A stretch of DNA of 64,000 nt. Origin: Ruegeria arenilitoris (GTDB lineage Bacteria; Pseudomonadota; Alphaproteobacteria; Rhodobacterales; Rhodobacteraceae). Shown here piece after piece: positions 1 to 64,000 of the stretch. The stretch lies in assembly GCF_013032855.1 (NCBI RefSeq), contig NZ_WQDA01000003.1, positions 1 to 64,000 of the forward strand. Reading direction: 5' to 3'. A program made the position numbers and the translations under genes. Each line of letters opens with the position of its first letter. Position 1 is the stretch's first letter. Below the pieces are notes generated by a model, which did not search any database, was not told the DNA's origin, and saw nothing but the letters and a program-made list of their open reading frames with translations.

Positions 1-1411
1 GCCTTCAATAACTTCTTCGCCATCTTGAGGGTTCAGTTATGATCTCCAAACGCGTATTTTTGTCCAGTCTTGCATCGACCGCTGCGCTGGCGCTGGTCCC
101 GGCGCGAGTTCGTGCTCAAGCCCCAGATGCCACACTCTTCACGAACGTGCGTGTTTATGACGGGATGTCCGATGAGTTGACCGAACTCACGAACGTTCTT
201 GTCGAAGGGGAATTGATCAAGGATGTCTCGCCCGCTGTTGATGCCGCGCCAGAGGTACCGCGCATCGATGGAGATGGACGGACCTTGATGCCGGGGCTCC
301 TCGACATGCATGTGCACCTGCAGTGGAACCAGGACCCTGCTGGCTTCCTGACAGCACGTCCAGATTACATTGCTGCATTGGCATTGAGTGAAAGTGAAGC
401 CACCCTGATGCGTGGCTTTACCAGTGTCCGTGATACTGGTGGCGGCATTCTCGGTTTGGCGCGCGCCATAGACGAGGGCCTTCACCCCGGTCCGCGCATT
501 CAGGCGTCAAACGCTGCGATTTCAATGACCGCCGGTCATGGCGACCTTCGGCCGCGATCCGTGCGTCCGAGAGCCTTCGGCGGGCCGCCGTTCACAGAAG
601 CGGAGCGACTTGGGATCACACTTTTCGCAGACGGGGTACCTGAAGTTCTGGCGGCTGCACGCGAGCAGTTCCGGCAGGGTGCGCACTTCATCAAAGTCTT
701 TTCAGGCGGCGCCGTGACTGGCCTCTACGACCCATTGGATATCAACGAGTATTCGCCGGCAGAACTCGAAGCGGCAGTAGAGGAGGCCAAACGTTGGAAC
801 ACTTACGCGACCTCGCACGCATACATGGACACATCGGTTCGGGCCGCTATTGAGGCAGGTTACCAATGTATTGAACACTGCAACCTCATGACGCCTGAGT
901 CGATGGAGTTGGCCGTGGAAAAAGGGGTCTGGCTTTCAACCCAGGTTGGCTTTTTTGCAGCAGACATTCCGGCAGGGTTCACGCCCGCCCAGGCAGAACG
1001 CCAAAAGATGGCGTTTGATGGTCTCGACGCCATGCTTCGATTAGCGCGAGAGTCCGGCGCTAAGATTGCACTCGGAACAGACTTTGTCGGATCGAGGCAA
1101 ACGAAAGCAACGCAGTTGGAGGAATTGCAGCTCAGGACGCCATGGTTCAGCAACGCCGAGATTTTGCGGCAGGCAACAGGTCTGAATGGTCAGCTTTGGG
1201 ACTTGACCGGCCCGCGTAATCCCTACCAGGCTGGTCCAGTCGGTGTCATCCAACCCGGAGCCTACGCAGATATTCTGCTCGTGGACGGAGACCCGATTGC
1301 CGACCTTACGGTCATGGCCTCTGCGGACAATTTCGATGTGATTATGAAGAACGGCAAAGCGCACAAGAACAATCTGGCCTGAGAGATTTGCCGAGGGTCA
1401 AGATAGACACT
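1..1411. repeat. Long direct repeat, copy 1 (left end outside window)
   Basis: Everything from the first base to about 1411 is repeated at 21789-23199 in the same orientation, at a constant offset of 21788 bases. I see one difference in the coding part (T at 848 against C at 22636, silent) and two in the 3' flank (1385 and 1390). Homology stops at 1411, where an IS3-like terminus begins. The left boundary of this copy lies before the window. Confidence 0.97.
39..1382 (+). CDS. Exported amidohydrolase, prolidase-like (copy 1)
   Basis: Metal-dependent amidohydrolase of the imidazolonepropionase / Xaa-Pro dipeptidase-like branch, 447 aa, probably periplasmic and cleaving an amide or cyclic-amide bond of unknown identity. 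The N-terminus (SKRVFLSSL, then a hydrophobic stretch ending AQA near residue 28) looks like a Tat- or Sec-type signal with a KR pair. Metal ligands are visible in order: HVH at 91-93, Lys219 in IKVFSGG (candidate carbamylated lysine), His260, His280 and Asp348 in LGTDF. The C-terminal part returns to the beta-sandwich typical of the family. A perfect protein duplicate is encoded at 21827-23170. Substrate cannot be told from sequence. Confidence 0.9.
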   Translation: MISKRVFLSSLASTAALALVPARVRAQAPDATLFTNVRVYDGMSDELTELTNVLVEGELIKDVSPAVDAAPEVPRIDGDGRTLMPGLLDMHVHLQWNQDPAGFLTARPDYIAALALSESEATLMRGFTSVRDTGGGILGLARAIDEGLHPGPRIQASNAAISMTAGHGDLRPRSVRPRAFGGPPFTEAERLGITLFADGVPEVLAAAREQFRQGAHFIKVFSGGAVTGLYDPLDINEYSPAELEAAVEEAKRWNTYATSHAYMDTSVRAAIEAGYQCIEHCNLMTPESMELAVEKGVWLSTQVGFFAADIPAGFTPAQAERQKMAFDGLDAMLRLARESGAKIALGTDFVGSRQTKATQLEELQLRTPWFSNAEILRQATGLNGQLWDLTGPRNPYQAGPVGVIQPGAYADILLVDGDPIADLTVMASADNFDVIMKNGKAHKNNLA

Positions 1412-1625
1412 TGAACCGCCCCGGGTTTTCCGGAGGCTGATTACTCCGTTTCAGGCGACTTTATCGAACTCGTTACGCTGTTCATAGAACTTCTCCTCGG
1501 CTTCTGCTGGCGGGATGTTTCCGATGGTCTGCAGCAGGCGGCGGTTGTTGAACCAGTCGACCCATTTCAGGGTTTCCCATTCGACGGCATCGGCGGTCAG
1601 AGGTGGTTCGGTTCGTTTGAACAGT
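1412..1625 (-). mobile_element. IS3-family remnant: terminus plus transposase C-terminus
   Basis: The plus strand at 1412 starts TGAACCGCCCCGGG, which resembles the terminal repeat of IS3-family elements. On the minus strand an open frame ending at 1451 encodes the conserved IS3 OrfB tail (WVDWFNNRRLLQTIGNIPP, then AEAEEKFY). Upstream of about residue VEWETL the frame no longer resembles a transposase, so only the last 55-70 codons and one end survive. It abuts the end of the amidohydrolase repeat exactly. Confidence 0.8.
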
Positions 1626-1830
1626 TTCGAGCCCGGCAGTCTCAAAGCCTCTGTTGTTAGCCAATGCATCAGGGCTTGTATCGTGCGTATCCAAAGTCCA
1701 TATATACGTGGCTTACGTTTTTCTTTTTCGACCTGCTGTCTCCTCAATTCGGCGTTCAGTCCCTCGATTCAGACCGACCACGCCGAGTCGCTGCAATGAT
1801 GCGGGCGACAAGCATTAGGAGACTTCCACC

Positions 1831-2037
1831 ATGGCAAATGGCACAGTAAAATGGTTCAACTCAACCAAAGGTTTTGGCTTTATCGAGCCTGAAGATGGGA
1901 AGCGCGACGTGTTCGTGCATATTTCCGCACTTGAGCGTTCCGGCATTAGCGAATTGAAGGACGGCCAGAAGGTTACCTTCGACGTCGAAGCTGGCCGTGA
2001 CGGACGCGAAAGCGCTTCCAACCTGGCACTCGCATAG
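1831..2037 (+). CDS. Cold-shock protein, CspA family
   Basis: A 68-aa single cold-shock domain protein that binds single-stranded RNA/DNA and acts as an RNA chaperone. Both nucleic-acid motifs are present: RNP1 as KGFGFI (residues 13-18) and RNP2 as VFVHIS. Length is that of the family. An AGGAGA ribosome site sits about 8 bases before the ATG. A hairpin terminator follows at 2044-2072. The gene lies just upstream of a fatty-acid desaturase; together they would suit adaptation of RNA and membrane to cold, although the terminator suggests separate transcripts or partial read-through. Confidence 0.95.
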   Translation: MANGTVKWFNSTKGFGFIEPEDGKRDVFVHISALERSGISELKDGQKVTFDVEAGRDGRESASNLALA

Positions 2038-2043
2038 CCTGCT

Positions 2044-2072
2044 ACGGGCATCCTTCTGGGGTGCCCGTTTGT
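2044..2072 (+). terminator. Rho-independent terminator after csp
   Basis: Hairpin with arms ACGGGCA.CC and GG.TGCCCGT around a short TTCT loop, followed by TTGTT. It starts directly behind the cold-shock gene stop codon and before the desaturase. Confidence 0.7.
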
Positions 2073-2109
2073 TCAGAGGGTTCCCAAGAGCCGTTGGAGA
2101 AAAAGTCAG

Positions 2110-3117
2110 TTGCAAAAGCAGGAATTGACCCGGGCGCTCGTTCAATACCGCGTACCCGATAACAAGCGTAGTGTTTTTGAACTGACAATTACTGTTATCC
2201 CTTTTTTCGCACTATGGGGCGCAGCGTGGTTTGCGCTTTCCCTTGGTGTCTGGGTCGCTATTCCACTGGCAATCCTTAACGCTGCATTTCTGGTGCGTCT
2301 CTTCATCATCATGCATGATTGTGGTCACGGATCATTTTTTAAAAACCGTACCGTTTGCAATTGGACAGGCCGGGTCTTGGGTGTTCTCGCCCTCACACCT
2401 TATGACGTCTGGCGGCAAAGCCACGCGATTCACCACGCCTCAACCGGCAACCTCGATCGGCGCGGGATGGGCGATATCCCTACGTTGACTGTAGAGGAAT
2501 ACCTGAAGCGCAAGCGGGCCGGTCGTGCCGCTTACAGGTTAATCCGGAACCCCTTCTTCCTGTTCTGTATCGTGCCTGTCTACACGTTCTTTCTGCAAAA
2601 TCGCTTACCCTTTGGTTTCATGCGGTCAGGCTGGCTGTATTGGGCAAGCGCAATGGGAACAAACGCCGCGATTGCGGTGGTCCTGGCCCTGATTTTTTGG
2701 ACCGGAGGCCTGGATGTGCTGGTTTATGTATTCCTGCCAACCATGATCGTCGCCGCCTCGATTGGTATTTGGCTTTTCTATATTCAACACCAGTTTGAAC
2801 ACACGACATGGGAACGGGAAGAAGAGTGGAACCTTCAGGACGCCGCATTCCATGGAAGTTCTCATTATGCCTTACCAGGCATCCTGCTTTGGTTCTCTGC
2901 AAATATTGGCGTTCACCATGTTCACCACCTTGCCAGCCGCATACCGTTTTATCGGCTAAACGAAGTTTTGCGGGACCATTCCGAGTTGGAAAATTGCCAA
3001 CGTATTACTCTATATGAGAGCCTTCACTGTGCACGATTGCATCTTTGGGACGAAAAAAGCCAGCGCCTGCTGACATTTTCCGAGGCTTTGTCGAACGCCA
3101 ATAACTACTCAGTGTAG
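2110..3117 (+). CDS. Membrane fatty-acid desaturase
   Basis: Integral-membrane di-iron fatty-acid desaturase, 335 aa, that would introduce a cis double bond into membrane acyl chains. The three histidine boxes are present: HDCGH at 69-73, HAIHH at 105-109 and HHVHH at 269-273, separated by hydrophobic segments (about 26-66, 150-165, 175-225, 255-265). It resembles the DesA / omega-6 (delta-12) type in box spacing. The start is a TTG with GGAGA nine bases upstream; no better ATG exists before the first transmembrane segment. It overlaps the convergent ParB-like gene by nine bases. Regiospecificity is not determinable. Confidence 0.88.
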   Translation: MQKQELTRALVQYRVPDNKRSVFELTITVIPFFALWGAAWFALSLGVWVAIPLAILNAAFLVRLFIIMHDCGHGSFFKNRTVCNWTGRVLGVLALTPYDVWRQSHAIHHASTGNLDRRGMGDIPTLTVEEYLKRKRAGRAAYRLIRNPFFLFCIVPVYTFFLQNRLPFGFMRSGWLYWASAMGTNAAIAVVLALIFWTGGLDVLVYVFLPTMIVAASIGIWLFYIQHQFEHTTWEREEEWNLQDAAFHGSSHYALPGILLWFSANIGVHHVHHLASRIPFYRLNEVLRDHSELENCQRITLYESLHCARLHLWDEKSQRLLTFSEALSNANNYSV

Positions 3118-3357
3118 TCTGGCGCGCACCAGATATGCCTCCACAGTGTCACCGCCTAGGGCGCGAATGGCCTCCAGTCGGTGAAGGCCTTCGATCAGCA
3201 CGAACCTCTTGTTGTCCGCGCGTATCTGGATCGGGGTCCTCTGGCCGTTCTTCAGGATATCTTCGGCCAGCGTCAGAACTTTTTGTTGATCAAGCGTTTT
3301 TGCCCGTTTAACAGGTACATAAATCAGGTCGAGCGGATATGGTCGTTTCTCCAACAT
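3109..3357 (-). CDS. Small ParB/Srx-like domain protein
   Basis: An 82-aa protein matching the N-terminal ParB / sulfiredoxin fold: LDQQKVLTLAEDILKNGQRTP, then PIQIR and the GLHRLEAIRALG box that in ParB relatives carries the nucleotide-binding GxxR/HR residues. It ends right after this domain, so it has no DNA-binding half and is unlikely to be a partition protein. It is the last gene of a probable minus-strand operon behind the winged-helix-like gene (74 bases apart). Function unknown; stand-alone ParB-like proteins can be CTP- or ATP-binding enzymes. Confidence 0.7.
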   Translation of the reverse strand: MLEKRPYPLDLIYVPVKRAKTLDQQKVLTLAEDILKNGQRTPIQIRADNKRFVLIEGLHRLEAIRALGGDTVEAYLVRARLH

Positions 3358-3431
3358 AAGCTACGTGACCAACCTTTCGTGCATGTGTTCCGATTTAGAG
3401 CTCACTTCAAAAGCGGGGGCTGGAACGTGCG

Positions 3432-4121
3432 TCATAGAACCGAACGAACAGCGTCGCGCAGTTCCTGATGCATAATCCAAGTTGCGGGCTCGTCGTCACT
3501 TTCGATGTGAGAAAATGCCAGAACCTGTGCGGCTCCATCATTCTGTGCCGATCCGGCTTCGGGAAGATCCAGCTCCAGATATTCCGCAATCAATAGCCCG
3601 ATTTTCTTGAAGACCTTGATAGAGGCTTCGCGCGATTTGTAACCGGCCGCCTGAGACAAGTTACCAATGGTCAGACCGTCCTTGCCCGCGATTGTAAGTG
3701 CTTTCAGCAACCTGACCTGCGCAGGGGTGAGCCTGATCTGGCGCAATGCCTCGGCATATTCTCTTTCACTGGGAACGAGGGTTCCGGAGTTTCCCTCCAA
3801 ACGGCGTTGACCGCTACGCTTCCTGTCTCGTTCTGCGAGAATTTCTTTCAAGGCTTCTATAGCCAATGCTGGTGTTTCTCCAACTGCATCGGCAATCATT
3901 GTCTGCGTTTTGGCCGGCGGTTTGGGAAATGCCCGTGCAACACTATCGCCGCTCAGAACGCCGGCCTTGATCAAGTACTTTCCAAACTCTTCCTCAATCA
4001 CTCCTGATACGTCAGCGTTCCGCGACTTACGAACACTGCGGTCCTGAAATGCTCGTTGTTCCAGACCTCGAGCTGACATCTTTGAACCGGAAAGGGTAAT
4101 TTGAGGGGTATTTTTGCGCAT
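3432..4121 (-). CDS. Unknown protein with winged-helix-like C-terminal half
   Basis: A 229-aa soluble protein that I do not recognise. The first 35 residues are basic and polar and probably disordered. Residues about 95-115 are a charged helix (ILAERDRKRSGQRRLEG). The segment around 125-175 (LTPAQVRLLKALTIAGKDGL followed by TIGNLSQAAGYKSREAS) reads like a winged helix-turn-helix DNA-binding domain. Its start codon overlaps the stop of the 45-aa membrane-protein gene upstream (TGATG), so translation is probably coupled, and the ParB-like gene follows. Confidence 0.55.
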   Translation of the reverse strand: MRKNTPQITLSGSKMSARGLEQRAFQDRSVRKSRNADVSGVIEEEFGKYLIKAGVLSGDSVARAFPKPPAKTQTMIADAVGETPALAIEALKEILAERDRKRSGQRRLEGNSGTLVPSEREYAEALRQIRLTPAQVRLLKALTIAGKDGLTIGNLSQAAGYKSREASIKVFKKIGLLIAEYLELDLPEAGSAQNDGAAQVLAFSHIESDDEPATWIMHQELRDAVRSVL

Positions 4122-4258
4122 CAGAGAAACACCACTACAACTATCGCTGCGACAAACACCGCCGATGCAATAGATATCTTTATCCCATTGGACCGGCGAC
4201 GCGCCTTTTCAGCCTTGATGCTCTTGCCCAGGTTTTCATCAATCGAGTCATTGTTCAC
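4121..4258 (-). CDS. 45-aa single-pass membrane protein
   Basis: A small gene found by reading the minus strand upstream of the winged-helix-like gene. It starts at GTG (4256-4258) with a good AGGAAGG ribosome site about nine bases before, and ends in TGA overlapping the ATG of the next gene. The product has an acidic/basic N-terminal half (NNDSIDENLGKSIKAEKARR) and then one hydrophobic helix (ISIASAVFVAAIVVVVFL) at the C-terminus, a tail-anchor layout. The ribosome site, coupling and protein-like composition all support a real gene; function unknown. Confidence 0.6.
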   Translation of the reverse strand: MNNDSIDENLGKSIKAEKARRRSNGIKISIASAVFVAAIVVVVFL

Positions 4259-4310
4259 GGCTTTGTCCTTCCTGATTTCTCATGCGGCATAGGTTTCCAC
4301 CAACGCATTG

Positions 4311-5093
4311 TTATGGCACATTTTCCGTGCACGTATCGTTCTGTCTTGTGAATGGACGATTACATTCCCAACCGTCACCTCTTCGGTTCAAATGAGCGTT
4401 GGAAGGAACTTGAATCTTATCGCACCTGTTCCGGTTTGCGCGAAAACCACGTTCGCATTTCCATCCGGAAAAAGTCTCAGGGGCGAGATATGCATCCTGT
4501 GGAATTGCCACTGGCTCACAGCCGCTCTCCGCTGCCCTGTACCCTCTGAGGCATACCCACCCATCCGAGCTTCTTTTGTCGCTCAGACGACCGTTTTTTG
4601 GAACTTCTATTGCAACACATGTTTGGCTTTCCTTACGAAATCCCCAGTTGCAGTGTATTTCCTGTGCGCCAAACCGGGTTCCGACGTACCCATTTTGAGG
4701 CGCTATCAATTCTTCGCATCTTTCACCGACTTGTCGGAAGAGCCGATTGCACTCCCATCGATCTCCGGTCGATGCAAGATATGCGTTTTTAGGAACTTCT
4801 ATTTCCTCACAAAAATCTCCAACACGCTTGAATCCATGGTTGCATACCCAACCTGGACCATAGGAACTGCCGGTCAAATGCGCATTTTCAGGTGCGTTTG
4901 CTCTTTGACACGATCCGTTCTTGTTTTCGAAGCCTTCGTCACAGACCGATCCATCAGCATTGCCTGCGACTTGGGCGGGAAGCTGCGTTCCGGAGAGCAA
5001 CACCAAGAGTGTCGGGATCAAACAAAGAACGCGGCGCAAAAACACGATGAGTGACTGATTGAAACGGAGCCTGAGACCTGATCTATCCGGCAT
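4311..5093 (-). CDS. Secreted cysteine-repeat protein (seven ~33-aa units)
   Basis: A 260-aa exported protein with a hydrophobic leader (about residues 17-40) followed by seven tandem units. The consensus is W-x-C-x2-G-F/Y-x7-8-C-x2-I/V-x-V-P-x-N-A/G-x-L; units begin near residues 50, 82, 113, 144, 177, 210 and 241, the last partial. Each unit carries two cysteines, so up to seven disulfides could form in the periplasm or outside the cell. Similar N-A-Y/H-L...W-x-C repeats occur in uncharacterised bacterial exported proteins. The start is uncertain: ATG at 5093 or GTG at 5045, which would give a cleaner signal peptide. Role unknown, perhaps binding or surface structure. Confidence 0.7.
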   Translation of the reverse strand: MPDRSGLRLRFNQSLIVFLRRVLCLIPTLLVLLSGTQLPAQVAGNADGSVCDEGFENKNGSCQRANAPENAHLTGSSYGPGWVCNHGFKRVGDFCEEIEVPKNAYLASTGDRWECNRLFRQVGERCEELIAPQNGYVGTRFGAQEIHCNWGFRKESQTCVAIEVPKNGRLSDKRSSDGWVCLRGYRAAESGCEPVAIPQDAYLAPETFSGWKCERGFRANRNRCDKIQVPSNAHLNRRGDGWECNRPFTRQNDTCTENVP

Positions 5094-5194
5094 CGGGCAC
5101 GCGATTTATAAGCCATGTTCTGTTCATACGGCGCCTTCATTGATGGGTAACGCGATAACTGGAGCATGTCAGGTGACAGTTGCGAATGCTTGCG

Positions 5195-5245
5195 AGGAAC
5201 GAGCTCAACGCGAAGACCCCAGCGCGACCCGTTCCTATGCTGGGG
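5195..5245 (-). ncRNA. Possible structured leader: two interlocked inverted repeats
   Basis: AGGAACG (5195-5201) pairs perfectly with CGTTCCT (5230-5236), and CCCCAGC (5217-5223) pairs perfectly with GCTGGGG (5239-5245). The arms interlock, so they would form an H-type pseudoknot or two mutually exclusive hairpins. On the minus strand this lies about 100-150 bases upstream of the cysteine-repeat gene. It could be a regulatory leader, a small RNA or chance; I cannot match it to a known RNA family. Confidence 0.3.
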
Positions 5246-5778
5246 CACATGCTACAGTTAGTCTGAAGGCCATTGGATCATCGAAGCCGGCAGCATCGCG
5301 ACGACGAGTAATTTTCACCAATGCACGTTTGTGGTCCTTTGCCAGAATAGAGTCAAGGAAGTTTCCCTCGTCGCAACGCTAGTACTGCTAAGGCAGGTGT
5401 TTGTGAAACAAGCACGTGACCAAGTAGCCTGGTGAACCGCCGAAAGAAGTTACTTGGCATTAATCTGTTGTTGTAGGGATTTGGGGGCGGAGCAGCAGCG
5501 AATGGCAGCTTAAGTCCGCGTCTCTCTTGTCGAGCCTGAGTGCGGCGACAGAGCGGTACGTGATCAAGGTTTCCTCGTGGCTATGAATGACTGGCCTGAC
5601 GTCATCAGCAGCAACGCATCGACATTCGTGCCGCTCCTGTGAACTGATGCTGCGCAAGCACTCGCGGCGCGAGCAAATGGTTGATCTGCTACGCTTCTCG
5701 GGAATTGCAAAGTCTAATTGCGAATGTCCGTTTTGGGCTGTCCGCGGTCCTTTGGAAAAAAATGCGGATGGCAGCGTT

Positions 5779-5829
5779 GTCCGCAATTCAGTCATTGAGC
5801 GTAGGTGAGCGAACGTCTGCCTTGAGCCC
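5779..5829. repeat. Dispersed intergenic repeat, copy A
   Basis: About 51 bases starting GTCCGCAA and ending GAGCCC, nearly identical to 23225-23275 (three differences seen). Shorter, more diverged relatives with the same key words (GCAGCGAA, GAGCCC, AAGCGG, TGTCCGC) occur near 21650-21700, 27850-27980, 29820, 35790, 37900-38000 and 38800. Such elements are common between genes in Roseobacter-group genomes. Confidence 0.7.
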
Positions 5830-6013
5830 GAAGCGGACATTCGTAAAAAGATTTTGCAATTTCCGAGACTGGGTGTAGGTGCGTTTAAACTTCTACATGT
5901 ATAAGATTGATTTTATAAATTAATATGCTGAAACTTCGCCCAAAGTTTGCATGCTACAGAGAACCCATCGAACAAACAGTCTCTCAGGCTTCTATACGGT
6001 GCCCAATTGCAGT

Positions 6014-6550
6014 TTACTCCCAATCACCAGCAGACGAGCGCCACGTTTTAGCGTCCGCGTCCCAAACACTGGCCGTAACGCAAGGCGTTGGGTTTATTCC
6101 GTCGCAATCGGATCCATGAATACCTGCCACAACAACGCGTTGGCGCCCAAAATCAACGACTGTCCAGCCTTGATTGAGCAAGGATTGCACCTCTTCACCA
6201 ACCCAAAAATGCGACATGCATCCGCCAGTTCCGCAATAAAGAGATGCGGCGCTTGAACACGCGAAACCAGACTCATTCAGAACCCAGTCGCGTCGTAGAT
6301 CTCCGTCGAGATCGACCCTCTCAACCGCACCCCAGTCTAAGTCAAACTGACCGTCGTTGAACTCCGCGCAGGCCTGTGCCGCCAGATCAACCTTCGCCTG
6401 CAAACCGGGCGGAAGTTGCGATACATCAGCCGCGACAGCTGGTGAGTTCCATACTAGACCAGAGACCAGCACAAACCTGGAAACTAAACCTTTCAATTGA
6501 CGCACTATTTGGGAAGCTGTTTGGAAGGTGGCATCAATTGCACTGATCAT
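6014..6550 (-). CDS. Secreted protein of unknown function
   Basis: A 178-aa protein with an N-terminal hydrophobic segment ending SPAVAA near residue 41, so it is probably exported. The mature part has five cysteines, three of them in CSSAASLYCGTGGC, and a DLDGDLRRDWVLNE segment that resembles an EF-hand-like acidic loop (D-x-D-x-D). It starts 14 bases before the stop of the upstream gene at 6534, which suggests translational coupling; a downstream start nearer the hydrophobic segment is also possible. I do not recognise the family. Confidence 0.6.
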   Translation of the reverse strand: MISAIDATFQTASQIVRQLKGLVSRFVLVSGLVWNSPAVAADVSQLPPGLQAKVDLAAQACAEFNDGQFDLDWGAVERVDLDGDLRRDWVLNESGFACSSAASLYCGTGGCMSHFWVGEEVQSLLNQGWTVVDFGRQRVVVAGIHGSDCDGINPTPCVTASVWDADAKTWRSSAGDWE

Positions 6551-7304
6551 ATCTGTAGTCCCCGTATTCCAGCCAGTTTACCGAGCCTTCGCTAAAAATC
6601 AGAAACTCGGACCTGTCTTCCCCAAGCAGGGCGACGACAAATCCGGCGGGCGGCTCATAGTTTCCGAAGTAACTGTAGGCCGTCATGGCTCTGATCGACT
6701 CGCCGTTGACCGTTACTCTCGCGTCCCACTCCCCCTCTGGATTGTCCAGAATTACATATTCGATTTGGCGTTTTTTCGCTCCGCCACCACAATAGACGAT
6801 GCCTTCGGGTGCTTCGTAGGAGGTCCCTTGGCTAGCATCTGAGTCGCAGGCGGAACGAAGGGACCGAATTGCTGCGCTGGAACCCTTCAAGTCAAAGATT
6901 CCGTAGCTGACATCTTGATCAATCATCGACAGATTAACCGATGCATTGGCCGCAAGCTGGTCCAGTACAAAACCATAGTCCTCTTGACTATTGAAACTGA
7001 CCTCGACGGGATAGTTGTCGACGATCTGCACGGCAGCGTTTTCTGCGCCGACCTGAAATGCTCCAACTTCGGTGGTGCCGTTCTTCAAGAAACGAATGGA
7101 GAGCCCCTGCTTTTCCACGATGTCCTGGCTATCCTCATATCCAGCCGGAGCAAAGCGGATACGATTACACTGAAGTTCCAGCGTCATGTTTCCGGTCTGA
7201 ATAAAAGCATTGGGGTTAGGCCCGGAGTTGAACGACCACTCCGCTGATGCTGTGGTCGCTCCTGCCATCATCATCGTTCCAAAGTAAATCGTTTTGAAAC
7301 TCAT
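6534..7304 (-). CDS. Secreted protein of unknown function
   Basis: I chose the ATG at 7304 because GGAGAG precedes it by five bases and it gives a clear signal peptide (MSFKTIYFGTMMMAGATTASA, then EWSF). The 256-aa product is acidic, and the C-terminal third contains two segments that read like beta strands (IEYVILDNPEGEWDARVTVNG and FVVALLGEDRSEFLIFSEGS). Three cysteines, at most one disulfide. It is followed by another exported unknown protein with overlapping ends, so the two are probably made together. No family recognised. Confidence 0.6.
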   Translation of the reverse strand: MSFKTIYFGTMMMAGATTASAEWSFNSGPNPNAFIQTGNMTLELQCNRIRFAPAGYEDSQDIVEKQGLSIRFLKNGTTEVGAFQVGAENAAVQIVDNYPVEVSFNSQEDYGFVLDQLAANASVNLSMIDQDVSYGIFDLKGSSAAIRSLRSACDSDASQGTSYEAPEGIVYCGGGAKKRQIEYVILDNPEGEWDARVTVNGESIRAMTAYSYFGNYEPPAGFVVALLGEDRSEFLIFSEGSVNWLEYGDYRYDQCN

Positions 7305-7378
7305 CATCTCTCTCCATGATGTTGTGGTTCGTGCTGTCATTCAGCCAGAGTTGCCGGCCCGTTACCCAGGCAACCAGG

Positions 7379-7894
7379 TTAGGAAACAGGTGCGCCGTAT
7401 TCGTTTGCGCCTTCTTGGGAAGGTCGCGTCAGCCACCAGATCATCAGGATGGACAGAACCAATTGAAGAATTGAGACAACAACAATACCGGTCACGCCCA
7501 GGACGGCCGCAGGTCCTCGCAATGCATCGGGGTTTTCCGTCCCTTGCTCCAATACCGAAAAGAACGCCACCCCACCCAGCATAACAAAGAGCGTTGTAAT
7601 GCTGAGCGCCATCGGCAGCAGCAAATACCAGCCAGGTCGTCCTGTATCATGCAGCCTTCGCCAACCGGCGGCCAGCATAGGTATGAGAACAGCCAGTTGG
7701 AAAACAGAGGACAGGACCCGAGATCCCTGGCCTGTTTCGGGGTTGGTCCCGAATATGATCGTATCCAGCACAGCTAAAGCGGCACTCACGAGAACCACAA
7801 ACAAGAAGAACCACCAGTATTCTGAGCGTATAGCCCGACCGGAGAACTGGAAGTATTTCGAGAAACACGTCTTAACGGCTTCACCAAATCCCAT
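7379..7894 (-). CDS. DUF805 inner-membrane protein
   Basis: A 171-aa protein of the DUF805 (YhaH/YhaI-like) family. The family signature is clear at the start: FQFSGRAIRSEYWWFFLF (about 16-33), and later GWRRLHDTGRPGWYLL (about 82-97). Four hydrophobic segments follow the expected pattern (28-48, 70-80, 95-120, 128-152). The family sits in the inner membrane; its role is not established. It is a single gene here, with unknown secreted-protein genes downstream. Confidence 0.88.
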   Translation of the reverse strand: MGFGEAVKTCFSKYFQFSGRAIRSEYWWFFLFVVLVSAALAVLDTIIFGTNPETGQGSRVLSSVFQLAVLIPMLAAGWRRLHDTGRPGWYLLLPMALSITTLFVMLGGVAFFSVLEQGTENPDALRGPAAVLGVTGIVVVSILQLVLSILMIWWLTRPSQEGANEYGAPVS

Positions 7895-8275
7895 CTTTCA
7901 ATCCCTTCATTGTTTTTGTGCGGCCTCAAATCGCTTCGCCGCTCAGGGGAACACACTCTTAGCTCCCAGTTACTTTTTTGTTTGAACGCAGAGGCCTATC
8001 GTACGAGAGCGTAGAGAAATTTACGCGCGAAAAAAATATTGATTTATTAAAAATTAGATTCAAACATGCGAATTCGACACAACTATATTTTACCTCCGTT
8101 GTTGTCGGCCCCGGCAATCAACTCGATATCGTTCCCCCGACCAATCCGTTGGCGACAAATCTTTGAGATAGGTAAGCACCGGATCGAGCTGTGCTCAATT
8201 GGCTGAGTAGAAGCGGACGCTTCAAAAAGGAGCATCCAATTTCACTAGATTCGATGGACCCTGATGGAGAAGAAA
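7895..8275. other. Intergenic region with AT-rich stretch
   Basis: The region separates the DUF805 gene from the divergent lipoprotein gene. It contains an AT-rich block at 8025-8100 that may hold promoters; I see no gene or clear repeat. Confidence 0.4.
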
Positions 8276-8575
8276 ATGACCAAAAAGACAGTGATGATTG
8301 CAGGCACAACTTTGTTTGCATTGCTTGCGGCATGTGACGAAACGAGTACGTCTAGCGCGTCCGCCGAACTCACACCCGCTCAGCAGGCGTGTTTGCGAGA
8401 TGTAGCCAAAACAACGAACAATTCGCAAGTCGTTGTGCTCTCATCCGCGTTTAGCGAAGCTGGAACACAAGTCACTGTCGGTGTTGGTGAGGACCGTGCT
8501 CCTTGGAATTGCATTGCTTACAGTGATGGCGCGACAGCTGGTATCGAGTTCCTAGGCGACGAAGGCGCACTGTAA
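8276..8575 (+). CDS. Small outer-membrane lipoprotein, unknown role
   Basis: I chose the ATG at 8276, which has GGAGAAG directly upstream. The product is a 99-aa lipoprotein: hydrophobic leader ending in the lipobox LLAAC near residue 20, a Ser/Thr-rich linker, then one compact domain with two cysteines (CLRDV and WNCIAY) that could form a disulfide. The tail GATAGIEFLGDEGAL is glycine-rich. Small lipoproteins of this kind are frequent in Rhodobacteraceae; no function known to me. Confidence 0.7.
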   Translation: MTKKTVMIAGTTLFALLAACDETSTSSASAELTPAQQACLRDVAKTTNNSQVVVLSSAFSEAGTQVTVGVGEDRAPWNCIAYSDGATAGIEFLGDEGAL

Positions 8576-8699
8576 TCTGGTCGCTGTGTATCTCGAAAGC
8601 ACCAGTCGTGATCAAATTTGAGTACCGGTAAGCTCAGACATTCAAACCTCGTAATAGGATTGGGTTTTAACATGCTCAATCATGCTAAGGTTGTAGAAA

Positions 8700-10238
8700 A
8701 TGCCCGTAACCAACTCGGTTGTAATTGCGATCATTTGCACTTTTTTGGCTATTGTATCAGTCCCAAAATACAGCATGGCCCAAACTTGGGACATCGCATC
8801 CCAGCACTCTGTCAGTGGCGTAACGGTGTATGATACCGATGAGCTGTTAACGTTTGCCGGTCAGTTGGCCTTTGACCGGTCGGGGCGCATCACAGCGGCG
8901 GATGTCGCATCAACGATTACGCAGATCTACCGAGAAGACGGTTACTTCTTGGCTGAGGCCTGGCCTGGACCCGATGGGCAGAGCATAGTTGTGGATGAAG
9001 GACGCATTCAAACCATCGAAATTGAAGGGGTAGATACGCGCACGTTCCAAACCTTGGAAAAGATCTTTCGCCCACTCACCACCGCATACCCGATAACTCT
9101 CAAACAATTTGAGCGGGCAGTTATGCTCGCCGAGGACATACCCGACTTGGACGTGTCGACCGAACTTGATTACCCAGATCAGGCTGGTGCTCGGCTGAGA
9201 GTATTGGGAGAGCCACTGCGAAAACAAGCCGGTAGTGCGACACTCGACAACCCTCCGCGTGAGCTGGGAGAAGCGCTCAGCTTCTATGTCGTGCAAGAGT
9301 TTTATTCGACGCTGACTGTCGGGGATTTGCTGCGATTTGAGGGGTCTGGCAACTACAATTGGGACAAAGACGACGAACACTCTTTGTGGGGCGCTGTTAC
9401 CTATCGCACGCCGCTAAACAGCGATGGTCTATACGGTGAGGTTTTCTACGGAAACATAAATGCAAAACGTGACCTCTCGGGGGAGTTTGCAAGAACAGAT
9501 GTTGATGGCGAGAACTTCACCGTCGCGTTGGGCTACCCCGTGATCCGCGATGTGGCCCGTTATGGATATCTTCTGCTGGATTATCGCCTTTCCGAGGCGG
9601 ACTCAGTCAGTGGCGGCGTGCCATTATCCAGTGACGCAGGTGTCGTCGGCCTAACGTATCTCTATGGGCAAAACTATCCAAAAGGGCAAACTCTGGAGGC
9701 TGGGTTAACTTTATCGTTTGGCAACAATAATACGACGGACGCGAATTTTGACGACGGCGACTCCTCGTTCTGGCATCTACGGGGCGGCATTGGATACGAA
9801 AGCCCGCTAACGAGCTTGTCGCCCAACACAGCTTGGCGCACTGAGATCTGGGGCCAGTTCACAACCGACCGGCTGCCCTCGGTAGAGGAGTACTTCCTTG
9901 GTGATCGTTATGCTTTGCGCGGATATCGTTTTGACGAGGTAGATGGTGATTCCGGGATCTCCGCGATTTTCGAAGTGTCTCATTCCTACTTCCCTAGGTC
10001 CCAGAGCATACATCGCTTAACACCCTTTGCTTTTTTCGACGTGGGGTACATCTCGAACAATGACCCTGCGAGTTTTGAAGTTGAAAGTGCTACACTGGCA
10101 TCGACAGGTCTGGGTTTGGACATTGAGTTTAAGCAAAACCTATTCTTGTCCGGATATGTCGGTGTTCCTTTGAGGGACGGTCCTTTGACCGACTCTGGCG
10201 ATCCTGGCGCGTATCTTGCTCTGACAACAAGTTGGTGA
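8700..10238 (+). CDS. Two-partner-secretion outer-membrane transporter (TpsB; ShlB/FhaC type)
   Basis: A 512-aa Omp85-superfamily pore that exports a partner protein across the outer membrane. After a signal peptide (about 1-27) come two POTRA-like modules: residues 45-108 (the ShlB-type module with ITQIYREDGYFLA) and about 108-168 (IEIEGVDTR to LRV). Then a beta-barrel of about 320 residues with alternating polar/aromatic strands, the L6-loop signature LRGYRF near residue 410, and a C-terminal aromatic residue (TTSW). The downstream gene begins eight bases after the stop and would be the cargo, although it is not a typical TpsA haemagglutinin. Confidence 0.85.
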   Translation: MPVTNSVVIAIICTFLAIVSVPKYSMAQTWDIASQHSVSGVTVYDTDELLTFAGQLAFDRSGRITAADVASTITQIYREDGYFLAEAWPGPDGQSIVVDEGRIQTIEIEGVDTRTFQTLEKIFRPLTTAYPITLKQFERAVMLAEDIPDLDVSTELDYPDQAGARLRVLGEPLRKQAGSATLDNPPRELGEALSFYVVQEFYSTLTVGDLLRFEGSGNYNWDKDDEHSLWGAVTYRTPLNSDGLYGEVFYGNINAKRDLSGEFARTDVDGENFTVALGYPVIRDVARYGYLLLDYRLSEADSVSGGVPLSSDAGVVGLTYLYGQNYPKGQTLEAGLTLSFGNNNTTDANFDDGDSSFWHLRGGIGYESPLTSLSPNTAWRTEIWGQFTTDRLPSVEEYFLGDRYALRGYRFDEVDGDSGISAIFEVSHSYFPRSQSIHRLTPFAFFDVGYISNNDPASFEVESATLASTGLGLDIEFKQNLFLSGYVGVPLRDGPLTDSGDPGAYLALTTSW

Positions 10239-10245
10239 GGATGTT

Positions 10246-11358
10246 ATGAAACGGAACCGCATTGCTTTACTTTCCGCAGCTTGTTTGATTGCTGGACTGG
10301 CCGCTACTCAGGTCTTTGCCCGCGGAAATCACTACGGGTGGTGTCGAGGTGTAGGGAACCCACACCAGTCGAGCCAAGGATGCGGGCAGACCGGTGGGCA
10401 AGGGCCAGGCAATCAAATTACCGGCCCAACGCAGCCGGTGGCAAATCAGTTGCCACCTCGAGGAACGCCGCAAACGCCGACGTCCGTTACAGTGCCGGTC
10501 CTTGCACCGGGCGCGGTCCCGAACGCAATTCCCGGTCGGGTTCCTATCGCAACTCCGATAGCTGTGCCCGGTCAAGTTCCAACACCCGTCGTAGCGCCGA
10601 CCCTAGCTCCTCCATTGGTGCCAAACCCGACGCCAAACCGGGTTCCGACAGCCGTTCCCAATCAGGTTCCGCCGTTAGCTACCGGACCGACTGCCGTGCC
10701 GCCGCAAGTTCCGACTGCGACTCCCAATCAAGTTCCGATAGCTGTCCCAGGCCAGGTTCCGCCTCAACCCAATGTGCCGCCCCTGGTGCCAACAGCAACA
10801 CCCAACCAAATACCAGTCGCTGTTCCTGGCCAGGTTCCGCCTCAACCTAACGGTCAAACTGCTGTGCCACCGCTCGTCCCAACCGCGACTCCCAATCAGG
10901 TTCCCACAGCAGTTCCTGGTCAAGTTCCACAGTTGACACCAAAACCTACGGCAACTCATGTGGCCGTCCCAGGACATCCGAAACCACAAGGCGTCGTGAC
11001 AGTTATGCGCCCAAAGCCAAGGCCGACAACCGGTACTGTCCAGCCAACTGGCACAACACAAGTGACCCACCATTTGACCCACCAAAGCAATTCAAAGAAA
11101 CACGATCATGTCGCAGCAACACCTGGACGGCATGACCCGCACGACTTACCCAGGTTCCGCAACGCAGCGACCAAGGAAAACTGGGAATGCGTTGCCAGCG
11201 GATTTGGACAGCGCCGTTACGATGCAGGGCGCGGTGTGTTGCTGAACAACGGAGCGTTGCGGCACCTCGGAAACGTGGACGCTATGGCACGAGATGTCCC
11301 TGCACGGCATCCAAAACACTCTGGATGCATTATTTCGGTTAAACGAAAGCAGCGCTGA
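10246..11358 (+). CDS. Secreted Val-Pro-repeat protein, probable TpsB cargo
   Basis: A 370-aa exported protein with a signal peptide ending VFA (residue 25). The mature N-terminus is Gly/Asn/Gln-rich with two cysteines. Residues about 65-245 are a proline-rich array built on V-P-x-x-V/A-P; three clean units near residues 151-240 read VPPxVPTATPNQVPxAVPGQ. A basic Thr/His linker follows, then a compact C-terminal domain (NWECVASGFGQRRYDAGRG to HSGCIISV) with two cysteines. There is no TPS or haemagglutinin domain and no beta-helix repeats. Tight coupling to the transporter gene suggests it is exported by it; this is inference. Confidence 0.7.
   Translation: MKRNRIALLSAACLIAGLAATQVFARGNHYGWCRGVGNPHQSSQGCGQTGGQGPGNQITGPTQPVANQLPPRGTPQTPTSVTVPVLAPGAVPNAIPGRVPIATPIAVPGQVPTPVVAPTLAPPLVPNPTPNRVPTAVPNQVPPLATGPTAVPPQVPTATPNQVPIAVPGQVPPQPNVPPLVPTATPNQIPVAVPGQVPPQPNGQTAVPPLVPTATPNQVPTAVPGQVPQLTPKPTATHVAVPGHPKPQGVVTVMRPKPRPTTGTVQPTGTTQVTHHLTHQSNSKKHDHVAATPGRHDPHDLPRFRNAATKENWECVASGFGQRRYDAGRGVLLNNGALRHLGNVDAMARDVPARHPKHSGCIISVKRKQR
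10490..10960 (+). repeat. In-gene tandem repeat array (Val-Pro units)
   Basis: Degenerate tandem repeats of roughly 80-90 bases inside the secreted-protein gene. The three best units start near 10696, 10779 and 10866 and share CCCAATCAGGTTCC and CCTGG/CCAGGTTCC words. Earlier units are more diverged. The array should be prone to copy-number change. Confidence 0.75.
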
Positions 11359-11606
11359 AGCTCACTTGGTGGGTTTTGCTCGGACAATGAGATTAATCGA
11401 CCAAAAGTTCCTCAATTGTCATCTGGATAATTGGATTTCGTATTGCCTTATTCCCTGGCGATTACGTTGGCCGACGTAGCCCGACAATTCTCCACACCTA
11501 AATTTACTTCAAATAGGCCAACAATCTATACTGCCGCACTTCTACGAAGGGTCTTGTCAGAAGAACTTGTCTTGAGGCAGGCAGGACGGTTGCGTAGCTT
11601 TTGCCC

Positions 11607-12305
11607 ATGACCAAACCTGCCTCTTTCAAGTACTTCAAAACCAGTCCCGAGGTCATCCGCCTTGCGGTGATGCTGTACATCCGTTTCCCGCTCTCGCTTC
11701 GAAATGTCGAAGATCTGTTGCACGAGCGAGGCATCGACGTGAGCCACGAAACCGTCCGATATTGGTGGAACAGGTTTGGTCCAGTGTTTGCAGCTGAGAT
11801 CCGACGGAAGCGTGTGCAGCAGCTGCGCGCGTTCTCGAAATGGAAGTGGCACGTGGACGAGGTTTTCGTAAAGGTGAATGGCAAGCGACATTATCTGTGG
11901 CGTGCAGTAGATCACGAAGGTGAAGTGCTGGAAGCAGTTGTCACCCAGCGCCGAAACAAGGCTGCAGCACTAAAATTCCTCAGGAAATTGATGAAACGGC
12001 ACGGTTGCGCCAAGGAGGTCGTCACAGATCGCTTCGCTTCCTACAAGGCTGCGCTCAGAGAAATAGGCGCGTTCGAAAAACAATAGACGGGCAGGTGGCT
12101 CAACAACCGCGCCGAGAATTCACACCTGCCGTTTCGACGACGCGAACGCGCGATGCAGCGTTTCAGGCGCATGCGAAGTCTACAGAAATTCGCCTCCGTC
12201 CATTCCTCCGTCTACAATCACTTCAACCAGGAAAGATCGCTAACCATGGGGTTTCTTGTTACATACCGAAGCGGGCCTAACGAGTTCCATGCAACTTGTT
12301 GGCCG
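11607..12305 (+). pseudogene. IS6-family transposase with in-frame stop and decayed 3' end
   Basis: Reads as an IS6/IS26-type DDE transposase: FRY-like start (SPEVIRLAVMLYIRFPLSLRN), first Asp in WHVDEVFVKVNG, second Asp in VVTDRFASY and the Glu in LNNRAENSHLPFRRRE. An in-frame TAG interrupts it at 12085-12087; the fossil at 52.8 kb has CAA at the same place, so a glutamine codon mutated. After QERSLT (12245) the usual ending of the family is lost. Inactive as a transposase. It stands directly upstream of the ABC-transporter operon. Confidence 0.85.
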
Positions 12306-12382
12306 CCTCTCAGAACAATTATCTTTGACATGAATTATGATTCATGTTTCATTTTCGACGGAGGAAAACGGGAGGAGCCTTT

Positions 12383-13558
12383 ATGTTGCGCATGCTCGCA
12401 CTAACCGCTGTCGGCGCGTTGATTTCGTCTACGGCGATTGCGGAAATAAGAGTTGCCCATGTCTACGGCAAAACTGGACCTTTTGAGGCCTATGCAGCCC
12501 AGTCCCACAATGGTCTGAAGCTGGGGTTGGAATACGCCACGGATGGCACGATGGAGATCAATGGGGAGAAGATCGTCATCATCGAGAAAGACACACAGTT
12601 GAAGCCGGACATTGGCCGTGCGCAACTGGAAGAGGCTTACGGCGACGATGACGCCCATATCGCGGTTGGCCCGGTCAGTTCTGGTGTTGCTTTGGCGATG
12701 CTGCCCGTTGCCGAGGAATACGAGCGTGTATTGATCGTAGAGCCCGCGGTGGCGGACTCGATCACTGGTGAAAACTGGAACCCATATATCTTCCGTACTG
12801 GCCGCAACTCCTCTCAGGATGCGATTGCGAACGCTGTTGCTCTGGGCGGTGAGAACGTCACGGTTGCAACTCTGGCGCAGGACTACGCGTTTGGTCGCGA
12901 CGGCGTGGCGGCTTTCAAGGAAGCTTTGGAAGGAACAGGTGCGACACTGGCACATGAGGAATATGTGCCGACCGACACAACGGATTTCACCGCAGCCGCA
13001 GAACGCATTTTCAATGCGATGGCTGATATCGAAGGCGAAAAGAAGTTGTTCATCATCTGGGCCGGTGGCGGCAATCCGATGAGCAAGATCAACGCGATGG
13101 AGCCTGGCCGGTTTGGGGTCGAGATCGCCACAGGCGGAAACATCCTAGCGGCTCTTAAGGCGTACAAAGAGCTGCCTGGAATGGAAGGCGCCACCTACTA
13201 CTACTATGAGATCCCCAAGAACCCGGTGAACGACTGGCTTGTGAAAACGCATTTTGAGCGTTTCGACAGCCCGCCGGATTTCTTTACAGCCGGCGGCATG
13301 GCGGCAGGAATCGCCATTGTTGAAGCGATCAAAAAGGCTGGAGGCGCTGAAGACACCGAAGCGTTGATTGCTGCGATGAAGGGGCTAACTTGGGAAACTC
13401 CCAAAGGCACGATGATGTTCCGCCCAGAAGATCATCAGGCAATGCAGACCATGTACCATTTCCGCACCGAAATTCAGGACGGCAAGGACTATGGTGTGCC
13501 GGTGCTGGTCCGTGAGATCGGCATGGACGAGATGGAAATTCCCGTTCGCAATCAATAA
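12383..13558 (+). CDS. ABC transporter periplasmic binding protein, BCAA type
   Basis: Type I periplasmic-binding-protein fold of the LivJ/HAAT group, 391 aa, capturing the substrate for the importer encoded downstream. The start at 12383 has GGGAGGAG seven bases upstream and gives a signal peptide (LALTAVGALISSTAIAE). Typical features: RVAHVYGKTGPFEAYA at the mature N-terminus, a GPVSSGVALAMLPVAEEY segment and the family's TLAQDYAFGRDGVAAFKEAL stretch. It is the first gene of a run that extends to 21557. The enzymes encoded behind it suggest a carboxylate or aromatic acid rather than an amino acid. Confidence 0.9.
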   Translation: MLRMLALTAVGALISSTAIAEIRVAHVYGKTGPFEAYAAQSHNGLKLGLEYATDGTMEINGEKIVIIEKDTQLKPDIGRAQLEEAYGDDDAHIAVGPVSSGVALAMLPVAEEYERVLIVEPAVADSITGENWNPYIFRTGRNSSQDAIANAVALGGENVTVATLAQDYAFGRDGVAAFKEALEGTGATLAHEEYVPTDTTDFTAAAERIFNAMADIEGEKKLFIIWAGGGNPMSKINAMEPGRFGVEIATGGNILAALKAYKELPGMEGATYYYYEIPKNPVNDWLVKTHFERFDSPPDFFTAGGMAAGIAIVEAIKKAGGAEDTEALIAAMKGLTWETPKGTMMFRPEDHQAMQTMYHFRTEIQDGKDYGVPVLVREIGMDEMEIPVRNQ

Positions 13559-13585
13559 GCTGCGGCCTCAGTTTGTCGCATGAAG

Positions 13586-13615
13586 CCGGGGCGGTTTGTC
13601 TTTTGCCGCCCCGGG
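13586..13615 (+). terminator. Intercistronic stem-loop after the binding-protein gene
   Basis: Arms CCGGGGCGG and CCGCCCCGG enclose TTTGTCTTTTG. There is no U-run behind it, so it is more likely a transcript-stabilising or attenuating hairpin that lets the binding protein be made in excess over the membrane components. Confidence 0.6.
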
Positions 13616-13634
13616 GACATTAGGACTTCATCCA

Positions 13635-14399
13635 ATGACCCAGATACTTTTGGAAACTGACGCACTCACTGTGCGGTTTGGTGGGCATGTGGCCGTCGAT
13701 ACGGTGACCTGCCGATTTCCAGCCGGAGAGCTGACGGCAATTGTCGGACCCAACGGCGCAGGGAAGACGACCTACTTTAACCTGATCTCAGGTCAGATTG
13801 CGGCGACCGCGGGAACAGTGACCTTGAATGGTCAGGACATCACCCGCCTCGGTGTCGCCGAACGCTGCCGTCGAGGCCTGGGACGTGCGTTTCAGTTGAC
13901 CAACCTGTTCCCCGACCTTTCCGTTCTTGAAAACCTTCGACTGGTGATCCAGTCGCGTAAACACAAAGGCTTTGGGCTATTCTCGATGGCAGACAGCCAC
14001 ACCGAACTGACTGCGGAAGCCAGCGGCATTCTGGAGCGGGTTCGCCTCGATACGCAGAAAAACCAACTGGTGTCCGAACTGTCGCATGGCGATCAGAGAA
14101 AGCTGGAGGTGGCCATGCTTATTGGCCTCGACCCGCTGGTATACATGTTCGACGAACCAACAGCAGGCATGAGCGTGGATGAGGCTCCGGTGATCCTGGA
14201 CCTGATTGCAGAGATCAAGGCCGATACCAGCAGAACAGTGCTGCTTGTCGAACACAAGCTCGACGTGATCCGAACTCTGGCTGACCGCATTATCGTTTTG
14301 CACAATGGCGCGTTGGCCGCTGACGGTCCACCAGCCGAAGTCATGGCCTCGGCCGTAGTGCAAGAGGCTTACATGGGTAAGGAAATGGATCATGTCTGA
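13635..14399 (+). CDS. ABC transporter ATPase, LivG type
   Basis: Cytoplasmic ATPase, 254 aa from the ATG at 13635; a TTG at 13596 lies inside the hairpin and is unlikely. Walker A is GPNGAGKTT, the signature motif is degenerate (LSHGDQRKLEVAM), and Walker B is MFDEPTAGMS. The LTNLFPDLSVLENL segment and the C-terminal extension (EVMASAVVQEAYMG) are typical of LivG. It overlaps the second ATPase gene by eight bases. Confidence 0.92.
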   Translation: MTQILLETDALTVRFGGHVAVDTVTCRFPAGELTAIVGPNGAGKTTYFNLISGQIAATAGTVTLNGQDITRLGVAERCRRGLGRAFQLTNLFPDLSVLENLRLVIQSRKHKGFGLFSMADSHTELTAEASGILERVRLDTQKNQLVSELSHGDQRKLEVAMLIGLDPLVYMFDEPTAGMSVDEAPVILDLIAEIKADTSRTVLLVEHKLDVIRTLADRIIVLHNGALAADGPPAEVMASAVVQEAYMGKEMDHV

Positions 14400-15114
14400 C
14401 CCAATCCTGACGCTGAAAGGTGTCTATACCGACATCGCGCAATACCACATTCTGCAAGGTGTCGACTTTGAGGTGCCCCGTGGCGAGGTGACAATGCTTC
14501 TCGGCCGCAACGGCGTAGGCAAGACCACGACGCTGAAGACTATCATGGGGCAATGGACCGCAAAGTCGGGCGAGATACTCTATGACGGCCAAGACCTGAA
14601 GCGCCTGCCGGTCTCTGCCCGCGCCCGCGCCGGCATTGGCTTCGTGCCCGAGGACATGGGTATCTTCAGCGATCTAACGGTCGAAGAAAACATGGTTTTG
14701 GGTGCGAGCTCCGGTCCGCTTGACCTGAAACGGAAGGAGTGGCTGTTGGGCGCGTTTCCGGCACTGGGCAACTTCTGGAACAGCGAAGCGGGAAACCTGT
14801 CGGGGGGTCAAAAACAGATGCTCTCCATTGCCCGTGCTATGGCCGAAGACCGCGAACTGTATCTGATCGATGAGCCCACCAAGGGACTGGCGCCAGCCAT
14901 CATTGCGACCATGGCCAACGCTCTGCGCGAACTAAAGGCACAGGGCCGCTCGATCCTTCTGGTGGAACAGAATTTTTCAGTCGCCAAAGCCCTCGGGGAC
15001 AGCGCGGTTGTCATGGATGACGGGCGCGTAATCTGGACCGGGGCCATGGCGGAACTTGCAAGCAATAAAGACCTTCAGGAAAACCTGATGGGTCTAAGCA
15101 TGGAGGCGCACTGA
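14392..15114 (+). CDS. ABC transporter ATPase, LivF type
   Basis: Second ATPase of the importer, 240 aa. Walker A is GRNGVGKTT, the signature motif LSGGQKQMLSIARAM and Walker B LYLIDEPTKGLAP. The GFVPEDMGIFSDLTVEENM segment is typical of LivF. Starts inside the end of the livG-type gene, after AAGGA, and its stop codon abuts the start of the permease gene. Confidence 0.93.
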   Translation: MSDPILTLKGVYTDIAQYHILQGVDFEVPRGEVTMLLGRNGVGKTTTLKTIMGQWTAKSGEILYDGQDLKRLPVSARARAGIGFVPEDMGIFSDLTVEENMVLGASSGPLDLKRKEWLLGAFPALGNFWNSEAGNLSGGQKQMLSIARAMAEDRELYLIDEPTKGLAPAIIATMANALRELKAQGRSILLVEQNFSVAKALGDSAVVMDDGRVIWTGAMAELASNKDLQENLMGLSMEAH

Positions 15115-16146
15115 ATGACCGCCGCTCCTGATCACAGGCCAACCTTCGCGGACGTGTCGCTGGGTGAGCGTCTGGACAAGGCGATGCCGTTTCTATTGAT
15201 CCCGATCCTCGTGGTGCTTGGGTTCTTTGCGATCGGCGCTCCATCATCCTGGCTGACTTTGACCGTGTCGGGCCTCGCCATGGGGATGATGATTTTCATC
15301 ATGGCATCCGGGCTTACGCTGGTGTTTGGCCTGATGGATGTCATCAACTTTGGCCACGGTGCATTTGTGTCCGTCGGGGCCTTCGTCGGGATCTCGGTCC
15401 TGATCGCGCTTGGCGACTGGACCGGAGCGACCTCACTGCTGCTCAACATGTCGGCAGTTTTTCTTGCGGTTGTGGCTGCCATGACTGTGACTGGTGCGTT
15501 GGGCTGGGTGTTCGAACGGGTGATCGTCAAACCCGTCTACGGCGCACACCTAAAGCAGATCCTTGTTACCGTTGGCGGCCTGATCGTGATCGAACAGTTG
15601 ATCCATGTGATCTGGGGCCCGGATGAGATCTTTATCAACCGCCCCGAAATGCTGAAAGGCGCGATCACCTTTGCAGGCGCCGCGATGGAAAAATATCGCC
15701 TTCTCGCCGTGGGGATCGGAGCTGTTCTGTTCATTGCCATGCGCATGATCCTGCGCCGTACCAAGATCGGATTGATCGTTCGGGCAGGCGTCGAAAACGG
15801 CCCGATGGTCGAAGCGTTGGGATACCGACTGCGCGTGGTTTTCGTCGGCGTTTTCATCGCCGGATCAGCGCTTGCTGGCTTGGGCGGTGTGATGTGGGGC
15901 CTTTATCAAGAGGTTATCACTGCCGGCATGGGCGAACGCATGATGGTCCTTGTTTTCATCGTGGCAATTATCGGTGGTCTTGGCTCGGTCGAGGGCGCTT
16001 TCATTGGCGCGCTCCTGGTCGGGCTTTTGCAGAACTACGTGGCATTCCTCGAACCCAAACTGGCGCTTGTGTCCAACATCGCGCTGATGACTGCAATCTT
16101 GATGTGGCGGCCACAAGGCATGCTGCCTGTAGTGAAGGCCAAGTGA
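15115..16146 (+). CDS. ABC transporter permease, LivH type
   Basis: Inner-membrane permease of 343 aa with about eight to nine hydrophobic helices. Family markers are SGLTLVFGLMDVINFGHGAF (about 64-83) and the cytoplasmic coupling segment GLIVRAGVENGPMVEALGY (about 218-236). A hydrophilic N-terminal extension of 20 residues precedes the first helix. It forms the translocation path with the product of the next gene. Confidence 0.92.
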   Translation: MTAAPDHRPTFADVSLGERLDKAMPFLLIPILVVLGFFAIGAPSSWLTLTVSGLAMGMMIFIMASGLTLVFGLMDVINFGHGAFVSVGAFVGISVLIALGDWTGATSLLLNMSAVFLAVVAAMTVTGALGWVFERVIVKPVYGAHLKQILVTVGGLIVIEQLIHVIWGPDEIFINRPEMLKGAITFAGAAMEKYRLLAVGIGAVLFIAMRMILRRTKIGLIVRAGVENGPMVEALGYRLRVVFVGVFIAGSALAGLGGVMWGLYQEVITAGMGERMMVLVFIVAIIGGLGSVEGAFIGALLVGLLQNYVAFLEPKLALVSNIALMTAILMWRPQGMLPVVKAK

Positions 16147-16147
16147 A

Positions 16148-17206
16148 ATGATTGTACGTCTGATATCTGGCGACACGCCCCGTTCTCCCATTCTGACGGC
16201 GCTGCTGCTGCTGATCCTGATATGCTTGGCCGGTGCGCCGTTCATTTTTGAAGGCGTGCGCGCCTTGGACACCGCTGCTCGGATCTGCATCTTTATCGTA
16301 CTGGTGGCAGGCTATGACCTGCTTCTTGGCTACACCGGGATCGTGAGTTTTGCCCATACAATGTTTTTTGGCATGGGCGCGTATGGCGTCGCGCTTGCGT
16401 CCACACATATGGGGCGCGGGTTTGATGCCCTTCTGGTCGGCTCGGTTCTGGGCGCGTTGGCAGCAATCGTTCTGGCGCTGCTGATTGGCCTGTTCAGCCT
16501 CCGAGTACGTGCGATATTCTTTGCGATGATTACGCTTGCCGTTGCATCTGCCGTCGCAGTTCTTGTGTCGCAGTTTTCTGACATCACCGGTGGTGAAGAC
16601 GGGCTGACCTATAAAATCCCGCGCGTTCTGACCTCTGCCAACAGGATGGGCGAGGTGATGGGGGTCAAGTTCACGGGGAAAATCCTGAACTACTACCTGA
16701 TCTTCTTCAGCTCGCTGGTGCTGTTCCTGCTTCTTCTGCGTATCGTGAATTCTCCTTTTGGTCGCGTCCTGCAAGCCATACGCGAGAACGATTTTCGAGC
16801 CGAGGCAATCGGCTACCGGGTCGTATGGTATCGCACCGCAGCAACCTGCTTGTCGGCGGCCACCGCTGCGCTTGCCGGAAGCTTGTTTGCAATTTGGCTA
16901 CGGTATGTTGGACCCGACACAACGCTAAGCTTTGAGATTATGCTCGACATTCTGCTGATGGTCGTCATTGGCGGCATGGGCACGATGTATGGAGCGGTGC
17001 TGGGTGCGGTGCTTTTCGTACTGGCGCAGACCTATCTGCAAAACCTCATGGGCGCGGCATCTCATGCCACCGAAGGCTTGCCACTGATCCCCGAGCTTGT
17101 TGATCCCGATCGTTGGCTGATGTGGCTAGGCATCCTGTTTATTCTCAGCGTCTATTTCTTCCCAACCGGCATCGTCGGTCGCCTGCGCGGGCAGCGTACC
17201 GCATGA
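16148..17206 (+). CDS. ABC transporter permease, LivM type
   Basis: Second permease of the importer, 352 aa, about ten hydrophobic helices. The LivM signature GYDLLLGYTGIVSFAHTMFFGMGAY is visible near residues 55-80, and the coupling loop FGRVLQAIRENDFRAEAIGY near 202-221. Its stop codon overlaps the start of the hydrolase gene (ATGA), so transport and metabolism are encoded in one translationally coupled unit. Confidence 0.92.
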   Translation: MIVRLISGDTPRSPILTALLLLILICLAGAPFIFEGVRALDTAARICIFIVLVAGYDLLLGYTGIVSFAHTMFFGMGAYGVALASTHMGRGFDALLVGSVLGALAAIVLALLIGLFSLRVRAIFFAMITLAVASAVAVLVSQFSDITGGEDGLTYKIPRVLTSANRMGEVMGVKFTGKILNYYLIFFSSLVLFLLLLRIVNSPFGRVLQAIRENDFRAEAIGYRVVWYRTAATCLSAATAALAGSLFAIWLRYVGPDTTLSFEIMLDILLMVVIGGMGTMYGAVLGAVLFVLAQTYLQNLMGAASHATEGLPLIPELVDPDRWLMWLGILFILSVYFFPTGIVGRLRGQRTA

Positions 17207-17988
17207 GCGTTCCGCTAGTTTTTTTACACGGCTGGGCCATGAATGGTGCGGTTTTTGATGGGGTCAAAACACAGCTCGGGCCGGGTTTCGACTGTTATGC
17301 ACCAGATTTGCCCGGACATGGTTCCCGGGAAATGGATGAGCCCAGCCTTGCAGGCTGTGTCGAGGTTGCGAGCGAAATCATCAATCAGTTGGATCATCCT
17401 GTTTTGGTCGGCTGGTCCATGGGGGCCGCCGTTGCATGGCAGTATCTCGTGCAGGAAGGCACCCAGAGCCTGAGCGGGCTGGTTACCATCGACATGAGCC
17501 CGCGATTGCTGCCTGACGATCAATGGGCGTTTGGACTAGGCGGCCAAAATACTGACGCTGTTCTATCCACGTCCTCGAAGATCGAATTTCAATGGCGCAG
17601 CATGGTCAACAACATTCTGCACAACATGTACGCGCCCAACGGTGTCCAGGAGGCGAATAAGGACGCGATGAGGGCGCTTCTTTTGAAGCAAGACCCAACA
17701 GCGCTGCGCCCGATTTGGGACGATCTAATTGCAATGGATGCACGGCAGAGCATCGCCGCGATCGATATTCCGTACTTGGTTTGCGCGGGGGCGCATAGCA
17801 GGCTTTATGATCCGGAAGTGGCCTATTGGATCGAACGGCATTCACCTATGGCCGAGGTGCGGGTTTTCCAGAACTCCGGGCATTCTCCGCATCTCGAAGA
17901 GCCTGACGCCTTTTGCGATGCCATCCGGCGGTTTGTCAGGACATTGGAAAGCACAAAGACTGAGCGCAGGAGGACACTGACGGAATGA
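17203..17988 (+). CDS. Alpha/beta hydrolase, BioH/carboxylesterase-like
   Basis: A 261-aa cytoplasmic alpha/beta-hydrolase. The start at 17203 overlaps the permease stop (ATGA) and begins directly with the first strand (SVPLVFLHGWAMNG, oxyanion-hole HGW). The nucleophile elbow is GWSMGA (Ser near residue 72) and the catalytic His lies in NSGHSPHLEEP near 238; the acid is likely the Asp in RLYDPE. It resembles BioH and small esterases; in this operon it more likely hydrolyses an ester or thioester intermediate than serves biotin synthesis. Confidence 0.8.
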   Translation: MSVPLVFLHGWAMNGAVFDGVKTQLGPGFDCYAPDLPGHGSREMDEPSLAGCVEVASEIINQLDHPVLVGWSMGAAVAWQYLVQEGTQSLSGLVTIDMSPRLLPDDQWAFGLGGQNTDAVLSTSSKIEFQWRSMVNNILHNMYAPNGVQEANKDAMRALLLKQDPTALRPIWDDLIAMDARQSIAAIDIPYLVCAGAHSRLYDPEVAYWIERHSPMAEVRVFQNSGHSPHLEEPDAFCDAIRRFVRTLESTKTERRRTLTE

Positions 17989-18581
17989 CGAAATCCTCTG
18001 CTTCCCAACCAAAAACCAAACGCGGGGTTGAGCGCCGCGCAAAGCTCCTTGCAGCTGCTGAGCAGGTGATCGGTGAAAAGGGTTTTGCAGCCGCTTCAAT
18101 CGCCGACATTACACGTACGGCGGAAACGGCACTTGGCACGTTCTACATCTACTTTTCCAGCAAGGAAGCACTGTTTCGTGAGCTGGTCGAGGACATGGGC
18201 CGCGCCACAAGAACGCAAACGACCGAACAGATCGTCGGCGCGCCAAACCGATTGGAAGCAGAGCGTGCCGGGCTCGAGGCCTATTTGCGCGTGGTTCGTG
18301 ACCGACCGTTGCAATACCGCATTGTCGAAGAGGCACGGTTCGTTGATCCCGAAGCCTACCGCACCTACTACACAGAGTTTGGCAAGGCTTACGCCGATCA
18401 ACTGGAGCACGCCGTACTCAAGGGCGAGATTTCTCAAGGGGACGCGGAGGTCAGAGCCTGGGCCCTGATGGGGATTGCGAAGGCTTTGGGCGAGCGCTAC
18501 GTGCTTTGGGACGACAACGTCGACATCGACCGCGTTGTCGCCGAGGCACATAAGTTGATCTGCAACGGCTTGGCCCCATGA
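17985..18581 (+). CDS. TetR-family transcriptional regulator
   Basis: A 198-aa regulator with an N-terminal TetR helix-turn-helix (residues about 13-60: RRAKLLAAAEQVIGEKGF, then IADITRTAETALGTFYIYFSSKEALF). The C-terminal domain would bind a ligand, probably an acyl-CoA or the transported acid. It is embedded in the operon with four-base overlaps on both sides, which suggests that it controls this operon and itself; an upstream operator was not identified with confidence. Confidence 0.9.
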   Translation: MTKSSASQPKTKRGVERRAKLLAAAEQVIGEKGFAAASIADITRTAETALGTFYIYFSSKEALFRELVEDMGRATRTQTTEQIVGAPNRLEAERAGLEAYLRVVRDRPLQYRIVEEARFVDPEAYRTYYTEFGKAYADQLEHAVLKGEISQGDAEVRAWALMGIAKALGERYVLWDDNVDIDRVVAEAHKLICNGLAP

Positions 18582-19357
18582 GCAAGTTGGTCGCCTGGCA
18601 CATAGAAGACCTGCCAAACTCCGAGCCCTGCTGTCTGATCCGTTTGCAAGCGCCTCGCTCAAATGCTCTGGAGCCCGGCATTCTCGACGAACTGCACCTT
18701 GCTTTCGATGCGCTGGAGCAATCGGATGTGAAAAAAGCACTGATCTCAGGCGGGCGCAATTTTTCGACCGGTGGTGATGTAGGTCGGTTTGCCGAGGCAA
18801 CGCGGGTTGGGCAGGTCGAAAGCTATACTGCAAAGGTCGTACCCGTACTGCAGGCGCTGGTATTGCGCATGGTCGAGATGCCCGTAGTCTTAGCTTCGGC
18901 CGTGCGCGGTGCGGCAACTGGTGGGTCAGCCGGAATGGTGTTTGCCTCTGATCTGGTGGTTGCATCGCCAGACGCGTTTGTTCAGCCCTATTACGGGGTG
19001 GTGGGTTTTGCCCCGGATGGCGGATGGACCGCCCTTTTGCCGGACTTGATTGGCGGCGCAAACGCAAGGGGCTGGATAATGGCCAACCATCGGCAGGGTT
19101 CACAGCAGCTGAGAAGCCTTGGGCTTGTTCAGGCTGTTGATCAAGATCCCGAAACGCGCACCGCGAAGCTGCTTGCCCAGATCGAAACCGGCACGGCGCT
19201 GGCAACAAAGTCCCTGTTCTGGGACGACAAGCGCCGGGCGGTCGTCAAAACACGGCTCGAGGCCGAGACCGAGTCCTTCAGGGCCATGATTGGACGACCG
19301 GAAACTCTGACCAAGATGCAAGAATTCCTTCAGCCAAGGGATGAAAGAAATGTTTGA
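18578..19357 (+). CDS. Enoyl-CoA hydratase/isomerase family protein
   Basis: Crotonase-fold protein of 259 aa. The oxyanion-hole segments are visible: GGRNFSTGGDVGRF (about 58-71) and RGAATGGSAGMVFASDLVVAS (about 111-131). The usual second glutamate of hydratases is replaced in the PYYGVVGFAPDGGWTALLP segment, where Asp sits at the E164-like position, so it may be an isomerase or another crotonase activity instead. It overlaps the TetR gene by four bases and the ligase gene by several. Likely acts on the CoA ester formed by the ligase downstream. Confidence 0.85.
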   Translation: MSKLVAWHIEDLPNSEPCCLIRLQAPRSNALEPGILDELHLAFDALEQSDVKKALISGGRNFSTGGDVGRFAEATRVGQVESYTAKVVPVLQALVLRMVEMPVVLASAVRGAATGGSAGMVFASDLVVASPDAFVQPYYGVVGFAPDGGWTALLPDLIGGANARGWIMANHRQGSQQLRSLGLVQAVDQDPETRTAKLLAQIETGTALATKSLFWDDKRRAVVKTRLEAETESFRAMIGRPETLTKMQEFLQPRDERNV

Positions 19358-20840
19358 CCAGATCCCTGACATGGCCGCGAAAAGGGCGGAGCTTTCGCCC
19401 AATGCCCTTGCGTTTCATGACACTTTGTCGTCGCGCAATTGGAGCTTTGGCCAGATAAATGATGCCGCCAATGCAGTTGCGGCCGGTCTCTCTGGCCTTG
19501 GCCTTTCCGAGGGCGACCGAGTGGCCATCCTGTGCCAGAACTCTGCCGAGTTTTTCATCACCCTTTTTGCCTGCCAAAAAACAGGCATCATTCTCTGCCC
19601 CCTAAATTGGCGTCAGCCCGCGCCGGAGCTTGTCGAAACTCTGGAGCAAGTTGGTGTCTCGGTTTTGCTCACAGACGCCGAGTTCCAAAAGGTTGCAGCC
19701 GAAACGGCAAGAGGGGTCGGGGCACCGCTCCTGACGATAGAAAACGATCTTGCAGGATGGATCGAGCAAGGTGGCCCCAAGTTGGCGGCTTCGATCCCCT
19801 CTGATCGACCTTGGTATCTGCTCTTCACGTCTGGAACGACGGGCTTGCCCAAGTCCGTCATCCAAACCGCAGGAATGGCATGGGCAAACACCATTAACAT
19901 CGGGCAAGCCATCGATATCGCATCGACTGACCGCTCCGCGTGTTTCTTGCCGTTGTTCCACACGGCGGGGATCAACCTATACACACTGCCCATTTTTCTA
20001 TCCGGCGGTTCATCGACAATCTTTCCAAAGTTCGATGTGGACGAGATACGCGACCTAATCGCGTCCGGTCAGATCAACCAGTTCTTCGCCGTACCCGCAG
20101 TCTATCAGGCATTGTCGCTTGCCCCCTGGATTGACGAACTTGATTGGCACAACATCCGTTGCGGTTGCGGCGGTGCCCCCCTCTCGGAACCGTTGATCCG
20201 ATTTTTTGCGGGTCGCGGTGTGAAAGTCCTGAATGGCATGGGCATGACTGAAACTGGCCCAACTGTTTTTCTGATGGATCCCGCCCATGCCGAGCAAAAG
20301 ATCGGTTCGGTCGGTAAACCGCAAAGCCTGACGCAAGTACGATTGAGCGGAGTACCCGATGGCAGGGAAGGAGTTGGCGAATTGCACATCAAAGGCCCCG
20401 GTGTGACGCCGGGCTATTTTGCCAATCCAGAAGCTACGGCAAATACCTTCACCGAAGACAAGTGGCTCAAAACCGGAGACATCGCGCGTCGCGACACAGA
20501 CGGGTACTACTACATCGTCGACCGCATCAAGGACATGTACATCTCAGGCGGCGAAAACGTCTATCCGGCTGAAGTTGAGAAGGTTTTGTATTCCCATCCC
20601 GCCGTTCTCGAGGCAGCTGTGATCGGTGTGCCCGACGATAGATGGGGAGAGGTTGGCGCCGCGTTCATTCTATTGCGACCGAAACAAACGCTTGATGCCG
20701 AAAACCTGCGTTCTTGGTGCCGCGAACGTTTGGCCGGCTACAAAATTCCCGCATATGTGAGAGTTGTCCCGGATTTCCCACGCACCGCGGCCGGCAAAAT
20801 TCGCAAGCCCGCTCTGATCGAGGCTTTTGGTCATGATTGA
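19350..20840 (+). CDS. Acyl-CoA synthetase (AMP-forming)
   Basis: ANL-superfamily acid:CoA ligase, about 496 aa; the ATG at 19350 has AAGGGA at good spacing, an ATG at 19341 is possible. Motifs: P-loop LLFTSGTTGLPKS (about 164-176), GMGMTETGP (about 291-299), TGDIARRDTDGYYYIVDRIKDMYISGGENVYP, and the C-terminal catalytic lysine in RTAAGKIRKPAL. Activates the imported carboxylate to its CoA thioester. The chain specificity is unknown, but the neighbouring hydratases suggest an acid degraded by a beta-oxidation-like route. Confidence 0.9.
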   Translation: MFDQIPDMAAKRAELSPNALAFHDTLSSRNWSFGQINDAANAVAAGLSGLGLSEGDRVAILCQNSAEFFITLFACQKTGIILCPLNWRQPAPELVETLEQVGVSVLLTDAEFQKVAAETARGVGAPLLTIENDLAGWIEQGGPKLAASIPSDRPWYLLFTSGTTGLPKSVIQTAGMAWANTINIGQAIDIASTDRSACFLPLFHTAGINLYTLPIFLSGGSSTIFPKFDVDEIRDLIASGQINQFFAVPAVYQALSLAPWIDELDWHNIRCGCGGAPLSEPLIRFFAGRGVKVLNGMGMTETGPTVFLMDPAHAEQKIGSVGKPQSLTQVRLSGVPDGREGVGELHIKGPGVTPGYFANPEATANTFTEDKWLKTGDIARRDTDGYYYIVDRIKDMYISGGENVYPAEVEKVLYSHPAVLEAAVIGVPDDRWGEVGAAFILLRPKQTLDAENLRSWCRERLAGYKIPAYVRVVPDFPRTAAGKIRKPALIEAFGHD

Positions 20841-21189
20841 CCTCCAACAACGCTGGACCCCGACGCAAGATGACTTTGATGCCTTTGCGCGCGTGTCCGG
20901 TGACGACAACGCGATCCATGTGGACCCGGATTTCTGCGCCGACACGACATTCGGTCGGACGGTGTCTCACGGCATGCTGCTCTACGCCAAGCTCTGGGGC
21001 ATGCTGAAGAAAAACGACCCATCCCTCAACACGTCTTCACAGAGTCTCATGTTTCCAAATCCGGCATTTGCCGGAGAGCCGCTGGATTTGTCCATCAAAC
21101 AGGAGACGCAAGGACGCTTGATAATGCGTGCCGTTCGGGTTGCCGACGGCGCAGAATGTTTGATCGGGAAGGCAGAAATCCGATGTTGA
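20833..21189 (+). CDS. MaoC-like hydratase, catalytic type
   Basis: A 118-aa single hotdog domain; the ATG at 20833 overlaps the ligase stop. The (R)-specific enoyl-CoA hydratase motif is complete: FARVSGDDNAIHVDPDFCAD, with the catalytic Asp and His, followed by the family's VSHGMLL. It would hydrate an enoyl-CoA. The next gene encodes a second hotdog protein without these residues, so the two may form one heteromeric enzyme. Confidence 0.87.
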   Translation: MIDLQQRWTPTQDDFDAFARVSGDDNAIHVDPDFCADTTFGRTVSHGMLLYAKLWGMLKKNDPSLNTSSQSLMFPNPAFAGEPLDLSIKQETQGRLIMRAVRVADGAECLIGKAEIRC

Positions 21190-21557
21190 AAGTTGGACAA
21201 TCCGCTCACATCGCTCGGCGGTACACCGAAGAAGACATACGCGCCTTCACTTCGCTGAGTGGGGGCAAATCTGAAGGCGTCCCCGAGCCGCTGCTCGCCG
21301 CTCTGTTTTCTTACCTACTTGGTGTCGAGCTACCAGGTTCAGGCACCAACTACCTAAAACAAGATCTAAAGTTTAATGCTGCAGCACCACTGGACACAGT
21401 CCTGACAGCGCAAGTCTCGATTACGAAACTGCGCCCCGAAAAACATCTGGTGGATCTCTGGGCGAGCTGTACGACCCCCGACGGCACCGTGATTTGCGAG
21501 GGCCGCAGCCTGGTAAAAGCCAAAGATGTATGTGGAGCCTTTCGTGAACAGACATAG
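21183..21557 (+). CDS. MaoC-like hotdog protein lacking catalytic residues
   Basis: A 124-aa hotdog-fold protein starting at 21183, overlapping the previous gene by seven bases. It keeps the family framework (ARRYTEEDIRAFTSLSGG and LKQDLKFNAAAPLDTVLTAQV) but the Asp-x-Asn-x-x-His motif is replaced by GGKSEGVPEPLL and the HG motif is gone. In two-subunit MaoC-like hydratases one chain is catalytic and the other only shapes the site; that arrangement fits here, as inference. Last gene of the operon. Confidence 0.7.
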   Translation: MLKVGQSAHIARRYTEEDIRAFTSLSGGKSEGVPEPLLAALFSYLLGVELPGSGTNYLKQDLKFNAAAPLDTVLTAQVSITKLRPEKHLVDLWASCTTPDGTVICEGRSLVKAKDVCGAFREQT

Positions 21558-21826
21558 GTCTGCAACGATCCTAAAAAGAAAGAGCAGTCCTTCCCTGGCA
21601 TTCACTTAACAATAGGATTGCCTATAGAACGGACGCTCCCGGCAAGCGCAGCGAATAACCGCTTGTAAGCCCAAAGCGGTGTTCTTGCTGCGAAGGATTA
21701 CCTTCAGTTTAACACCCTAAAAAATCTATACCTTACGTCACCCCCTTCATCAGGTTTGCCAGATGGTTTTACAGGCGAGCCTGAGGTAGCCTTCAATAAC
21801 TTCTTCGCCATCTTGAGGGTTCAGTT
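21558..21826. other. Intergenic region before amidohydrolase copy 2
   Basis: Holds a degenerate member of the dispersed repeat (about 21640-21705, with GCAGCGAATAACCGCTT and GCCCAAAGCGG) and the 5' flank of the duplicated amidohydrolase. The duplicated segment begins at or before 21789. No gene seen. Confidence 0.5.
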
Positions 21827-23199
21827 ATGATCTCCAAACGCGTATTTTTGTCCAGTCTTGCATCGACCGCTGCGCTGGCGCTGGTCCCGGCGCGAGTTCG
21901 TGCTCAAGCCCCAGATGCCACACTCTTCACGAACGTGCGTGTTTATGACGGGATGTCCGATGAGTTGACCGAACTCACGAACGTTCTTGTCGAAGGGGAA
22001 TTGATCAAGGATGTCTCGCCCGCTGTTGATGCCGCGCCAGAGGTACCGCGCATCGATGGAGATGGACGGACCTTGATGCCGGGGCTCCTCGACATGCATG
22101 TGCACCTGCAGTGGAACCAGGACCCTGCTGGCTTCCTGACAGCACGTCCAGATTACATTGCTGCATTGGCATTGAGTGAAAGTGAAGCCACCCTGATGCG
22201 TGGCTTTACCAGTGTCCGTGATACTGGTGGCGGCATTCTCGGTTTGGCGCGCGCCATAGACGAGGGCCTTCACCCCGGTCCGCGCATTCAGGCGTCAAAC
22301 GCTGCGATTTCAATGACCGCCGGTCATGGCGACCTTCGGCCGCGATCCGTGCGTCCGAGAGCCTTCGGCGGGCCGCCGTTCACAGAAGCGGAGCGACTTG
22401 GGATCACACTTTTCGCAGACGGGGTACCTGAAGTTCTGGCGGCTGCACGCGAGCAGTTCCGGCAGGGTGCGCACTTCATCAAAGTCTTTTCAGGCGGCGC
22501 CGTGACTGGCCTCTACGACCCATTGGATATCAACGAGTATTCGCCGGCAGAACTCGAAGCGGCAGTAGAGGAGGCCAAACGTTGGAACACTTACGCGACC
22601 TCGCACGCATACATGGACACATCGGTTCGGGCCGCCATTGAGGCAGGTTACCAATGTATTGAACACTGCAACCTCATGACGCCTGAGTCGATGGAGTTGG
22701 CCGTGGAAAAAGGGGTCTGGCTTTCAACCCAGGTTGGCTTTTTTGCAGCAGACATTCCGGCAGGGTTCACGCCCGCCCAGGCAGAACGCCAAAAGATGGC
22801 GTTTGATGGTCTCGACGCCATGCTTCGATTAGCGCGAGAGTCCGGCGCTAAGATTGCACTCGGAACAGACTTTGTCGGATCGAGGCAAACGAAAGCAACG
22901 CAGTTGGAGGAATTGCAGCTCAGGACGCCATGGTTCAGCAACGCCGAGATTTTGCGGCAGGCAACAGGTCTGAATGGTCAGCTTTGGGACTTGACCGGCC
23001 CGCGTAATCCCTACCAGGCTGGTCCAGTCGGTGTCATCCAACCCGGAGCCTACGCAGATATTCTGCTCGTGGACGGAGACCCGATTGCCGACCTTACGGT
23101 CATGGCCTCTGCGGACAATTTCGATGTGATTATGAAGAACGGCAAAGCGCACAAGAACAATCTGGCCTGAGACATTTCCCGAGGGTCAAGATAGACACT
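21789..23199. repeat. Long direct repeat, copy 2
   Basis: Same sequence as 1-1411 apart from three substitutions that I can see. Here the 3' flank continues into ordinary sequence and not into an insertion-sequence end, so this copy looks like the original context. The shared part may begin further left than can be seen, because copy 1 is cut by the window edge. Confidence 0.97.
21827..23170 (+). CDS. Exported amidohydrolase, prolidase-like (copy 2)
   Basis: Encodes a protein identical to that at 39-1382: Tat/Sec-like leader, HVH metal motif at 91-93, Lys219, His260, His280 and Asp348. Only one silent base differs (22636). Its neighbours are a divergent wHTH-TPR regulator, an arylsulfatase and an outer-membrane protein, so it may belong to a hydrolytic scavenging module. 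Two identical genes would raise dosage; such near identity suggests recent duplication or gene conversion. Confidence 0.9.
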   Translation: MISKRVFLSSLASTAALALVPARVRAQAPDATLFTNVRVYDGMSDELTELTNVLVEGELIKDVSPAVDAAPEVPRIDGDGRTLMPGLLDMHVHLQWNQDPAGFLTARPDYIAALALSESEATLMRGFTSVRDTGGGILGLARAIDEGLHPGPRIQASNAAISMTAGHGDLRPRSVRPRAFGGPPFTEAERLGITLFADGVPEVLAAAREQFRQGAHFIKVFSGGAVTGLYDPLDINEYSPAELEAAVEEAKRWNTYATSHAYMDTSVRAAIEAGYQCIEHCNLMTPESMELAVEKGVWLSTQVGFFAADIPAGFTPAQAERQKMAFDGLDAMLRLARESGAKIALGTDFVGSRQTKATQLEELQLRTPWFSNAEILRQATGLNGQLWDLTGPRNPYQAGPVGVIQPGAYADILLVDGDPIADLTVMASADNFDVIMKNGKAHKNNLA

Positions 23200-23224
23200 G
23201 GTGTTGCATGCGAATGACCGAAGA

Positions 23225-23275
23225 GTCCGCAATGCAGTCATTGAGCGTAGGTGAGCGAACGTCTGCCTTAAGCCC
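23225..23275. repeat. Dispersed intergenic repeat, copy B
   Basis: Near-identical to 5779-5829: both read GTCCGCAA.GCAGTCATTGAGC, then GTAGGTGAGCGAACG and end at AGCCC. It lies between the stop of amidohydrolase copy 2 and the convergent regulator gene. Confidence 0.75.
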
Positions 23276-23404
23276 ATTTTGACCAACGCTGCGTAATGTT
23301 CGAATGGCAGGAATTCGAATGAAGCGGACATGGTGCAATTACTGAGCATTCGGTCTCAATGCCGTTGATAGAAACTCAAGCGGTCGCAATGCGAAATCAC
23401 ACTC

Positions 23405-24763
23405 CTAATTTGGTGGAATCCAATTGGCTTGTCTCATGGCGTCACCGAGGTCTTGCCCATATTTCGGATTTGCAAAAAGTTTCTTAAACAGTGCATCCAC
23501 GCGACTGTCCGGCCACTCGCGTGACAGTTGTTCTGATAGAGACTGAGCTTGAGCCTTATTCCCCAACATCTGATGTGACGCCATTAGGTAAGCAACGGAG
23601 ACAGGTCCGACAGGGCCGCCTTTCTCCGTTACTTGTTCAAAGGCTGACACAGCACCTTCATAGTCCTTCAGATGGAATTTTGCTGACCCCATCGCATTCT
23701 GAAACACATAAGCCCGTTCTAGCTCAATTCTTGAGAGTGCGTCCTCGCTAATTGCTATGACTTGTTCGAATGAACCAGAATAAAGCAGGACCAGCGACAC
23801 GAACTCCAACACATGTACGTCGTGTGGTGCCAAACGTTGCGCTCTTTGTGCAAATTCTATTGCCTCAGGCCAGTTTCCCTTGGCAAAGTTGACCCAGGCC
23901 ATTGCGGACTGGCTCCAACCCGTTTCCGGAGCCAACTCGATGGCCCGTTTGGCTTGAGCATCGGCATAGTTCAACATGTCCTGAGCCAAGTCGGTATCGG
24001 ATGTAAGTACAGCAATTGTCGCAGCGACCTGAGCAGTACCTGCATAGCCGCCGAAATAGCTGTCGTCGTTTTCAATTGCCCCCTTGAATATGGTCAGGGC
24101 CGCTTCAAGACGCGCAGGTTCCAAAGCCGGAAAGATCAGGTCTCGACCAGTATTGGCTAGATTTACAGCCTGTAGACGCATTGGGGATGCGCCAAAAATT
24201 GCGCTGCGCTCGTCACGGCTCAGGCCATCTACGGATAAATCAGTCGGAAGATCCTGCTTTGTCGAGCTCATCCAAAAAGCAACAGCAACATAGCCTAAAA
24301 TGATAATCCCGATAATCCCAACACCTGGCCGAGCCCATGCGCGCGCACTGGTTTCCAGCTCTGAGAATTCGGGCTGTGCCGGTTCGAAGCCGCTTCTCAA
24401 AATCCGAGGTGCGTAACCACCCTTTGGCAGTTCAAACACCGTTTTCTCGTCCTGCCCGTCGGCAGCGTAATATTCAGCAAGCTTTCGGCGCAGGCGACCA
24501 GCATCGACCCGAACCACGTTTTCACGGCGCGACATCTCTGACAGGGTCCCACCATAAACATCCATTGCGATGGTCTTGGCACGAATATCATCGGCCCGAC
24601 CATTTAGCGACTCTTCAACCACATACACCAGAAAGTCCTGCAAGCGCTGCGAGCCCGTGAAAGTCGAAGACCTGATAAGCCGCTGAAGTGCCGCCCGAAC
24701 ATCTTTTGCAGCAGGTGACCCGCTCTCATTCAATGGAGAAGATGTGTCTTTGGTTAAACCCAT
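23405..24763 (-). CDS. Membrane-bound wHTH-TPR transcriptional regulator (ToxR/CadC-like layout)
   Basis: A 452-aa protein. Residues about 22-125 form the winged-helix-like domain that precedes TPR domains in many alphaproteobacterial regulators: LQDFLVYVVEESLNGRADDI, RRENVVRVDAGRLRRKLAEYY and ELPKGGYAPR are its hallmarks. One transmembrane helix follows (about 147-166, GIIGIIILGYVAVAFW). The rest (about 190-440) is a periplasmic TPR-like helical repeat. This layout suggests that a signal sensed outside the inner membrane controls nearby promoters. It is divergent from the 24880-27601 arylsulfatase genes and convergent with the amidohydrolase. Confidence 0.75.
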   Translation of the reverse strand: MGLTKDTSSPLNESGSPAAKDVRAALQRLIRSSTFTGSQRLQDFLVYVVEESLNGRADDIRAKTIAMDVYGGTLSEMSRRENVVRVDAGRLRRKLAEYYAADGQDEKTVFELPKGGYAPRILRSGFEPAQPEFSELETSARAWARPGVGIIGIIILGYVAVAFWMSSTKQDLPTDLSVDGLSRDERSAIFGASPMRLQAVNLANTGRDLIFPALEPARLEAALTIFKGAIENDDSYFGGYAGTAQVAATIAVLTSDTDLAQDMLNYADAQAKRAIELAPETGWSQSAMAWVNFAKGNWPEAIEFAQRAQRLAPHDVHVLEFVSLVLLYSGSFEQVIAISEDALSRIELERAYVFQNAMGSAKFHLKDYEGAVSAFEQVTEKGGPVGPVSVAYLMASHQMLGNKAQAQSLSEQLSREWPDSRVDALFKKLFANPKYGQDLGDAMRQANWIPPN

Positions 24764-24879
24764 ATTTTCAGTAAGTTACGCATCTGATTACACCGTATTA
24801 TGCCCCGATACACCTATTGTTAAAAGTGAATTCGTCCAACACTCCCCTAAACCAGTTGATCCATTGAACGAGCTCCGAA

Positions 24880-25122
24880 ATGAAAGGCATCGCCCTTGAT
24901 ATCCTGTTTCCCAACCATCGGACCGCGATTGCGGACCTAAGGCGGGCGGACACCGTTTTCGATGAAATCTGCCGAGACTATCAGCTTCTCAGTGACGAGT
25001 ACCTCTCCGTGAACACTGAGCCGAGAAGTCGGTCGTACCCGATTGCCCGCGACATCCGCGAGTCTTTGGATGGTCTTCGGGATGAAATTGCTGAATCGCT
25101 GCGGCGTGCAGGGAAGATATAA
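24880..25122 (+). CDS. Small conserved-looking protein, unknown
   Basis: An 80-aa soluble, highly charged helical protein (LFPNHRTAIADLRRADTVF, then DEICRDYQLLSDEY). Such short proteins with F-P-x-H-x2-I...F-x2-I-C-x-D-Y are found beside diverse genes in proteobacteria and have no known role. It ends 23 bases before the arylsulfatase gene and probably shares its transcript. The ribosome site is weak. Confidence 0.6.
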   Translation: MKGIALDILFPNHRTAIADLRRADTVFDEICRDYQLLSDEYLSVNTEPRSRSYPIARDIRESLDGLRDEIAESLRRAGKI

Positions 25123-25145
25123 TTCAAATAGGGGAAGGGAAACCG

Positions 25146-26786
25146 ATGAGATCAATATTGAAACATGCCACAGCCATGGTGCTGATTTCTGGCGCGGGTT
25201 TTGCCCAAGAAGCGCCTATCATACACGACGGCGAGTTCGAGTTTCTCCGCGCGCAGTTTGGCGAGCAATGGGATGCTCAGGATGCGGAGATAGAAGTTAA
25301 GCTTGCCGAGATCCGTGGCGCGAATGGAGGACAACCACCCAACATTCTCTACATTCTGATTGACGATGTGAGTTTCGGTCAAATGGGCAACCGGACGATG
25401 AACTATGTCACCGGTTTCGATACGCCCAACATCAATGACTTTGCCACAGAAGGCATGTCTTTGATGCGAATGTACACGGAGCCATCCTGCACACCGACTC
25501 GAACGGCGATGTTGACCGGTCGACATCCGGTGCGCGCGGGCGTGGAAGAGGTCAAGGTCGCCCTGGTCGGCGAAGGTCTTGCGTCCGAGGAAGTCACCAT
25601 CGCCGAAATCCTCAAGGAAGTAGGGTACAACACCGCGCACGTCGGGAAATGGCACCAAGGCGATATTGAACAGGCCTATCCGCACAATCAGGGCTTCGAC
25701 TGGGCGGCTTTTCCCTTGCATCAGCAGGTTCAGCTGAGCTTGATGACACGTGATGCGATGGTCGCCAACAATATGCTTGGTTACCATTGGTCAGGGCAGT
25801 CCAACCAATTTCAATTGGACGAGCGGTTCAAACCCTATGGCCTTGTGACCGGCGTAGAAGGTGAAGCGGGTGGTCTGGCTCGCGAAGTCGAAATGGAGCC
25901 CGGCGAAGAATGGACCCAAGCGAAATACGAGGAAATGAACTTGCGCTATCAGCTTCAAGCATTGGAGCAGCTGGAGCGGCTGGCTTCGCAGGACGCGCCA
26001 TTCTTTATGCAATACTGGCCACTCTATCCGCTGAACTTTGCTTATCCTGAGCAGGCCGTATCTCGCAACGGCGGCTTCCATGCGGACAAATTGCAGGTTC
26101 TAGACGGTTGGATCGGCGAGGTTTTGGCCAAGCTGGATGAAACCGGCAAGGCGGATAACACCGTCGTCATGATCATGGCTGACAATGGCTTGATGTATCA
26201 TTATGAGGGGACTTCCGGCCTAAACCAACTGATCTATCGCGGTGGAAAGACACAGCACCTTGAAGGCGGTGTGAGAACTGATGCGTTCATCCGGTGGCCC
26301 GGTGCAATCGAAGCGGGCAGTGCGGCAGGTGACATCGTTCATGTCTCGGATTTGTTTTCTACATTTGCCCGGATCGCAGGCGCGACAGACCACATTCCAC
26401 GCGACCGGGTGATTGATGGCATCGATCAGACGGCATTGTTGCTCGAGGGAGAAGGCAATTCGCGCCGCGATTACGTCTATGTGTACGAAGGGCCAGTATT
26501 GCGTTCGGTGGTGAAGCAAGAGTTCAAGATGCATCTGCCAGCCCCCGGTCAGCCAGGCGCGGCGGCCCCTGTCTTCAATGTCTATCGCGATCCCCGTGAA
26601 GAACATCCGCTTGTCGGGTATTCACTGTGGTCCGGGGCGTCTTTCCAAGACATGGTAAAGCGCCATCAGAAAACCATCGTGAAGCACCCTCACAAACAGC
26701 TCGGCAAGGGTGTCCCTTATGAAGGAATTGAAAACCTCAGGCCCGAAAGCGAATTGGCCCGAGAAGTCTTTTCAAGCTGGCAATGA
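25146..26786 (+). CDS. Exported arylsulfatase (cysteine type)
   Basis: Type I sulfatase of 546 aa that would hydrolyse sulfate esters in the periplasm. A signal peptide ends near AQEA (residue 20). The N-terminal metal site ILIDDVSFG (70-78) and the formylglycine motif C115-T-P-T-R119 followed by TAMLTGRHP are present; Cys115 would be converted to formylglycine. VGKWHQGD supplies the Lys/His of the sulfate pocket and MADNGL further metal ligands. A GGGAAGGG ribosome site precedes the ATG. No formylglycine-generating enzyme is in the window. Followed by a perfect hairpin and an outer-membrane protein gene. Confidence 0.92.
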   Translation: MRSILKHATAMVLISGAGFAQEAPIIHDGEFEFLRAQFGEQWDAQDAEIEVKLAEIRGANGGQPPNILYILIDDVSFGQMGNRTMNYVTGFDTPNINDFATEGMSLMRMYTEPSCTPTRTAMLTGRHPVRAGVEEVKVALVGEGLASEEVTIAEILKEVGYNTAHVGKWHQGDIEQAYPHNQGFDWAAFPLHQQVQLSLMTRDAMVANNMLGYHWSGQSNQFQLDERFKPYGLVTGVEGEAGGLAREVEMEPGEEWTQAKYEEMNLRYQLQALEQLERLASQDAPFFMQYWPLYPLNFAYPEQAVSRNGGFHADKLQVLDGWIGEVLAKLDETGKADNTVVMIMADNGLMYHYEGTSGLNQLIYRGGKTQHLEGGVRTDAFIRWPGAIEAGSAAGDIVHVSDLFSTFARIAGATDHIPRDRVIDGIDQTALLLEGEGNSRRDYVYVYEGPVLRSVVKQEFKMHLPAPGQPGAAAPVFNVYRDPREEHPLVGYSLWSGASFQDMVKRHQKTIVKHPHKQLGKGVPYEGIENLRPESELAREVFSSWQ

Positions 26787-26794
26787 CGAACTTG

Positions 26795-26822
26795 AGACGG
26801 CGGTGCCGATACACCGCCGTCT
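26795..26822 (+). terminator. Perfect 11-bp stem-loop after arylsulfatase gene
   Basis: AGACGGCGGTG and CACCGCCGTCT enclose CCGATA. No U-tract follows, and the next gene starts 33 bases later, so it may stabilise or attenuate the transcript between the two genes. Confidence 0.65.
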
Positions 26823-26854
26823 GACTGGTCGCATGAATTTTTCCAAGGTGTACT

Positions 26855-27601
26855 ATGACCCGCATCACCTTTCATCTGGCAGTCTTATCCTTGGCGATGC
26901 TCGTAGTGGCTTCTACCACCAAAGCTGAGGAAAACGCGTCAAATCCACTGGCTGCGGTTAACAACACGGACATTCGCTATCAGTATTTCGATCTGGAAGG
27001 GGGGGCAGACCGTCAGGACATGTTCATCGATGGTGCATACATGCTGCGCCCCGATCTGAAGCTAAAATACGAACTACATTACAATTCAACGAATGTGACG
27101 GGACAGAGGTTCAATGGGTTCGAGAAGACCAGCTTCAAGCTGATCTACTTCCCTTCCCAAAACCCCTTGAATGACACATGGGCTGTAAAATCCGCGCTTG
27201 GTTTGGAATGGATACTTGATTTTGGCGACCCCGATGAAGGCATAGGCATCGGGTCTGATCAAATTGCTCCGTTCGGAGGCTTCGCTTTTGCAAACACAAA
27301 AAGTGGGCTGACACTGATCCCGCTGGTCCAGCATTTCGCATCTTACAATGGACCGATCGATGTCAACCAAACCGCGATGCGCCTAATTGCACTTCAGCCA
27401 TTTGGTGAGGGGTATTGGATCAAAGCGGATATCAAAGCGCCCTATGATTGGGAGAATGACGCCTGGCCCGCGACCGCAGAATTCCAGATCGGAAAGAACC
27501 TCAGCCCCGGAGTAGCCCTCTATGCAGATGTGCTGATCGGGATTGGTGCTGATCGACCCTATGACCAAGCCGCCGGGATCGGTCTTAGATTCAATTATTA
27601 A
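26855..27601 (+). CDS. Outer-membrane beta-barrel-like protein
   Basis: A 248-aa exported protein with a signal peptide ending TKAEE (about residue 25). The mature chain shows alternating aromatic/polar strands (IRYQYFDLEGG, LKLKYELHYNSTNV, TSFKLIYFP, WILDFGD) and ends IGLRFNY with a C-terminal aromatic, typical of outer-membrane barrels. It may be a small channel or sensor for the arylsulfatase substrate or product; proteins of this type often sit beside sulfatase genes. The specific family is not certain. Confidence 0.65.
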   Translation: MTRITFHLAVLSLAMLVVASTTKAEENASNPLAAVNNTDIRYQYFDLEGGADRQDMFIDGAYMLRPDLKLKYELHYNSTNVTGQRFNGFEKTSFKLIYFPSQNPLNDTWAVKSALGLEWILDFGDPDEGIGIGSDQIAPFGGFAFANTKSGLTLIPLVQHFASYNGPIDVNQTAMRLIALQPFGEGYWIKADIKAPYDWENDAWPATAEFQIGKNLSPGVALYADVLIGIGADRPYDQAAGIGLRFNY

Positions 27602-28022
27602 GTCGCAATTTCCTTATGGCAGCAGTTACTCCCTGTACCGCATCACAAAACGCCATGGTACTTGAGGCAAGCCCAATGACTCTGCCAGCGGTCGTATCTG
27701 CTCAATCTCTACCAACATCTGGTCAAGACGAAACCGGTGGGCGTCATGGAGCGTCTTTCTATTTTTATTATCCCTCTATCCTGCGCGACTCGCAAATATC
27801 CAAGGGATGTGAAGTGTCAATCTTTCGAGTTCTGTGAAACGTCGGAAAGCGATGTCAGCTTTGAGTAGCTTGCTGTCCTTGGTGGACGGATGAGACGCGG
27901 CCGCTTTGTCCGCAAAGTAGACGTTCTAGCAAGTTACAACAAACGAACGCATTGATACCAAAGCGGACACTGCGGGTATCAGTTTCCAATAGAAAATTCG
28001 TTTCTAAAAATCAACGTTGCGC
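27602..28022. other. Intergenic region between convergent genes
   Basis: Contains a diverged dispersed repeat (about 27850-27980, with GTCCGCAAAGTAGACG and AAAGCGGACAC). No convincing gene or terminator seen. Confidence 0.45.
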
Positions 28023-29738
28023 TTATGCGGGTAAGCCCGCCAAACGCAGAGACTCGCAGTCTTTTTCCAATCGTTCTAAGTCAGAGAAAAGCTGAGTTTC
28101 TGCCCAGTCCGATATGGAAAACTGAGGACGGTATTTCATCACATTCCGCGCCTCATCGCGAGCGGCCTCAACGTTATCCGTTTCCATATGTACGATAACG
28201 AGGTCGAGGTGCCCAAAACCTTCAACCCTTTGACTATACTCGGTGAATGCCTCCTTGGCTTCCTCGTATTGACCGTCGAGCCGAAGGGCCAAACCCAAAA
28301 CACCAGCATACCAGCCCGGATAATGAGGGTTGAGAGTAATGGCTTGCCGCGCCACGCGGATAGCTTCTTTTGCCTGTCCATCGAACGCTAGTGTAATCGA
28401 CAACCTTGCAGCGACGTCCGCGTGATTTGGATTTAGCTGAAGCGCTTCGTTGAACTTCTCGATAGCCGGTTTCAGCTTGCCATCGATTGCATCCGCGAAA
28501 CCCGCAATTGCATGAGCCTCTGGGTTGTAACTGTCTATTTTCAGAGCGCGTCGAGCGCAGTCGCGCGCCTCTGCCAGCGCCGCATTTCGGTCTGCTACAA
28601 AGCCATGCCTTGCTTCCACAGTACAAATGAACCCCAAAGTGCAATATGGAGCAGAGTAACCAGGATCCAGAGAAATTGCCTGCTGAGCAAACCGGCGAGC
28701 GTCAGCCTGTGCTTCCTTTGTTATTCTGCGAGAAGCCTCCACAGCTTGCAGTTGAGCAGTCCAGGCATCCAGACTTTTGGTCCCCGAACCCCTGAAACGG
28801 GCCATCTCGCCTGCCAGCAATTCGACTTGAAGTTCAGTCGCAATTCTCAGAGCAATTTCATCCTGAACCTCGAATACGTCTTCTATCAGGCGATCAAACC
28901 GGTCTGCCCAAATATGCATGCCGGACTTCGCATCTATTAGCTGCGCGGTAATTCGCACACGACTACCGCTTTGGCGGATACTTCCCTCGAGAACAAGATC
29001 GACTCCTTGTTCCAGTCCGACCTGTTTCACATCCACGGAACGCCCCTTGTAGACGAAAGTGGAATTCCGCGCGACGACCAGTAAGTTCGGGAGTTTTGAC
29101 AGGGTGGTAATTATCTCTTCGGTAATGCCATCGGAAAAAAATTCCTGATCGGGGTCGGAAGAAAGATTGTCAAAAGGTAGGACGCCGATCAGCAATGACT
29201 TCGTATGACTCGCGGGCGTCACTCGCGGTGGAGCTGAGCCAGGTGGCGACCATTGGAATACTTCGACTGGTGACGGGGCATTTTTGAAATGCCGTTCGCC
29301 AGCGCGGTGAAATCGCTCGGCGAGCCTCTCATCAAGGCTGCGATGGACGACATCGGAAATCAACACAGCCGCTTCGTCGGAAGCCTCTTGTAGCCGCGCA
29401 GCTATGTTGATCCCATCGCCGAAGATGTCATCTTCGTCGAATACGACATCTCCAAGATGCACGCCCACTCGCAGTTTAAGTGAAGACTGGGCTGACACTT
29501 GGCTTTGAAGATCGAGGGCGCATCGCACAGCGCCCGAGACCGAACTAAACTCGACGATCCATCCATCGCCCATCCTCTTTATGATATTGCCGCGATGATC
29601 ACTGACCAAAGGATCGAATATCTTTCGACGCAGGACACGGAGTTCACTGAGAGTTCTGTTCTCATCCGCCTTTATTTGGCCCGAGTAGTTTACTACATCG
29701 GCCGAGAGTACTGCGGAAAGTTTGCGGTCTCCGTTCAT
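28023..29738 (-). CDS. Class III nucleotide cyclase with TolB-like and TPR domains
   Basis: A 571-aa cytoplasmic adenylate/guanylate cyclase. The catalytic domain is N-terminal (about 1-165): metal Asp14 in SADVVNYS and Asp58 in KRMGDGW, base-recognition Lys54, and FGDGINIAARL with the transition-state Asn and Arg, so it looks complete. Residues about 187-310 form a FlgO/TolB-like domain (VLPFDNLSSDPDQEFFSDGI), and about 340-560 TPR repeats. The architecture is common in Rhizobiales and Rhodobacterales. It would make cAMP in response to an unknown protein partner. Confidence 0.88.
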   Translation of the reverse strand: MNGDRKLSAVLSADVVNYSGQIKADENRTLSELRVLRRKIFDPLVSDHRGNIIKRMGDGWIVEFSSVSGAVRCALDLQSQVSAQSSLKLRVGVHLGDVVFDEDDIFGDGINIAARLQEASDEAAVLISDVVHRSLDERLAERFHRAGERHFKNAPSPVEVFQWSPPGSAPPRVTPASHTKSLLIGVLPFDNLSSDPDQEFFSDGITEEIITTLSKLPNLLVVARNSTFVYKGRSVDVKQVGLEQGVDLVLEGSIRQSGSRVRITAQLIDAKSGMHIWADRFDRLIEDVFEVQDEIALRIATELQVELLAGEMARFRGSGTKSLDAWTAQLQAVEASRRITKEAQADARRFAQQAISLDPGYSAPYCTLGFICTVEARHGFVADRNAALAEARDCARRALKIDSYNPEAHAIAGFADAIDGKLKPAIEKFNEALQLNPNHADVAARLSITLAFDGQAKEAIRVARQAITLNPHYPGWYAGVLGLALRLDGQYEEAKEAFTEYSQRVEGFGHLDLVIVHMETDNVEAARDEARNVMKYRPQFSISDWAETQLFSDLERLEKDCESLRLAGLPA

Positions 29739-30067
29739 GTCTCTTCGTAACGCATAATACGTTTCATCGAAAAGACATCTTGTTTTGGAACCTTCTCACG
29801 AACTTCGACCGGCCGCATTGTCCGCATAGCCGCCGTCGGTCGATCCTGCAGCTTCGGTCACTGGGGGCGCCGTGCTGCGGGTAGGGGAAATTCAGTGAAT
29901 TTTTGCGGCGCGGACGAAGTCGACATTCACTTTTGCATAAAGATTACGACGGCGATTGCGCCAATATCCGGTATCAAAAGTTTGCAGAAACAGGCTATCC
30001 CGAGCGCTCCCGCCTCAGGATCAGGCGCGCGAGATTTCGGATCATTCTGCTCCTAAAGCGAACGCGC
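29739..30067. other. Intergenic region with dispersed repeat
   Basis: Carries a 46-base repeat at 29822-29867 that recurs inverted at 37954-37999. Nothing else recognisable. Confidence 0.5.
29822..29867 (-). repeat. Dispersed repeat, inverted relative to 37954-37999
   Basis: The reverse complement reads CCCCCAGTGACCGAAGCTGC, then GGATCGACCGACGGCGGCTA; the partner at 37954-37999 differs at only a few positions. The two lie about 8.1 kb apart in opposite orientation and bracket the amidohydrolase and two cyclase genes. Confidence 0.7.
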
Positions 30068-31960
30068 CTAGAGATGGGCGTGAACAACCGAAAGCGCGTG
30101 ATTGAGAGTGTTCACTGCGAACTCTCTTTGGCTGTCCGGATCATTTAGAGGCAAACGTGTATCTTCCTGTTCTGGCTTGTCGCCCACAGGAAATTTTTCG
30201 CCTTCCAATACTGTTCCCCAAACCTGAATGTCCTTGATTGCCATGGGATCCACCGTCAATGGGTTGTCATCCAAAATAGTGAAGTTCGCACGCTTGCCAG
30301 GTTCGATACTGCCAAGGTCCCGTTCAAGACGATGAGAATAGGCGGCGTTGATTGTCACTCCACGCAAGGCCTCTTCGACCGGGACCGTCTGATCCTGTCC
30401 TGCTACCCGACCGGAACTCGTCACGCGGTTCACCGCACACCACATTAGGAACAATGGATCACCGGGCGCCATCGGCATATCGGAATGCAATGACCAGGAT
30501 ACGCCCGCTCGATCCAGATCTCCAAGACGGACCATCTCATTGGCGCGTTCAGGACCAAGACCGGTTTTACTGTATTGATCCGCAAGTGCCGTAACGTAGT
30601 AGGGATTTGCAGAAACAATCGCACCCAGACGTTTGATACGATCGACCTGATCGGGCGCACTCACAGCAAAGTGCACGATCACCGTTCTATGATCGAAACG
30701 CGGGTTTCTGCGTAAGTTTCGCTCTAAGGCGTTCAATACACGGTCCAACCCGGCGTCACCGTTGACGTGAATATGAACTTGGTAGCCGGCGTCCCAATAG
30801 GTTTGAAACGCGCGTTCAAAGGCCGGCAGGTCCATCATCCACTCGCCATGGTAATCGCCAAGCGGATCGTCCCTCAGTTGAATGGCAAGGGAATATATCG
30901 CACCGTCCGCAAAAAGCTTGACGCTGCCTTTGGACATACTGGTCTTGCCACCATACCAGTCGACAAGTGCTTCTGTCTGTTCGATCACATCTTCAGCATT
31001 GTCATATTTGGCGATCAGGCTTTTTCCATCTGGAATGAAGCTCCACCGAAACGGCATTGAGGGTGCGGAGAATACAGCGTTCACCGCATCCTGAACCGGG
31101 CGTGCCAGAATGCCGCCGGGCTCGTTGCCGTAGGTCACGCCTTTCGCATGCATGTAATCGCGCATGGTCTCCAAACCAGCGCGAAACTTTTCAGGGGTCG
31201 CCACGTATGGCGCAATCAAAGGCAGAACTGCAAACAAACCCTGTTCCCAGAAGTGCCCATGCTCAAAGCTGGATTGCATCTTTTCTGTGTCGGACCAAGC
31301 GTCCATGACCTCTTCGGTAACGCCCGCGGCCTCCATTGCAGCTGAATTCAGGATGAATTCGTGGCAAGAGCGGGCCCACACAAAAATAGGTCGTTCGCTG
31401 CTGATCTGGTCAAGGTCCGACCGTGTCAATGGACCATAAAATGCAGCGTGGTATCCCCATGTCATGACAGGGGTGTCCGGGTCTTGCTGACCATCAACAG
31501 CTTCGGACAACCGTGCCAGAAAGTCATCCTTGTCCACAACGGCGCGCGATAAACCCTGTGGCAAGTCCCAGTCCTCTATCGAAAGAATGACGGACGAAAG
31601 GCTCAAGCCGCCCAAAACTGGGTGATCATGCTGGGCGATAAAGCCGGGAACGATGATGTGGTCGGCGAATGTGTCATCAACGGTGAAGGGCTGTTCACCA
31701 ATCGCCTCTTGAACTTGCTCTCTAGTGCCGGTCGCCAAAATCCGACTGTTTACAACAGCAACGGCTTCGGCGCTTGGAAGGTCGGGATCAAGTGTGACGA
31801 TCTCGCGCGCCGTAAAAATCGTGACTTCATCAAGATCGAGTATCGCTCCGCCAAGATCGGTCAGCGTGCCTTCTTGCCCGAACAATGTACTCGGAGCAAC
31901 GAGGATCGTCGTGCTCGTCAAGAAGGACCTAATAAATGCCCGTCTGGAGGTGTTTCCCAT
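30068..31960 (-). CDS. Exported amidohydrolase, YtcJ type
   Basis: A 630-aa metal-dependent hydrolase of the amidohydrolase-3 / YtcJ group. The N-terminus has a twin-arginine motif (SRRAFIRSF) and a hydrophobic stretch ending LFGQE near residue 30. The metal motif is AQHDHP (about 113-118, in place of HxH), with HIHVNGDAGLDRVL later (about 398-411), VIVHFAVS, and the distal Asp in WSLHSDMPM. A C-terminal LGSIEPGKRANFTILDDNP is typical of the family. Substrate unknown; related enzymes cleave N-substituted amides or amino acids. Monocistronic, as far as I can see. Confidence 0.87.
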   Translation of the reverse strand: MGNTSRRAFIRSFLTSTTILVAPSTLFGQEGTLTDLGGAILDLDEVTIFTAREIVTLDPDLPSAEAVAVVNSRILATGTREQVQEAIGEQPFTVDDTFADHIIVPGFIAQHDHPVLGGLSLSSVILSIEDWDLPQGLSRAVVDKDDFLARLSEAVDGQQDPDTPVMTWGYHAAFYGPLTRSDLDQISSERPIFVWARSCHEFILNSAAMEAAGVTEEVMDAWSDTEKMQSSFEHGHFWEQGLFAVLPLIAPYVATPEKFRAGLETMRDYMHAKGVTYGNEPGGILARPVQDAVNAVFSAPSMPFRWSFIPDGKSLIAKYDNAEDVIEQTEALVDWYGGKTSMSKGSVKLFADGAIYSLAIQLRDDPLGDYHGEWMMDLPAFERAFQTYWDAGYQVHIHVNGDAGLDRVLNALERNLRRNPRFDHRTVIVHFAVSAPDQVDRIKRLGAIVSANPYYVTALADQYSKTGLGPERANEMVRLGDLDRAGVSWSLHSDMPMAPGDPLFLMWCAVNRVTSSGRVAGQDQTVPVEEALRGVTINAAYSHRLERDLGSIEPGKRANFTILDDNPLTVDPMAIKDIQVWGTVLEGEKFPVGDKPEQEDTRLPLNDPDSQREFAVNTLNHALSVVHAHL

Positions 31961-32339
31961 GGTGGATGCCTCTCCCTAATGCACTTAACTAACACAAAAT
32001 ACGCAGATGTTTTCAATGCGGTTAACCAAAAGACGCCCGTAAGCCGCACCAGAAGAAACGCTCTTCAGAGTTTTACTGACTTGGAGTCCTTCGAACCGCA
32101 GTTCTTGATGGAGGCCAATCGAAGCACTCAGCCTCTGTCTTCCCCAAGCTGTCTTTGGGTTCGATGCGGTTACTCGCTCCATTGCGATCAATGTCTGTTT
32201 TGTCCGCTGAGCAGTCATTCGTCCAAACTCTACGAGCACTGCTCGGAGTCATAATCTGACACTCGCCATCGAGTATGCTAAGCTGGATCGTGCGAGGCAC
32301 ACATACATTCAGAAACCGCATCTTTGGGAGGATGGATGT
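31961..32339. other. Intergenic region between divergent genes
   Basis: Should hold the promoters of the YtcJ-type gene and of the 32340-34084 pair. No gene, repeat or clear operator identified. Confidence 0.4.
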
Positions 32340-32636
32340 ATGATCATGCGCATTTTTCACGTGACAACGCGGCCGGGAAAAGAAGAGGAATTTGGCCGCT
32401 TTTTTCGCGGCACTGCGATCCCGTTGATGAAAAACACCCCTGGAATCGTGCACCTTCTTCCGGGAGCGCCGAGAGAGGATACGCCACGAGAGTTCAGTTT
32501 CGTTATGGTTTGGGAGAGCCTCGAGGCACTGAAGTCGTTTGTGGGCGAAGACTATCAAAGCCCGCACATCGATCCGATAGAAGCTGACCTCGTCGAGTCT
32601 CGATCCATCAAGCACTATGACTTGGTCGACGGCTAA
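32340..32636 (+). CDS. ABM-domain monooxygenase-like protein
   Basis: A 98-aa dimeric alpha-beta barrel protein of the antibiotic biosynthesis monooxygenase group: MRIFHVTTRPGKEEEFGRFF at the start, FVMVWESLEALKSFVGEDY in the middle. Members include cofactor-free quinone-forming monooxygenases and haem-degrading or stress proteins, so the reaction is open. A GGGAGGATGG ribosome site precedes it, and it is followed after 20 bases by a GAF-cyclase gene with which it is probably cotranscribed. Confidence 0.75.
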   Translation: MIMRIFHVTTRPGKEEEFGRFFRGTAIPLMKNTPGIVHLLPGAPREDTPREFSFVMVWESLEALKSFVGEDYQSPHIDPIEADLVESRSIKHYDLVDG

Positions 32637-32656
32637 TCGCGAATGGGAGGATCAGG

Positions 32657-34084
32657 ATGTCGAAGGGTAGGGGAAAATCGCTGCCAGAACGCGTCCTTGG
32701 TCTGAACGAACAAAAGGCTGAGGACTTGGCGGCCTTGGAACTCCGGTTGCGGGAGGCGCTGGATCGGCAAAAGGCGACCGCCAAAATCCTGGAGGTCGTC
32801 AACAGCTCTATTAAAGACCCTCAACCTGTCTTCAACTCGATTGTTGAAGCGGGTCAAACGCTGTTCCCAAAGTCGACAGTCAGCATTGGATTACAGGACG
32901 GCGACAAACTGATTTTGGGAGCAATTTCTGGTCCCGAACCGGCTGGTGTCGAGGCTTGGCGGCGTCGCTTTCCGGCGCCACTTCATCCAGAAACAATCCA
33001 TGGCCATGTCATTTTGAACGGCGAGGCGATTGATCTGCCGGACGTCGCCGCATCGAAAGACAGGTTCCGTATAGGGGCTGGAAACTTCCTCGCCTCAGGG
33101 TTTCAGGCAGTCACCATGGTGCCAATTTCACAAGGAGGACAAACTGTTGGAGCTCTCGCCGTGTTGAGGCATTCAACCGGAAAACTTCAAAAAGAGCAGT
33201 TCGATATTCTCACAACATTTGCGGCACAAGCGAACATCGCCTTGGACAACTTACACTTGCTGAGCCAGATGCGTGAGGCGAATGACACTTTGACACACGT
33301 GTCTAAACAGCTTGCCAAATACATGCCACCCCAACTCTACAAGTCAATCATTGCCGGCGACCAGCAAGCGGCCATCGAAAGCCGCCGCCGAAAGCTCACG
33401 ATCTTCTTCTCAGACATCGTCGACTTCTCCGAAATCACAGATCATCTCGAAGCCGAGGAGCTGACTACTTTGTTGAATGAGTATCTTTCAGCAATGTCCG
33501 AAATCGCCCTGAAGCACGGCGCATATTTCGACAAGTTTATCGGTGATGCCATGATGCTGTACTTTGGCGAACCCGAAAGCCTCGGGGTAGAAGAAGATGC
33601 CGCTGCATGTGTGCGAATGGCAATAGATATGCAACGCAAGCTTGGCCACTTGCAAACGGAATGGCAGCGCAAAGGATTGATCGATCGACCATTTCGCGCT
33701 CGCATGGGCATAAACACTGGTTACTGCACTATTGGAAACTTCGGCTCGGAAGACCGGATGGACTACACTGCTATCGGACGCGAAGTGAACCTTGCTGCGA
33801 GACTTGAGGCCGAGTGTGATCCAGGAGGTCTCTTACTCGCTGCCGAATCCTATTCTTTGGTAAAAGACTGGCTTCCGGTTGAGGAACGAGAGCCTGTTCG
33901 AGTGAAGGGATTTCAAAACCCCATTCGCACCTATGCTGCGACCGCTATTTATGAAAGTGCCGACCGCGATAGCCGCATTATTCACGAGGAAGATGAAGGC
34001 TTTTCTCTTACAGTTGATCGTGCTCGCATAAGCAAAGGGGCAATCCTCCGACTAAAGTCCCTTGTTTCAGATCTGGACGACTAG
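32657..34084 (+). CDS. GAF-domain adenylate cyclase
   Basis: A 475-aa soluble cyclase: an N-terminal coiled coil (about 15-45), a GAF domain (about 45-200, with GPEPAGVEAWRRRFP, then VPISQGGQTVGALAV), a linker helix with KQLAKYMPPQ, and a C-terminal class III catalytic domain (about 245-430). Catalytic residues are complete: Asp253 in FSDIVDFS, Lys293 and Asp297 in DKFIGDAMM, the Lys-Asp pair for adenine (Asp in RMDYTAIG), and Asn/Arg in VNLAARLE. A small molecule bound by GAF would control cAMP production. Good GGGAGG ribosome site. Confidence 0.92.
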   Translation: MSKGRGKSLPERVLGLNEQKAEDLAALELRLREALDRQKATAKILEVVNSSIKDPQPVFNSIVEAGQTLFPKSTVSIGLQDGDKLILGAISGPEPAGVEAWRRRFPAPLHPETIHGHVILNGEAIDLPDVAASKDRFRIGAGNFLASGFQAVTMVPISQGGQTVGALAVLRHSTGKLQKEQFDILTTFAAQANIALDNLHLLSQMREANDTLTHVSKQLAKYMPPQLYKSIIAGDQQAAIESRRRKLTIFFSDIVDFSEITDHLEAEELTTLLNEYLSAMSEIALKHGAYFDKFIGDAMMLYFGEPESLGVEEDAAACVRMAIDMQRKLGHLQTEWQRKGLIDRPFRARMGINTGYCTIGNFGSEDRMDYTAIGREVNLAARLEAECDPGGLLLAAESYSLVKDWLPVEEREPVRVKGFQNPIRTYAATAIYESADRDSRIIHEEDEGFSLTVDRARISKGAILRLKSLVSDLDD

Positions 34085-34390
34085 TCAAATTTTCGGTCAC
34101 GGCAGCTCAGTCCAAAACCTGTGACATCACATATCAAAAATGGCTGCACGACAATCGAAAGGCCAGTTTCCCGCCACGCTGCGACGCCAGGACGGGCTTC
34201 ATTGAGAAATCGCGTGTGCAAAAGACCGCTTTCACGCGTGCAAGTGGGAACCAATGGCAAAGCCAACCACACTTCACAAGATGGTGAGTAGCAGGCTTGG
34301 CAGTCCAGAGCGATGAGTTGCACTAATCGCACCGTGTACTGTGCTAAAAAAGGGCGAACTCGTATCACTTACAGCATCGGGGCATTCGTC
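34085..34390. other. Intergenic region, 306 bases
   Basis: Lies between the cyclase gene and the secreted hydrolase gene. I see no gene, repeat or clear regulatory site in it. Confidence 0.4.
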
Positions 34391-35623
34391 ATGCGCTTTT
34401 CTCTCACCATCGCAACACTCGTTGTCTTGGCCACTCAGTCTTTTGCGCAAGACTCCGTCCTTATCGGGGACGCCCCGCTTCCTGCCGACATTGCAATTGA
34501 TGTAACGCCAGATTCTCCTTTTCTTGGAATTTGGACGGGGAGATGGGACTCTCGGAGAAGTCATATCCTCGTCGTCGAAAGCCGAGATGAGGATGGGTTG
34601 TTCAATGTTGTTTACTCGGTCGGACGTGGCCAGCATGGCCGCGGAAACTGGTTCCGGAGCAAAGCACGTTTAGACGGAAGCACGTTGGTGTTCACCGACA
34701 ATGACTTCGGGGCGCGCTATTCAATTTCGGGTACGGGGCGACTGCGGGGCATCTATCCAACCGAGGACCGCGTCGCAATACTCGAGCGACAAACCCTCTC
34801 AGAAGTCCTCGCGACGGCGACCCGCCAGTGGTTTGAGGTTGGAACGCGAGACTTCCTTACGACGGAACTCCGAGAGGACGGCGCAACAGTCGAGCTTGCT
34901 GTGGCTATCTATCGACCTCCTGGTGATGGGCCTTTCCCGTTGGCTCTCGTTCATCACGGCTCAACCGGCTCTGGAACCGATCCGCAGGCTTTTGATCGGT
35001 TCTTTTCCAACGACTGGCTTGCGGACGTTCTGAACTCACACGGTTGGATCGCTGCGTTCCCACAGCGCCGCGGTCGGGGTGGGTCCGACGGATTGTATGA
35101 CGAGGGCTTTGCTGAAGATCGGACCGAGGGCTATTCGATGGAGGCCCGGCTATCTTTGGCAGGGGCGGAACGTGCGCTGATGGATGCAAAAGCAGCGCTG
35201 CATGCGTTGCAGGAACGACCGGATGTGAGTGATGGATCGGTTCTACTGATTGGTTTCTCGCGCGGGGGCATTGTTGCCCTTATGCAGGCCGGCGACGATC
35301 CGGGAAACACCGCTGGTGTGATCAACTTCGTTGGGGGATGGATGGCAGAGGGCTACGGTGATCCTCAAATCAATCCGACGCTCTTTCGACGTGTTGGATC
35401 ATTCGATGGGCCGGTGCTTTCCATCTATGGGGAAGATGACATGTTCTACAGCATCGAGCATTCCCTATCCAACCTCACCGCAATGGAAGCGATGGGTGTC
35501 AAAAGTGAGACTCATATCGTGGCCGTTCCTGGCTACAACAAAGGTCATTGGGTATTGTGGTGGCCGATACTCTGGGAAGAGATCGTCAGCGACTACATCC
35601 GGCGCCTCCAGGATCAACGTTGA
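34391..35623 (+). CDS. Exported serine hydrolase, alpha/beta fold
   Basis: A 410-aa exported enzyme; the ATG at 34391 opens a clear signal peptide (MRFSLTIATLVVLATQSFAQ). After an N-terminal domain of about 120 residues (LGIWTGRWDSRRSHILVV, possibly a small beta-domain) comes an alpha/beta-hydrolase: oxyanion-hole HHGSTGSGTD, nucleophile elbow GFSRGG, acid in YGEDDMFY and His in YNKGHW. It resembles dienelactone-hydrolase-like or acyl-peptidase-like exported esterases. Substrate unknown. The ribosome site is weak; the gene stands alone. Confidence 0.78.
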   Translation: MRFSLTIATLVVLATQSFAQDSVLIGDAPLPADIAIDVTPDSPFLGIWTGRWDSRRSHILVVESRDEDGLFNVVYSVGRGQHGRGNWFRSKARLDGSTLVFTDNDFGARYSISGTGRLRGIYPTEDRVAILERQTLSEVLATATRQWFEVGTRDFLTTELREDGATVELAVAIYRPPGDGPFPLALVHHGSTGSGTDPQAFDRFFSNDWLADVLNSHGWIAAFPQRRGRGGSDGLYDEGFAEDRTEGYSMEARLSLAGAERALMDAKAALHALQERPDVSDGSVLLIGFSRGGIVALMQAGDDPGNTAGVINFVGGWMAEGYGDPQINPTLFRRVGSFDGPVLSIYGEDDMFYSIEHSLSNLTAMEAMGVKSETHIVAVPGYNKGHWVLWWPILWEEIVSDYIRRLQDQR

Positions 35624-35871
35624 AACAATGAATTGGACTGCGACCCTGTTATCTCCGCGTTTTTTGCCGGATGCTTCGGTGAATTTCCGTTTCTGTCTGG
35701 AAGCAAGTTTTACCGATATGATTGGAATTGCGGCTTCTGTCTGCCGAGAAGCCAAACACTGAGTCTTGCGGGAAAACCGCTACGAGCCCGAAGCAGACCG
35801 TTGTCATTCTAGTGCCCGCGCCTCAAAACGCACATCAAAGCATGTTTGCAAAAGGCTTATGCAATTGAGCT

Positions 35872-37146
35872 TTACGTGACAATTCCGTAGGAAAAGACCT
35901 CTAAGTCTTCATCAAAACTCCGCAATGAATGCCGCCCCAATTTATGCGGCTCTTCAGATACCAAGCTGACAAAGTCGCCAGTTGCCAAAAGCCGCGCATC
36001 CAGTTTTCGCGTCAAGCTCTCTAACCTGCTGACTATCGCAACTGATGTGCCGGTTACCGTAAAATCCAAGCGCTTTTCAGTGCCAACATTCCCGTACACA
36101 GCCGCGCCAGTGTGCAAACCAATCCCAAACTCAGCACGGTCTGATGGATCAAGCTCTTTATGCCTTTGGAACGCTTCTCGCGCCGCCGACAGGGCAGCTT
36201 CGCACATGTCTTCGGGTAGTCTTCGTTGGCCATCAAAAGGAAAGATCGCAAGCAACCCATCGCCAACGAATTTCAGAACCTCTCCGCCGTGGTCGTGTAC
36301 CGCCCCGCCGACGCAGTCGAAGAATTGGTTGACGGTCGCGACATATTTTTCCGGTGACAGGCGCTGGCTTAAAGCCGTAGACCCGTGTATGTCACTGAAC
36401 AATAGAGCGCAGTCAATTTTGCTGACATCTCCCCGGGCTATTTGACCGTTCAATACAGATCGACCGGACACCTTGCCCAAGTAAACCTCCATCAACTCAG
36501 CTGCCAGGAACTGCTCTGACAGAACACGCGCTGTACCAAGCAAAGGTAGAGACAGTCGCGACAGACCATCTACCTCACGGTCTGTGAAACCAGAACGACG
36601 CTTTGTAGCAAAAGAGACTGACGCCCCCAAAGCCCACTCGACCTTGCCGTCAAATACAACGGTACGATTGCCGAATGGTGCACTGAATACGACGTAGTCG
36701 GTGACACCTGCCTCAGCGAGTTTTTGGAATAGCGGAAATCTGTCACGGGTCGCTTCGTCAGTCAGATCTGCTCGCATGAAAGGAAACTTGATCGAGCCGT
36801 TCGTAAGGTCGTCCGCCAAGTCCCAGACTTCCTTGTTGAAGTGCTGTTTCGCTATCTCATTGGCCAATTTCGAGTTCTCTCCGAAGGGTGCTTTGTCGAA
36901 GAGATCAGTTGTCACCGAGCTTCGTGGAAGAACAGTCCATTCAATTCGATGGTTGGAAGCATCCCATGTTGCGTCGAGCAATCCAATTACAGGGTGCATC
37001 ATCAGGCGGCCCAAGGAAACACGCGAAACCGGCACGCCACCATCGATCAGCCTGTGACTTAGCTGCTCGACTAGCCCGCCAAGGTCGGCATCAAAAAAGG
37101 TCAGCTTCTGCAACCAATCTGCAATGCGGTCGAAAACATCCGCCAT
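35872..37146 (-). CDS. Class III cyclase-like protein with altered active site
   Basis: A 424-aa protein; the ATG at 37146 has AGAGGTG at good spacing. The N-terminal 200 residues are an uncharacterised sensory region found before cyclase domains in Rhizobiales-type adenylate cyclases (LSHRLIDGGVPVSRVSL). The cyclase domain (about 225-400) keeps both metal aspartates (FSDIHGST; KFVGDGLL) and the base-recognition Lys and Asp (LKF; RLDFTV), but the expected VNxxSR reads VAIVSR: the transition-state Asn is an Ala (near residue 370) while the Arg remains. It may be weakly active or serve as a regulatory pseudo-enzyme. Confidence 0.85.
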   Translation of the reverse strand: MADVFDRIADWLQKLTFFDADLGGLVEQLSHRLIDGGVPVSRVSLGRLMMHPVIGLLDATWDASNHRIEWTVLPRSSVTTDLFDKAPFGENSKLANEIAKQHFNKEVWDLADDLTNGSIKFPFMRADLTDEATRDRFPLFQKLAEAGVTDYVVFSAPFGNRTVVFDGKVEWALGASVSFATKRRSGFTDREVDGLSRLSLPLLGTARVLSEQFLAAELMEVYLGKVSGRSVLNGQIARGDVSKIDCALLFSDIHGSTALSQRLSPEKYVATVNQFFDCVGGAVHDHGGEVLKFVGDGLLAIFPFDGQRRLPEDMCEAALSAAREAFQRHKELDPSDRAEFGIGLHTGAAVYGNVGTEKRLDFTVTGTSVAIVSRLESLTRKLDARLLATGDFVSLVSEEPHKLGRHSLRSFDEDLEVFSYGIVT

Positions 37147-37413
37147 AACGTACACCTCTGCCACCATCTTGTTACAGCCGGAGGCTCATGTCATTGGGTT
37201 TGTCTTCGAACTCTCATTTCTCTTGCAATGGGTTTGCAAATTCTCACACGCGTACGCTCACGATTTTCAGACGAACGTCAGGTTCGAGCCCTCCTCAGAC
37301 CTTGATCGCGTGCTCAGCATGGACAACGATTGGCTTGGTCTCTCGGCTGCATTCGACGACAAAGCAAAAGCATGTTTGAGGTTGTCAGCCCGCTTCGCAC
37401 AATGGAGAATCAA

Positions 37414-37875
37414 ATGCGTCGATCGAACCTGATGCTGCAAATAACTATGGGGGTAATGGGGGGTGCTGCATCTTCCCAACCGCTCTTTGAGGATTCCAAG
37501 GCCTTCAATCCTTCCAGCGAAACGGCTATGGCGATTACCGGGCCAGTAATCTTGTCTACCAAGCGGATAGTCTTCGAGACCGGCGCTTCTCTTGATCTCG
37601 AGGTTCATGACGCCAAGAGTTCAGGTAATTGGGGCGCGTCTGGTGACGTGCCTTTTGCTCAGGTATTCCGGGTATCAGGTGACGTCGGACCGTTGCGTCA
37701 GGGAAACACGCTTTGTGGAGACCAGCCAATCACATTTATGGCGGCCTGGAACGAAGAAAGTTCTGGGTTCGACTATCTCGGCATCGCGATGTTTACGGGT
37801 GCGGCAGCGCCTACAAGCGTTGATGACCAGACTATTTGTGCGACCTATTTCTACTCGATGGATGTTTCGGGCTAA
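37414..37875 (+). CDS. Small secreted protein, unknown
   Basis: I chose the ATG at 37414 (GGAGA, then ATCAA spacing), giving a 153-aa protein with a signal-like start (MRRSNLMLQITMGVMGGAASS). The mature part is strand-rich with two cysteines (NTLCGDQP and TICATYFY) and an AAWNEESSGFDYLGIAMF segment. No family recognised. It is divergent from the altered cyclase, separated by about 270 bases. Confidence 0.55.
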   Translation: MRRSNLMLQITMGVMGGAASSQPLFEDSKAFNPSSETAMAITGPVILSTKRIVFETGASLDLEVHDAKSSGNWGASGDVPFAQVFRVSGDVGPLRQGNTLCGDQPITFMAAWNEESSGFDYLGIAMFTGAAAPTSVDDQTICATYFYSMDVSG

Positions 37876-37953
37876 TTCAGAAGTTGTCCGAGGCTAGCCA
37901 CTTCGTCCGCAAAGTAGTCACTCAGTGAAGACGCAGCGAACAGAGGATGTGAG

Positions 37954-37999
37954 CCCCAAGTGACCGATGCTGCGCGATCGACCGACGGCGGCTGTGCGC
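37954..37999 (+). repeat. Dispersed repeat, inverted partner of 29822-29867
   Basis: Reads GCCCCAAGTGACCGATGCTG, then CGCGATCGACCGACGGCGGC. It belongs to a larger diverged element spanning roughly 37890-38020 between the small secreted protein and the CHAP lipoprotein gene. Confidence 0.7.
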
Positions 38000-38148
38000 A
38001 GAAAGTTGACTTTGCAAAGTTTCGCGCTTGTCCTTTCGAGGATGAATATCAACTGGCAAATTTCTGCCGGGGATCCGGCTGGGCTCTTTTCATTACCCAT
38101 TAGATCGCCTTAAAACTATCCGACCCCTCAAACCGTCAATGTAATGTC

Positions 38149-38709
38149 TTGAAGAACAGCGACAGCAAAGCGAATACGAAACGGCCGTGCCTGCACGGTA
38201 CTGCTCGCGCTGCGTTTGCGATGGGGCTTTTTGCTCTTGTTTCTGCCTGCGCTCAGGCCCCAAGCGGCGCGGATCTCGATCCAGAACGTCAGGCCATGGC
38301 GTTGCGCGAGGTCTCTCAAAAACAAGCTCGAGGGCAAAGGGTATGGTGCGTACCCTACGCACGTAACCTCAGCGGTATCGAAATTCGCGGAAACGCCAAG
38401 GACTGGTGGGGCAAGGCGCGCAATACTTTTGAGCGAGGCAATGAACCGGTTGTTGGTGCGGTCATGTCATTTCGAGCAACCCGAGGGATGCCGCTTGGTC
38501 ACGTGGCTGTCGTATCCGATGTCGTCACTGACAGAGAAGTCATCGTGAACCACGCCAACTGGCACCGCAACAAGGTATCATTGAAGATGGGCGTCAAGGA
38601 TGTATCCAAAAACAATGATTGGACATTGGTCCGAGTTGAAAGTCATCCGGGCCGGTATGGCAGCTTCTACCCGGTGAACGGGTTCATTTATCCCAATGTT
38701 GGGGAATAA
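38149..38709 (+). CDS. CHAP-domain lipoprotein (peptidoglycan hydrolase-like)
   Basis: A 186-aa lipoprotein: basic N-terminus, hydrophobic stretch and lipobox LVSAC (Cys34). The CHAP amidase/peptidase domain has the catalytic Cys67 in RVWCVPYARNLSGIEIRG and the His in MPLGHVAVVSDV, with VNHANW supplying the polar third residue. Such enzymes cut peptidoglycan cross-links or stem peptides. The start is a TTG with a poor ribosome site; a later ATG would remove part of the signal, so the start is uncertain. It stands alone. Confidence 0.82.
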   Translation: MKNSDSKANTKRPCLHGTARAAFAMGLFALVSACAQAPSGADLDPERQAMALREVSQKQARGQRVWCVPYARNLSGIEIRGNAKDWWGKARNTFERGNEPVVGAVMSFRATRGMPLGHVAVVSDVVTDREVIVNHANWHRNKVSLKMGVKDVSKNNDWTLVRVESHPGRYGSFYPVNGFIYPNVGE

Positions 38710-39306
38710 CTTAATTCAATTGTGAACCGCACACTGTGCGTATCCGACGGATGGGTCACAAGCGGCTCAGTAGTTCACGCGGGCCAGTGACGGAAAAAGT
38801 CCGCAAATCGGATAATTGTGGCGGTAGAGCGAGTGACCGCATCGAGCCCTCCGTGGAAGTGAAGAGTTTACGCAGCGAGCGCTCGCAGCAAGATTACCCA
38901 CCGCATCGGCGAAAATCACCCGCTGCATGACAGAGGAAAATGCGGACGTTCAGGCAGAACGCAGCGAGATTGCGATCCGGTATGACCGGGTCACGGACCA
39001 AAACAACCGTTCTCGAATTACTATGCAGCCAGTAAGTCGGATGCAAAATTGCAAAAGCTCGCGGCCGTTCACTCCGTCCTCTAAAATCACTTCAACCTTT
39101 AGCAATCTCTTACCAATCGAGACACCTTGAAGCTGACATGCAACGCTACCCTCGGCGAATGGCGCGAGCTTGGTGCAGCAGAAAGGCAGCTATTTGGGGC
39201 TGGCCGAGAATGCTTTGAGTTTGTTTGATGACGCTCTCTCGAAGTTTTTGAACACCGAAGCGACGACAGATTTTTTGCCGTCGCTTCGCCATTCCGCGAA
39301 CTCAGT
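38710..39306. other. Intergenic region with repeat and IS6 fossil
   Basis: Contains a diverged dispersed repeat near 38790-38890 and an IS6-type transposase remnant at about 38962-39120. No intact gene. Confidence 0.55.
38962..39120 (+). mobile_element. IS6-type transposase fossil (C-terminal part)
   Basis: Read with frame changes, it resembles the end of the transposases at 11607 and 52714: KLQKLAAVHSV, a stop, then NHFNL and QSLT. The DNA words CTCCGTCCTCTAAAATCACTTCAAC and AGCAATCTCTTACCA correspond to those elements. Heavily decayed. Confidence 0.55.
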
Positions 39307-40197
39307 TCAGGACTTTAGGTAGGTGTCAAACCAATCAATGGTGCGGTCCCAGGCCAAGTTTGCCATTTCCTCGTCATACCGAGGCGTACTGTCGTTATGA
39401 AAGCCGTGGTTGGCATTCTCGTAGATGTAGGCCTTGTAAACCTTATTGTTGGATTGCAGCGCAGCTTCGAACTCCGGCCAACCTGCGTTGATGCGTTCAT
39501 CAAGCTCTCCCATCTGAATCAGTAGCGGTGCCTGAATTCTAGCCACATCCTCGGAGGCCGGTTGGCGGCCGTAGAATGGCACGCCGGCTGCCAATTCGGG
39601 GTAGGCCACGGCAATTGCGCTGACCACACCACCGCCATAGCAGAAACCTACAGCGCCAACTTTCCCAGTACAGTCTTCCCGGTTCAACAGGTATTCGAAG
39701 CCATTGAAGAAGTCATTCATCAGCTCGACCCGGTCGACTGTCTTCTGCAACTCGCGCCCATCTGCGTCGTTGCCGGGGTATCCGCCAACCGACGTTAGGC
39801 CGTCAGGAGCCAGTGCCATAAAGCCTGCTTTCGCCAAGCGTCGCGCCACATCTTCGATGTAGGGATTCAGACCGCGGTTTTCGTGTATCACGAGCACCCC
39901 GGGCAGGGGTTCTTCCACACCAGCGGGACGAACAAGGTAGCCTCGGACATCACCCGTTCCGTTCGGAGAGGGGTAGGTTATGTAGTCTGCGTGGATATCG
40001 GGATCGTTGAACGACACCTGCTGTGCCAGCGCATAGTTCGGGCTGAGCATGTTCAATAACGCGGCAGCCGTTAAGCCGCCAACCGCGAATTTTCCGGCGC
40101 GGTCCAGAAATTGGCGTTTGGTGATCTTTCCGTGCGCATAATAGTCGTACAGATCCAGCAGTTCCTGATCGAAGTCTTTTGCTGTCATGCGAGTCAT
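39307..40197 (-). CDS. Dienelactone hydrolase family protein, exported
   Basis: A 296-aa alpha/beta hydrolase; the ATG at 40197 has AGGAGA seven bases upstream. An N-terminal helical segment is followed by KRQFLDRAGKFAVGG and a hydrophobic stretch ending ALAQQ near residue 60, a Tat-like leader. The enzyme part has the DLH cysteine nucleophile in GFCYGGG, acid in GELDERIN and His in NANHGFHNDSTPRYD. It would hydrolyse a lactone or ester, perhaps a dienelactone in aromatic breakdown, which suits the dioxygenase at 49308. Downstream of, and in the same direction as, the mat genes. Confidence 0.87.
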   Translation of the reverse strand: MTRMTAKDFDQELLDLYDYYAHGKITKRQFLDRAGKFAVGGLTAAALLNMLSPNYALAQQVSFNDPDIHADYITYPSPNGTGDVRGYLVRPAGVEEPLPGVLVIHENRGLNPYIEDVARRLAKAGFMALAPDGLTSVGGYPGNDADGRELQKTVDRVELMNDFFNGFEYLLNREDCTGKVGAVGFCYGGGVVSAIAVAYPELAAGVPFYGRQPASEDVARIQAPLLIQMGELDERINAGWPEFEAALQSNNKVYKAYIYENANHGFHNDSTPRYDEEMANLAWDRTIDWFDTYLKS

Positions 40198-40286
40198 GGT
40201 CAATCTCCTGATGAGGTGGCGATTCAATCCGTGGGATACTATCAGTTCAAAGGGTTATGGTTTGTTCGAAGTTCTAGGCAGGTCGG

Positions 40287-41810
40287 CTAAGATATTGCCG
40301 TAGCGGGTTCCTTCTTCGTGTGCTGATCGCGCAGAACGTTCTTTTGGACTTTTCCCATGGTGTTTCGTGGCAACTCTTGGACGAGTTCGTAGCGACGCGG
40401 ATGTTTGAAGCGCGACAGCCTTTCCCTGATGATTGATGCAATCTGATCCGTGTCGAGTTCTACGCCTGGCTCAGCAACCAGAGCGGCAATGATCTCTTCC
40501 CCGAAGTCGTTGTCAGGGACGCCAAAGACTGCCGACTCCAGTACGCCATCGATGTCGTTTAAAACGTCTTCGATTTCCTTGGGGTAGACGTTGTAACCGC
40601 CAGTAATGATGAGGTCTTTTGAACGACCTACAATCGACAGGTAGCCATCCTCGCTGTATTTGCCCAGATCCCCGGTGATAAAGAACCCATTCTCGCGAAG
40701 TTCTGCAGCGGTTTTTTCGGGCATCTGCCAATAGCCTTGGAAAACATTAGGGCCGCGTATCTCGATCATTCCAACCGCCCCTCTGGGCAGTTGCTCACCG
40801 GTTTCAGGATCAGTGACGATCACCTCGATGCCGGGCAATGCCATGCCAACAGTTCCTGCGCGACGTTCGCCAGTATAAGGGTTCGAGGTGTTCATGTTTG
40901 TCTCGGTCATACCGTAGCGCTCCAGGATGCGGTGGCCTGTGCGCGCTTCGAACGCCTGATGGGTTTCGGCCAGCAATGGGGCAGAGCCCGACACGAACAA
41001 CCGCATGTTCGCCGCCGTCTCTTTGGTGAAACCGTCATCTGCCAGCAATCGAGTGTAGAAAGTTGGGACGCCCATTAGAAGGGTTGAATGCGGTAATTCC
41101 TCCAAGATCATTCCAATGTCGAATTTTTCCATCAGCCGAACCTCGGACCCGGCGACTAGTGACGTGTTCATCGCCACGAAAAGCCCGTGCGTGTGAAAGA
41201 TCGGCAGCGCGTGAACCAAGCGATCGTTGTTTGTCATACCCCACAAATCCGCGAGAGCTTGTGCATTGGTCAAAAGGTTCTGGTGGCTCAACATTGCGCC
41301 CTTAGAGCGACCCGTGGTTCCCGACGTATAAAGCAAAGCCGCAAGGTCGTCCGGGGCGCGATCAACGGTTTCAAACTCGCGGGGCTGCGCGTCAGCTTGG
41401 CGGCTTAAGCTTGATATTTCACCGCCAAGGGTAAGCAGCCTTGCGCCATACCGATCCGCCAATGTTTTGATCTCAGCTTCGTCGTTGTCGTCGCAGACGA
41501 TCACCGCAGGCTGGGCGTCAGATGCGAAGTAGTCCAATTCTGCCATTGTGTAAGCAGTGTTTAGCGGCAAATAGACAGCACCTGCCTGAACTGAAGCAGC
41601 ATAGAGTGCAACCGTATCGGCCAACTTTGGGGCCTGCACAACGATGCGGTCGCCAGGAGAAACTCCACTTTTCTGCAAAACATGCGCGATCTGCGCAGCG
41701 CGTTTCAGAAACGCGTCATATGACACTACTTTTCCGTCATCGAGTAGCAGGAACGGAGCCTCGTTTCCCGCGTGGTGGGCAAACAAGCTGTCATAAAGTG
41801 TGTTAGTCAC
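40287..41810 (-). CDS. matB: Malonyl-CoA synthetase
   Basis: ANL-superfamily ligase of 507 aa that makes malonyl-CoA from malonate, CoA and ATP. Motifs: LLYTSGTTGRSKGAMLSH (about 165-182), ERYGMTETNMNTSNPY (about 299-314; the SNP segment is typical of MatB), FITGDLGKYSEDGYLSIVGRSKDLIITGG, and the catalytic lysine in RNTMGKVQKNVLRD. The start overlaps the matA stop by four bases, so the two are translated together. Methylmalonate may also be accepted. Confidence 0.92.
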   Translation of the reverse strand: MTNTLYDSLFAHHAGNEAPFLLLDDGKVVSYDAFLKRAAQIAHVLQKSGVSPGDRIVVQAPKLADTVALYAASVQAGAVYLPLNTAYTMAELDYFASDAQPAVIVCDDNDEAEIKTLADRYGARLLTLGGEISSLSRQADAQPREFETVDRAPDDLAALLYTSGTTGRSKGAMLSHQNLLTNAQALADLWGMTNNDRLVHALPIFHTHGLFVAMNTSLVAGSEVRLMEKFDIGMILEELPHSTLLMGVPTFYTRLLADDGFTKETAANMRLFVSGSAPLLAETHQAFEARTGHRILERYGMTETNMNTSNPYTGERRAGTVGMALPGIEVIVTDPETGEQLPRGAVGMIEIRGPNVFQGYWQMPEKTAAELRENGFFITGDLGKYSEDGYLSIVGRSKDLIITGGYNVYPKEIEDVLNDIDGVLESAVFGVPDNDFGEEIIAALVAEPGVELDTDQIASIIRERLSRFKHPRRYELVQELPRNTMGKVQKNVLRDQHTKKEPATAIS

Positions 41811-43105
41811 GCTGGATTTTCCTCTGGTCTGGGCGCAAGTACTGCGGTTGAAGCCGCGCGCACGGAACGCGAGGTTTCGATTGTGGCGTGCGTCACAAAT
41901 TCTTCGTGGTGACGTTCAGTCTTTTTTAAGTCGTAGAGGTAATTGACCATTGCGCCGCCGGATTGGTATCGTCCGTTCTGTGACGGATCGGCCCCGGCAT
42001 GCAGTTCGTGAAGCTCGGCTCCATTGCCCAGATGAAAGCGGGCCACTGGGTCCAGCGGCATCCCATCTTCGCGCTTGGCGTGTAACAGGTATCGGGCGGC
42101 CATCGCCCGCACGTCCTGCGGAGGGGCTGTTCCCGCAATTACGGCTTCGGCAGCATGGCCATGCTCGGAATGTCCTGTTTCGCCAGCTAACCACCGGTTC
42201 ATACCGGGTATCGGAGACAAGGTCACAAATGTGTCGAGGCCCGGAAGCTCTCGCGAAAGTTCGGTCACAACCTGTTTGATCAGCAGGTTTCCAAAGCTGA
42301 TTCCCGTTAGCCCCCTTTGGCAGTTTGAAATTGAGTAGAATGCGGCGATTTTGGCCTGTTCTGGTTCGATCGGTTCTCGAACTTCGGACAAAAGCACATC
42401 AATCGCGTTCGGAATTTCAGTCGTCAAAGCAACTTCGACAAAAATCAGCGGTTCATCCGGCATTGAGGGATGAAAAAATGCAAAACAGCGACGGTCGGGC
42501 GGGAAAAGCCGGCGCCGCAAGTCGTCCAGATCATGAATCTGATGGACGGCCTCATACGCGACGATCTTGTCCAGAACGCGGGCTGGTGTATCCCAACTGA
42601 TTTGTTTGAGGACCAGAAAACCCCGGTTGAACCAGCTTCGCAGTAAATGCACGAAATCTACATCTGTGCGCTTGAGTTCGGGGTTGGATTTGAGAAAACG
42701 CAACAGGTCAACGCGCATTGCCACAAGCTCTTGCGTCGCGCCGGAGGGTTGATTCAGACGGCGCAGCAATTCTTGCCGTTTGGGTTCGGCCGCCTCGCTA
42801 AGCCTTTTGTACAGATCGACACTTCTACACTCGGCATAACGACGCGCCGTCTCAGACAGTTGATCCGCGTCTAACTCAAGCTGATCATTCAAATAAGCGA
42901 AGAAGTCCAGTTTTTCCGGGTCGTCCAAGGTCTGGTATCGATCCAGTATCGTTGATGCGAGTGCGAAACCTGATACTTCACCTTCCGCAGACAAGAGTGC
43001 TTCACATAGCTCCAAGATGGATCGCTTGTCATCCTTGCCCCGCTTTTTGCCGGGGCGGTCGAACAGCTGATTAAGCAAATCGCCCAGAAACCAGTTCCGC
43101 TGCAT
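41807..43105 (-). CDS. matA: Malonyl-CoA decarboxylase
   Basis: A 432-aa decarboxylase that turns malonyl-CoA into acetyl-CoA and CO2. Family markers: helical N-terminal domain, then the GNAT-like catalytic half with FVEVALTTEIPNAIDVLL, FYSISNCQRGLTGISFGNLL, TLSPIPGMNRWL (Ser) and VARFHLGNGAELHELHAGAD (His), and SGGAMVNYLYDL near the end. It lies one base after the GntR gene stop (TGAATG) and overlaps matB. Together the pair convert malonate to acetyl-CoA. Confidence 0.93.
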   Translation of the reverse strand: MQRNWFLGDLLNQLFDRPGKKRGKDDKRSILELCEALLSAEGEVSGFALASTILDRYQTLDDPEKLDFFAYLNDQLELDADQLSETARRYAECRSVDLYKRLSEAAEPKRQELLRRLNQPSGATQELVAMRVDLLRFLKSNPELKRTDVDFVHLLRSWFNRGFLVLKQISWDTPARVLDKIVAYEAVHQIHDLDDLRRRLFPPDRRCFAFFHPSMPDEPLIFVEVALTTEIPNAIDVLLSEVREPIEPEQAKIAAFYSISNCQRGLTGISFGNLLIKQVVTELSRELPGLDTFVTLSPIPGMNRWLAGETGHSEHGHAAEAVIAGTAPPQDVRAMAARYLLHAKREDGMPLDPVARFHLGNGAELHELHAGADPSQNGRYQSGGAMVNYLYDLKKTERHHEEFVTHATIETSRSVRAASTAVLAPRPEENPA

Positions 43106-43106
43106 T

Positions 43107-43781
43107 TCACGAATCCATCTGACTGCTCAGATACTCACCAGTTCGACGGTAATGATCGATCAAATGCCGCGTTGCGCTTTCTGCATCGCGATCCAGTGCT
43201 GCGTCCAGTATTTCCTGATGTTCTGCGTTGATATCACGTTTTTTGTAACTCGACCCGCCAGCCGCCAGATATCGATAGCGGATGTTCAGGTCGTAGAGCT
43301 GCGAGCAATACCGCAAGAGTAAAGGAAGCTTCGCATTGTCCAACAAGGCCATGTGAAACGCCTTGTGTGCGTCTTCAAAGTCGAGTGCCCCTTTTTGGCT
43401 CGCCTTTTTCATATGGTGGTGCCGCAAAACAAGCCTGTCTTCCCAGGCTGAGTTTGCATTGGCGATGGACTTGCGCAACGCGGTTTCTTCAAGATTGCAT
43501 CGCAACATAAGGATTTCCTCGAAGTTGCATTTGCTTACTGGTGCAGCCCTGAAACCGCGCTGGTCAATTCGTTCCACCAACATATCCGATGTCAAAAGGC
43601 TTAGTGCTTCGCGAACCGGGCTTGCGCCGGTGTCCAGCATCCCGCGGAGCTGTTCGATCTTGAGCTTTTGACCGGGCGGCAGCTCGCCAGTCAGGATCAT
43701 TTCGCGCAGTTTTCGATACGCACCATGAGTGGCGGATGTCTCTTTGCCCTCGGTATCAAGCATGGCATCCATGTCTGGCAT
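43107..43781 (-). CDS. matR: GntR-family regulator of malonate genes
   Basis: A 224-aa FadR/FCD-type regulator: winged helix (about 18-80, YRKLREMILTGELPPGQKL and GASPVREALSLLTSDMLVER) and an all-helical FCD ligand domain with metal-site residues (Asp in FEDAHKAFHMALL, His in AEHQEILDAALDRDAESA). In rhizobia MatR represses matABC until malonate is present; the same gene order here makes that role likely. The start follows AAGGGA. Confidence 0.87.
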   Translation of the reverse strand: MPDMDAMLDTEGKETSATHGAYRKLREMILTGELPPGQKLKIEQLRGMLDTGASPVREALSLLTSDMLVERIDQRGFRAAPVSKCNFEEILMLRCNLEETALRKSIANANSAWEDRLVLRHHHMKKASQKGALDFEDAHKAFHMALLDNAKLPLLLRYCSQLYDLNIRYRYLAAGGSSYKKRDINAEHQEILDAALDRDAESATRHLIDHYRRTGEYLSSQMDS

Positions 43782-43814
43782 TCCCTTCTTCGTGGCGCAG
43801 TCTATTGGGAGCTC

Positions 43815-44201
43815 TTAGCTGAGCGTGCTCGTTCCAGTCGATAGTCCGATTGAGATGTTCAGCGAGCCCTCGTTTATTAGCCATCGCCGAAGTACAAAGC
43901 TGCGTGCCCCGCTTTTGTGCATCGGGTCATCTTCTGCAAGCTTTCGGGCGGCTTCGAGACTGTCGGCCCTATAGATGATGAGGCCAATGCCCTGCATATG
44001 CTCGCCGGTTTCATCCGACATGGGACCTGCAAAAGCCAACTGCCCCGAATGTTCAAGCTGCGCCTGATACGCCAGGTGATCTGGCAGTGAAGCTTTTACA
44101 TCTTCGGGCGCTTTGGCTGGCGTGCTCAGCGCGACGTAAAGCTCCAACGCAAGCGCACCGCGGCTTTTTGCTTCTGATTTGTAGTCTGCCCAAGCAACCA
44201 T
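43815..44201 (-). CDS. YciI-like protein
   Basis: A 128-aa protein of the YCII / dimeric alpha-beta barrel group: SLPDHLAYQAQLEHSGQLAF, then GPMSDETGEHMQGIGLIIY and ARKLAEDDPMHKSG with the conserved His-Asp pair of the family (DHL; DDP). Roles in the group range from dehydrochlorinase-like to muconolactone-isomerase-like steps. It is divergent from the FAH gene and may share its control region at 44202-44285. Confidence 0.8.
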   Translation of the reverse strand: MVAWADYKSEAKSRGALALELYVALSTPAKAPEDVKASLPDHLAYQAQLEHSGQLAFAGPMSDETGEHMQGIGLIIYRADSLEAARKLAEDDPMHKSGARSFVLRRWLINEGSLNISIGLSTGTSTLS

Positions 44202-44215
44202 TCGCGGCCTCCAAA

Positions 44216-44245
44216 AATATCGATATTATTTGACATATGGCAAAA
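44216..44245. promoter_or_regulatory. Palindromic site in divergent promoter region
   Basis: AATATCGATATT (44216-44227) is a perfect 12-base palindrome, followed by TTTG...CAAA dyad (about 44229-44244). It lies between the YciI-like gene and the FAH operon and is a candidate operator, perhaps for the GntR regulator encoded nearby. Confidence 0.4.
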
Positions 44246-44285
44246 TAGTCGGCAAAAATCAAGCAAGCTAACATGGAAGGTGACA

Positions 44286-45170
44286 ATGAAATACCTGGTG
44301 GGAGAGACTTCGGAAGGCACAGCGGTTTTTGCCGTGAACGGTGAAAACGCAGTGAATCTAACGGCTTTGGACCCTGCCGTCGGTTCCGATTTGATGGGTT
44401 TGATCAGCAAGCCTGGCCTGGCCGACTCGCTGGCTGAAAAAATCACCTCGGCAGATAGTGTGCCGTTATCCTCAGTCACACCGGCGTTGCCCGTGGCGTC
44501 ACCCGGCACGATCATTTGTATGGGTTTGAACTATACGGATCACATCAAAGAGGGCGGCTACGACATCCCCGAATATCCAACGCTGTTCATGCGCGGTAAG
44601 AATTCGATCATGGCGGCAGGCCAGCCTATGGTGCGGCCTGCGTGTTCTGAAAAACTCGACTACGAAGCCGAACTAATGCTGATCGTTGGAAAACGCGGCC
44701 GCCATATCTCGGAGCAGGACGCGCTGGATTATGTCTTTGGCTACACTGTATTCAACGATGGTTCGCTGCGGGACTATCAGCGCAAAACCGTTCAGTGGAC
44801 GCCCGGCAAAAACTTTGATGACACGGGCGCGATCGGTCCTTTCACCGTGACGCCGGATGAGTTGCCGGAAGGGGCATCAGGTCTGAAGATCGAAAGCCGT
44901 GTGGGCGATGAAATCCTGCAAAGCTCGAATACGGCCAACATGATCTGGGGGGTCCGGCAGGTAATTGCGACGATTTCGGAATATACCACTTTGGAGCCGG
45001 GGGATCTGATTGCGCTGGGCACGCCGCCTGGTGTGGGACACGCCAAAAAGCCCAATCCCCGTTGGTTGAAGCCCGGCGAAACCGTAGAGGTCGAGATTGA
45101 AGGCATTGGAATTTGCGCCAGCCCAGTCATTGACGAAAAAGACGCCAAGTCCAAGGTGGCCGCAGCATGA
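44286..45170 (+). CDS. Fumarylacetoacetate hydrolase family protein
   Basis: FAH-fold protein, 294 aa from the ATG at 44286 (GGAAG upstream). The catalytic region is typical: CMGLNYTDHIKEGGYDIPEYP, LFMRGKNSIMAAGQP, LDYEAELMLIVGKRGRHI with metal-binding acids, FGYTVFNDGSLRDYQ, WTPGKNFDDTGAIGP and ALGTPPGVG. Members hydrolyse acylpyruvates or other 1,3-diketo acids, or decarboxylate/hydrate similar acids. Here it may process a ring-cleavage product made by the dioxygenase encoded five genes downstream (inference). First gene of a run to 52503. Confidence 0.88.
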   Translation: MKYLVGETSEGTAVFAVNGENAVNLTALDPAVGSDLMGLISKPGLADSLAEKITSADSVPLSSVTPALPVASPGTIICMGLNYTDHIKEGGYDIPEYPTLFMRGKNSIMAAGQPMVRPACSEKLDYEAELMLIVGKRGRHISEQDALDYVFGYTVFNDGSLRDYQRKTVQWTPGKNFDDTGAIGPFTVTPDELPEGASGLKIESRVGDEILQSSNTANMIWGVRQVIATISEYTTLEPGDLIALGTPPGVGHAKKPNPRWLKPGETVEVEIEGIGICASPVIDEKDAKSKVAAA

Positions 45171-45832
45171 CCGCACCAACCGGGGCAGAGCTGGAAGCAC
45201 TTCGCGCCAAGGCGCAGCAAGATCATCGTGATCTGCGCGAGCGCATTCCGCGTTTGTCCGACGATGCAATTGCCTTGATCCTTCGCGAGTCCAGGTCTCA
45301 CTATGCTTGGACCGACCAGCCAGTTTCTGACGATCTGCTCGAAGAGATTTATGACATCACGATCAACGGCGCGACCAGCATGAATACGCTGCCCGCCCGC
45401 TTCGTTTTCGTGAAAAGTGCCGAAGGAAAAGAGCGGCTTGCCAAGTCGTTGAAGCCAAAGAACGTTCCAAAAATGATGGATGCGCCGGTCACGGCGATCA
45501 TTGCCTATGACATGGACTTCTGGAAGGAATTGCCTTTTCTTTTCCCGCACGAAGACCGACGGCCATTGTTTGAGAACAATCCCGAATATGTAGCCGATAC
45601 AGCGTTTCGCAATGGAACGCTTCAGGGCGCTTACTTCATGATCGCCGCCCGAGCAGTAGGGTTGGATGTCGGTGCGATGTCAGGCTTTTCGAACAAGATC
45701 GTCGACGAGGAGTTCTTTGCAGGAACAACGCTCAAGTCGAACTTTTTGTGCAATTTGGGCTACGCAGATGAAACGGGACTTTTTCACAAGCTGCCTCGCT
45801 TCCCATTCGAAAAGGTTTGCTCTTATGCATGA
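45167..45832 (+). CDS. Nitroreductase-fold malonic-semialdehyde reductase-like protein (RutE type)
   Basis: A 221-aa flavin reductase most like RutE, which reduces malonic semialdehyde to 3-hydroxypropionate in pyrimidine breakdown. Typical features: ARFVFVKSAEGKERL, MDAPVTAIIAYDMDFWKELPFLFP, DTAFRNGTLQGAYFMIAARAVGLDVGAMSGF and KSNFLCNLGYAD. No other rut genes are present, so it was recruited for something else; its relatives also reduce quinones or nitro groups. Four-base overlap with the FAH gene. Confidence 0.85.
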   Translation: MTAPTGAELEALRAKAQQDHRDLRERIPRLSDDAIALILRESRSHYAWTDQPVSDDLLEEIYDITINGATSMNTLPARFVFVKSAEGKERLAKSLKPKNVPKMMDAPVTAIIAYDMDFWKELPFLFPHEDRRPLFENNPEYVADTAFRNGTLQGAYFMIAARAVGLDVGAMSGFSNKIVDEEFFAGTTLKSNFLCNLGYADETGLFHKLPRFPFEKVCSYA

Positions 45833-45844
45833 GGAGGTGACCCA

Positions 45845-46306
45845 GTGGCCATGAAATTGAAACCTGTCGTCACGTACCGCACGACAGCTCAATGCCCGAC
45901 GCACGCGCGTACCGAAATTCCCATTCGTGATTTGGATGTTGTCGTCGACGAACCGGTCGAACGGGGCGGAACAAATCTTGGCCCGTCTCCGACCGAAACC
46001 GCGATGGCAGCGCTGATCGCCTGCACCAACGTCATTGGGCACAAGAATGCGCACCGTTTGGGAATTGATCTTGGCACAGTGACGATAGACGCGAAATGCA
46101 GGTTGGATCGGCGCGGCGTCCTAATGGAAGAAGAGATCGATGTTCCGTTTCCGGAAATCGTACTCACCGTAAATTGTGAAACACCCGCCAGTCAGGAGGA
46201 GCTGACACGCGTGGGTGAGGAAACGGCCAAATACTGTGCCATCGCAAAGCTGTTCGAAGCGGCAGGCACTGACCTGACCGTCAACTGGGTCAAAACAAGC
46301 AGCTAA
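45845..46306 (+). CDS. OsmC-family protein
   Basis: A 153-aa OsmC/Ohr-fold protein; the GTG start at 45845 has GAGGAGGTG at ideal spacing. The family layout is present: GPSPTETAMAALIACTNVIG with one conserved Cys (near 60), and a second Cys in the TVNCETPA or KYCAIAKLF segment. It would act as a thiol peroxidase or a hydrolase-like relative. Cotranscribed with the RutE-like gene, perhaps protecting against reactive products of hydroxyquinol metabolism. Confidence 0.82.
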   Translation: MAMKLKPVVTYRTTAQCPTHARTEIPIRDLDVVVDEPVERGGTNLGPSPTETAMAALIACTNVIGHKNAHRLGIDLGTVTIDAKCRLDRRGVLMEEEIDVPFPEIVLTVNCETPASQEELTRVGEETAKYCAIAKLFEAAGTDLTVNWVKTSS

Positions 46307-46340
46307 AAGTCAATAGACCCGACTTTCTGGGAGGAGAGAA

Positions 46341-47414
46341 ATGAAAAACTGGACCAAACGCAGCCTTGTTGCGGCTGCTGTGGCAAGCGTCATGGCGATG
46401 CCTGCTAAGGCGGAAGAGACCATTTCAGCCGTTGTGATTGATGGGTACCCAGATCGGGCCCTATGGGTGAAGGAATTCACCAATTTCTTCATTCCAGAAG
46501 TGGACAAGCGGCTGGCTGAGTCCGGTAACTACAGGATGAATTGGCAAGAGAACTATGGCGGTTCGATCGTCAAGCCGAAGGGTGTTTTGGAAGGTGTCCA
46601 GCTTGGCCTTGGAGATATTGGGATCGTCACAACGATCTTCCATTCTTCAAAGCTACCTAGTCAGGGTATCTCGGGGTCGACGCCTTTCGTTGCATCCGAC
46701 GCCCGTGCTGTGGCCAAAGCCGTGGATGAAATCGCGCGTGAGTTCCCGGCGATGCAAAATGAGTTTGCCGCGCAGAACCAGGTTTACCTGGCAACTGGCG
46801 TCGTGCTCGATACCTATCAGGTTTTCTGTACAGAGCCGGTTTCGGCTGTTTCAGATCTGGAAGGCCGGAAAGTGGCCGGAGCTGGACTGAACCTCAGATA
46901 TCTTGAAGGCATCAAAGACGCGGCCGGGGTACGTGGTGGCCTGACCGATTTCTACAATATGCTTCAAACTGGCCTGGTCGATTGTGCGATGCTTTGGCCG
47001 GAGGCTGCCAAAACATTCAAGATCGCCGAAGTAGCTCCTTACATGCTCAAAGCTGACTTGGGTGCGGTGAATTCCAAGACGATAACTGTGAATTCTGACT
47101 ATTGGGCAAAGTTGCCGGACGAAGTCAAAGACGTTCTTAAGGCCGTTGCCATCGACTACCGTGATCATGTGGCCGGTATCGCTATGGACCGCGCCGCGGC
47201 CTCAAGGGATGCCTATACCGAAGCCGGCGGAACGATTGTCGAAGTTTCGGACGAAGAACGAGCGGCTTGGGCCAACGCCATGCCAAATGTTGCACAGGAA
47301 TGGGCAGCCACCCTGAATGAAAACGGAGAACAAGGCGACGCGATTTTGGCCGCTTACCTCGGCAAGCTGCAGGACGCGGGTTTCACCGGAGTTCGTGACT
47401 GGACGGCCAAATAA
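46341..47414 (+). CDS. TRAP transporter binding protein (DctP family)
   Basis: A 357-aa periplasmic solute-binding protein with a signal peptide (MKNWTKRSLVAAAVASVMAM to PAKAEE). The family region is visible around SDLEGRKVAGAGLNLRYL (substrate-carboxylate arginine site) and LTDFYNMLQTGLVDCAMLWPEAA. Ribosome site GGGAGGAG. It delivers an organic acid to the permease encoded next. Given the neighbours, the substrate may be an aromatic or ring-derived acid, but malonate is also possible because the mat genes lack their own transporter. Confidence 0.9.
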   Translation: MKNWTKRSLVAAAVASVMAMPAKAEETISAVVIDGYPDRALWVKEFTNFFIPEVDKRLAESGNYRMNWQENYGGSIVKPKGVLEGVQLGLGDIGIVTTIFHSSKLPSQGISGSTPFVASDARAVAKAVDEIAREFPAMQNEFAAQNQVYLATGVVLDTYQVFCTEPVSAVSDLEGRKVAGAGLNLRYLEGIKDAAGVRGGLTDFYNMLQTGLVDCAMLWPEAAKTFKIAEVAPYMLKADLGAVNSKTITVNSDYWAKLPDEVKDVLKAVAIDYRDHVAGIAMDRAAASRDAYTEAGGTIVEVSDEERAAWANAMPNVAQEWAATLNENGEQGDAILAAYLGKLQDAGFTGVRDWTAK

Positions 47415-47444
47415 CTGGCTGGCGATCCACGAAAGGGGCCTTTC

Positions 47445-47996
47445 ATGCTGAAGACCGCAGTTGCTGGCTTGTCGCGGGTCGCCAATTCGCTTGCAATCGC
47501 CGCCAACGCATTGGGTACGCTTGTCGTCCTGGCGTTGGTGGTCATTCTGAATGTTGACGTCATTGCGCGGGGCCTGTTTTCGGCCCCACTACGCGGAACC
47601 TACGAGATGGTGCAATTCTCGGTCGTGATGATCGTGTTCCTGCAGCTGGCCGATGTGGTCAGAGTGGATCGATTGACGCGCTCGGACGGGTTTTTGAACC
47701 TGCTACACCATCGTCGCCCCGGTCTGACAGCCAACCTGAGGCGCATCATCAACGCGATTTCCGCAATCTTCATGGCCCTGATCGCTTATGTAACCTTCCC
47801 AGAATTTTTTCATATGTGGGAGACACAGGACTACTTCGGAGTACCGGGTCTTTTCACATTGCCTTGGTGGCCGGTCAAACTGGTCATCGCGTGCGGTACT
47901 GCGCTTGCCTGCGTGATCTTCCTGCTCAAGGTCGTCACGGCGCAGGACCGCCCGCAACTTGTCCGCACCCCAGAGCATGACGAGGCTGCAGAATGA
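47445..47996 (+). CDS. TRAP transporter small permease (DctQ)
   Basis: A 183-aa protein with four hydrophobic helices (about 15-45, 55-75, 95-115, 140-165), including the VVILNVDVIARGLFSAPLRGTYEMVQFSVVM segment with the family's R-G-x2-E pattern. It partners the large DctM subunit, whose gene overlaps it by four bases. Confidence 0.9.
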   Translation: MLKTAVAGLSRVANSLAIAANALGTLVVLALVVILNVDVIARGLFSAPLRGTYEMVQFSVVMIVFLQLADVVRVDRLTRSDGFLNLLHHRRPGLTANLRRIINAISAIFMALIAYVTFPEFFHMWETQDYFGVPGLFTLPWWPVKLVIACGTALACVIFLLKVVTAQDRPQLVRTPEHDEAAE

Positions 47997-49297
47997 CCCC
48001 GATCGAGATTGGCCTGATCTCGGTCATCGCCATCGTCTTTCTGATTTACGCGGGTGTTTACATTCCTATCGCTCTGGGTGTGGTCTCGTTCGTGTCGATC
48101 TGGCTGATGCGGGACAACTTCACGCTTGCGCTCAACCTGTTGAAAGTGGCGGTTGGCGATAGCGCGATGGAGTATAGTTTTGCGACCATCCCGCTGTTTA
48201 CCTTTATGGGGCTCATCGTTTCAAAAGCGGGACTAGGTAGGGATATTTACGAGGTCATGACCATGCGATTTCGCAAGGTCAAAGGCGGTATCGGAATGGC
48301 GACCGTCGGAGCAAATGCCGTGTTTGCGGCCGTTACCGGGTCGTCCATTGCGTCCGCATCAGTGTTCACCAAAGTCTCGGTCCCGCAAATGATGGCGCAG
48401 GCATATAATCCACGTTTTGCGGTTGGGGTTGTAGCCGGGTCTTCGGTCTTGGGGATGATCATCCCGCCGTCGGCAATGCTGATCATCTATTCCTTCGTGG
48501 CCGAACAATCCGTTGGGGACATGTTCCTGGCGGGGGTCATTCCAGGGATTATGCTGGCAATCGCTTATGTCGGCGCGATTTGGGTCATGGGGCGCTTCAC
48601 CCCAGCTTTCGTCGGTGGTCGTGTTGTTGAAGACACCGAGTGGATGTCAGGACGCGAGATCGCCTCCAAGACACTGCCGACACTGTTCATCATTACCATC
48701 GTGCTTGGTGGTATCTACACGGGTTGGTTGACGGCAGTAGAAGCAGGGGCCGCCGGGGCTTTCGTTGCGCTAATCATAGCGGTTGCCCGCAAGTCTATGT
48801 CTCCGCGCGCATTCTGGGACGCGTTGCTGGAAACCGGGCACATCACGGCGGCGATCCTGTTCCTGATTACGGCGGCTTCAATATACAGTCGAATGCTGGG
48901 ACTGGCGGGGTTGCCCAATCAACTTCAGGACTTGCTTGCAGGGAATTCCGCGTCCTTTTGGTCGATCATGCTGCTTTATGTTCTTCTGATGCTGTTCCTG
49001 GGAACGCTGCTCGACACGGCGTCGATCATTCTTATCGTTGTTCCGTTGTTCCTACCTATGGCCGAGGCGCTGGATATGTCGCTGATCTGGTTCGGCATTA
49101 TCACCGTGGTCGGAGCCGAAATCGGGCTTTTGACACCGCCTTTAGGCATATCCTGCTTTGTCATAAAATCCACGATCAACGACGACCGCATATCACTCAA
49201 AGACGTGTTCATGGGCGCACTTCCCTTTGCGTTTGTGATGCTGATCGTTCTGTTCATTCTGATCGAGTTCCCGATCCTCAGCCTTGCCCTGATTTAA
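47993..49297 (+). CDS. TRAP transporter large permease (DctM)
   Basis: A 434-aa inner-membrane protein with about twelve helices. Family marks are GVYIPIALGVVSFVSIWLM at the start, AVTGSSIASASVFTKVSVPQM (about 108-128), GSSVLGMIIPPSAMLIIYSFVAEQSVGDMFLAGVIPGI (about 142-179) and TPPLGISCFVIK near 380. It imports the substrate with a sodium gradient. Ends ten bases before the dioxygenase gene. Confidence 0.93.
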   Translation: MTPIEIGLISVIAIVFLIYAGVYIPIALGVVSFVSIWLMRDNFTLALNLLKVAVGDSAMEYSFATIPLFTFMGLIVSKAGLGRDIYEVMTMRFRKVKGGIGMATVGANAVFAAVTGSSIASASVFTKVSVPQMMAQAYNPRFAVGVVAGSSVLGMIIPPSAMLIIYSFVAEQSVGDMFLAGVIPGIMLAIAYVGAIWVMGRFTPAFVGGRVVEDTEWMSGREIASKTLPTLFIITIVLGGIYTGWLTAVEAGAAGAFVALIIAVARKSMSPRAFWDALLETGHITAAILFLITAASIYSRMLGLAGLPNQLQDLLAGNSASFWSIMLLYVLLMLFLGTLLDTASIILIVVPLFLPMAEALDMSLIWFGIITVVGAEIGLLTPPLGISCFVIKSTINDDRISLKDVFMGALPFAFVMLIVLFILIEFPILSLALI

Positions 49298-49307
49298 GGA
49301 GGCCAAG

Positions 49308-50174
49308 ATGCGCTCTGTCACCAAAGACAATATCACTGACGTCTTCATGGGGTACCTGTCCAAAGACTCCGATCCACGAATGCGCGAGATCATGGGCTCT
49401 CTGGTCAAACACCTGCACGATTTCGCACGGGAAACCAACCTGACGCATGACGAGTGGCGCGCTGGGATTGCGTTTCTGGAAGGCTGCGCCGCGGTGGAAA
49501 CCGAGGATAGGCATGAATTCGTGCTAGCCTCGGACGTGTTGGGCCTGTCGTCATTGGTTGACATGCTGCATTCCAGCCCTGACGCGACCAGTTCGTCTGT
49601 GTTGGGGCCGTTTCACGTCTCAGGCGCACCCCCGCTGCCGATCGGTGGCGATATGAAACGTCACTACGGCGGGCCGGTCCTTCTTGCTGAAGGCGTGGTC
49701 CGGGATACAAAGGGCAATCCGATTGCGGGTGCCGAGCTCGACATCTGGCAAACCGCACCAAACGGGCTCTACGCCAGTCAGGATGAGGAACAGGATATCT
49801 ACTCTTTTCATGGCTTGATGACGGTCGGCTCAGATGGCCGTTACGCTTTCACCACGGTCAAACCAGTGGAATACACGGTGCCATCTGATGGGCCAGTCGG
49901 AGACATTCTGCGAGCCTGTGGTCGCCATCCCTGGCGACCGTCGCACCTGCATTACATCGTCAAAGCTCCCGGTTATCGCACTTTGGTGACCGAGATATTT
50001 CCCGACGATGATCCCTATCTGGATGAAGACACGGTGTTTGGCGTGCGCGACGATCTGGTGATGACATATGTTGAACGCCCGGCTTCTGAATTTCCTGATG
50101 GCATGGAGCTTTCTGGTAAGATCCATGAACCTTTCTTGCATGTGAATTTCGACGTGACGCTTGCCAAGGACTGA
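49308..50174 (+). CDS. Hydroxyquinol 1,2-dioxygenase-type intradiol dioxygenase
   Basis: A 288-aa non-haem iron dioxygenase that cleaves a (hydroxy)catechol ring between its hydroxyls. The iron ligands are all present with family spacing: Tyr155, Tyr189, His213 and His215 (RPSHLHY). The N-terminal helical dimerisation domain and LGPFHVSGAP resemble hydroxyquinol enzymes more than catechol ones; the product would then be maleylacetate. No maleylacetate reductase gene is visible. It sits behind the TRAP genes in one run. Confidence 0.88.
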   Translation: MRSVTKDNITDVFMGYLSKDSDPRMREIMGSLVKHLHDFARETNLTHDEWRAGIAFLEGCAAVETEDRHEFVLASDVLGLSSLVDMLHSSPDATSSSVLGPFHVSGAPPLPIGGDMKRHYGGPVLLAEGVVRDTKGNPIAGAELDIWQTAPNGLYASQDEEQDIYSFHGLMTVGSDGRYAFTTVKPVEYTVPSDGPVGDILRACGRHPWRPSHLHYIVKAPGYRTLVTEIFPDDDPYLDEDTVFGVRDDLVMTYVERPASEFPDGMELSGKIHEPFLHVNFDVTLAKD

Positions 50175-50195
50175 TTGATAGATAGGAGGCTTGAG

Positions 50196-51002
50196 GTGCT
50201 GAAACGTATCTTCATTTTGGGCGCTGCGCTGTTTTGCAGTGCCGCCATCGCACAAGAGCGCCCCATCTTCGACACGCATATTCATTACAGCCACGACGCC
50301 GTCGAACTGGTGCCACCAGAACAGGTGGCTAAAATCCTTCGGGATGCGGGCGTGCGGAAAGCGCTAGTTTCCAGCTCAGACGACAATGGCACTCAGCTGT
50401 TGTTGGCCGCGGCACCGGACATCGTCGTTCCAGCGTTGCGCCCGTACCGTCGTCGCGGTGAAATCAATACCTGGATGCACGATGAAACTGTAATTGACTA
50501 TCTGGAGGAAAACCTGGCCAAAAACGACTACGAAGCTATCGGCGAGTTTCACGCTTACGGCAACGATATCAAAACGCCGGTAATCCAGCGTATGATTGCA
50601 CTGGCCAAAGAGCGGAACCTCATTTTACACCACCACGGTGATCGCGAGGCAGTTGACCTGATCTTCGAGACTTGGCCGGAGGCGCGGGTTTTGTGGGCGC
50701 ATTCTGGCTTTGACGACCCGGCCAGTGTGTCTGACGCCTTGGATACCTATCCCAGGCTTTGGGCGGACTTGGCTTTTCGGTCGGATATGGTTTCACGCGG
50801 CCGATTAGACCCGGATTGGAAGGCCGCGTTCGAGGCGCATCCCGAACGGTTCATGGTTGGGACGGACACATTTGCTCCGGAGCGTTGGTACTATGTTGGC
50901 CCGCACGCAGATTTTTCGCGTGAATGGCTGGATCTGCTGCCGGATCGGATCGCAGACAACATCGCCTATGCCAACGCTGAACGTTTGCTGGCATCAGAAT
51001 GA
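50196..51002 (+). CDS. Exported amidohydrolase-2-like TIM-barrel protein
   Basis: A 268-aa protein; the GTG at 50196 has AGGAGG six bases upstream and opens a signal peptide (LKRIFILGAALFCSAAIAQE). The metal motif FDTHIHYSH follows directly (mature N-terminus), then EFHAYGNDI, LILHHHGDREAV, LWAHSGFDD and VGTDTFAP, which give the His, His and Asp ligands of the amidohydrolase-2 group. Members hydrolyse or decarboxylate aromatic or lactone compounds; export is unusual for decarboxylases. Overlaps the next gene by four bases. Confidence 0.82.
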   Translation: MLKRIFILGAALFCSAAIAQERPIFDTHIHYSHDAVELVPPEQVAKILRDAGVRKALVSSSDDNGTQLLLAAAPDIVVPALRPYRRRGEINTWMHDETVIDYLEENLAKNDYEAIGEFHAYGNDIKTPVIQRMIALAKERNLILHHHGDREAVDLIFETWPEARVLWAHSGFDDPASVSDALDTYPRLWADLAFRSDMVSRGRLDPDWKAAFEAHPERFMVGTDTFAPERWYYVGPHADFSREWLDLLPDRIADNIAYANAERLLASE

Positions 51003-51376
51003 TCCGTTGGGTTGCCTGGCTTCTTGCTTCACCGGGCGCAGCAATTGCTTGTGACGCTGTGGGGCAACGCATGGGGTCGGAAGCCCCAGATGCGCCTGCG
51101 GTTTATTTGGGTGTCAGCGAAATTCCGTTGGCCCAACCGTTTTCCGTTCTGATTTCAGTCTGCAGTGAAGCAACGGCACATGAGGTGCGTGTTGATGCAA
51201 TCATGCCCGCTCATCAGCACGGTTTGAATTACGTTCCCGAAGTTTCGGCATTGGGCGATGGAATGTTCCGGGTCGATGATTTGCTGTTTCACATGCCGGG
51301 ACTCTGGGAGCTGCAGGCTGACGTTCATATCGGAGGGCGATCGCTGTCCTACACGTCAGAGATCACGCTCAAATGA
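50999..51376 (+). CDS. YtkA/FixH-like exported protein
   Basis: A 125-aa protein with a short leader (MIRWVAWLLASPGAAIA). The mature part is an immunoglobulin-like beta-domain: QPFSVLISVC, DAIMPAHQHGLNY, and LLFHMPGLWELQADVHIGG. The Met/His cluster MPAHQHGM-like and FHMPG resembles metal-binding YtkA/CopC-type domains. It overlaps both neighbours (amidohydrolase and di-heme peroxidase), so it may help to assemble or serve the peroxidase in the periplasm. Confidence 0.65.
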   Translation: MIRWVAWLLASPGAAIACDAVGQRMGSEAPDAPAVYLGVSEIPLAQPFSVLISVCSEATAHEVRVDAIMPAHQHGLNYVPEVSALGDGMFRVDDLLFHMPGLWELQADVHIGGRSLSYTSEITLK

Positions 51377-52503
51377 AGTTCTGGGCTTTAACCGCGCTAA
51401 TGGCGCTTCCGGTTGCTGTACACTCAGAAATTCTATTGTCCGAAGAGGAAATACAGCAAACGCTTTCCTTCGGGCCGTGGCCGCCAACATACAAGCCAGA
51501 CCCCAGCAATCGCGTTTCAGGTGACTCAAGGGCTATTTTGCTCGGCGCGGCTTTGTTCAACGATCCGGTGCTGTCGGTAGACGGCGCTTTTTCTTGTGCG
51601 AGTTGTCACGACCCCGAACAGGCATTTACAACATCCGAGGCGCGGGCGCTCGGCCGTGTCAGGTTGGATCGGAACACCCCATCCCTGAGAAACCTTGCGA
51701 GTCTGCGCTGGTACGGTTGGGGTGGCAAGAGCGATAGTCTCTGGGCAGCAAGTCTGCATCCGATCATCGAAGAACAAGAGATGGCTCACAGCAGCGAAAG
51801 TCTAAAGGCGGCAATTTCCGAGAGTTCTTATGTTGCTGATTTTGAGTCCATTTTCGGCAATATCCGAAGTCAAGACCCGGAGTTGGTCCTGGTCAACACG
51901 GCCAAGTCTCTATCAGCCTATTTGGAGACGCTTAGAACCGAGCGGACACAATTTGACAGTTTCCGCGATGCGCTGGAACGCGGAGATCTGTTGGCGGCTG
52001 CGAACTATCCCGAAGCTGCTCAGAGAGGTCTAAAGCTCTTTCTGGGGCGCGGGAAATGTGCCCTTTGCCACAATGGCCCGGCATTTTCCAACAATGAATT
52101 TCACGACGCCGGTGTGCCTTACTTCCTAAGCGAAACCGAAGTCGATGAAGGACGGTTCGGCGGGTTGAACTTCCTATTTTCAAGCGTCTACACACTGGAC
52201 GGGGAATGGAACGACGATCCCGCCAAGCAAGGTGCGTGGGCGGTTCGCAGTGTGCATAGGCGTCATTCTGATTTTGGGACCTTTCGTACGCCAAGTTTGC
52301 GGGGTGTGGCTGAAACTCCGCCCTATATGCACGACGGCAGTTTGATCGACTTGGACGCGGTGGTCCGGCACTACAGCGAGCTTGATACCGAAAGGCTGCA
52401 TGCCGACGGTGAGGCCATACTCTCAGAACTGAGCTTGTCCGAGCAGGAGATCGCTGATCTCATTATGTTTTTGGAGACTTTGTCCGGTGTTGCATGGCCT
52501 TGA
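51373..52503 (+). CDS. Di-heme cytochrome c peroxidase / MauG family
   Basis: A 376-aa periplasmic protein with signal peptide (MKFWALTALMALPVAVHSE) and two c-type haem sites, C75-A-S-C78-H79 and C229-A-L-C232-H233. The LGAALFNDPVLSVDGAF and LRNLASLRWYGWGGKSDSL segments and FRTPSLRGVAETPPYMHDGSL near the end are typical of the bacterial peroxidase/MauG group. It would reduce peroxides or oxidise an organic or protein substrate. Last gene of the run that starts at 44286; a hairpin follows. Confidence 0.9.
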   Translation: MKFWALTALMALPVAVHSEILLSEEEIQQTLSFGPWPPTYKPDPSNRVSGDSRAILLGAALFNDPVLSVDGAFSCASCHDPEQAFTTSEARALGRVRLDRNTPSLRNLASLRWYGWGGKSDSLWAASLHPIIEEQEMAHSSESLKAAISESSYVADFESIFGNIRSQDPELVLVNTAKSLSAYLETLRTERTQFDSFRDALERGDLLAAANYPEAAQRGLKLFLGRGKCALCHNGPAFSNNEFHDAGVPYFLSETEVDEGRFGGLNFLFSSVYTLDGEWNDDPAKQGAWAVRSVHRRHSDFGTFRTPSLRGVAETPPYMHDGSLIDLDAVVRHYSELDTERLHADGEAILSELSLSEQEIADLIMFLETLSGVAWP

Positions 52504-52523
52504 GATACTCCAATTCAGCCAAA

Positions 52524-52546
52524 GTGCCGCCTGAGTTATGCGGCAC
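52524..52546 (+). terminator. Stem-loop after the peroxidase gene
   Basis: Arms GTGCCGC (52524-52530) and GCGGCAC (52540-52546) with a nine-base loop; a weak T-rich run (CATTTTGC) follows. Probable terminator of the 44286-52503 run. Confidence 0.55.
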
Positions 52547-52713
52547 GTCGCATTTTGCTGACCCCCTTTCCACGTCAGAGAGTGTGGCCAACAAAACAAG
52601 GTCGTTGCAGTCGTCCGAATGATCTATGCCGAACCCCTTGTTGCCTACTTTGGTCGGGCCGTTCCCGAGTAAAATATCGTCTTGCTCCAGCGCCTGCCCA
52701 CAAAAACTTTCGT

Positions 52714-53010
52714 CACTGGTCGCTTCGCATGCTAAAAGGCTGCACTAAGGCAATTGGGTTGGGCGCTTTTAACAAACGGCAAACGGGCAGGTGGCTCAAT
52801 GACCGCCTCGAGAACTCCCACCTGCCGTTTCTACGACTCGACCTCGCGTTACAGCGTTTCAAACACATGCGAAATCTACAGAAATTCGCCGTCTTCAAAT
52901 CCTCTGTATTTGACCACTTCAACTAGGAAAGATCGCTAACCAGCCCAAGCCCCTTCAGGCTGATCCGCCTCGCCGGTCGTTGCGAGTGGAGTCAACTTTG
53001 TTCCGGATAG
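52714..53010 (+). mobile_element. IS6-type transposase fossil with intact C-terminal end
   Basis: DNA and translated similarity to 12020-12305: VTGRFAC, then GRWLNDRLENSHLPF, LQKFAVFKSSVFDHFN and, after a stop, ERSLTSPSPFRLIRL and CEWSQLCSG with a TAG at 53008-53010. This last part is the normal end of IS6 transposases and is lost in the copy at 12.3 kb. The upstream part is missing. Confidence 0.75.
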
Positions 53011-53270
53011 GTTCGTGGTTCCCGCGGTAAACTGAGACTGGTTCGACTTCGTCTGACAGCACCGCCACCCATTCCCGACTTTCGCCACTGTTTTCTTGCC
53101 ACGGGTTTCTGTGGGTAGTACCGTGCGCTGTGCCGCTCTGCCTCGATCAGAGAAAGCGCGATATGCAGACTGAGGCCGCTTTTCCGAAGCGTGCAAAGTT
53201 TACTTAAATCCGCCGCGGTCCATTCATCTCTCTGCTTCCATGATGTTGACTGAAAGATGGGATTGCCCAC
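52992..53270 (-). CDS. Doubtful small gene or fragment
   Basis: A 92-aa open frame with one protein-like stretch, RDEWTAADLSKLCTLRKSGLSL, that resembles the first helices of small SANT/GcrA-like DNA-binding proteins of alphaproteobacteria. The rest looks random, it lacks a good ribosome site and its end overlaps the IS6 fossil on the other strand. Probably a decayed gene. The remaining bases from 52547 to 53306 hold only the fossil and no other gene that I can see. Confidence 0.25.
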   Translation of the reverse strand: MGNPIFQSTSWKQRDEWTAADLSKLCTLRKSGLSLHIALSLIEAERHSARYYPQKPVARKQWRKSGMGGGAVRRSRTSLSLPREPRTYPEQS

Positions 53271-53306
53271 CTCTACAATAGCCAGACAGGAAACCTTTCG
53301 CGATCT

Positions 53307-53948
53307 CTACTCAGACAACACTGCGCCATTCAGGTCAAAGTGCTTTGGGAACATTGCACGCAGAAATCGGAAGACAATTCTCATTGCTTCGTCGCGGTCA
53401 AATGAATCCGGGTGGAGTAGGTAATCAGTCCACATGCCTTCGAGCATTGCGAGTGTGCCGTGCGTGGCGTCCCTGGCAACTTGATTAGGGTGTTCCGTCC
53501 CAGTTTCTTTTGCAATTCGAGCGAAAGCGTTGAAAACCAAGTTCCGAAGCTTGGCGTCGCGGGTATCTGAAAACGCAGCGATTGCTGCTCTGTTTCGGGC
53601 CTCGCCTCGAAATGCGTACCAAATGGAGACGTTTTTCTTGTTGAGAATGGTTTCACTCAAGTCGCCCCGAACAATCATCTCAATATGTTCCTGTCCGGTT
53701 TGCCCGGTCGCTTCCAACAAGTCATAAATGCCGTTGTAGTATTGTTCGGATGAATAGCGGGCGGCTTCGTCGACCAAGTTGTCCTTACCACCAAAATGAA
53801 GATGAATCATGCCGCGGGACAGATTGGCGCGTTGGATGATTTCGCTGACTGAGGTCTCGGAAATCCCTTTCTCTGCCACCGAGTCGAGTACGGCCTCGAT
53901 CAGAGAAAGGCGATTTCGTTCGCGTATTTCTTGTCGTCTTCCGGTCAT
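53307..53948 (-). CDS. TetR-family regulator, BetI-like
   Basis: A 213-aa regulator with an N-terminal helix-turn-helix (RLSLIEAVLDSVAEKGISET, SEIIQRANLSRGMIHLHFGGKDNL) and a C-terminal domain like BetI, the choline-responsive repressor (WYAFRGEARNRAAIAAFSDTRD). It is divergent from the ABC-transporter genes with a perfect palindrome between them, so it very likely represses the 54140-62945 genes until a betaine- or amine-type compound binds (inference). Confidence 0.87.
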   Translation of the reverse strand: MTGRRQEIRERNRLSLIEAVLDSVAEKGISETSVSEIIQRANLSRGMIHLHFGGKDNLVDEAARYSSEQYYNGIYDLLEATGQTGQEHIEMIVRGDLSETILNKKNVSIWYAFRGEARNRAAIAAFSDTRDAKLRNLVFNAFARIAKETGTEHPNQVARDATHGTLAMLEGMWTDYLLHPDSFDRDEAMRIVFRFLRAMFPKHFDLNGAVLSE

Positions 53949-54039
53949 ATGATTAGGCGGCTCTATTTGTTTTCAGTCTCTTGCGGTGGCGTCTAGTGGC
54001 CGATGCGAAATTGGCCAGCCTCTATGTCGAAATAATCAG

Positions 54040-54090
54040 TTGACACAACTAGTGCAAAAATCCCAGATTTAAATGGACGATTGTCCATTT
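54040..54090 (+). promoter_or_regulatory. Promoter with perfect palindromic operator
   Basis: TTGACA at 54040-54045 is a good -35 box, with a weak -10 candidate (CAGATT) at 54064-54069. Directly downstream AAATGGAC (54071-54078) and GTCCATTT (54083-54090) form a perfect 8-bp inverted repeat with a four-base spacer, the size expected of a TetR-family site. Located between the BetI-like gene and the importer genes. Confidence 0.65.
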
Positions 54091-54139
54091 TGTGATCGAC
54101 TGTTGTCACAGCATCGAAAACGACATTCAGCAGGGAAGC

Positions 54140-55003
54140 ATGGCAGGAGCACTACGAAGTGAGACGGGCAAGGGCCTGGCACTTAGCGCGCCTGCGACGC
54201 TCTACGTGGGGCTGCTTGTAGCCGTGCCGCTCTGTATTCTTGTCGCCTACAGTTTTTGGACCCAGACATATGTTCAGATTGACCGGACATTGACTTGGGT
54301 GAACTACCAAGAGGCGTTTACTGACCCCTTGGTTCGACACCTAATGATCCGTTCGGTTGCAATTGCGGGTGCGGTGACCTTGGCAACGGTTTGTCTGGCC
54401 TATCCGATTGCCTACTTCATTGCTTTTCGTACGCAAAAAAAGACCCTCTGGCTGTTGTTGATCACTATTCCTTTTTGGAGCAGCTACCTTCTGCGCGTGT
54501 TCAGTTGGAAACTCATTCTTGGTTTCAACGGGGTGTTGAACTCGGCACTGATTTCATTGGGTTTGATACAAGAACCACTGACATTCCTGCTCTACAATGA
54601 GTTTGCTGTGGTCCTTACGCTCGCCCACGCCTGGGCACCGTTTGCCATCCTGCCGATCTATGTATCGCTGCAAAAGATTGACCGCAGCCTTTTGGAGGCT
54701 GCAACAGACCTTGGCTGCAGTAAGTTGGAGCGCTTTGTACGTGTGACACTGCCCCTGACGGTGCCGGGGATCATCGCGGCCTGCCTGATCATTTTCATCC
54801 CAACCGTCGGCGATTACGTCACTCCGGCCTTGGTCGGTGGATCTCAGGGAAAAATGGTCGCGAACTTGATCCAGGTGCAGTTTGGCGCCGCCAATAATTG
54901 GCCGTTGGGTGCAACTCTGTCTCTTCTCGCCATGCTTTCGGTCGGCTGCGTTGCGATCCTGTTCGTGGTGGTCGTCACCGCATTGGGTCGGAGGATCAGA
55001 TGA
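54140..55003 (+). CDS. ABC transporter permease, PotB type
   Basis: Inner-membrane permease of the spermidine/putrescine group, about 287 aa from the ATG at 54140 (AGGGAAG upstream; an earlier ATG at 54092 is possible but lies just behind the operator). Six hydrophobic helices, and the coupling motif DRSLLEAATDLGCSKLERFVRVTLPLTVPGI (EAA loop). Works with the next two products to import the ligand. Confidence 0.88.
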   Translation: MAGALRSETGKGLALSAPATLYVGLLVAVPLCILVAYSFWTQTYVQIDRTLTWVNYQEAFTDPLVRHLMIRSVAIAGAVTLATVCLAYPIAYFIAFRTQKKTLWLLLITIPFWSSYLLRVFSWKLILGFNGVLNSALISLGLIQEPLTFLLYNEFAVVLTLAHAWAPFAILPIYVSLQKIDRSLLEAATDLGCSKLERFVRVTLPLTVPGIIAACLIIFIPTVGDYVTPALVGGSQGKMVANLIQVQFGAANNWPLGATLSLLAMLSVGCVAILFVVVVTALGRRIR

Positions 55004-55794
55004 CCAGGGTATTTCGCATCTCATGGTTGCTGGTTTACGCGATTGCCTACCTGGTGTTTCTCTATCTGCCGGTTTTGCTGTTGCCGCTGTTTTCGTTCAA
55101 TGACGGAACCATCGTGGCGTTCCCGCTCAAAGGTTTCACGTTGAAATGGTACGCGCAGTTGGGTCAGCAAGACACGCTGTTGCAAGCCATGGTGAATTCG
55201 CTGATCGTCGGCAGCGTGACTGCCCTGATGGCAACTTCCCTGGGTCTCTTTGCAGCTCGCGCCTATGTCCGTTATCGCTTCACGGGGCGTGAGTTGTCCG
55301 AGGGATTGGTCATGCTTCCACTGGTCATTCCCGGCATCATCGTTGCCAGTTCAATGCTGGTTCTGTTCATCAGCATCGGGCTGAAACCATCGCTGACCAC
55401 CGTGATCCTTGGGCATGTGTTTGTGGCGCTGCCCTTTTCCGTGTCGATCATGAAGTCTGCGTTCGACGACTTCGACCAGTCCCTGGAGGAGGCCGCGTTC
55501 GATCTTGGTGAAAGCGTTGTTGGAACGTTTCGACGTGTTACCCTGCCAATCGTCGCGCCGGGAATCATTGCCAGCCTGTTGGTCACCTTCACAGTGTCGT
55601 TTGACGAGTTCGTCCTGGCCTTTTTCCTATCCGGAAACAGCCCAACACTGCCGGTGTATATCTGGAGCCAAATCCGCTTCCCGGCAAAGCTGCCCAACAC
55701 GTTGGCACTGGGGTCACTGCTATTACTGTCATCGGTCCTGCTGCTGTTGATTGCCGAATATTTCCGCCGCCGTTCCATCCAGTCCTCAGATTGA
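55000..55794 (+). CDS. ABC transporter permease, PotC type
   Basis: Second permease, 264 aa, starting at 55000 in an ATGA overlap with the first. FSFNDGTIVAFPLKGFTLKWY near the N-terminus is typical of PotC-like proteins; the EAA loop reads DQSLEEAAFDLGESVVGTFRRVTLPIVAPGI. Six hydrophobic helices. Confidence 0.9.
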   Translation: MTRVFRISWLLVYAIAYLVFLYLPVLLLPLFSFNDGTIVAFPLKGFTLKWYAQLGQQDTLLQAMVNSLIVGSVTALMATSLGLFAARAYVRYRFTGRELSEGLVMLPLVIPGIIVASSMLVLFISIGLKPSLTTVILGHVFVALPFSVSIMKSAFDDFDQSLEEAAFDLGESVVGTFRRVTLPIVAPGIIASLLVTFTVSFDEFVLAFFLSGNSPTLPVYIWSQIRFPAKLPNTLALGSLLLLSSVLLLLIAEYFRRRSIQSSD

Positions 55795-55814
55795 AGCCAA
55801 AGGAAACAAGTAAG

Positions 55815-56930
55815 ATGAGCGAACAGAACATCATCGAAATTCGGGGCGTAGAAAAACGCTTTGGTTCCTTTGTGGCTGTGTCTGATCTGAACCTGACCTT
55901 GAAAGAAGGTGAGTTCTTTTCGTTGCTTGGCCCTTCAGGCTGCGGCAAGACAACGGCATTGCGTATCATCGCGGGTTTTCAGGATCACGAAGAAGGCGAG
56001 ATCCGGATCGATGGTCGGACGATGGGAGAGGTGCCTGCCAACAAGCGCCCTACAAATATGGTGTTCCAAAGCTATGCGATCTTTCCGCACTTGAACGTCG
56101 GCGACAATGTTGGCTTCGGATTACGCAAAACAAAGCTGTCTCGGAGGGAAATCAAAGAGCGCGTTGCCGAGGCGCTTGCGATGGTCGAGCTTGGCGGCCT
56201 GCAGGACCGAAAAGCCAACGAATTGTCGGGAGGTCAGCGGCAACGTGTGGCACTCGCCCGGGCACTCGTTATGCGGCCCAAGGTATTGCTCTTGGATGAA
56301 CCGTTGTCTGCGTTGGACAAAAATCTGCGCGAAGCGATGCAGTTGGAGATGCGACGCCTTCAACAGAAGCTTGGAATTACTTTCGTCATGGTCACGCATG
56401 ACCAGTACGAGGCGATGACCATGTCCGACCGCATCGGCGTCATGTTCGCCGGGCAGCTCAAGCAGGTGGATAAGCCAGAGGTCCTGTATTCCCAACCTTG
56501 CAACCGGGAAGTGGCTTCTTTCATCGGTGGAATGAACTTTCTGGATGCCGAAGTGACTTCGGAGAATTCTGAAACGCTCGAAGTCAACGTCAAGGGCTTT
56601 GGGAAGATGGAAATCGGGGTGAACCCCAACGTCCAGGTGCATGACAACGAACTTCTTGTCGGGGTTCGACCTGAGCAACTGGAAATAAGCTCGGAAAAAC
56701 CGGATGGCTATGATGCTCTTGTTCAGGGCGAGGTCTCGGACGTCGCCTTTTATGGCGAGAGTGTCCACTACTATGTGCGCGTCGATGGTCTGAAAGACAG
56801 CATTGCCGTCGCAGTACCAAACTACTTTCACACGGTCGATCACACGCGCGGCGATACCGTCTGGCTTGGCGTTCAAAGCGCCTCGGTGATTGACTTGGGT
56901 AAACGTGAATCTTTGGGAGGAGAACAATGA
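55815..56930 (+). CDS. ABC transporter ATPase, PotA type
   Basis: ATPase of 371 aa. Walker A GPSGCGKTT, Q-loop FQSYAIFPHL, signature LSGGQRQRVALARAL, Walker B LLLDEPLSALD, then the C-terminal OB-like (TOBE) regulatory domain (about 280-365). The ATG at 55815 gives the usual N-terminus; a TTG at 55791 is possible. Ends in an ATGA overlap with the binding-protein gene. Confidence 0.92.
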   Translation: MSEQNIIEIRGVEKRFGSFVAVSDLNLTLKEGEFFSLLGPSGCGKTTALRIIAGFQDHEEGEIRIDGRTMGEVPANKRPTNMVFQSYAIFPHLNVGDNVGFGLRKTKLSRREIKERVAEALAMVELGGLQDRKANELSGGQRQRVALARALVMRPKVLLLDEPLSALDKNLREAMQLEMRRLQQKLGITFVMVTHDQYEAMTMSDRIGVMFAGQLKQVDKPEVLYSQPCNREVASFIGGMNFLDAEVTSENSETLEVNVKGFGKMEIGVNPNVQVHDNELLVGVRPEQLEISSEKPDGYDALVQGEVSDVAFYGESVHYYVRVDGLKDSIAVAVPNYFHTVDHTRGDTVWLGVQSASVIDLGKRESLGGEQ

Positions 56931-57982
56931 TTAAAACAGCATCACTTACGGCAGCAGTAGTTGCCACCTTTACCGCGGGCCAAGCTCTGGCGAACGCCGC
57001 TGACCTGACCGTTTTTGACTGGTCCGGATATGAGGATCAGGGTTTCTACGGCGATTATGTCGAAAAGTACGGTGGGGCGCCCAGCTACACCTATTTTGGC
57101 AGCGTGGAAGAAGCGTTCACCAAGCTTCAGTCCGGGTTTGAGGCCGATTTGGCTCACCCCTGCACAGATGCTCTGAGGAAATGGGTGGCGGCAGATTTGA
57201 TCAAGCCAATCGACACCAGCAAGCTGGAGAATTGGGACAAGTTGATGCCCAAGATCAAAGAGGTCGATGGCATCACGATCGATGGGCAGACCTACATGGT
57301 GCCGTTTGAGTGGGGCAACACCGGCCTGATCTATCGCACCGATATGATTTCGGCGGATGATGTTTCGCTGCAATTGCTTGCAGATCCCGCCTATCAGGGC
57401 AAAGTCGCCATTCCGGACGCCGCTTCCAGTGCCTTTGCAATGGCAGCCTTGGCGACTGGAGCGTCCAGCTATACCGATATGAGTGACGAGGAATTCCAAA
57501 AAGCGGCGGACTATCTGCGCGCGGTTCATCCGAACGTGCGGTTTTATTGGTCCGATGCCGGCCAACTGGATCAGGCAATTGCCAGCGGTGAGGTCACGCT
57601 GGGTTGGGGATGGAACCAATCGGAACTGAACCTGATCTGGAACGAAACCCCAGCAGTCATGATGCGTGATGTGGACAAAGGCATCGCGACCTGGGTCTGC
57701 GGTTATGTACATCTGAAATCTGCGAAGCAGTCGGATGAGCAGGTCTATGACATGCTGAACGCGCTCAGCTCCGCGGCAAGTGGGAAGTACATCATTGAAA
57801 GCTGGGGGTACGCCCACGCCAATGAAGACGCTTTTGCACAGGCAGACCCGGAGTTGATCGAGACTTACGGGTTCTCGGATGTGGACAGCTTCTTTGAAGG
57901 CAGCTTGTTCTTTGACGCCGTTAACCCCGAGTTGGAGGCGAAGATGTTGAAGGAATTCGAGCGCATCAAAGCGGGCTTCTAA
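56927..57982 (+). CDS. ABC transporter binding protein, PotD type
   Basis: Periplasmic binding protein of 351 aa with a signal peptide (LTAAVVATFTAGQALANAAD). The mature part follows PotD/PotF-like proteins (LTVFDWSGYEDQGFYGDYVEKYG, FEADLAHPCTDALRKWVAADLIKPID, VPFEWGNTGLIYRTDMI). Aromatic residues in the pocket region (FEWGN; YWSDAGQLDQAI; WGWNQSE) could cage a cationic group, consistent with a quaternary amine or polyamine. The cognate substrate is not provable from sequence. Confidence 0.88.
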   Translation: MIKTASLTAAVVATFTAGQALANAADLTVFDWSGYEDQGFYGDYVEKYGGAPSYTYFGSVEEAFTKLQSGFEADLAHPCTDALRKWVAADLIKPIDTSKLENWDKLMPKIKEVDGITIDGQTYMVPFEWGNTGLIYRTDMISADDVSLQLLADPAYQGKVAIPDAASSAFAMAALATGASSYTDMSDEEFQKAADYLRAVHPNVRFYWSDAGQLDQAIASGEVTLGWGWNQSELNLIWNETPAVMMRDVDKGIATWVCGYVHLKSAKQSDEQVYDMLNALSSAASGKYIIESWGYAHANEDAFAQADPELIETYGFSDVDSFFEGSLFFDAVNPELEAKMLKEFERIKAGF

Positions 57983-58003
57983 AGGCGCTCTTACAACACA
58001 GCC

Positions 58004-58038
58004 GGGAATGGTGGGGATGTAGAAACCCTTCCATTCCC
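58004..58038 (+). terminator. Intercistronic stem-loop between importer and enzyme genes
   Basis: Perfect arms GGGAATGG (58004-58011) and CCATTCCC (58031-58038), with a possible inner GGG/CCC pairing. No U-run follows. It may stabilise the transporter message or attenuate transcription into the enzyme genes. Confidence 0.6.
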
Positions 58039-58076
58039 ACGAAACCATTTCCGATTTTCTTGGAGGAAGCGCGGCA

Positions 58077-60143
58077 ATGTCAGGCGCTGACGGATATTCT
58101 GTACTCTTTGAACCGGTTCAAATTGGGCCAGTGACGGCTCGAAACCGGTTCTACCAAGTGCCCCACTGCAACGGCATGGGGCACTTGCGACCGCAGGCCG
58201 AGGCTGCCATGCGGGCAATGAAGGCCGAGGGTGGTTGGGCCGTCGTCTCCAACCAGGAGACGGAAATTCACCCGACTTCTGACCTGTCCCCGTTTGCCGA
58301 AAACCGACTTTGGGATGAGCGGGATATTCCGGCGCTGCGCCTGATGACCGAGGCGGTGCATGGAAAGGGGTCTTTGGCGGCTATTGAATTGGCGCATAAC
58401 GGTCACCACGCGCAAAATCATCTGAGCCGGGCCCCTTTGCTGGCGCCTTCAGAACTTGCCTTGCAAACTGCTTATCCCAAGCAAGCCAGGGCGATGGATA
58501 AGGCGGACATTCGCGAATTTCGCAAGTGGCATCGCGCAGCGGCTCGCCGTTCGCGCGAAGCCGGGTTCGACATCGTGTATGTATATGCCGGGCATCACAT
58601 GACCTTGCCTCATCATTTCCTGCTGCCACAGTTCAATGATCGAACGGATGAGTATGGAGGTTCACTGGAGAACCGGGTGCGGCTAACCCGCGAGCTTCTT
58701 GAAGAAACCAAGGAAGAGGTTGGAGACGATTGCGCCATTGCCCTGCGATTTGCGGTTGACGAAATGCTCGGGGCAGACGGCATGCAAGCGCAGGAAGAAG
58801 GCCGTGCTGTAGTCGAGTTGCTGGCCGAGCTTCCTGACCTTTGGGATGTTAACGTGGCAGATTGGAGCAACGACTCTGCAACTACCCGGTTCGAGCCCCG
58901 CGACGGCTTTCAAACCTCATATATCGAATTCGTGAAACAGGTGACTTCCAAACCTGTTGTTGGCGTCGGGCGTCTTACGTCGCCGGATTTGATGGCGTCA
59001 CTGGTCAGGAAAGGCATTCTTGATTTTATCGGCGCGGCGAGGCCATCCATCGCTGATCCGTTTCTGCCCAACAAAATCAAGGAAGGTCGCATCGAAGAAA
59101 TCCGTGAGTGCATCGGTTGCAATATCTGTGTTTCATCCGACTCTCTCGGTGTCCCCATACGCTGCACACAAAACCCGACCATGGGCGAAGAGTGGCGGCG
59201 GAAATGGCATCCAGAGTTCATTGAGCGTCGGGGGAAAGAGAAAACTGCGCTCGTTGTGGGCAGCGGACCAGCCGGACTTGAATGCGCCATGCAATTGGCG
59301 CGGCGGGGATACGAGGTAACTCTGGCGGAAGCCAAGCAAGAGCTTGGCGGCCGTGTCTTGCAGGAGTCTGGTCTGACCGGGCTGTCCGCTTGGAAACGCG
59401 TCACAGATCACAGGATTTATGACCTTAGGCAAAGAGGGAACGTTCAACTGTTCACCGACAGCCTGTTGTCAGCAACCGAGGTTGTCGAGCTGGCTATTCC
59501 GAACGTCTTTGTCGCAACTGGCGCAAAATGGCGACGAGACGGGCGCGGGAAATCTGGATTTCACGGCGTATCAATAAGCGCCGGCGCTCAGGTATTTACG
59601 CCGGATGACATCATGTCAGGGACACTGCCGGGGAGCGGTCCGGTTTTGGTCTACGATGATGAACAGGCATATCTCGGTGGTGTATTGGCGGATCATCTGG
59701 CTCGGGCTGGACATGAGGTCGTCTTTGTAACCCCGGCTTCAATGGTTTCGCCGTTTACTGAACTAACGCTGGAACAAACTCGAGTACAACGCAGTCTTCT
59801 GGAGGGCGGCGTTCAACTGGTCCTGTCTCATACATTGGACAACGTGGCGCCGGGGCAGGCGACCGTGCGATGTGCGTACACGGGGCAAGAACAGACCAAA
59901 GAATGTGGTTCAGTTGTGTTGGTGACGCAGCGCGCGCGCGAAACCAACCTCTACGATGAGCTGCGCAGCTTGGCCAACAACCCGCTGACTACGTTGGAAT
60001 TGATCGGAGATGCAGCAAACCCCGGCTTGATCGCGGACGCAGTATATTCGGGTCACATGGCTGCTCGGAATTTTGAACGCGAGGCGGGCGAAATTGACCG
60101 CGAATTTTTCCGTCGGGAACTCGTTTCCCTTGAACTTCTTTGA
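58077..60143 (+). CDS. Trimethylamine-dehydrogenase-like flavin oxidoreductase
   Basis: A 688-aa FMN/4Fe-4S/ADP enzyme like trimethylamine or dimethylamine dehydrogenase and dimethylglycine-catabolism DgcA. Order: TIM barrel (about 1-370), iron-sulfur segment, FAD/NAD-type domains (from about 390, VVGSGPAGLECAMQLARRGYEV). Cys31 in YQVPHC matches the cysteinyl-FMN site; Cys345, 348, 351 and 363 bind 4Fe-4S. Of the aromatic bowl residues of trimethylamine dehydrogenase, the Trp of DWSND (263) is kept, but the Trp355 position is Asp355 and the Tyr60 segment differs. It probably demethylates a larger or charged N-methyl compound. Confidence 0.87.
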   Translation: MSGADGYSVLFEPVQIGPVTARNRFYQVPHCNGMGHLRPQAEAAMRAMKAEGGWAVVSNQETEIHPTSDLSPFAENRLWDERDIPALRLMTEAVHGKGSLAAIELAHNGHHAQNHLSRAPLLAPSELALQTAYPKQARAMDKADIREFRKWHRAAARRSREAGFDIVYVYAGHHMTLPHHFLLPQFNDRTDEYGGSLENRVRLTRELLEETKEEVGDDCAIALRFAVDEMLGADGMQAQEEGRAVVELLAELPDLWDVNVADWSNDSATTRFEPRDGFQTSYIEFVKQVTSKPVVGVGRLTSPDLMASLVRKGILDFIGAARPSIADPFLPNKIKEGRIEEIRECIGCNICVSSDSLGVPIRCTQNPTMGEEWRRKWHPEFIERRGKEKTALVVGSGPAGLECAMQLARRGYEVTLAEAKQELGGRVLQESGLTGLSAWKRVTDHRIYDLRQRGNVQLFTDSLLSATEVVELAIPNVFVATGAKWRRDGRGKSGFHGVSISAGAQVFTPDDIMSGTLPGSGPVLVYDDEQAYLGGVLADHLARAGHEVVFVTPASMVSPFTELTLEQTRVQRSLLEGGVQLVLSHTLDNVAPGQATVRCAYTGQEQTKECGSVVLVTQRARETNLYDELRSLANNPLTTLELIGDAANPGLIADAVYSGHMAARNFEREAGEIDREFFRRELVSLELL

Positions 60144-60151
60144 GGTGCACC

Positions 60152-61351
60152 ATGCCACAAGATGATTTGCAAGTAATGCGCGACTTGGTGGGCTCGCAAC
60201 GTGAAGGGTTCGCCTTGCCTCGTCACTTCTACACGTCACAAGCCGTATACGAGAACGATATCAGTGCGTTCTGGAACCGAAACTGGATCTGGGTCGGCCA
60301 TGTTAGCCAGGTCCCTGAACCGGGTGATTATTTCCTGTTCGACTATGGACCCGAGTCCATCATTATCGTTCGGGATCGGGAAGGCGAAGTGCGCGGGCAT
60401 CTGAACGTATGCCGCCATCGTGGATCGCGGGTTTGCATCGAACGGAAAGGCAAAGCCCGCAACTTCATATGTCCGTATCACGCGTGGACTTTCGACTTGA
60501 ACGGCAAACTGCGGAACGGTCGATCAATGGGATCGGGTTTTGATCCGGGCCAGTATGGGTTGTTCCCGGTTCAGGTGAAGATATACCAAGGTCTGATATT
60601 CGCCTGTGCAGCCGCGAATGCACCACCTCTGGATGCCGCGTTGGAGCGACTCGCCCCACTTTCAAAGCCGTTTGACTTTGAAAATCTGAAGGTCGCTCAT
60701 GAAGCCTCGTATCCGGTTCCCGCGAACTGGAAACTGGCCTTGGAAAACTATCTGGAGTGCTATCACTGCGCCCCGTCTCATCAGGACTATTCGCGCAGTC
60801 ACTCGTTGAAAGATCCTGCTCAAGTTCTTGAGTTCAGCGGCGCTCTTCGCGAGCGGATGGACGAAGTCGGAGTTCCCTTGGAGGAGTTGGACCTGACCGG
60901 AGAAAACGCGTTCGCGCCGGGTGCAGATGTCTATTGGCGGCGCTACCCGCTGTTTCCCGGGTATTTGACGGGCAGCAAGGATGGTACGCCTTTGGCTCCC
61001 GCTCTGGGAGAGCTAAAGGGTCACGACGGCGGTGCCACCGATCTGGGGATCGGGACTTTGAACTACTTCCTCGTTTATGCAGATCACATGGTTGGCTACC
61101 GGTTCGTTCCGCGCGCCCTGCAGGAAACAGATATTCAGATCGTCTGGTATGTGCGCGGCGATGCTCAAGAGGGTCGTGACTACGACAAGGACGCGTTGAC
61201 ATGGCTCTGGCATGTCACGTCGCTCGATGATGAGCGGATCATCCGTCACAATCAGGAAGGCGTGAACTCCCACCATTTCGTGCCGGGACCGCTGTCCGAG
61301 ATGGAGTGGAGCATTCCTGGTTTCTATCGCAACTACTTCAGCATGATCTGA
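60152..61351 (+). CDS. Rieske-type N-demethylating monooxygenase (GbcA/stachydrine-demethylase-like)
   Basis: A 399-aa oxygenase component. The ATG at 60152 follows GAGGTG. Rieske centre: Cys87-x-His89 and Cys107-x2-His110. Mononuclear iron: Glu202 region ENYLECYHCAPSH with His205 and His210, and the Asp in TSLDDERIIRHNQEG. The sequence pattern (SQREGFALPRHFYTS, then WIWVGHVSQVPEPGDYF) is that of glycine-betaine / proline-betaine / carnitine-type oxygenases. It would remove a methyl as formaldehyde from a quaternary ammonium substrate. No reductase partner gene is visible in the window. Confidence 0.88.
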   Translation: MPQDDLQVMRDLVGSQREGFALPRHFYTSQAVYENDISAFWNRNWIWVGHVSQVPEPGDYFLFDYGPESIIIVRDREGEVRGHLNVCRHRGSRVCIERKGKARNFICPYHAWTFDLNGKLRNGRSMGSGFDPGQYGLFPVQVKIYQGLIFACAAANAPPLDAALERLAPLSKPFDFENLKVAHEASYPVPANWKLALENYLECYHCAPSHQDYSRSHSLKDPAQVLEFSGALRERMDEVGVPLEELDLTGENAFAPGADVYWRRYPLFPGYLTGSKDGTPLAPALGELKGHDGGATDLGIGTLNYFLVYADHMVGYRFVPRALQETDIQIVWYVRGDAQEGRDYDKDALTWLWHVTSLDDERIIRHNQEGVNSHHFVPGPLSEMEWSIPGFYRNYFSMI

Positions 61352-61376
61352 TACGCTCAGAATTCGGAGAAACACC

Positions 61377-62945
61377 ATGACAGAGTTAACGAAGCGCCGA
61401 TCAAGACGGCGCGGGGGCGGGCGTGAGGCGCGCGCGGCCGTGCGAACCAGCAACGTCGCTTCGCAGGCAATCTGGCCGGGCATTGCCGGAGGAAGATACA
61501 AGCCCCTTTCAGACGCTGACATGGCGCGCATTCATGAAGCCGCCCTGAGTATTCTGGAGCGTACCGGCGTCGGTGATCCAACACAGGAAGTTCTTGATCT
61601 CGTGCTGCCCAAAGGGGCGACGGTGAACGAGCACGGCAGGCTGTGTTTTCCTCGGGCCTTGATGGAAGACCTGTTGGCCAAGGCCGCCAGCGAATTCTAT
61701 GTCCATGCACGCGGATCTCGGGCCGGAAAGGACGACATGCACTGCACCAAGGACAAGGTGTATTACGCAAATTCCGGTACGGCGGTGACAACGTTTGACG
61801 CGGAAACGCGCAGTTACCGACCATCGACGCTCAAGGATATCTACGATTTCACCCGCCTTGTAGACCGGCTCGACAACATTCACATGACCGGTGATACGGT
61901 TCTGGCAACGGATGTCCCGCAGGACTACGAGCATGACATGAGCATGCTATACGCCATTCTGGCGGGAAGCGAGAAACCGTCCTGCCTGACATTCCGCACG
62001 CGCGAACACATACAAGACGCCATTCATATGTTCGATCTGGCATCGGGCGGGGAGGGAAAGTTCCTTGAAAAGCCCTCGGTGATTTTTGGAGGCTGTCCCA
62101 TCGTTTCACCGCTTCGGTTCGGGCGGGAAAACCTGGAAATCCTGATTGATACTGCGAAAATGGGCCTTGTCTGCGACCTTGCCGTTCCGCCACAAGCCGG
62201 AGCCACGTCACCTGCGCCATTGGCCGGCACGCTGGCGCAGGCGGTGGCCGAGACCCTTTCCTGCGTGGCCGTTGCCAACCTGATTAACCCAGGAACACCT
62301 GTCGTCTTTGCGGCATGGCCGTTCATTACTGATCTGCGCACTGGATCCTTTACTGGCGGAAGTGGCGAGCAGGCTTTGATTTCAGCCGCTGCTATTCAGA
62401 TGGGCAACTTCTACAACCTACCAACCAGCGTCGGATGTGGAATGACGGATTCCAAAATCCCCGATGCGCAATATGGGCTGGAAAAAGCGCTTACCTTCGC
62501 ACTAGCGGCCCATGCGGGAGCAAACCGGTTGTGCGAGTTTGGCGGGATGCTCGGCAGCCTGATGGGCTGTAGCTTTGAGTCAATGGTCATCGACAACGAG
62601 GCGGCGGGTATGATCTCTCGAACACTGCGCGGGATCGAGGTGAGTGACGATACGCTTTCAGTCGACGTCATCCACGAATGCGCAATCGATCCCGGACATT
62701 TCCTTGGCAACGCTCAGACCTTGCAGTACATGGAAACCGAGTATGTCTATCCAACCTTGATGGATCGGGAACTTACCGACACTTGGGAGAAGGCAGGCCG
62801 TCAGGATATGTTCGAGCGGAGTAGGTCGGTTGTGAACGATATCCTTTCCAATCACTACCCGAACTACTTTGGCAGCAAGGCTGATGAAGAGGTTCGATCC
62901 AGGTTTCCGATTAAGTTGCCGCCTGAAGTAATGCGGGCTGGGTGA
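61377..62945 (+). CDS. MttB-superfamily methyltransferase without pyrrolysine
   Basis: A 522-aa TIM-barrel protein of the trimethylamine methyltransferase MttB superfamily, read without any in-frame amber codon. Such non-pyrrolysine members (for example the glycine-betaine enzyme MtgB) move a methyl from a quaternary amine to a corrinoid protein. Family segments: SDADMARIHEAALSILERTGVGDP, VYYANSGTAVTTFD and CEFGGMLGSLMGCSFESMV. No corrinoid protein gene is in the window. It follows the Rieske gene by 25 bases, with GGAGA at its start, and probably shares its transcript. N-terminal 25 residues are very basic. Confidence 0.85.
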   Translation: MTELTKRRSRRRGGGREARAAVRTSNVASQAIWPGIAGGRYKPLSDADMARIHEAALSILERTGVGDPTQEVLDLVLPKGATVNEHGRLCFPRALMEDLLAKAASEFYVHARGSRAGKDDMHCTKDKVYYANSGTAVTTFDAETRSYRPSTLKDIYDFTRLVDRLDNIHMTGDTVLATDVPQDYEHDMSMLYAILAGSEKPSCLTFRTREHIQDAIHMFDLASGGEGKFLEKPSVIFGGCPIVSPLRFGRENLEILIDTAKMGLVCDLAVPPQAGATSPAPLAGTLAQAVAETLSCVAVANLINPGTPVVFAAWPFITDLRTGSFTGGSGEQALISAAAIQMGNFYNLPTSVGCGMTDSKIPDAQYGLEKALTFALAAHAGANRLCEFGGMLGSLMGCSFESMVIDNEAAGMISRTLRGIEVSDDTLSVDVIHECAIDPGHFLGNAQTLQYMETEYVYPTLMDRELTDTWEKAGRQDMFERSRSVVNDILSNHYPNYFGSKADEEVRSRFPIKLPPEVMRAG

Positions 62946-63008
62946 GCGTAGCAGGTCGCGGTAGGGGCTCGCCACTTGCTAGGTTGCGAGGCCGCCCCGA
63001 AGCCATTC

Positions 63009-64000
63009 CTAAGTTCTCAACGCATTCTGGCGCGTCAGGTCCTCGGTGGCCAGCCGGATGCCCTTTTCAAGGATGTCGAACATCTGGTTCAACTCGTCTT
63101 CTGAAATGATCAACGGCGGAGAAAACACACACATATTGATGATTGGCCGCAGGATCAGTCCGTTCTCCTGACAATGATGATCAATCAATGCGCCAACTGA
63201 TTTATCAAGATCCAGCAGGTCATCGGCTTTGGCGTCCGCAACACACTCGACGCAGCCAACCAGCCCCATACCGCGGGCATCACCGACAAGCGGCAATTCA
63301 GCTAGGACCTGAAGGCGTTCTGCGAACAGCGGCGTGATCGCGCGGACATGCTCAAGAACGCCGTCACGCTCCATGATTTCGATAGTCTTCAAACCGGCCG
63401 CCGCGCTTACTGGGTGGCCCGAATAGGTGAAGCCATTAGAAAAGGTAGCGTCTTGGGCGTGTTCGCCGCTTATTTCTGCAATCAGCCGATCAGAAATGAT
63501 GCAGGCCCCCATCGGCACATACCCGGAAGTCATCCCCTTCGCGCAGGTGATGATATCCGGCTGAATCCCAAAGACGTCTTCGGAGGCAAACCAATGCCCA
63601 AGCCGTCCGAACCCAGTCACAACCTCGTCCGAGATATATAGGACATCGTACTTTCGGCAGATTTCAAGACAGCGCAAATGATATCCCGGTGGAGGTACGA
63701 TGACACCTCCAGAGCACAAGATCGGTTCAGCGATGAAAGCTGCGACCTTGTTTGCTCCGGTCTGCAGGATCATGTTTTCCAGATCCGCTATTTTTTCGTC
63801 CAGAAAGTCGTCGACTGTCTGCTCGGGGCGACGCGTACAAGGATTCACATTTGGCAGGAAGCGCGTCAGGTGACTTGCCTGGTCCAGCCAACCTTTGTCT
63901 CGCTCTTTTCCGGACACTGAGGCCGCCAGGTAGGTCGATCCGTGATAGGCTTTCTGCCGCGATATCACGATCTTCTTTTCAGGCTTGCCCAGAAGGTTGT
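63009..64000 (-). CDS. Class III aminotransferase (5' end beyond window)
   Basis: PLP-dependent omega-aminotransferase, C-terminal 330 residues visible; the frame stays open to the window end (LLGKPEKKIVISRQKAYHGST). Family marks: RQKAYHGSTYLAAS, AAFIAEPILCSGGVIVPPPGY, YISDEVVTGFGRLGHWFAS and the Schiff-base lysine in DIITCAKGMTSGYVPMGA. It is convergent with the methyltransferase gene, 63 bases apart. Related enzymes act on taurine, beta-alanine, putrescine or similar amines, so it may treat the amine left after demethylation. Confidence 0.9.
   Translation of the reverse strand, partial: NLLGKPEKKIVISRQKAYHGSTYLAASVSGKERDKGWLDQASHLTRFLPNVNPCTRRPEQTVDDFLDEKIADLENMILQTGANKVAAFIAEPILCSGGVIVPPPGYHLRCLEICRKYDVLYISDEVVTGFGRLGHWFASEDVFGIQPDIITCAKGMTSGYVPMGACIISDRLIAEISGEHAQDATFSNGFTYSGHPVSAAAGLKTIEIMERDGVLEHVRAITPLFAERLQVLAELPLVGDARGMGLVGCVECVADAKADDLLDLDKSVGALIDHHCQENGLILRPIINMCVFSPPLIISEDELNQMFDILEKGIRLATEDLTRQNALRT

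What the first reader, a model, noticed from the sequence alone, without database searches (positions are those of the whole stretch)
53307..64000. Candidate new quaternary-amine degradation system
One locus joins a BetI-like sensor, a PotABCD-type importer, a trimethylamine-dehydrogenase-like flavoprotein, a Rieske N-demethylase, an MttB homologue and a class III aminotransferase. Rieske and flavin enzymes could strip successive methyl groups and the aminotransferase remove the final amine. I know of no described pathway with this combination; the substrate might be a betaine of an amino acid or another N-methylated marine osmolyte.
Basis: partly seen in the sequence, partly recalled or inferred. 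Interest (0 to 1): 0.7.

Follow-up and report, generated by a model that had tools for sequence, protein, structure and literature searches.

The report
Quaternary-amine operon with interchangeable demethylases
A marine bacterial operon appears to import a small methylated ammonium compound and break it down; related bacteria carry either an oxygen-dependent or a vitamin-B12-type enzyme for what looks like the same first step, but the compound itself is still unknown.

Summary
The locus is real: TetR, PotBCAD, flavoprotein, Rieske oxygenase (RO), MttB, and a class III aminotransferase (AT) that continues past the window edge (478 aa). The flavoprotein is nearer to histamine dehydrogenase (752 bits) than to trimethylamine dehydrogenase (525); two of the three aromatic residues of the trimethylamine bowl are Glu61 and Asp355 here, in 60 of 60 orthologues. 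Main result: of 295 family genomes, 13 carry the flavoprotein orthologue (64% or more); they have RO only in 5, MttB only in 4, both in 3, neither in 1. MttB-only loci fall in three places on the flavoprotein tree. RO and MttB thus look like alternative N-demethylases in an otherwise constant operon. A palindrome, probably the TetR operator, lies between regulator and operon in 50 of 52 loci examined. The substrate is unknown. PotD's polyamine-binding carboxylates are replaced while its aromatic residues stay, the dehydrogenase pocket is acidic, and agmatine genes flank some relatives; I favour a quaternary cation with a second positive charge over a simple amino-acid betaine. New variant of a known kind.

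The parts
53307..53948 (-). TetR-family regulator (BetI-type C-terminal domain), divergent from the operon
   Evidence: orthologue within 9 kb of the flavoprotein in 52 of 60 loci
54073..54088 (.). probable TetR operator: palindrome ATGGAC-GATT-GTCCAT
   Evidence: motif at up to 2 mismatches in 50 of 52 regulator-operon intergenic regions, background 0.32 per kb; the only other perfect match to ATGGACN4GTCCAT in this genome lies inside the RO gene
54092..55003 (+). PotB-type ABC permease (start may be the ATG at 54140)
54991..55794 (+). PotC-type ABC permease
55815..56930 (+). PotA-type ABC ATPase (the listed ORF opens at a TTG, 55791)
   Evidence: TIGR01187 potA subfamily cut-off met (369.5 of 355.6)
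56927..57982 (+). PotD-type substrate-binding protein; positions of the polyamine-binding carboxylates replaced, aromatic positions kept
58077..60143 (+). histamine-dehydrogenase-like flavoprotein (Cys31, Tyr170, His173, Asp266 kept; Glu61, Glu75, Asp355 in the pocket)
60152..61351 (+). Rieske oxygenase with Group V features (Glu206, Cys207-x-x-Cys210); ATG at 60152
61377..62945 (+). non-pyrrolysine MttB-superfamily methyltransferase
63009..64000 (-). class III aminotransferase, 3' part; the gene continues beyond the window to contig position 64445
   Evidence: orthologues on the operon's strand downstream in 17 of 60 loci, on the opposite strand in 13 of 60, the window included

Best explanation
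The operon encodes uptake and stepwise breakdown of a small quaternary (or N-methylated) ammonium compound. A TetR repressor bound at the conserved palindrome is released by the compound or a breakdown product (inferred). A PotABCD-type importer takes it up; its binding protein probably holds the methylated nitrogen in an aromatic cage (inferred from residues). The first methyl group is removed either by the Rieske oxygenase (O2, giving formaldehyde) or by the MttB homologue (passing the methyl to a corrinoid protein and on to folate); relatives keep one, the other or both, so the two are probably alternatives for the same step (the interchange is shown by comparative genomics, the reactions are inferred). 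The histamine-dehydrogenase-like flavoprotein then oxidatively demethylates or deaminates the resulting amine, and the class III aminotransferase removes a terminal amino group in those species that have it. The substrate probably carries a second positive charge, as in a methylated diamine or a guanidino-amine, feeding into the agmatine/putrescine/GABA route.
For: Constant core: TetR 52, PotB 49, PotD 49 and RO 54 of 60 loci with a flavoprotein orthologue of 60% or more. RO/MttB swap: the 13 genomes with the flavoprotein orthologue among 295 have RO only 5, MttB only 4, both 3, neither 1; the MttB-only genomes have no RO match at E<=1e-40 and the RO-only genomes no MttB above 42% identity. 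In the operon the AT directly follows RO without MttB (L065, L068, L069) or MttB without RO (L120, L121, L124). MttB-only rows lie in three places on the tree, at least 12 changes of state. RO: Group V Glu and Cys-x-x-Cys in 56 of 56. Binding protein: the positions of E. coli PotD Glu36, Glu171, Asp257 (named in PMC4096761) are Gly in 49, Ser in 48 and Cys in 49 of 49, while five aromatic positions are unchanged in 49 of 49. Flavoprotein: Glu61, Glu75, Trp263, Asp355 in 60 of 60. Agmatine genes beside the operon in 11 of 60 loci: agmatinase-family in 9 (Leisingera and kin), AguA and AguB in L120, AguB in L069.
Against: No substrate, enzyme activity or induction has been shown. 35 of the 60 loci carry both RO and MttB, so they may do successive or conditional work rather than the same step; 53 of the 60 loci were found through the RO and so over-represent it. 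No AT of 50% or more was found within 9 kb in 28 of 60 loci (in one of these, L070, it is cut by the contig end), so it is not an obligate part. The 11 loci with agmatine genes lie in only two clades of the tree and could be neighbours by chance; the flavoproteins of the more distant Yoonia and Parasedimentitalea clusters have different pocket residues. The binding protein keeps other conserved acids (Asp81 in 48, Asp164 in 49, Glu128 in 47 and Asp in 2 of 49), so a polyamine ligand is not excluded, and the residue mapping rests on an alignment at about 25% identity. One genome (G267) has the flavoprotein without an RO or MttB orthologue. No RO reductase of the GbcB kind is encoded nearby.
Confidence: 0.55

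Rival explanations
1. Degradation of an omega-amino-acid betaine such as gamma-butyrobetaine or beta-alanine betaine: RO or MttB and the flavoprotein remove the methyls, and the AT turns GABA or beta-alanine into the semialdehyde.
For: Class III AT in 32 of 60 loci; MttB-superfamily enzymes demethylate betaines (MtyB, gamma-butyrobetaine; PMC8604678, title and start of abstract in a search listing); nearest MttB structures 2qne and 9yce, the latter named glycine betaine methyltransferase; a choline/betaine-type ABC binding protein near 4 of 60 loci, L058, L060, L080, L081.
Against: The dehydrogenase pocket holds conserved Glu61, Glu75 and Asp355, unfavourable for a carboxylate-bearing product (inference); the importer is of the PotD type; the flavoprotein is only 27% identical to the one beside a betaine-type RO and its reductase in Roseivivax.
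Confidence: 0.2
2. A polyamine, agmatine or histamine-type amine pathway without a quaternary nitrogen: the RO and MttB act on tertiary or secondary N-methyl groups, or the RO hydroxylates beside nitrogen.
For: Flavoprotein nearest to histamine dehydrogenases, which also oxidise agmatine and diamines; a gammaproteobacterial relative of the RO (L106) sits with glutamine-synthetase-like, DAO, GATase, AT and agmatinase genes, and several of these recur in other gammaproteobacterial loci; agmatinase-family or AguA/AguB genes beside 11 of 60 loci.
Against: The three carboxylates named for polyamine binding in PotD are replaced in 48-49 of 49 orthologues; the Group V features of the RO and the MttB family both point to quaternary nitrogen.
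Confidence: 0.15
3. A second route for an already known osmolyte (glycine betaine, carnitine, choline, proline betaine or trimethylamine).
For: Related enzyme families; RO (GbcAB) and corrinoid methyltransferase (MtgBCD) are known alternatives for glycine betaine (PMC12478193).
Against: RO about 35% identical to two betaine-type ROs that sit with their reductase; GbcA cut-off far from met (283 of 670); two of three TMADH bowl residues lost.
Confidence: 0.05

Closest known systems
GbcAB / Stc2-type glycine betaine and stachydrine Rieske demethylases
   Same: Group V Rieske oxygenase for N-demethylation; in Roseivivax also next to an OYE-superfamily flavoprotein
   Different: RO about 35% identical to two such ROs; no GbcB-type reductase found in any flavoprotein-RO locus, against 5 of 5 control loci with ROs of 34-36% identity; flavoprotein 27% identical
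MtgBCD glycine betaine demethylation of marine Rhodobacteraceae (PMC12478193)
   Same: MttB-superfamily protein without pyrrolysine in a genome with one stand-alone B12-binding_2 protein
   Different: this MttB scores 354 bits to PF06253 against 647-783 for four paralogues, and it sits in a PotABCD/flavoprotein/RO operon
Histamine dehydrogenase (Nocardioides simplex 3k30, Rhizobium 6de6)
   Same: covalent-FMN cysteine, catalytic Tyr/His/Asp, and Phe77, Glu79, Trp267, Asp358 equivalents
   Different: Gln65 to Glu, Ile74 to Leu, Asn115 to His, Tyr181 to Met; encoded with demethylases and an importer
PotABCD / PotFGHI polyamine importers
   Same: fold and gene set; nearest structures YdcS and PotD
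   Different: Glu36, Glu171 and Asp257 of PotD correspond to Gly, Ser, Cys

Membership tests
GbcAB-type glycine betaine monooxygenase | NCBIfam equivalog NF058607 score over cut-off | tested here: not met
   283 of 670 bits
GbcAB-type glycine betaine monooxygenase | adjacent reductase gene | tested here: not met
   tblastn with five GbcB-type reductases: no hit in any flavoprotein-RO locus; present in the five control loci they came from. Other kinds of reductase were not sought.
Group V Rieske oxygenases | bridging Glu and Cys-x-x-Cys beside the iron-binding His | tested here: met
   56 of 56 orthologues, feature from PMC10952381 (passages)
Trimethylamine dehydrogenase | aromatic bowl Tyr60, Trp264, Trp355 (recalled) | tested here: not met
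   Glu61 and Asp355 replace two of the three, 60 of 60 orthologues
Histamine dehydrogenase | proposed histamine-site residues Gln65, Ile74, Phe77, Glu79, Asn115, Tyr181, Trp267, Asp358 | tested here: inconclusive
   4 of 8 identical in the window protein: Phe73, Glu75, Trp263, Asp355
Histamine dehydrogenase | oxidation of histamine | not testable with these tools
   no assay possible
Pyrrolysine MttB (trimethylamine methyltransferase) | TIGR02369 cut-off and in-frame amber codon | tested here: not met
   377 of 525 bits, no stop inside
Polyamine-binding protein PotD | carboxylates Glu36, Glu171, Asp257 | tested here: not met
   Gly 49, Ser 48, Cys 49 of 49; residues named in PMC4096761 (passages)
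BetI choline repressor | TIGR03384 and NF001978 cut-offs | tested here: not met
   92.1 of 201.3 and 97.3 of 118 bits

The most novel reading that the evidence does not exclude
The operon degrades a dicationic quaternary compound not known to me as a bacterial substrate, such as an N-methylated agmatine or putrescine: RO or MttB and the histamine-dehydrogenase-like enzyme strip the N-methyl groups, and agmatinase or AguAB and the aminotransferase carry agmatine and putrescine on to GABA. In addition, because no GbcB-type reductase is encoded nearby, the flavoprotein itself might hand its electrons to the Rieske enzyme.
Probability: 0.15. Interest if true: 0.75.

Novelty: new variant of a known kind. 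Interest (0 to 1): 0.5.

Why it matters
Marine bacteria with mtgC and mtgD often carry several (up to seven) MttB-family genes, taken as a sign that further methylated compounds are used this way (PMC12478193, passages); this genome has seven and one B12-binding_2 protein. The locus gives one of these orphans a pathway, a probable operator for reporter assays, and a natural experiment in which an O2-dependent and a corrinoid-type demethylase replace each other in the same operon. Finding the substrate would add a compound to the marine dissolved organic nitrogen budget.

Tried and rejected
TMADH reading of the flavoprotein: rejected on scores and pocket residues. Filing under GbcAB/stachydrine: rejected. 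Operator search to find more pathway genes (nine of the 13 genomes, ATGGACN4GTCCAT with up to one mismatch): the operon site is perfect in six (G000, G193, G241, G272, G239, G043), has one mismatch in G200 and is not found at the operon of G278 and G109; two other perfect sites exist (inside the RO gene of G000, and G193 C23:241258). In all there are 51 matches against 33 for the reversed control; the excess is clearest in G200, G239, G272 and G278 and was not followed up, so further targets are not excluded. Sinorhizobium and Shinella flavoprotein homologues (54-55%) lie in other surroundings. Of eight plasmid loci with more distant ROs that I opened (of 46 records under 60% identity), the five at 34-36% have an annotated reductase next to the RO and the three at 38-46% (H31, H32, H39) do not. 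The structure search of the binding protein gave the PotD/PotF/YdcS fold, with opine, GABA and other binders lower down; it does not name a ligand. Papers on Ruegeria pomeroyi transporters and SAR11 polyamine use (PMC10130141, PMC9870897, PMC8437039; passages) did not name this operon in the passages shown. Of ten literature searches, eight bear on the pathway and two on residues; the listings showed no described pathway with this gene set, but the library holds open-licence papers only and long result lists were cut. The name 'GbcA-type' for the five control loci is mine, from identity and context; their records say only aromatic ring-hydroxylating dioxygenase.
Full report
What is there. The window is the first 64 kb of a 707-kb contig (C3) of a Ruegeria-like Rhodobacteraceae genome; the nearest named Rieske orthologues are from Ruegeria (R. 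arenilitoris, R. conchae, R. atlantica, R. lacuscaerulensis) at 89-93% identity. The ORFs and family scans give, from left to right: a TetR gene on the minus strand (53307-53948), then PotB, PotC, PotA, PotD, a two-domain flavoprotein (58077-60143), a Rieske oxygenase (RO; ATG at 60152, eight bases after the flavoprotein stop), an MttB-superfamily protein, and on the minus strand a class III aminotransferase (AT) that runs past the window to contig position 64445. Genome-wide searches found no Fer2 and no B12-binding_2 match in that flank.

The flavoprotein is not a trimethylamine dehydrogenase. Against the PDB it scores 752 bits to Nocardioides histamine dehydrogenase (3k30), 688 to the Rhizobium enzyme (6de6), 638 to an unnamed relative (6l6j) and 525 to TMADH. 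In the alignments the FMN cysteine and the catalytic Tyr/His/Asp are kept, but two of the three aromatic residues of the TMADH bowl (recalled) are replaced: Tyr60 by Glu61 and Trp355 by Asp355. Of the eight histamine-site residues proposed for 3k30 (PMC10180351, passages) four are identical in the window protein. Glu61, Glu75, Trp263 and Asp355 are unchanged in 60 of 60 orthologues, while Phe73 is Phe in 16, Tyr in 43 and Gly in 1. Histamine dehydrogenases also oxidise agmatine and diamines, so a substrate with a second positive charge is plausible; this is an inference.

The Rieske enzyme carries the Group V features described for CntA and Stc2 (PMC10952381, passages): the bridging Glu and the Cys-x-x-Cys are present in 56 of 56 orthologues of 55% or more. 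Its best PDB matches are 3vca, 4qup and 3n0q (224-229 bits; the first recalled as Stc2) and CntA (137 bits). The GbcA equivalog cut-off is not met (283 of 670). With five GbcB-type reductases as queries no hit was found in any flavoprotein-RO locus; the hits were the five control loci themselves, two own-genome regions beside RO paralogues (L130, L131, 28-29%) and the edge of L124, which has no RO. The five controls are plasmid loci with ROs of 34-36% identity, each with the reductase next to the RO; three further plasmid loci with ROs of 38-46% have none annotated. The electron donor of this RO must lie elsewhere, or be unusual.

Comparative genomics. I compared the window with 12 neighbourhoods from the RO family search, 80 from named genomes found with the RO and 10 found through the flavoprotein. 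After removing two duplicates (L022, L028), 60 loci have a flavoprotein orthologue of 60% or more; 53 of these were found through the RO, six through the flavoprotein, and one is the window. Within 9 kb: TetR 52, PotB 49, PotD 49, RO 54, MttB 38, AT 32 of 60. The tree also counts RO and MttB for L122, whose RO is split over two contigs, giving both 35, RO only 20, MttB only 4, neither 1. The less biased sample is the 295-genome family search. There, 81 genomes have a flavoprotein match at E<=1e-150; 13 of them hold one at 64% identity or more, the next best being 57%. Of these 13, three have both RO and MttB orthologues (G000, G193, G245), five RO only (G278, G272, G239, G109, G004), four MttB only (G241, G200, G201, G043) and one neither (G267, which has only distant homologues, 37% and 40%). 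MttB-only genomes have no RO match at E<=1e-40; RO-only genomes have no MttB above 42% identity. MttB orthologues (72% or more) occur in 7 of 295 genomes, all with the flavoprotein (Fisher 4.8e-11). RO orthologues (58% or more) occur in nine, eight of them with it (8.8e-12); the five ROs of 45-47% were left out of this count. Shared descent makes these values too small, and in the family-wide searches only up to three (flavoprotein), six (RO) or five (MttB) candidates a genome were scored.

The order of genes shows the swap directly: TetR-PotBCAD-flavoprotein-RO-AT in two Roseovarius and one Sulfitobacter locus (L065, L068, L069) and TetR-PotBCAD-flavoprotein-MttB-AT in L120, L121 and L124 (L124 is from the window's own genus). 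On the flavoprotein tree (quick method, SH-aLRT only) the four MttB-only rows fall in three places among RO-bearing rows, with at least 12 changes of state over the tree. RO-only rows are basal, which suggests that MttB joined later and sometimes displaced the RO; this is an inference. Two RO loci (L026, L085) have no flavoprotein orthologue beside them.

Regulation. A perfect palindrome, AAATGGAC-GATT-GTCCATTT, lies between the TetR gene and PotB (core 54073-54088). The motif TGGAC-N4-GTCCA, up to two mismatches, is in the regulator-operon intergenic region of 50 of 52 loci examined, missing in L067 and L069, against 0.32 per kb in the loci as a whole. It is there with RO, with MttB and with both. 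In nine genomes searched whole the operon site is perfect in six, has one mismatch in one and was not found at the operon in two; there were 51 matches in all against 33 for the reversed control, so it is mainly local, though further sites are not excluded.

Metabolic setting. Agmatine-processing genes recur beside the operon: an agmatinase-family gene in 9 of 60 loci (Leisingera and kin; the copy on a Leisingera plasmid is over the agmatinase cut-offs), agmatine-deiminase-like plus carbamoylputrescine amidase genes in L120 (the second over its cut-off, the first not), and the amidase in L069. These 11 loci lie in two clades of the tree. A distant RO relative (38%) in Yoonia sits with an annotated agmatinase and a flavoprotein 48% identical to ours, though with different pocket residues. 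The gammaproteobacterial RO relative in L106 sits with glutamine-synthetase-like, DAO, GATase, class III AT and agmatinase genes, several of which recur in related loci. The five control loci have no agmatine gene; of ten own-genome regions around MttB, RO and other paralogues one has agmatinase-like genes (L039, itself an MttB locus). The genome has seven MttB genes and one B12-binding_2 protein; in Ruegeria pomeroyi one MtgC serves glycine betaine demethylation and methionine synthesis (PMC12478193; abstract, first part of Results and passages read).

Reading. Shown: a conserved, probably co-regulated operon in which an O2-dependent-type and a corrinoid-type demethylase replace one another. 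Inferred: both remove a methyl group from the same quaternary nitrogen; the flavoprotein acts next; the AT finishes where present. Open: the substrate, the RO electron donor, and why most of the sampled loci keep both demethylases. GbcAB and MtgBCD are already known as alternatives for glycine betaine in different bacteria, so I call this a new variant of a known kind.

Noticed in passing
L039 (G000:C1:700500-720400), 3271-10690: Another MttB paralogue of this genome (40% identical to the window's) sits beside two adjacent agmatinase-like genes (the one scored is below the agmatinase cut-offs) and a choline/glycine-betaine-type ABC importer; a possible second methylated-guanidine or quaternary-amine pathway.
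   Followed up: partly
L106 1237-14867 and many of L090-L118: Gammaproteobacterial relatives of the Rieske enzyme (SAR92, Halieaceae, OM182, Porticoccaceae) lie in a recurring cluster with two FAD amine-oxidase-like proteins, a GcvT-like protein, a glutamine-synthetase-like protein, class III AT and, in six loci, agmatinase.
   Followed up: partly
L126 6348-15258, L127 1456-13950, L128 6935-18903: Tandem histamine-dehydrogenase-like paralogues (two or three in a row, 50-57% to the window's) with their own PotABCD-type importer and TetR gene.
   Followed up: no
window 40287-52503: To the left: AMP-binding ligase and malonyl-CoA-decarboxylase-like genes with a GntR regulator, then FAH-like, nitroreductase-like, TRAP transporter, intradiol-dioxygenase-like and cytochrome-c-peroxidase-like genes (named by eye from the ORFs, not by a family search).
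   Followed up: no
L008 12255-13638 (contig C3 about 75.3-76.6 kb): An amidohydrolase-like gene appears in two overlapping reading frames, as after a frameshift (by eye).
   Followed up: no
L138 4925-13523: A Parasedimentitalea plasmid cluster pairs two different Rieske oxygenases (26% and 46% to the window's) around PotBCA-type genes, with a flavoprotein 49% identical to the window's but with other pocket residues.
   Followed up: partly
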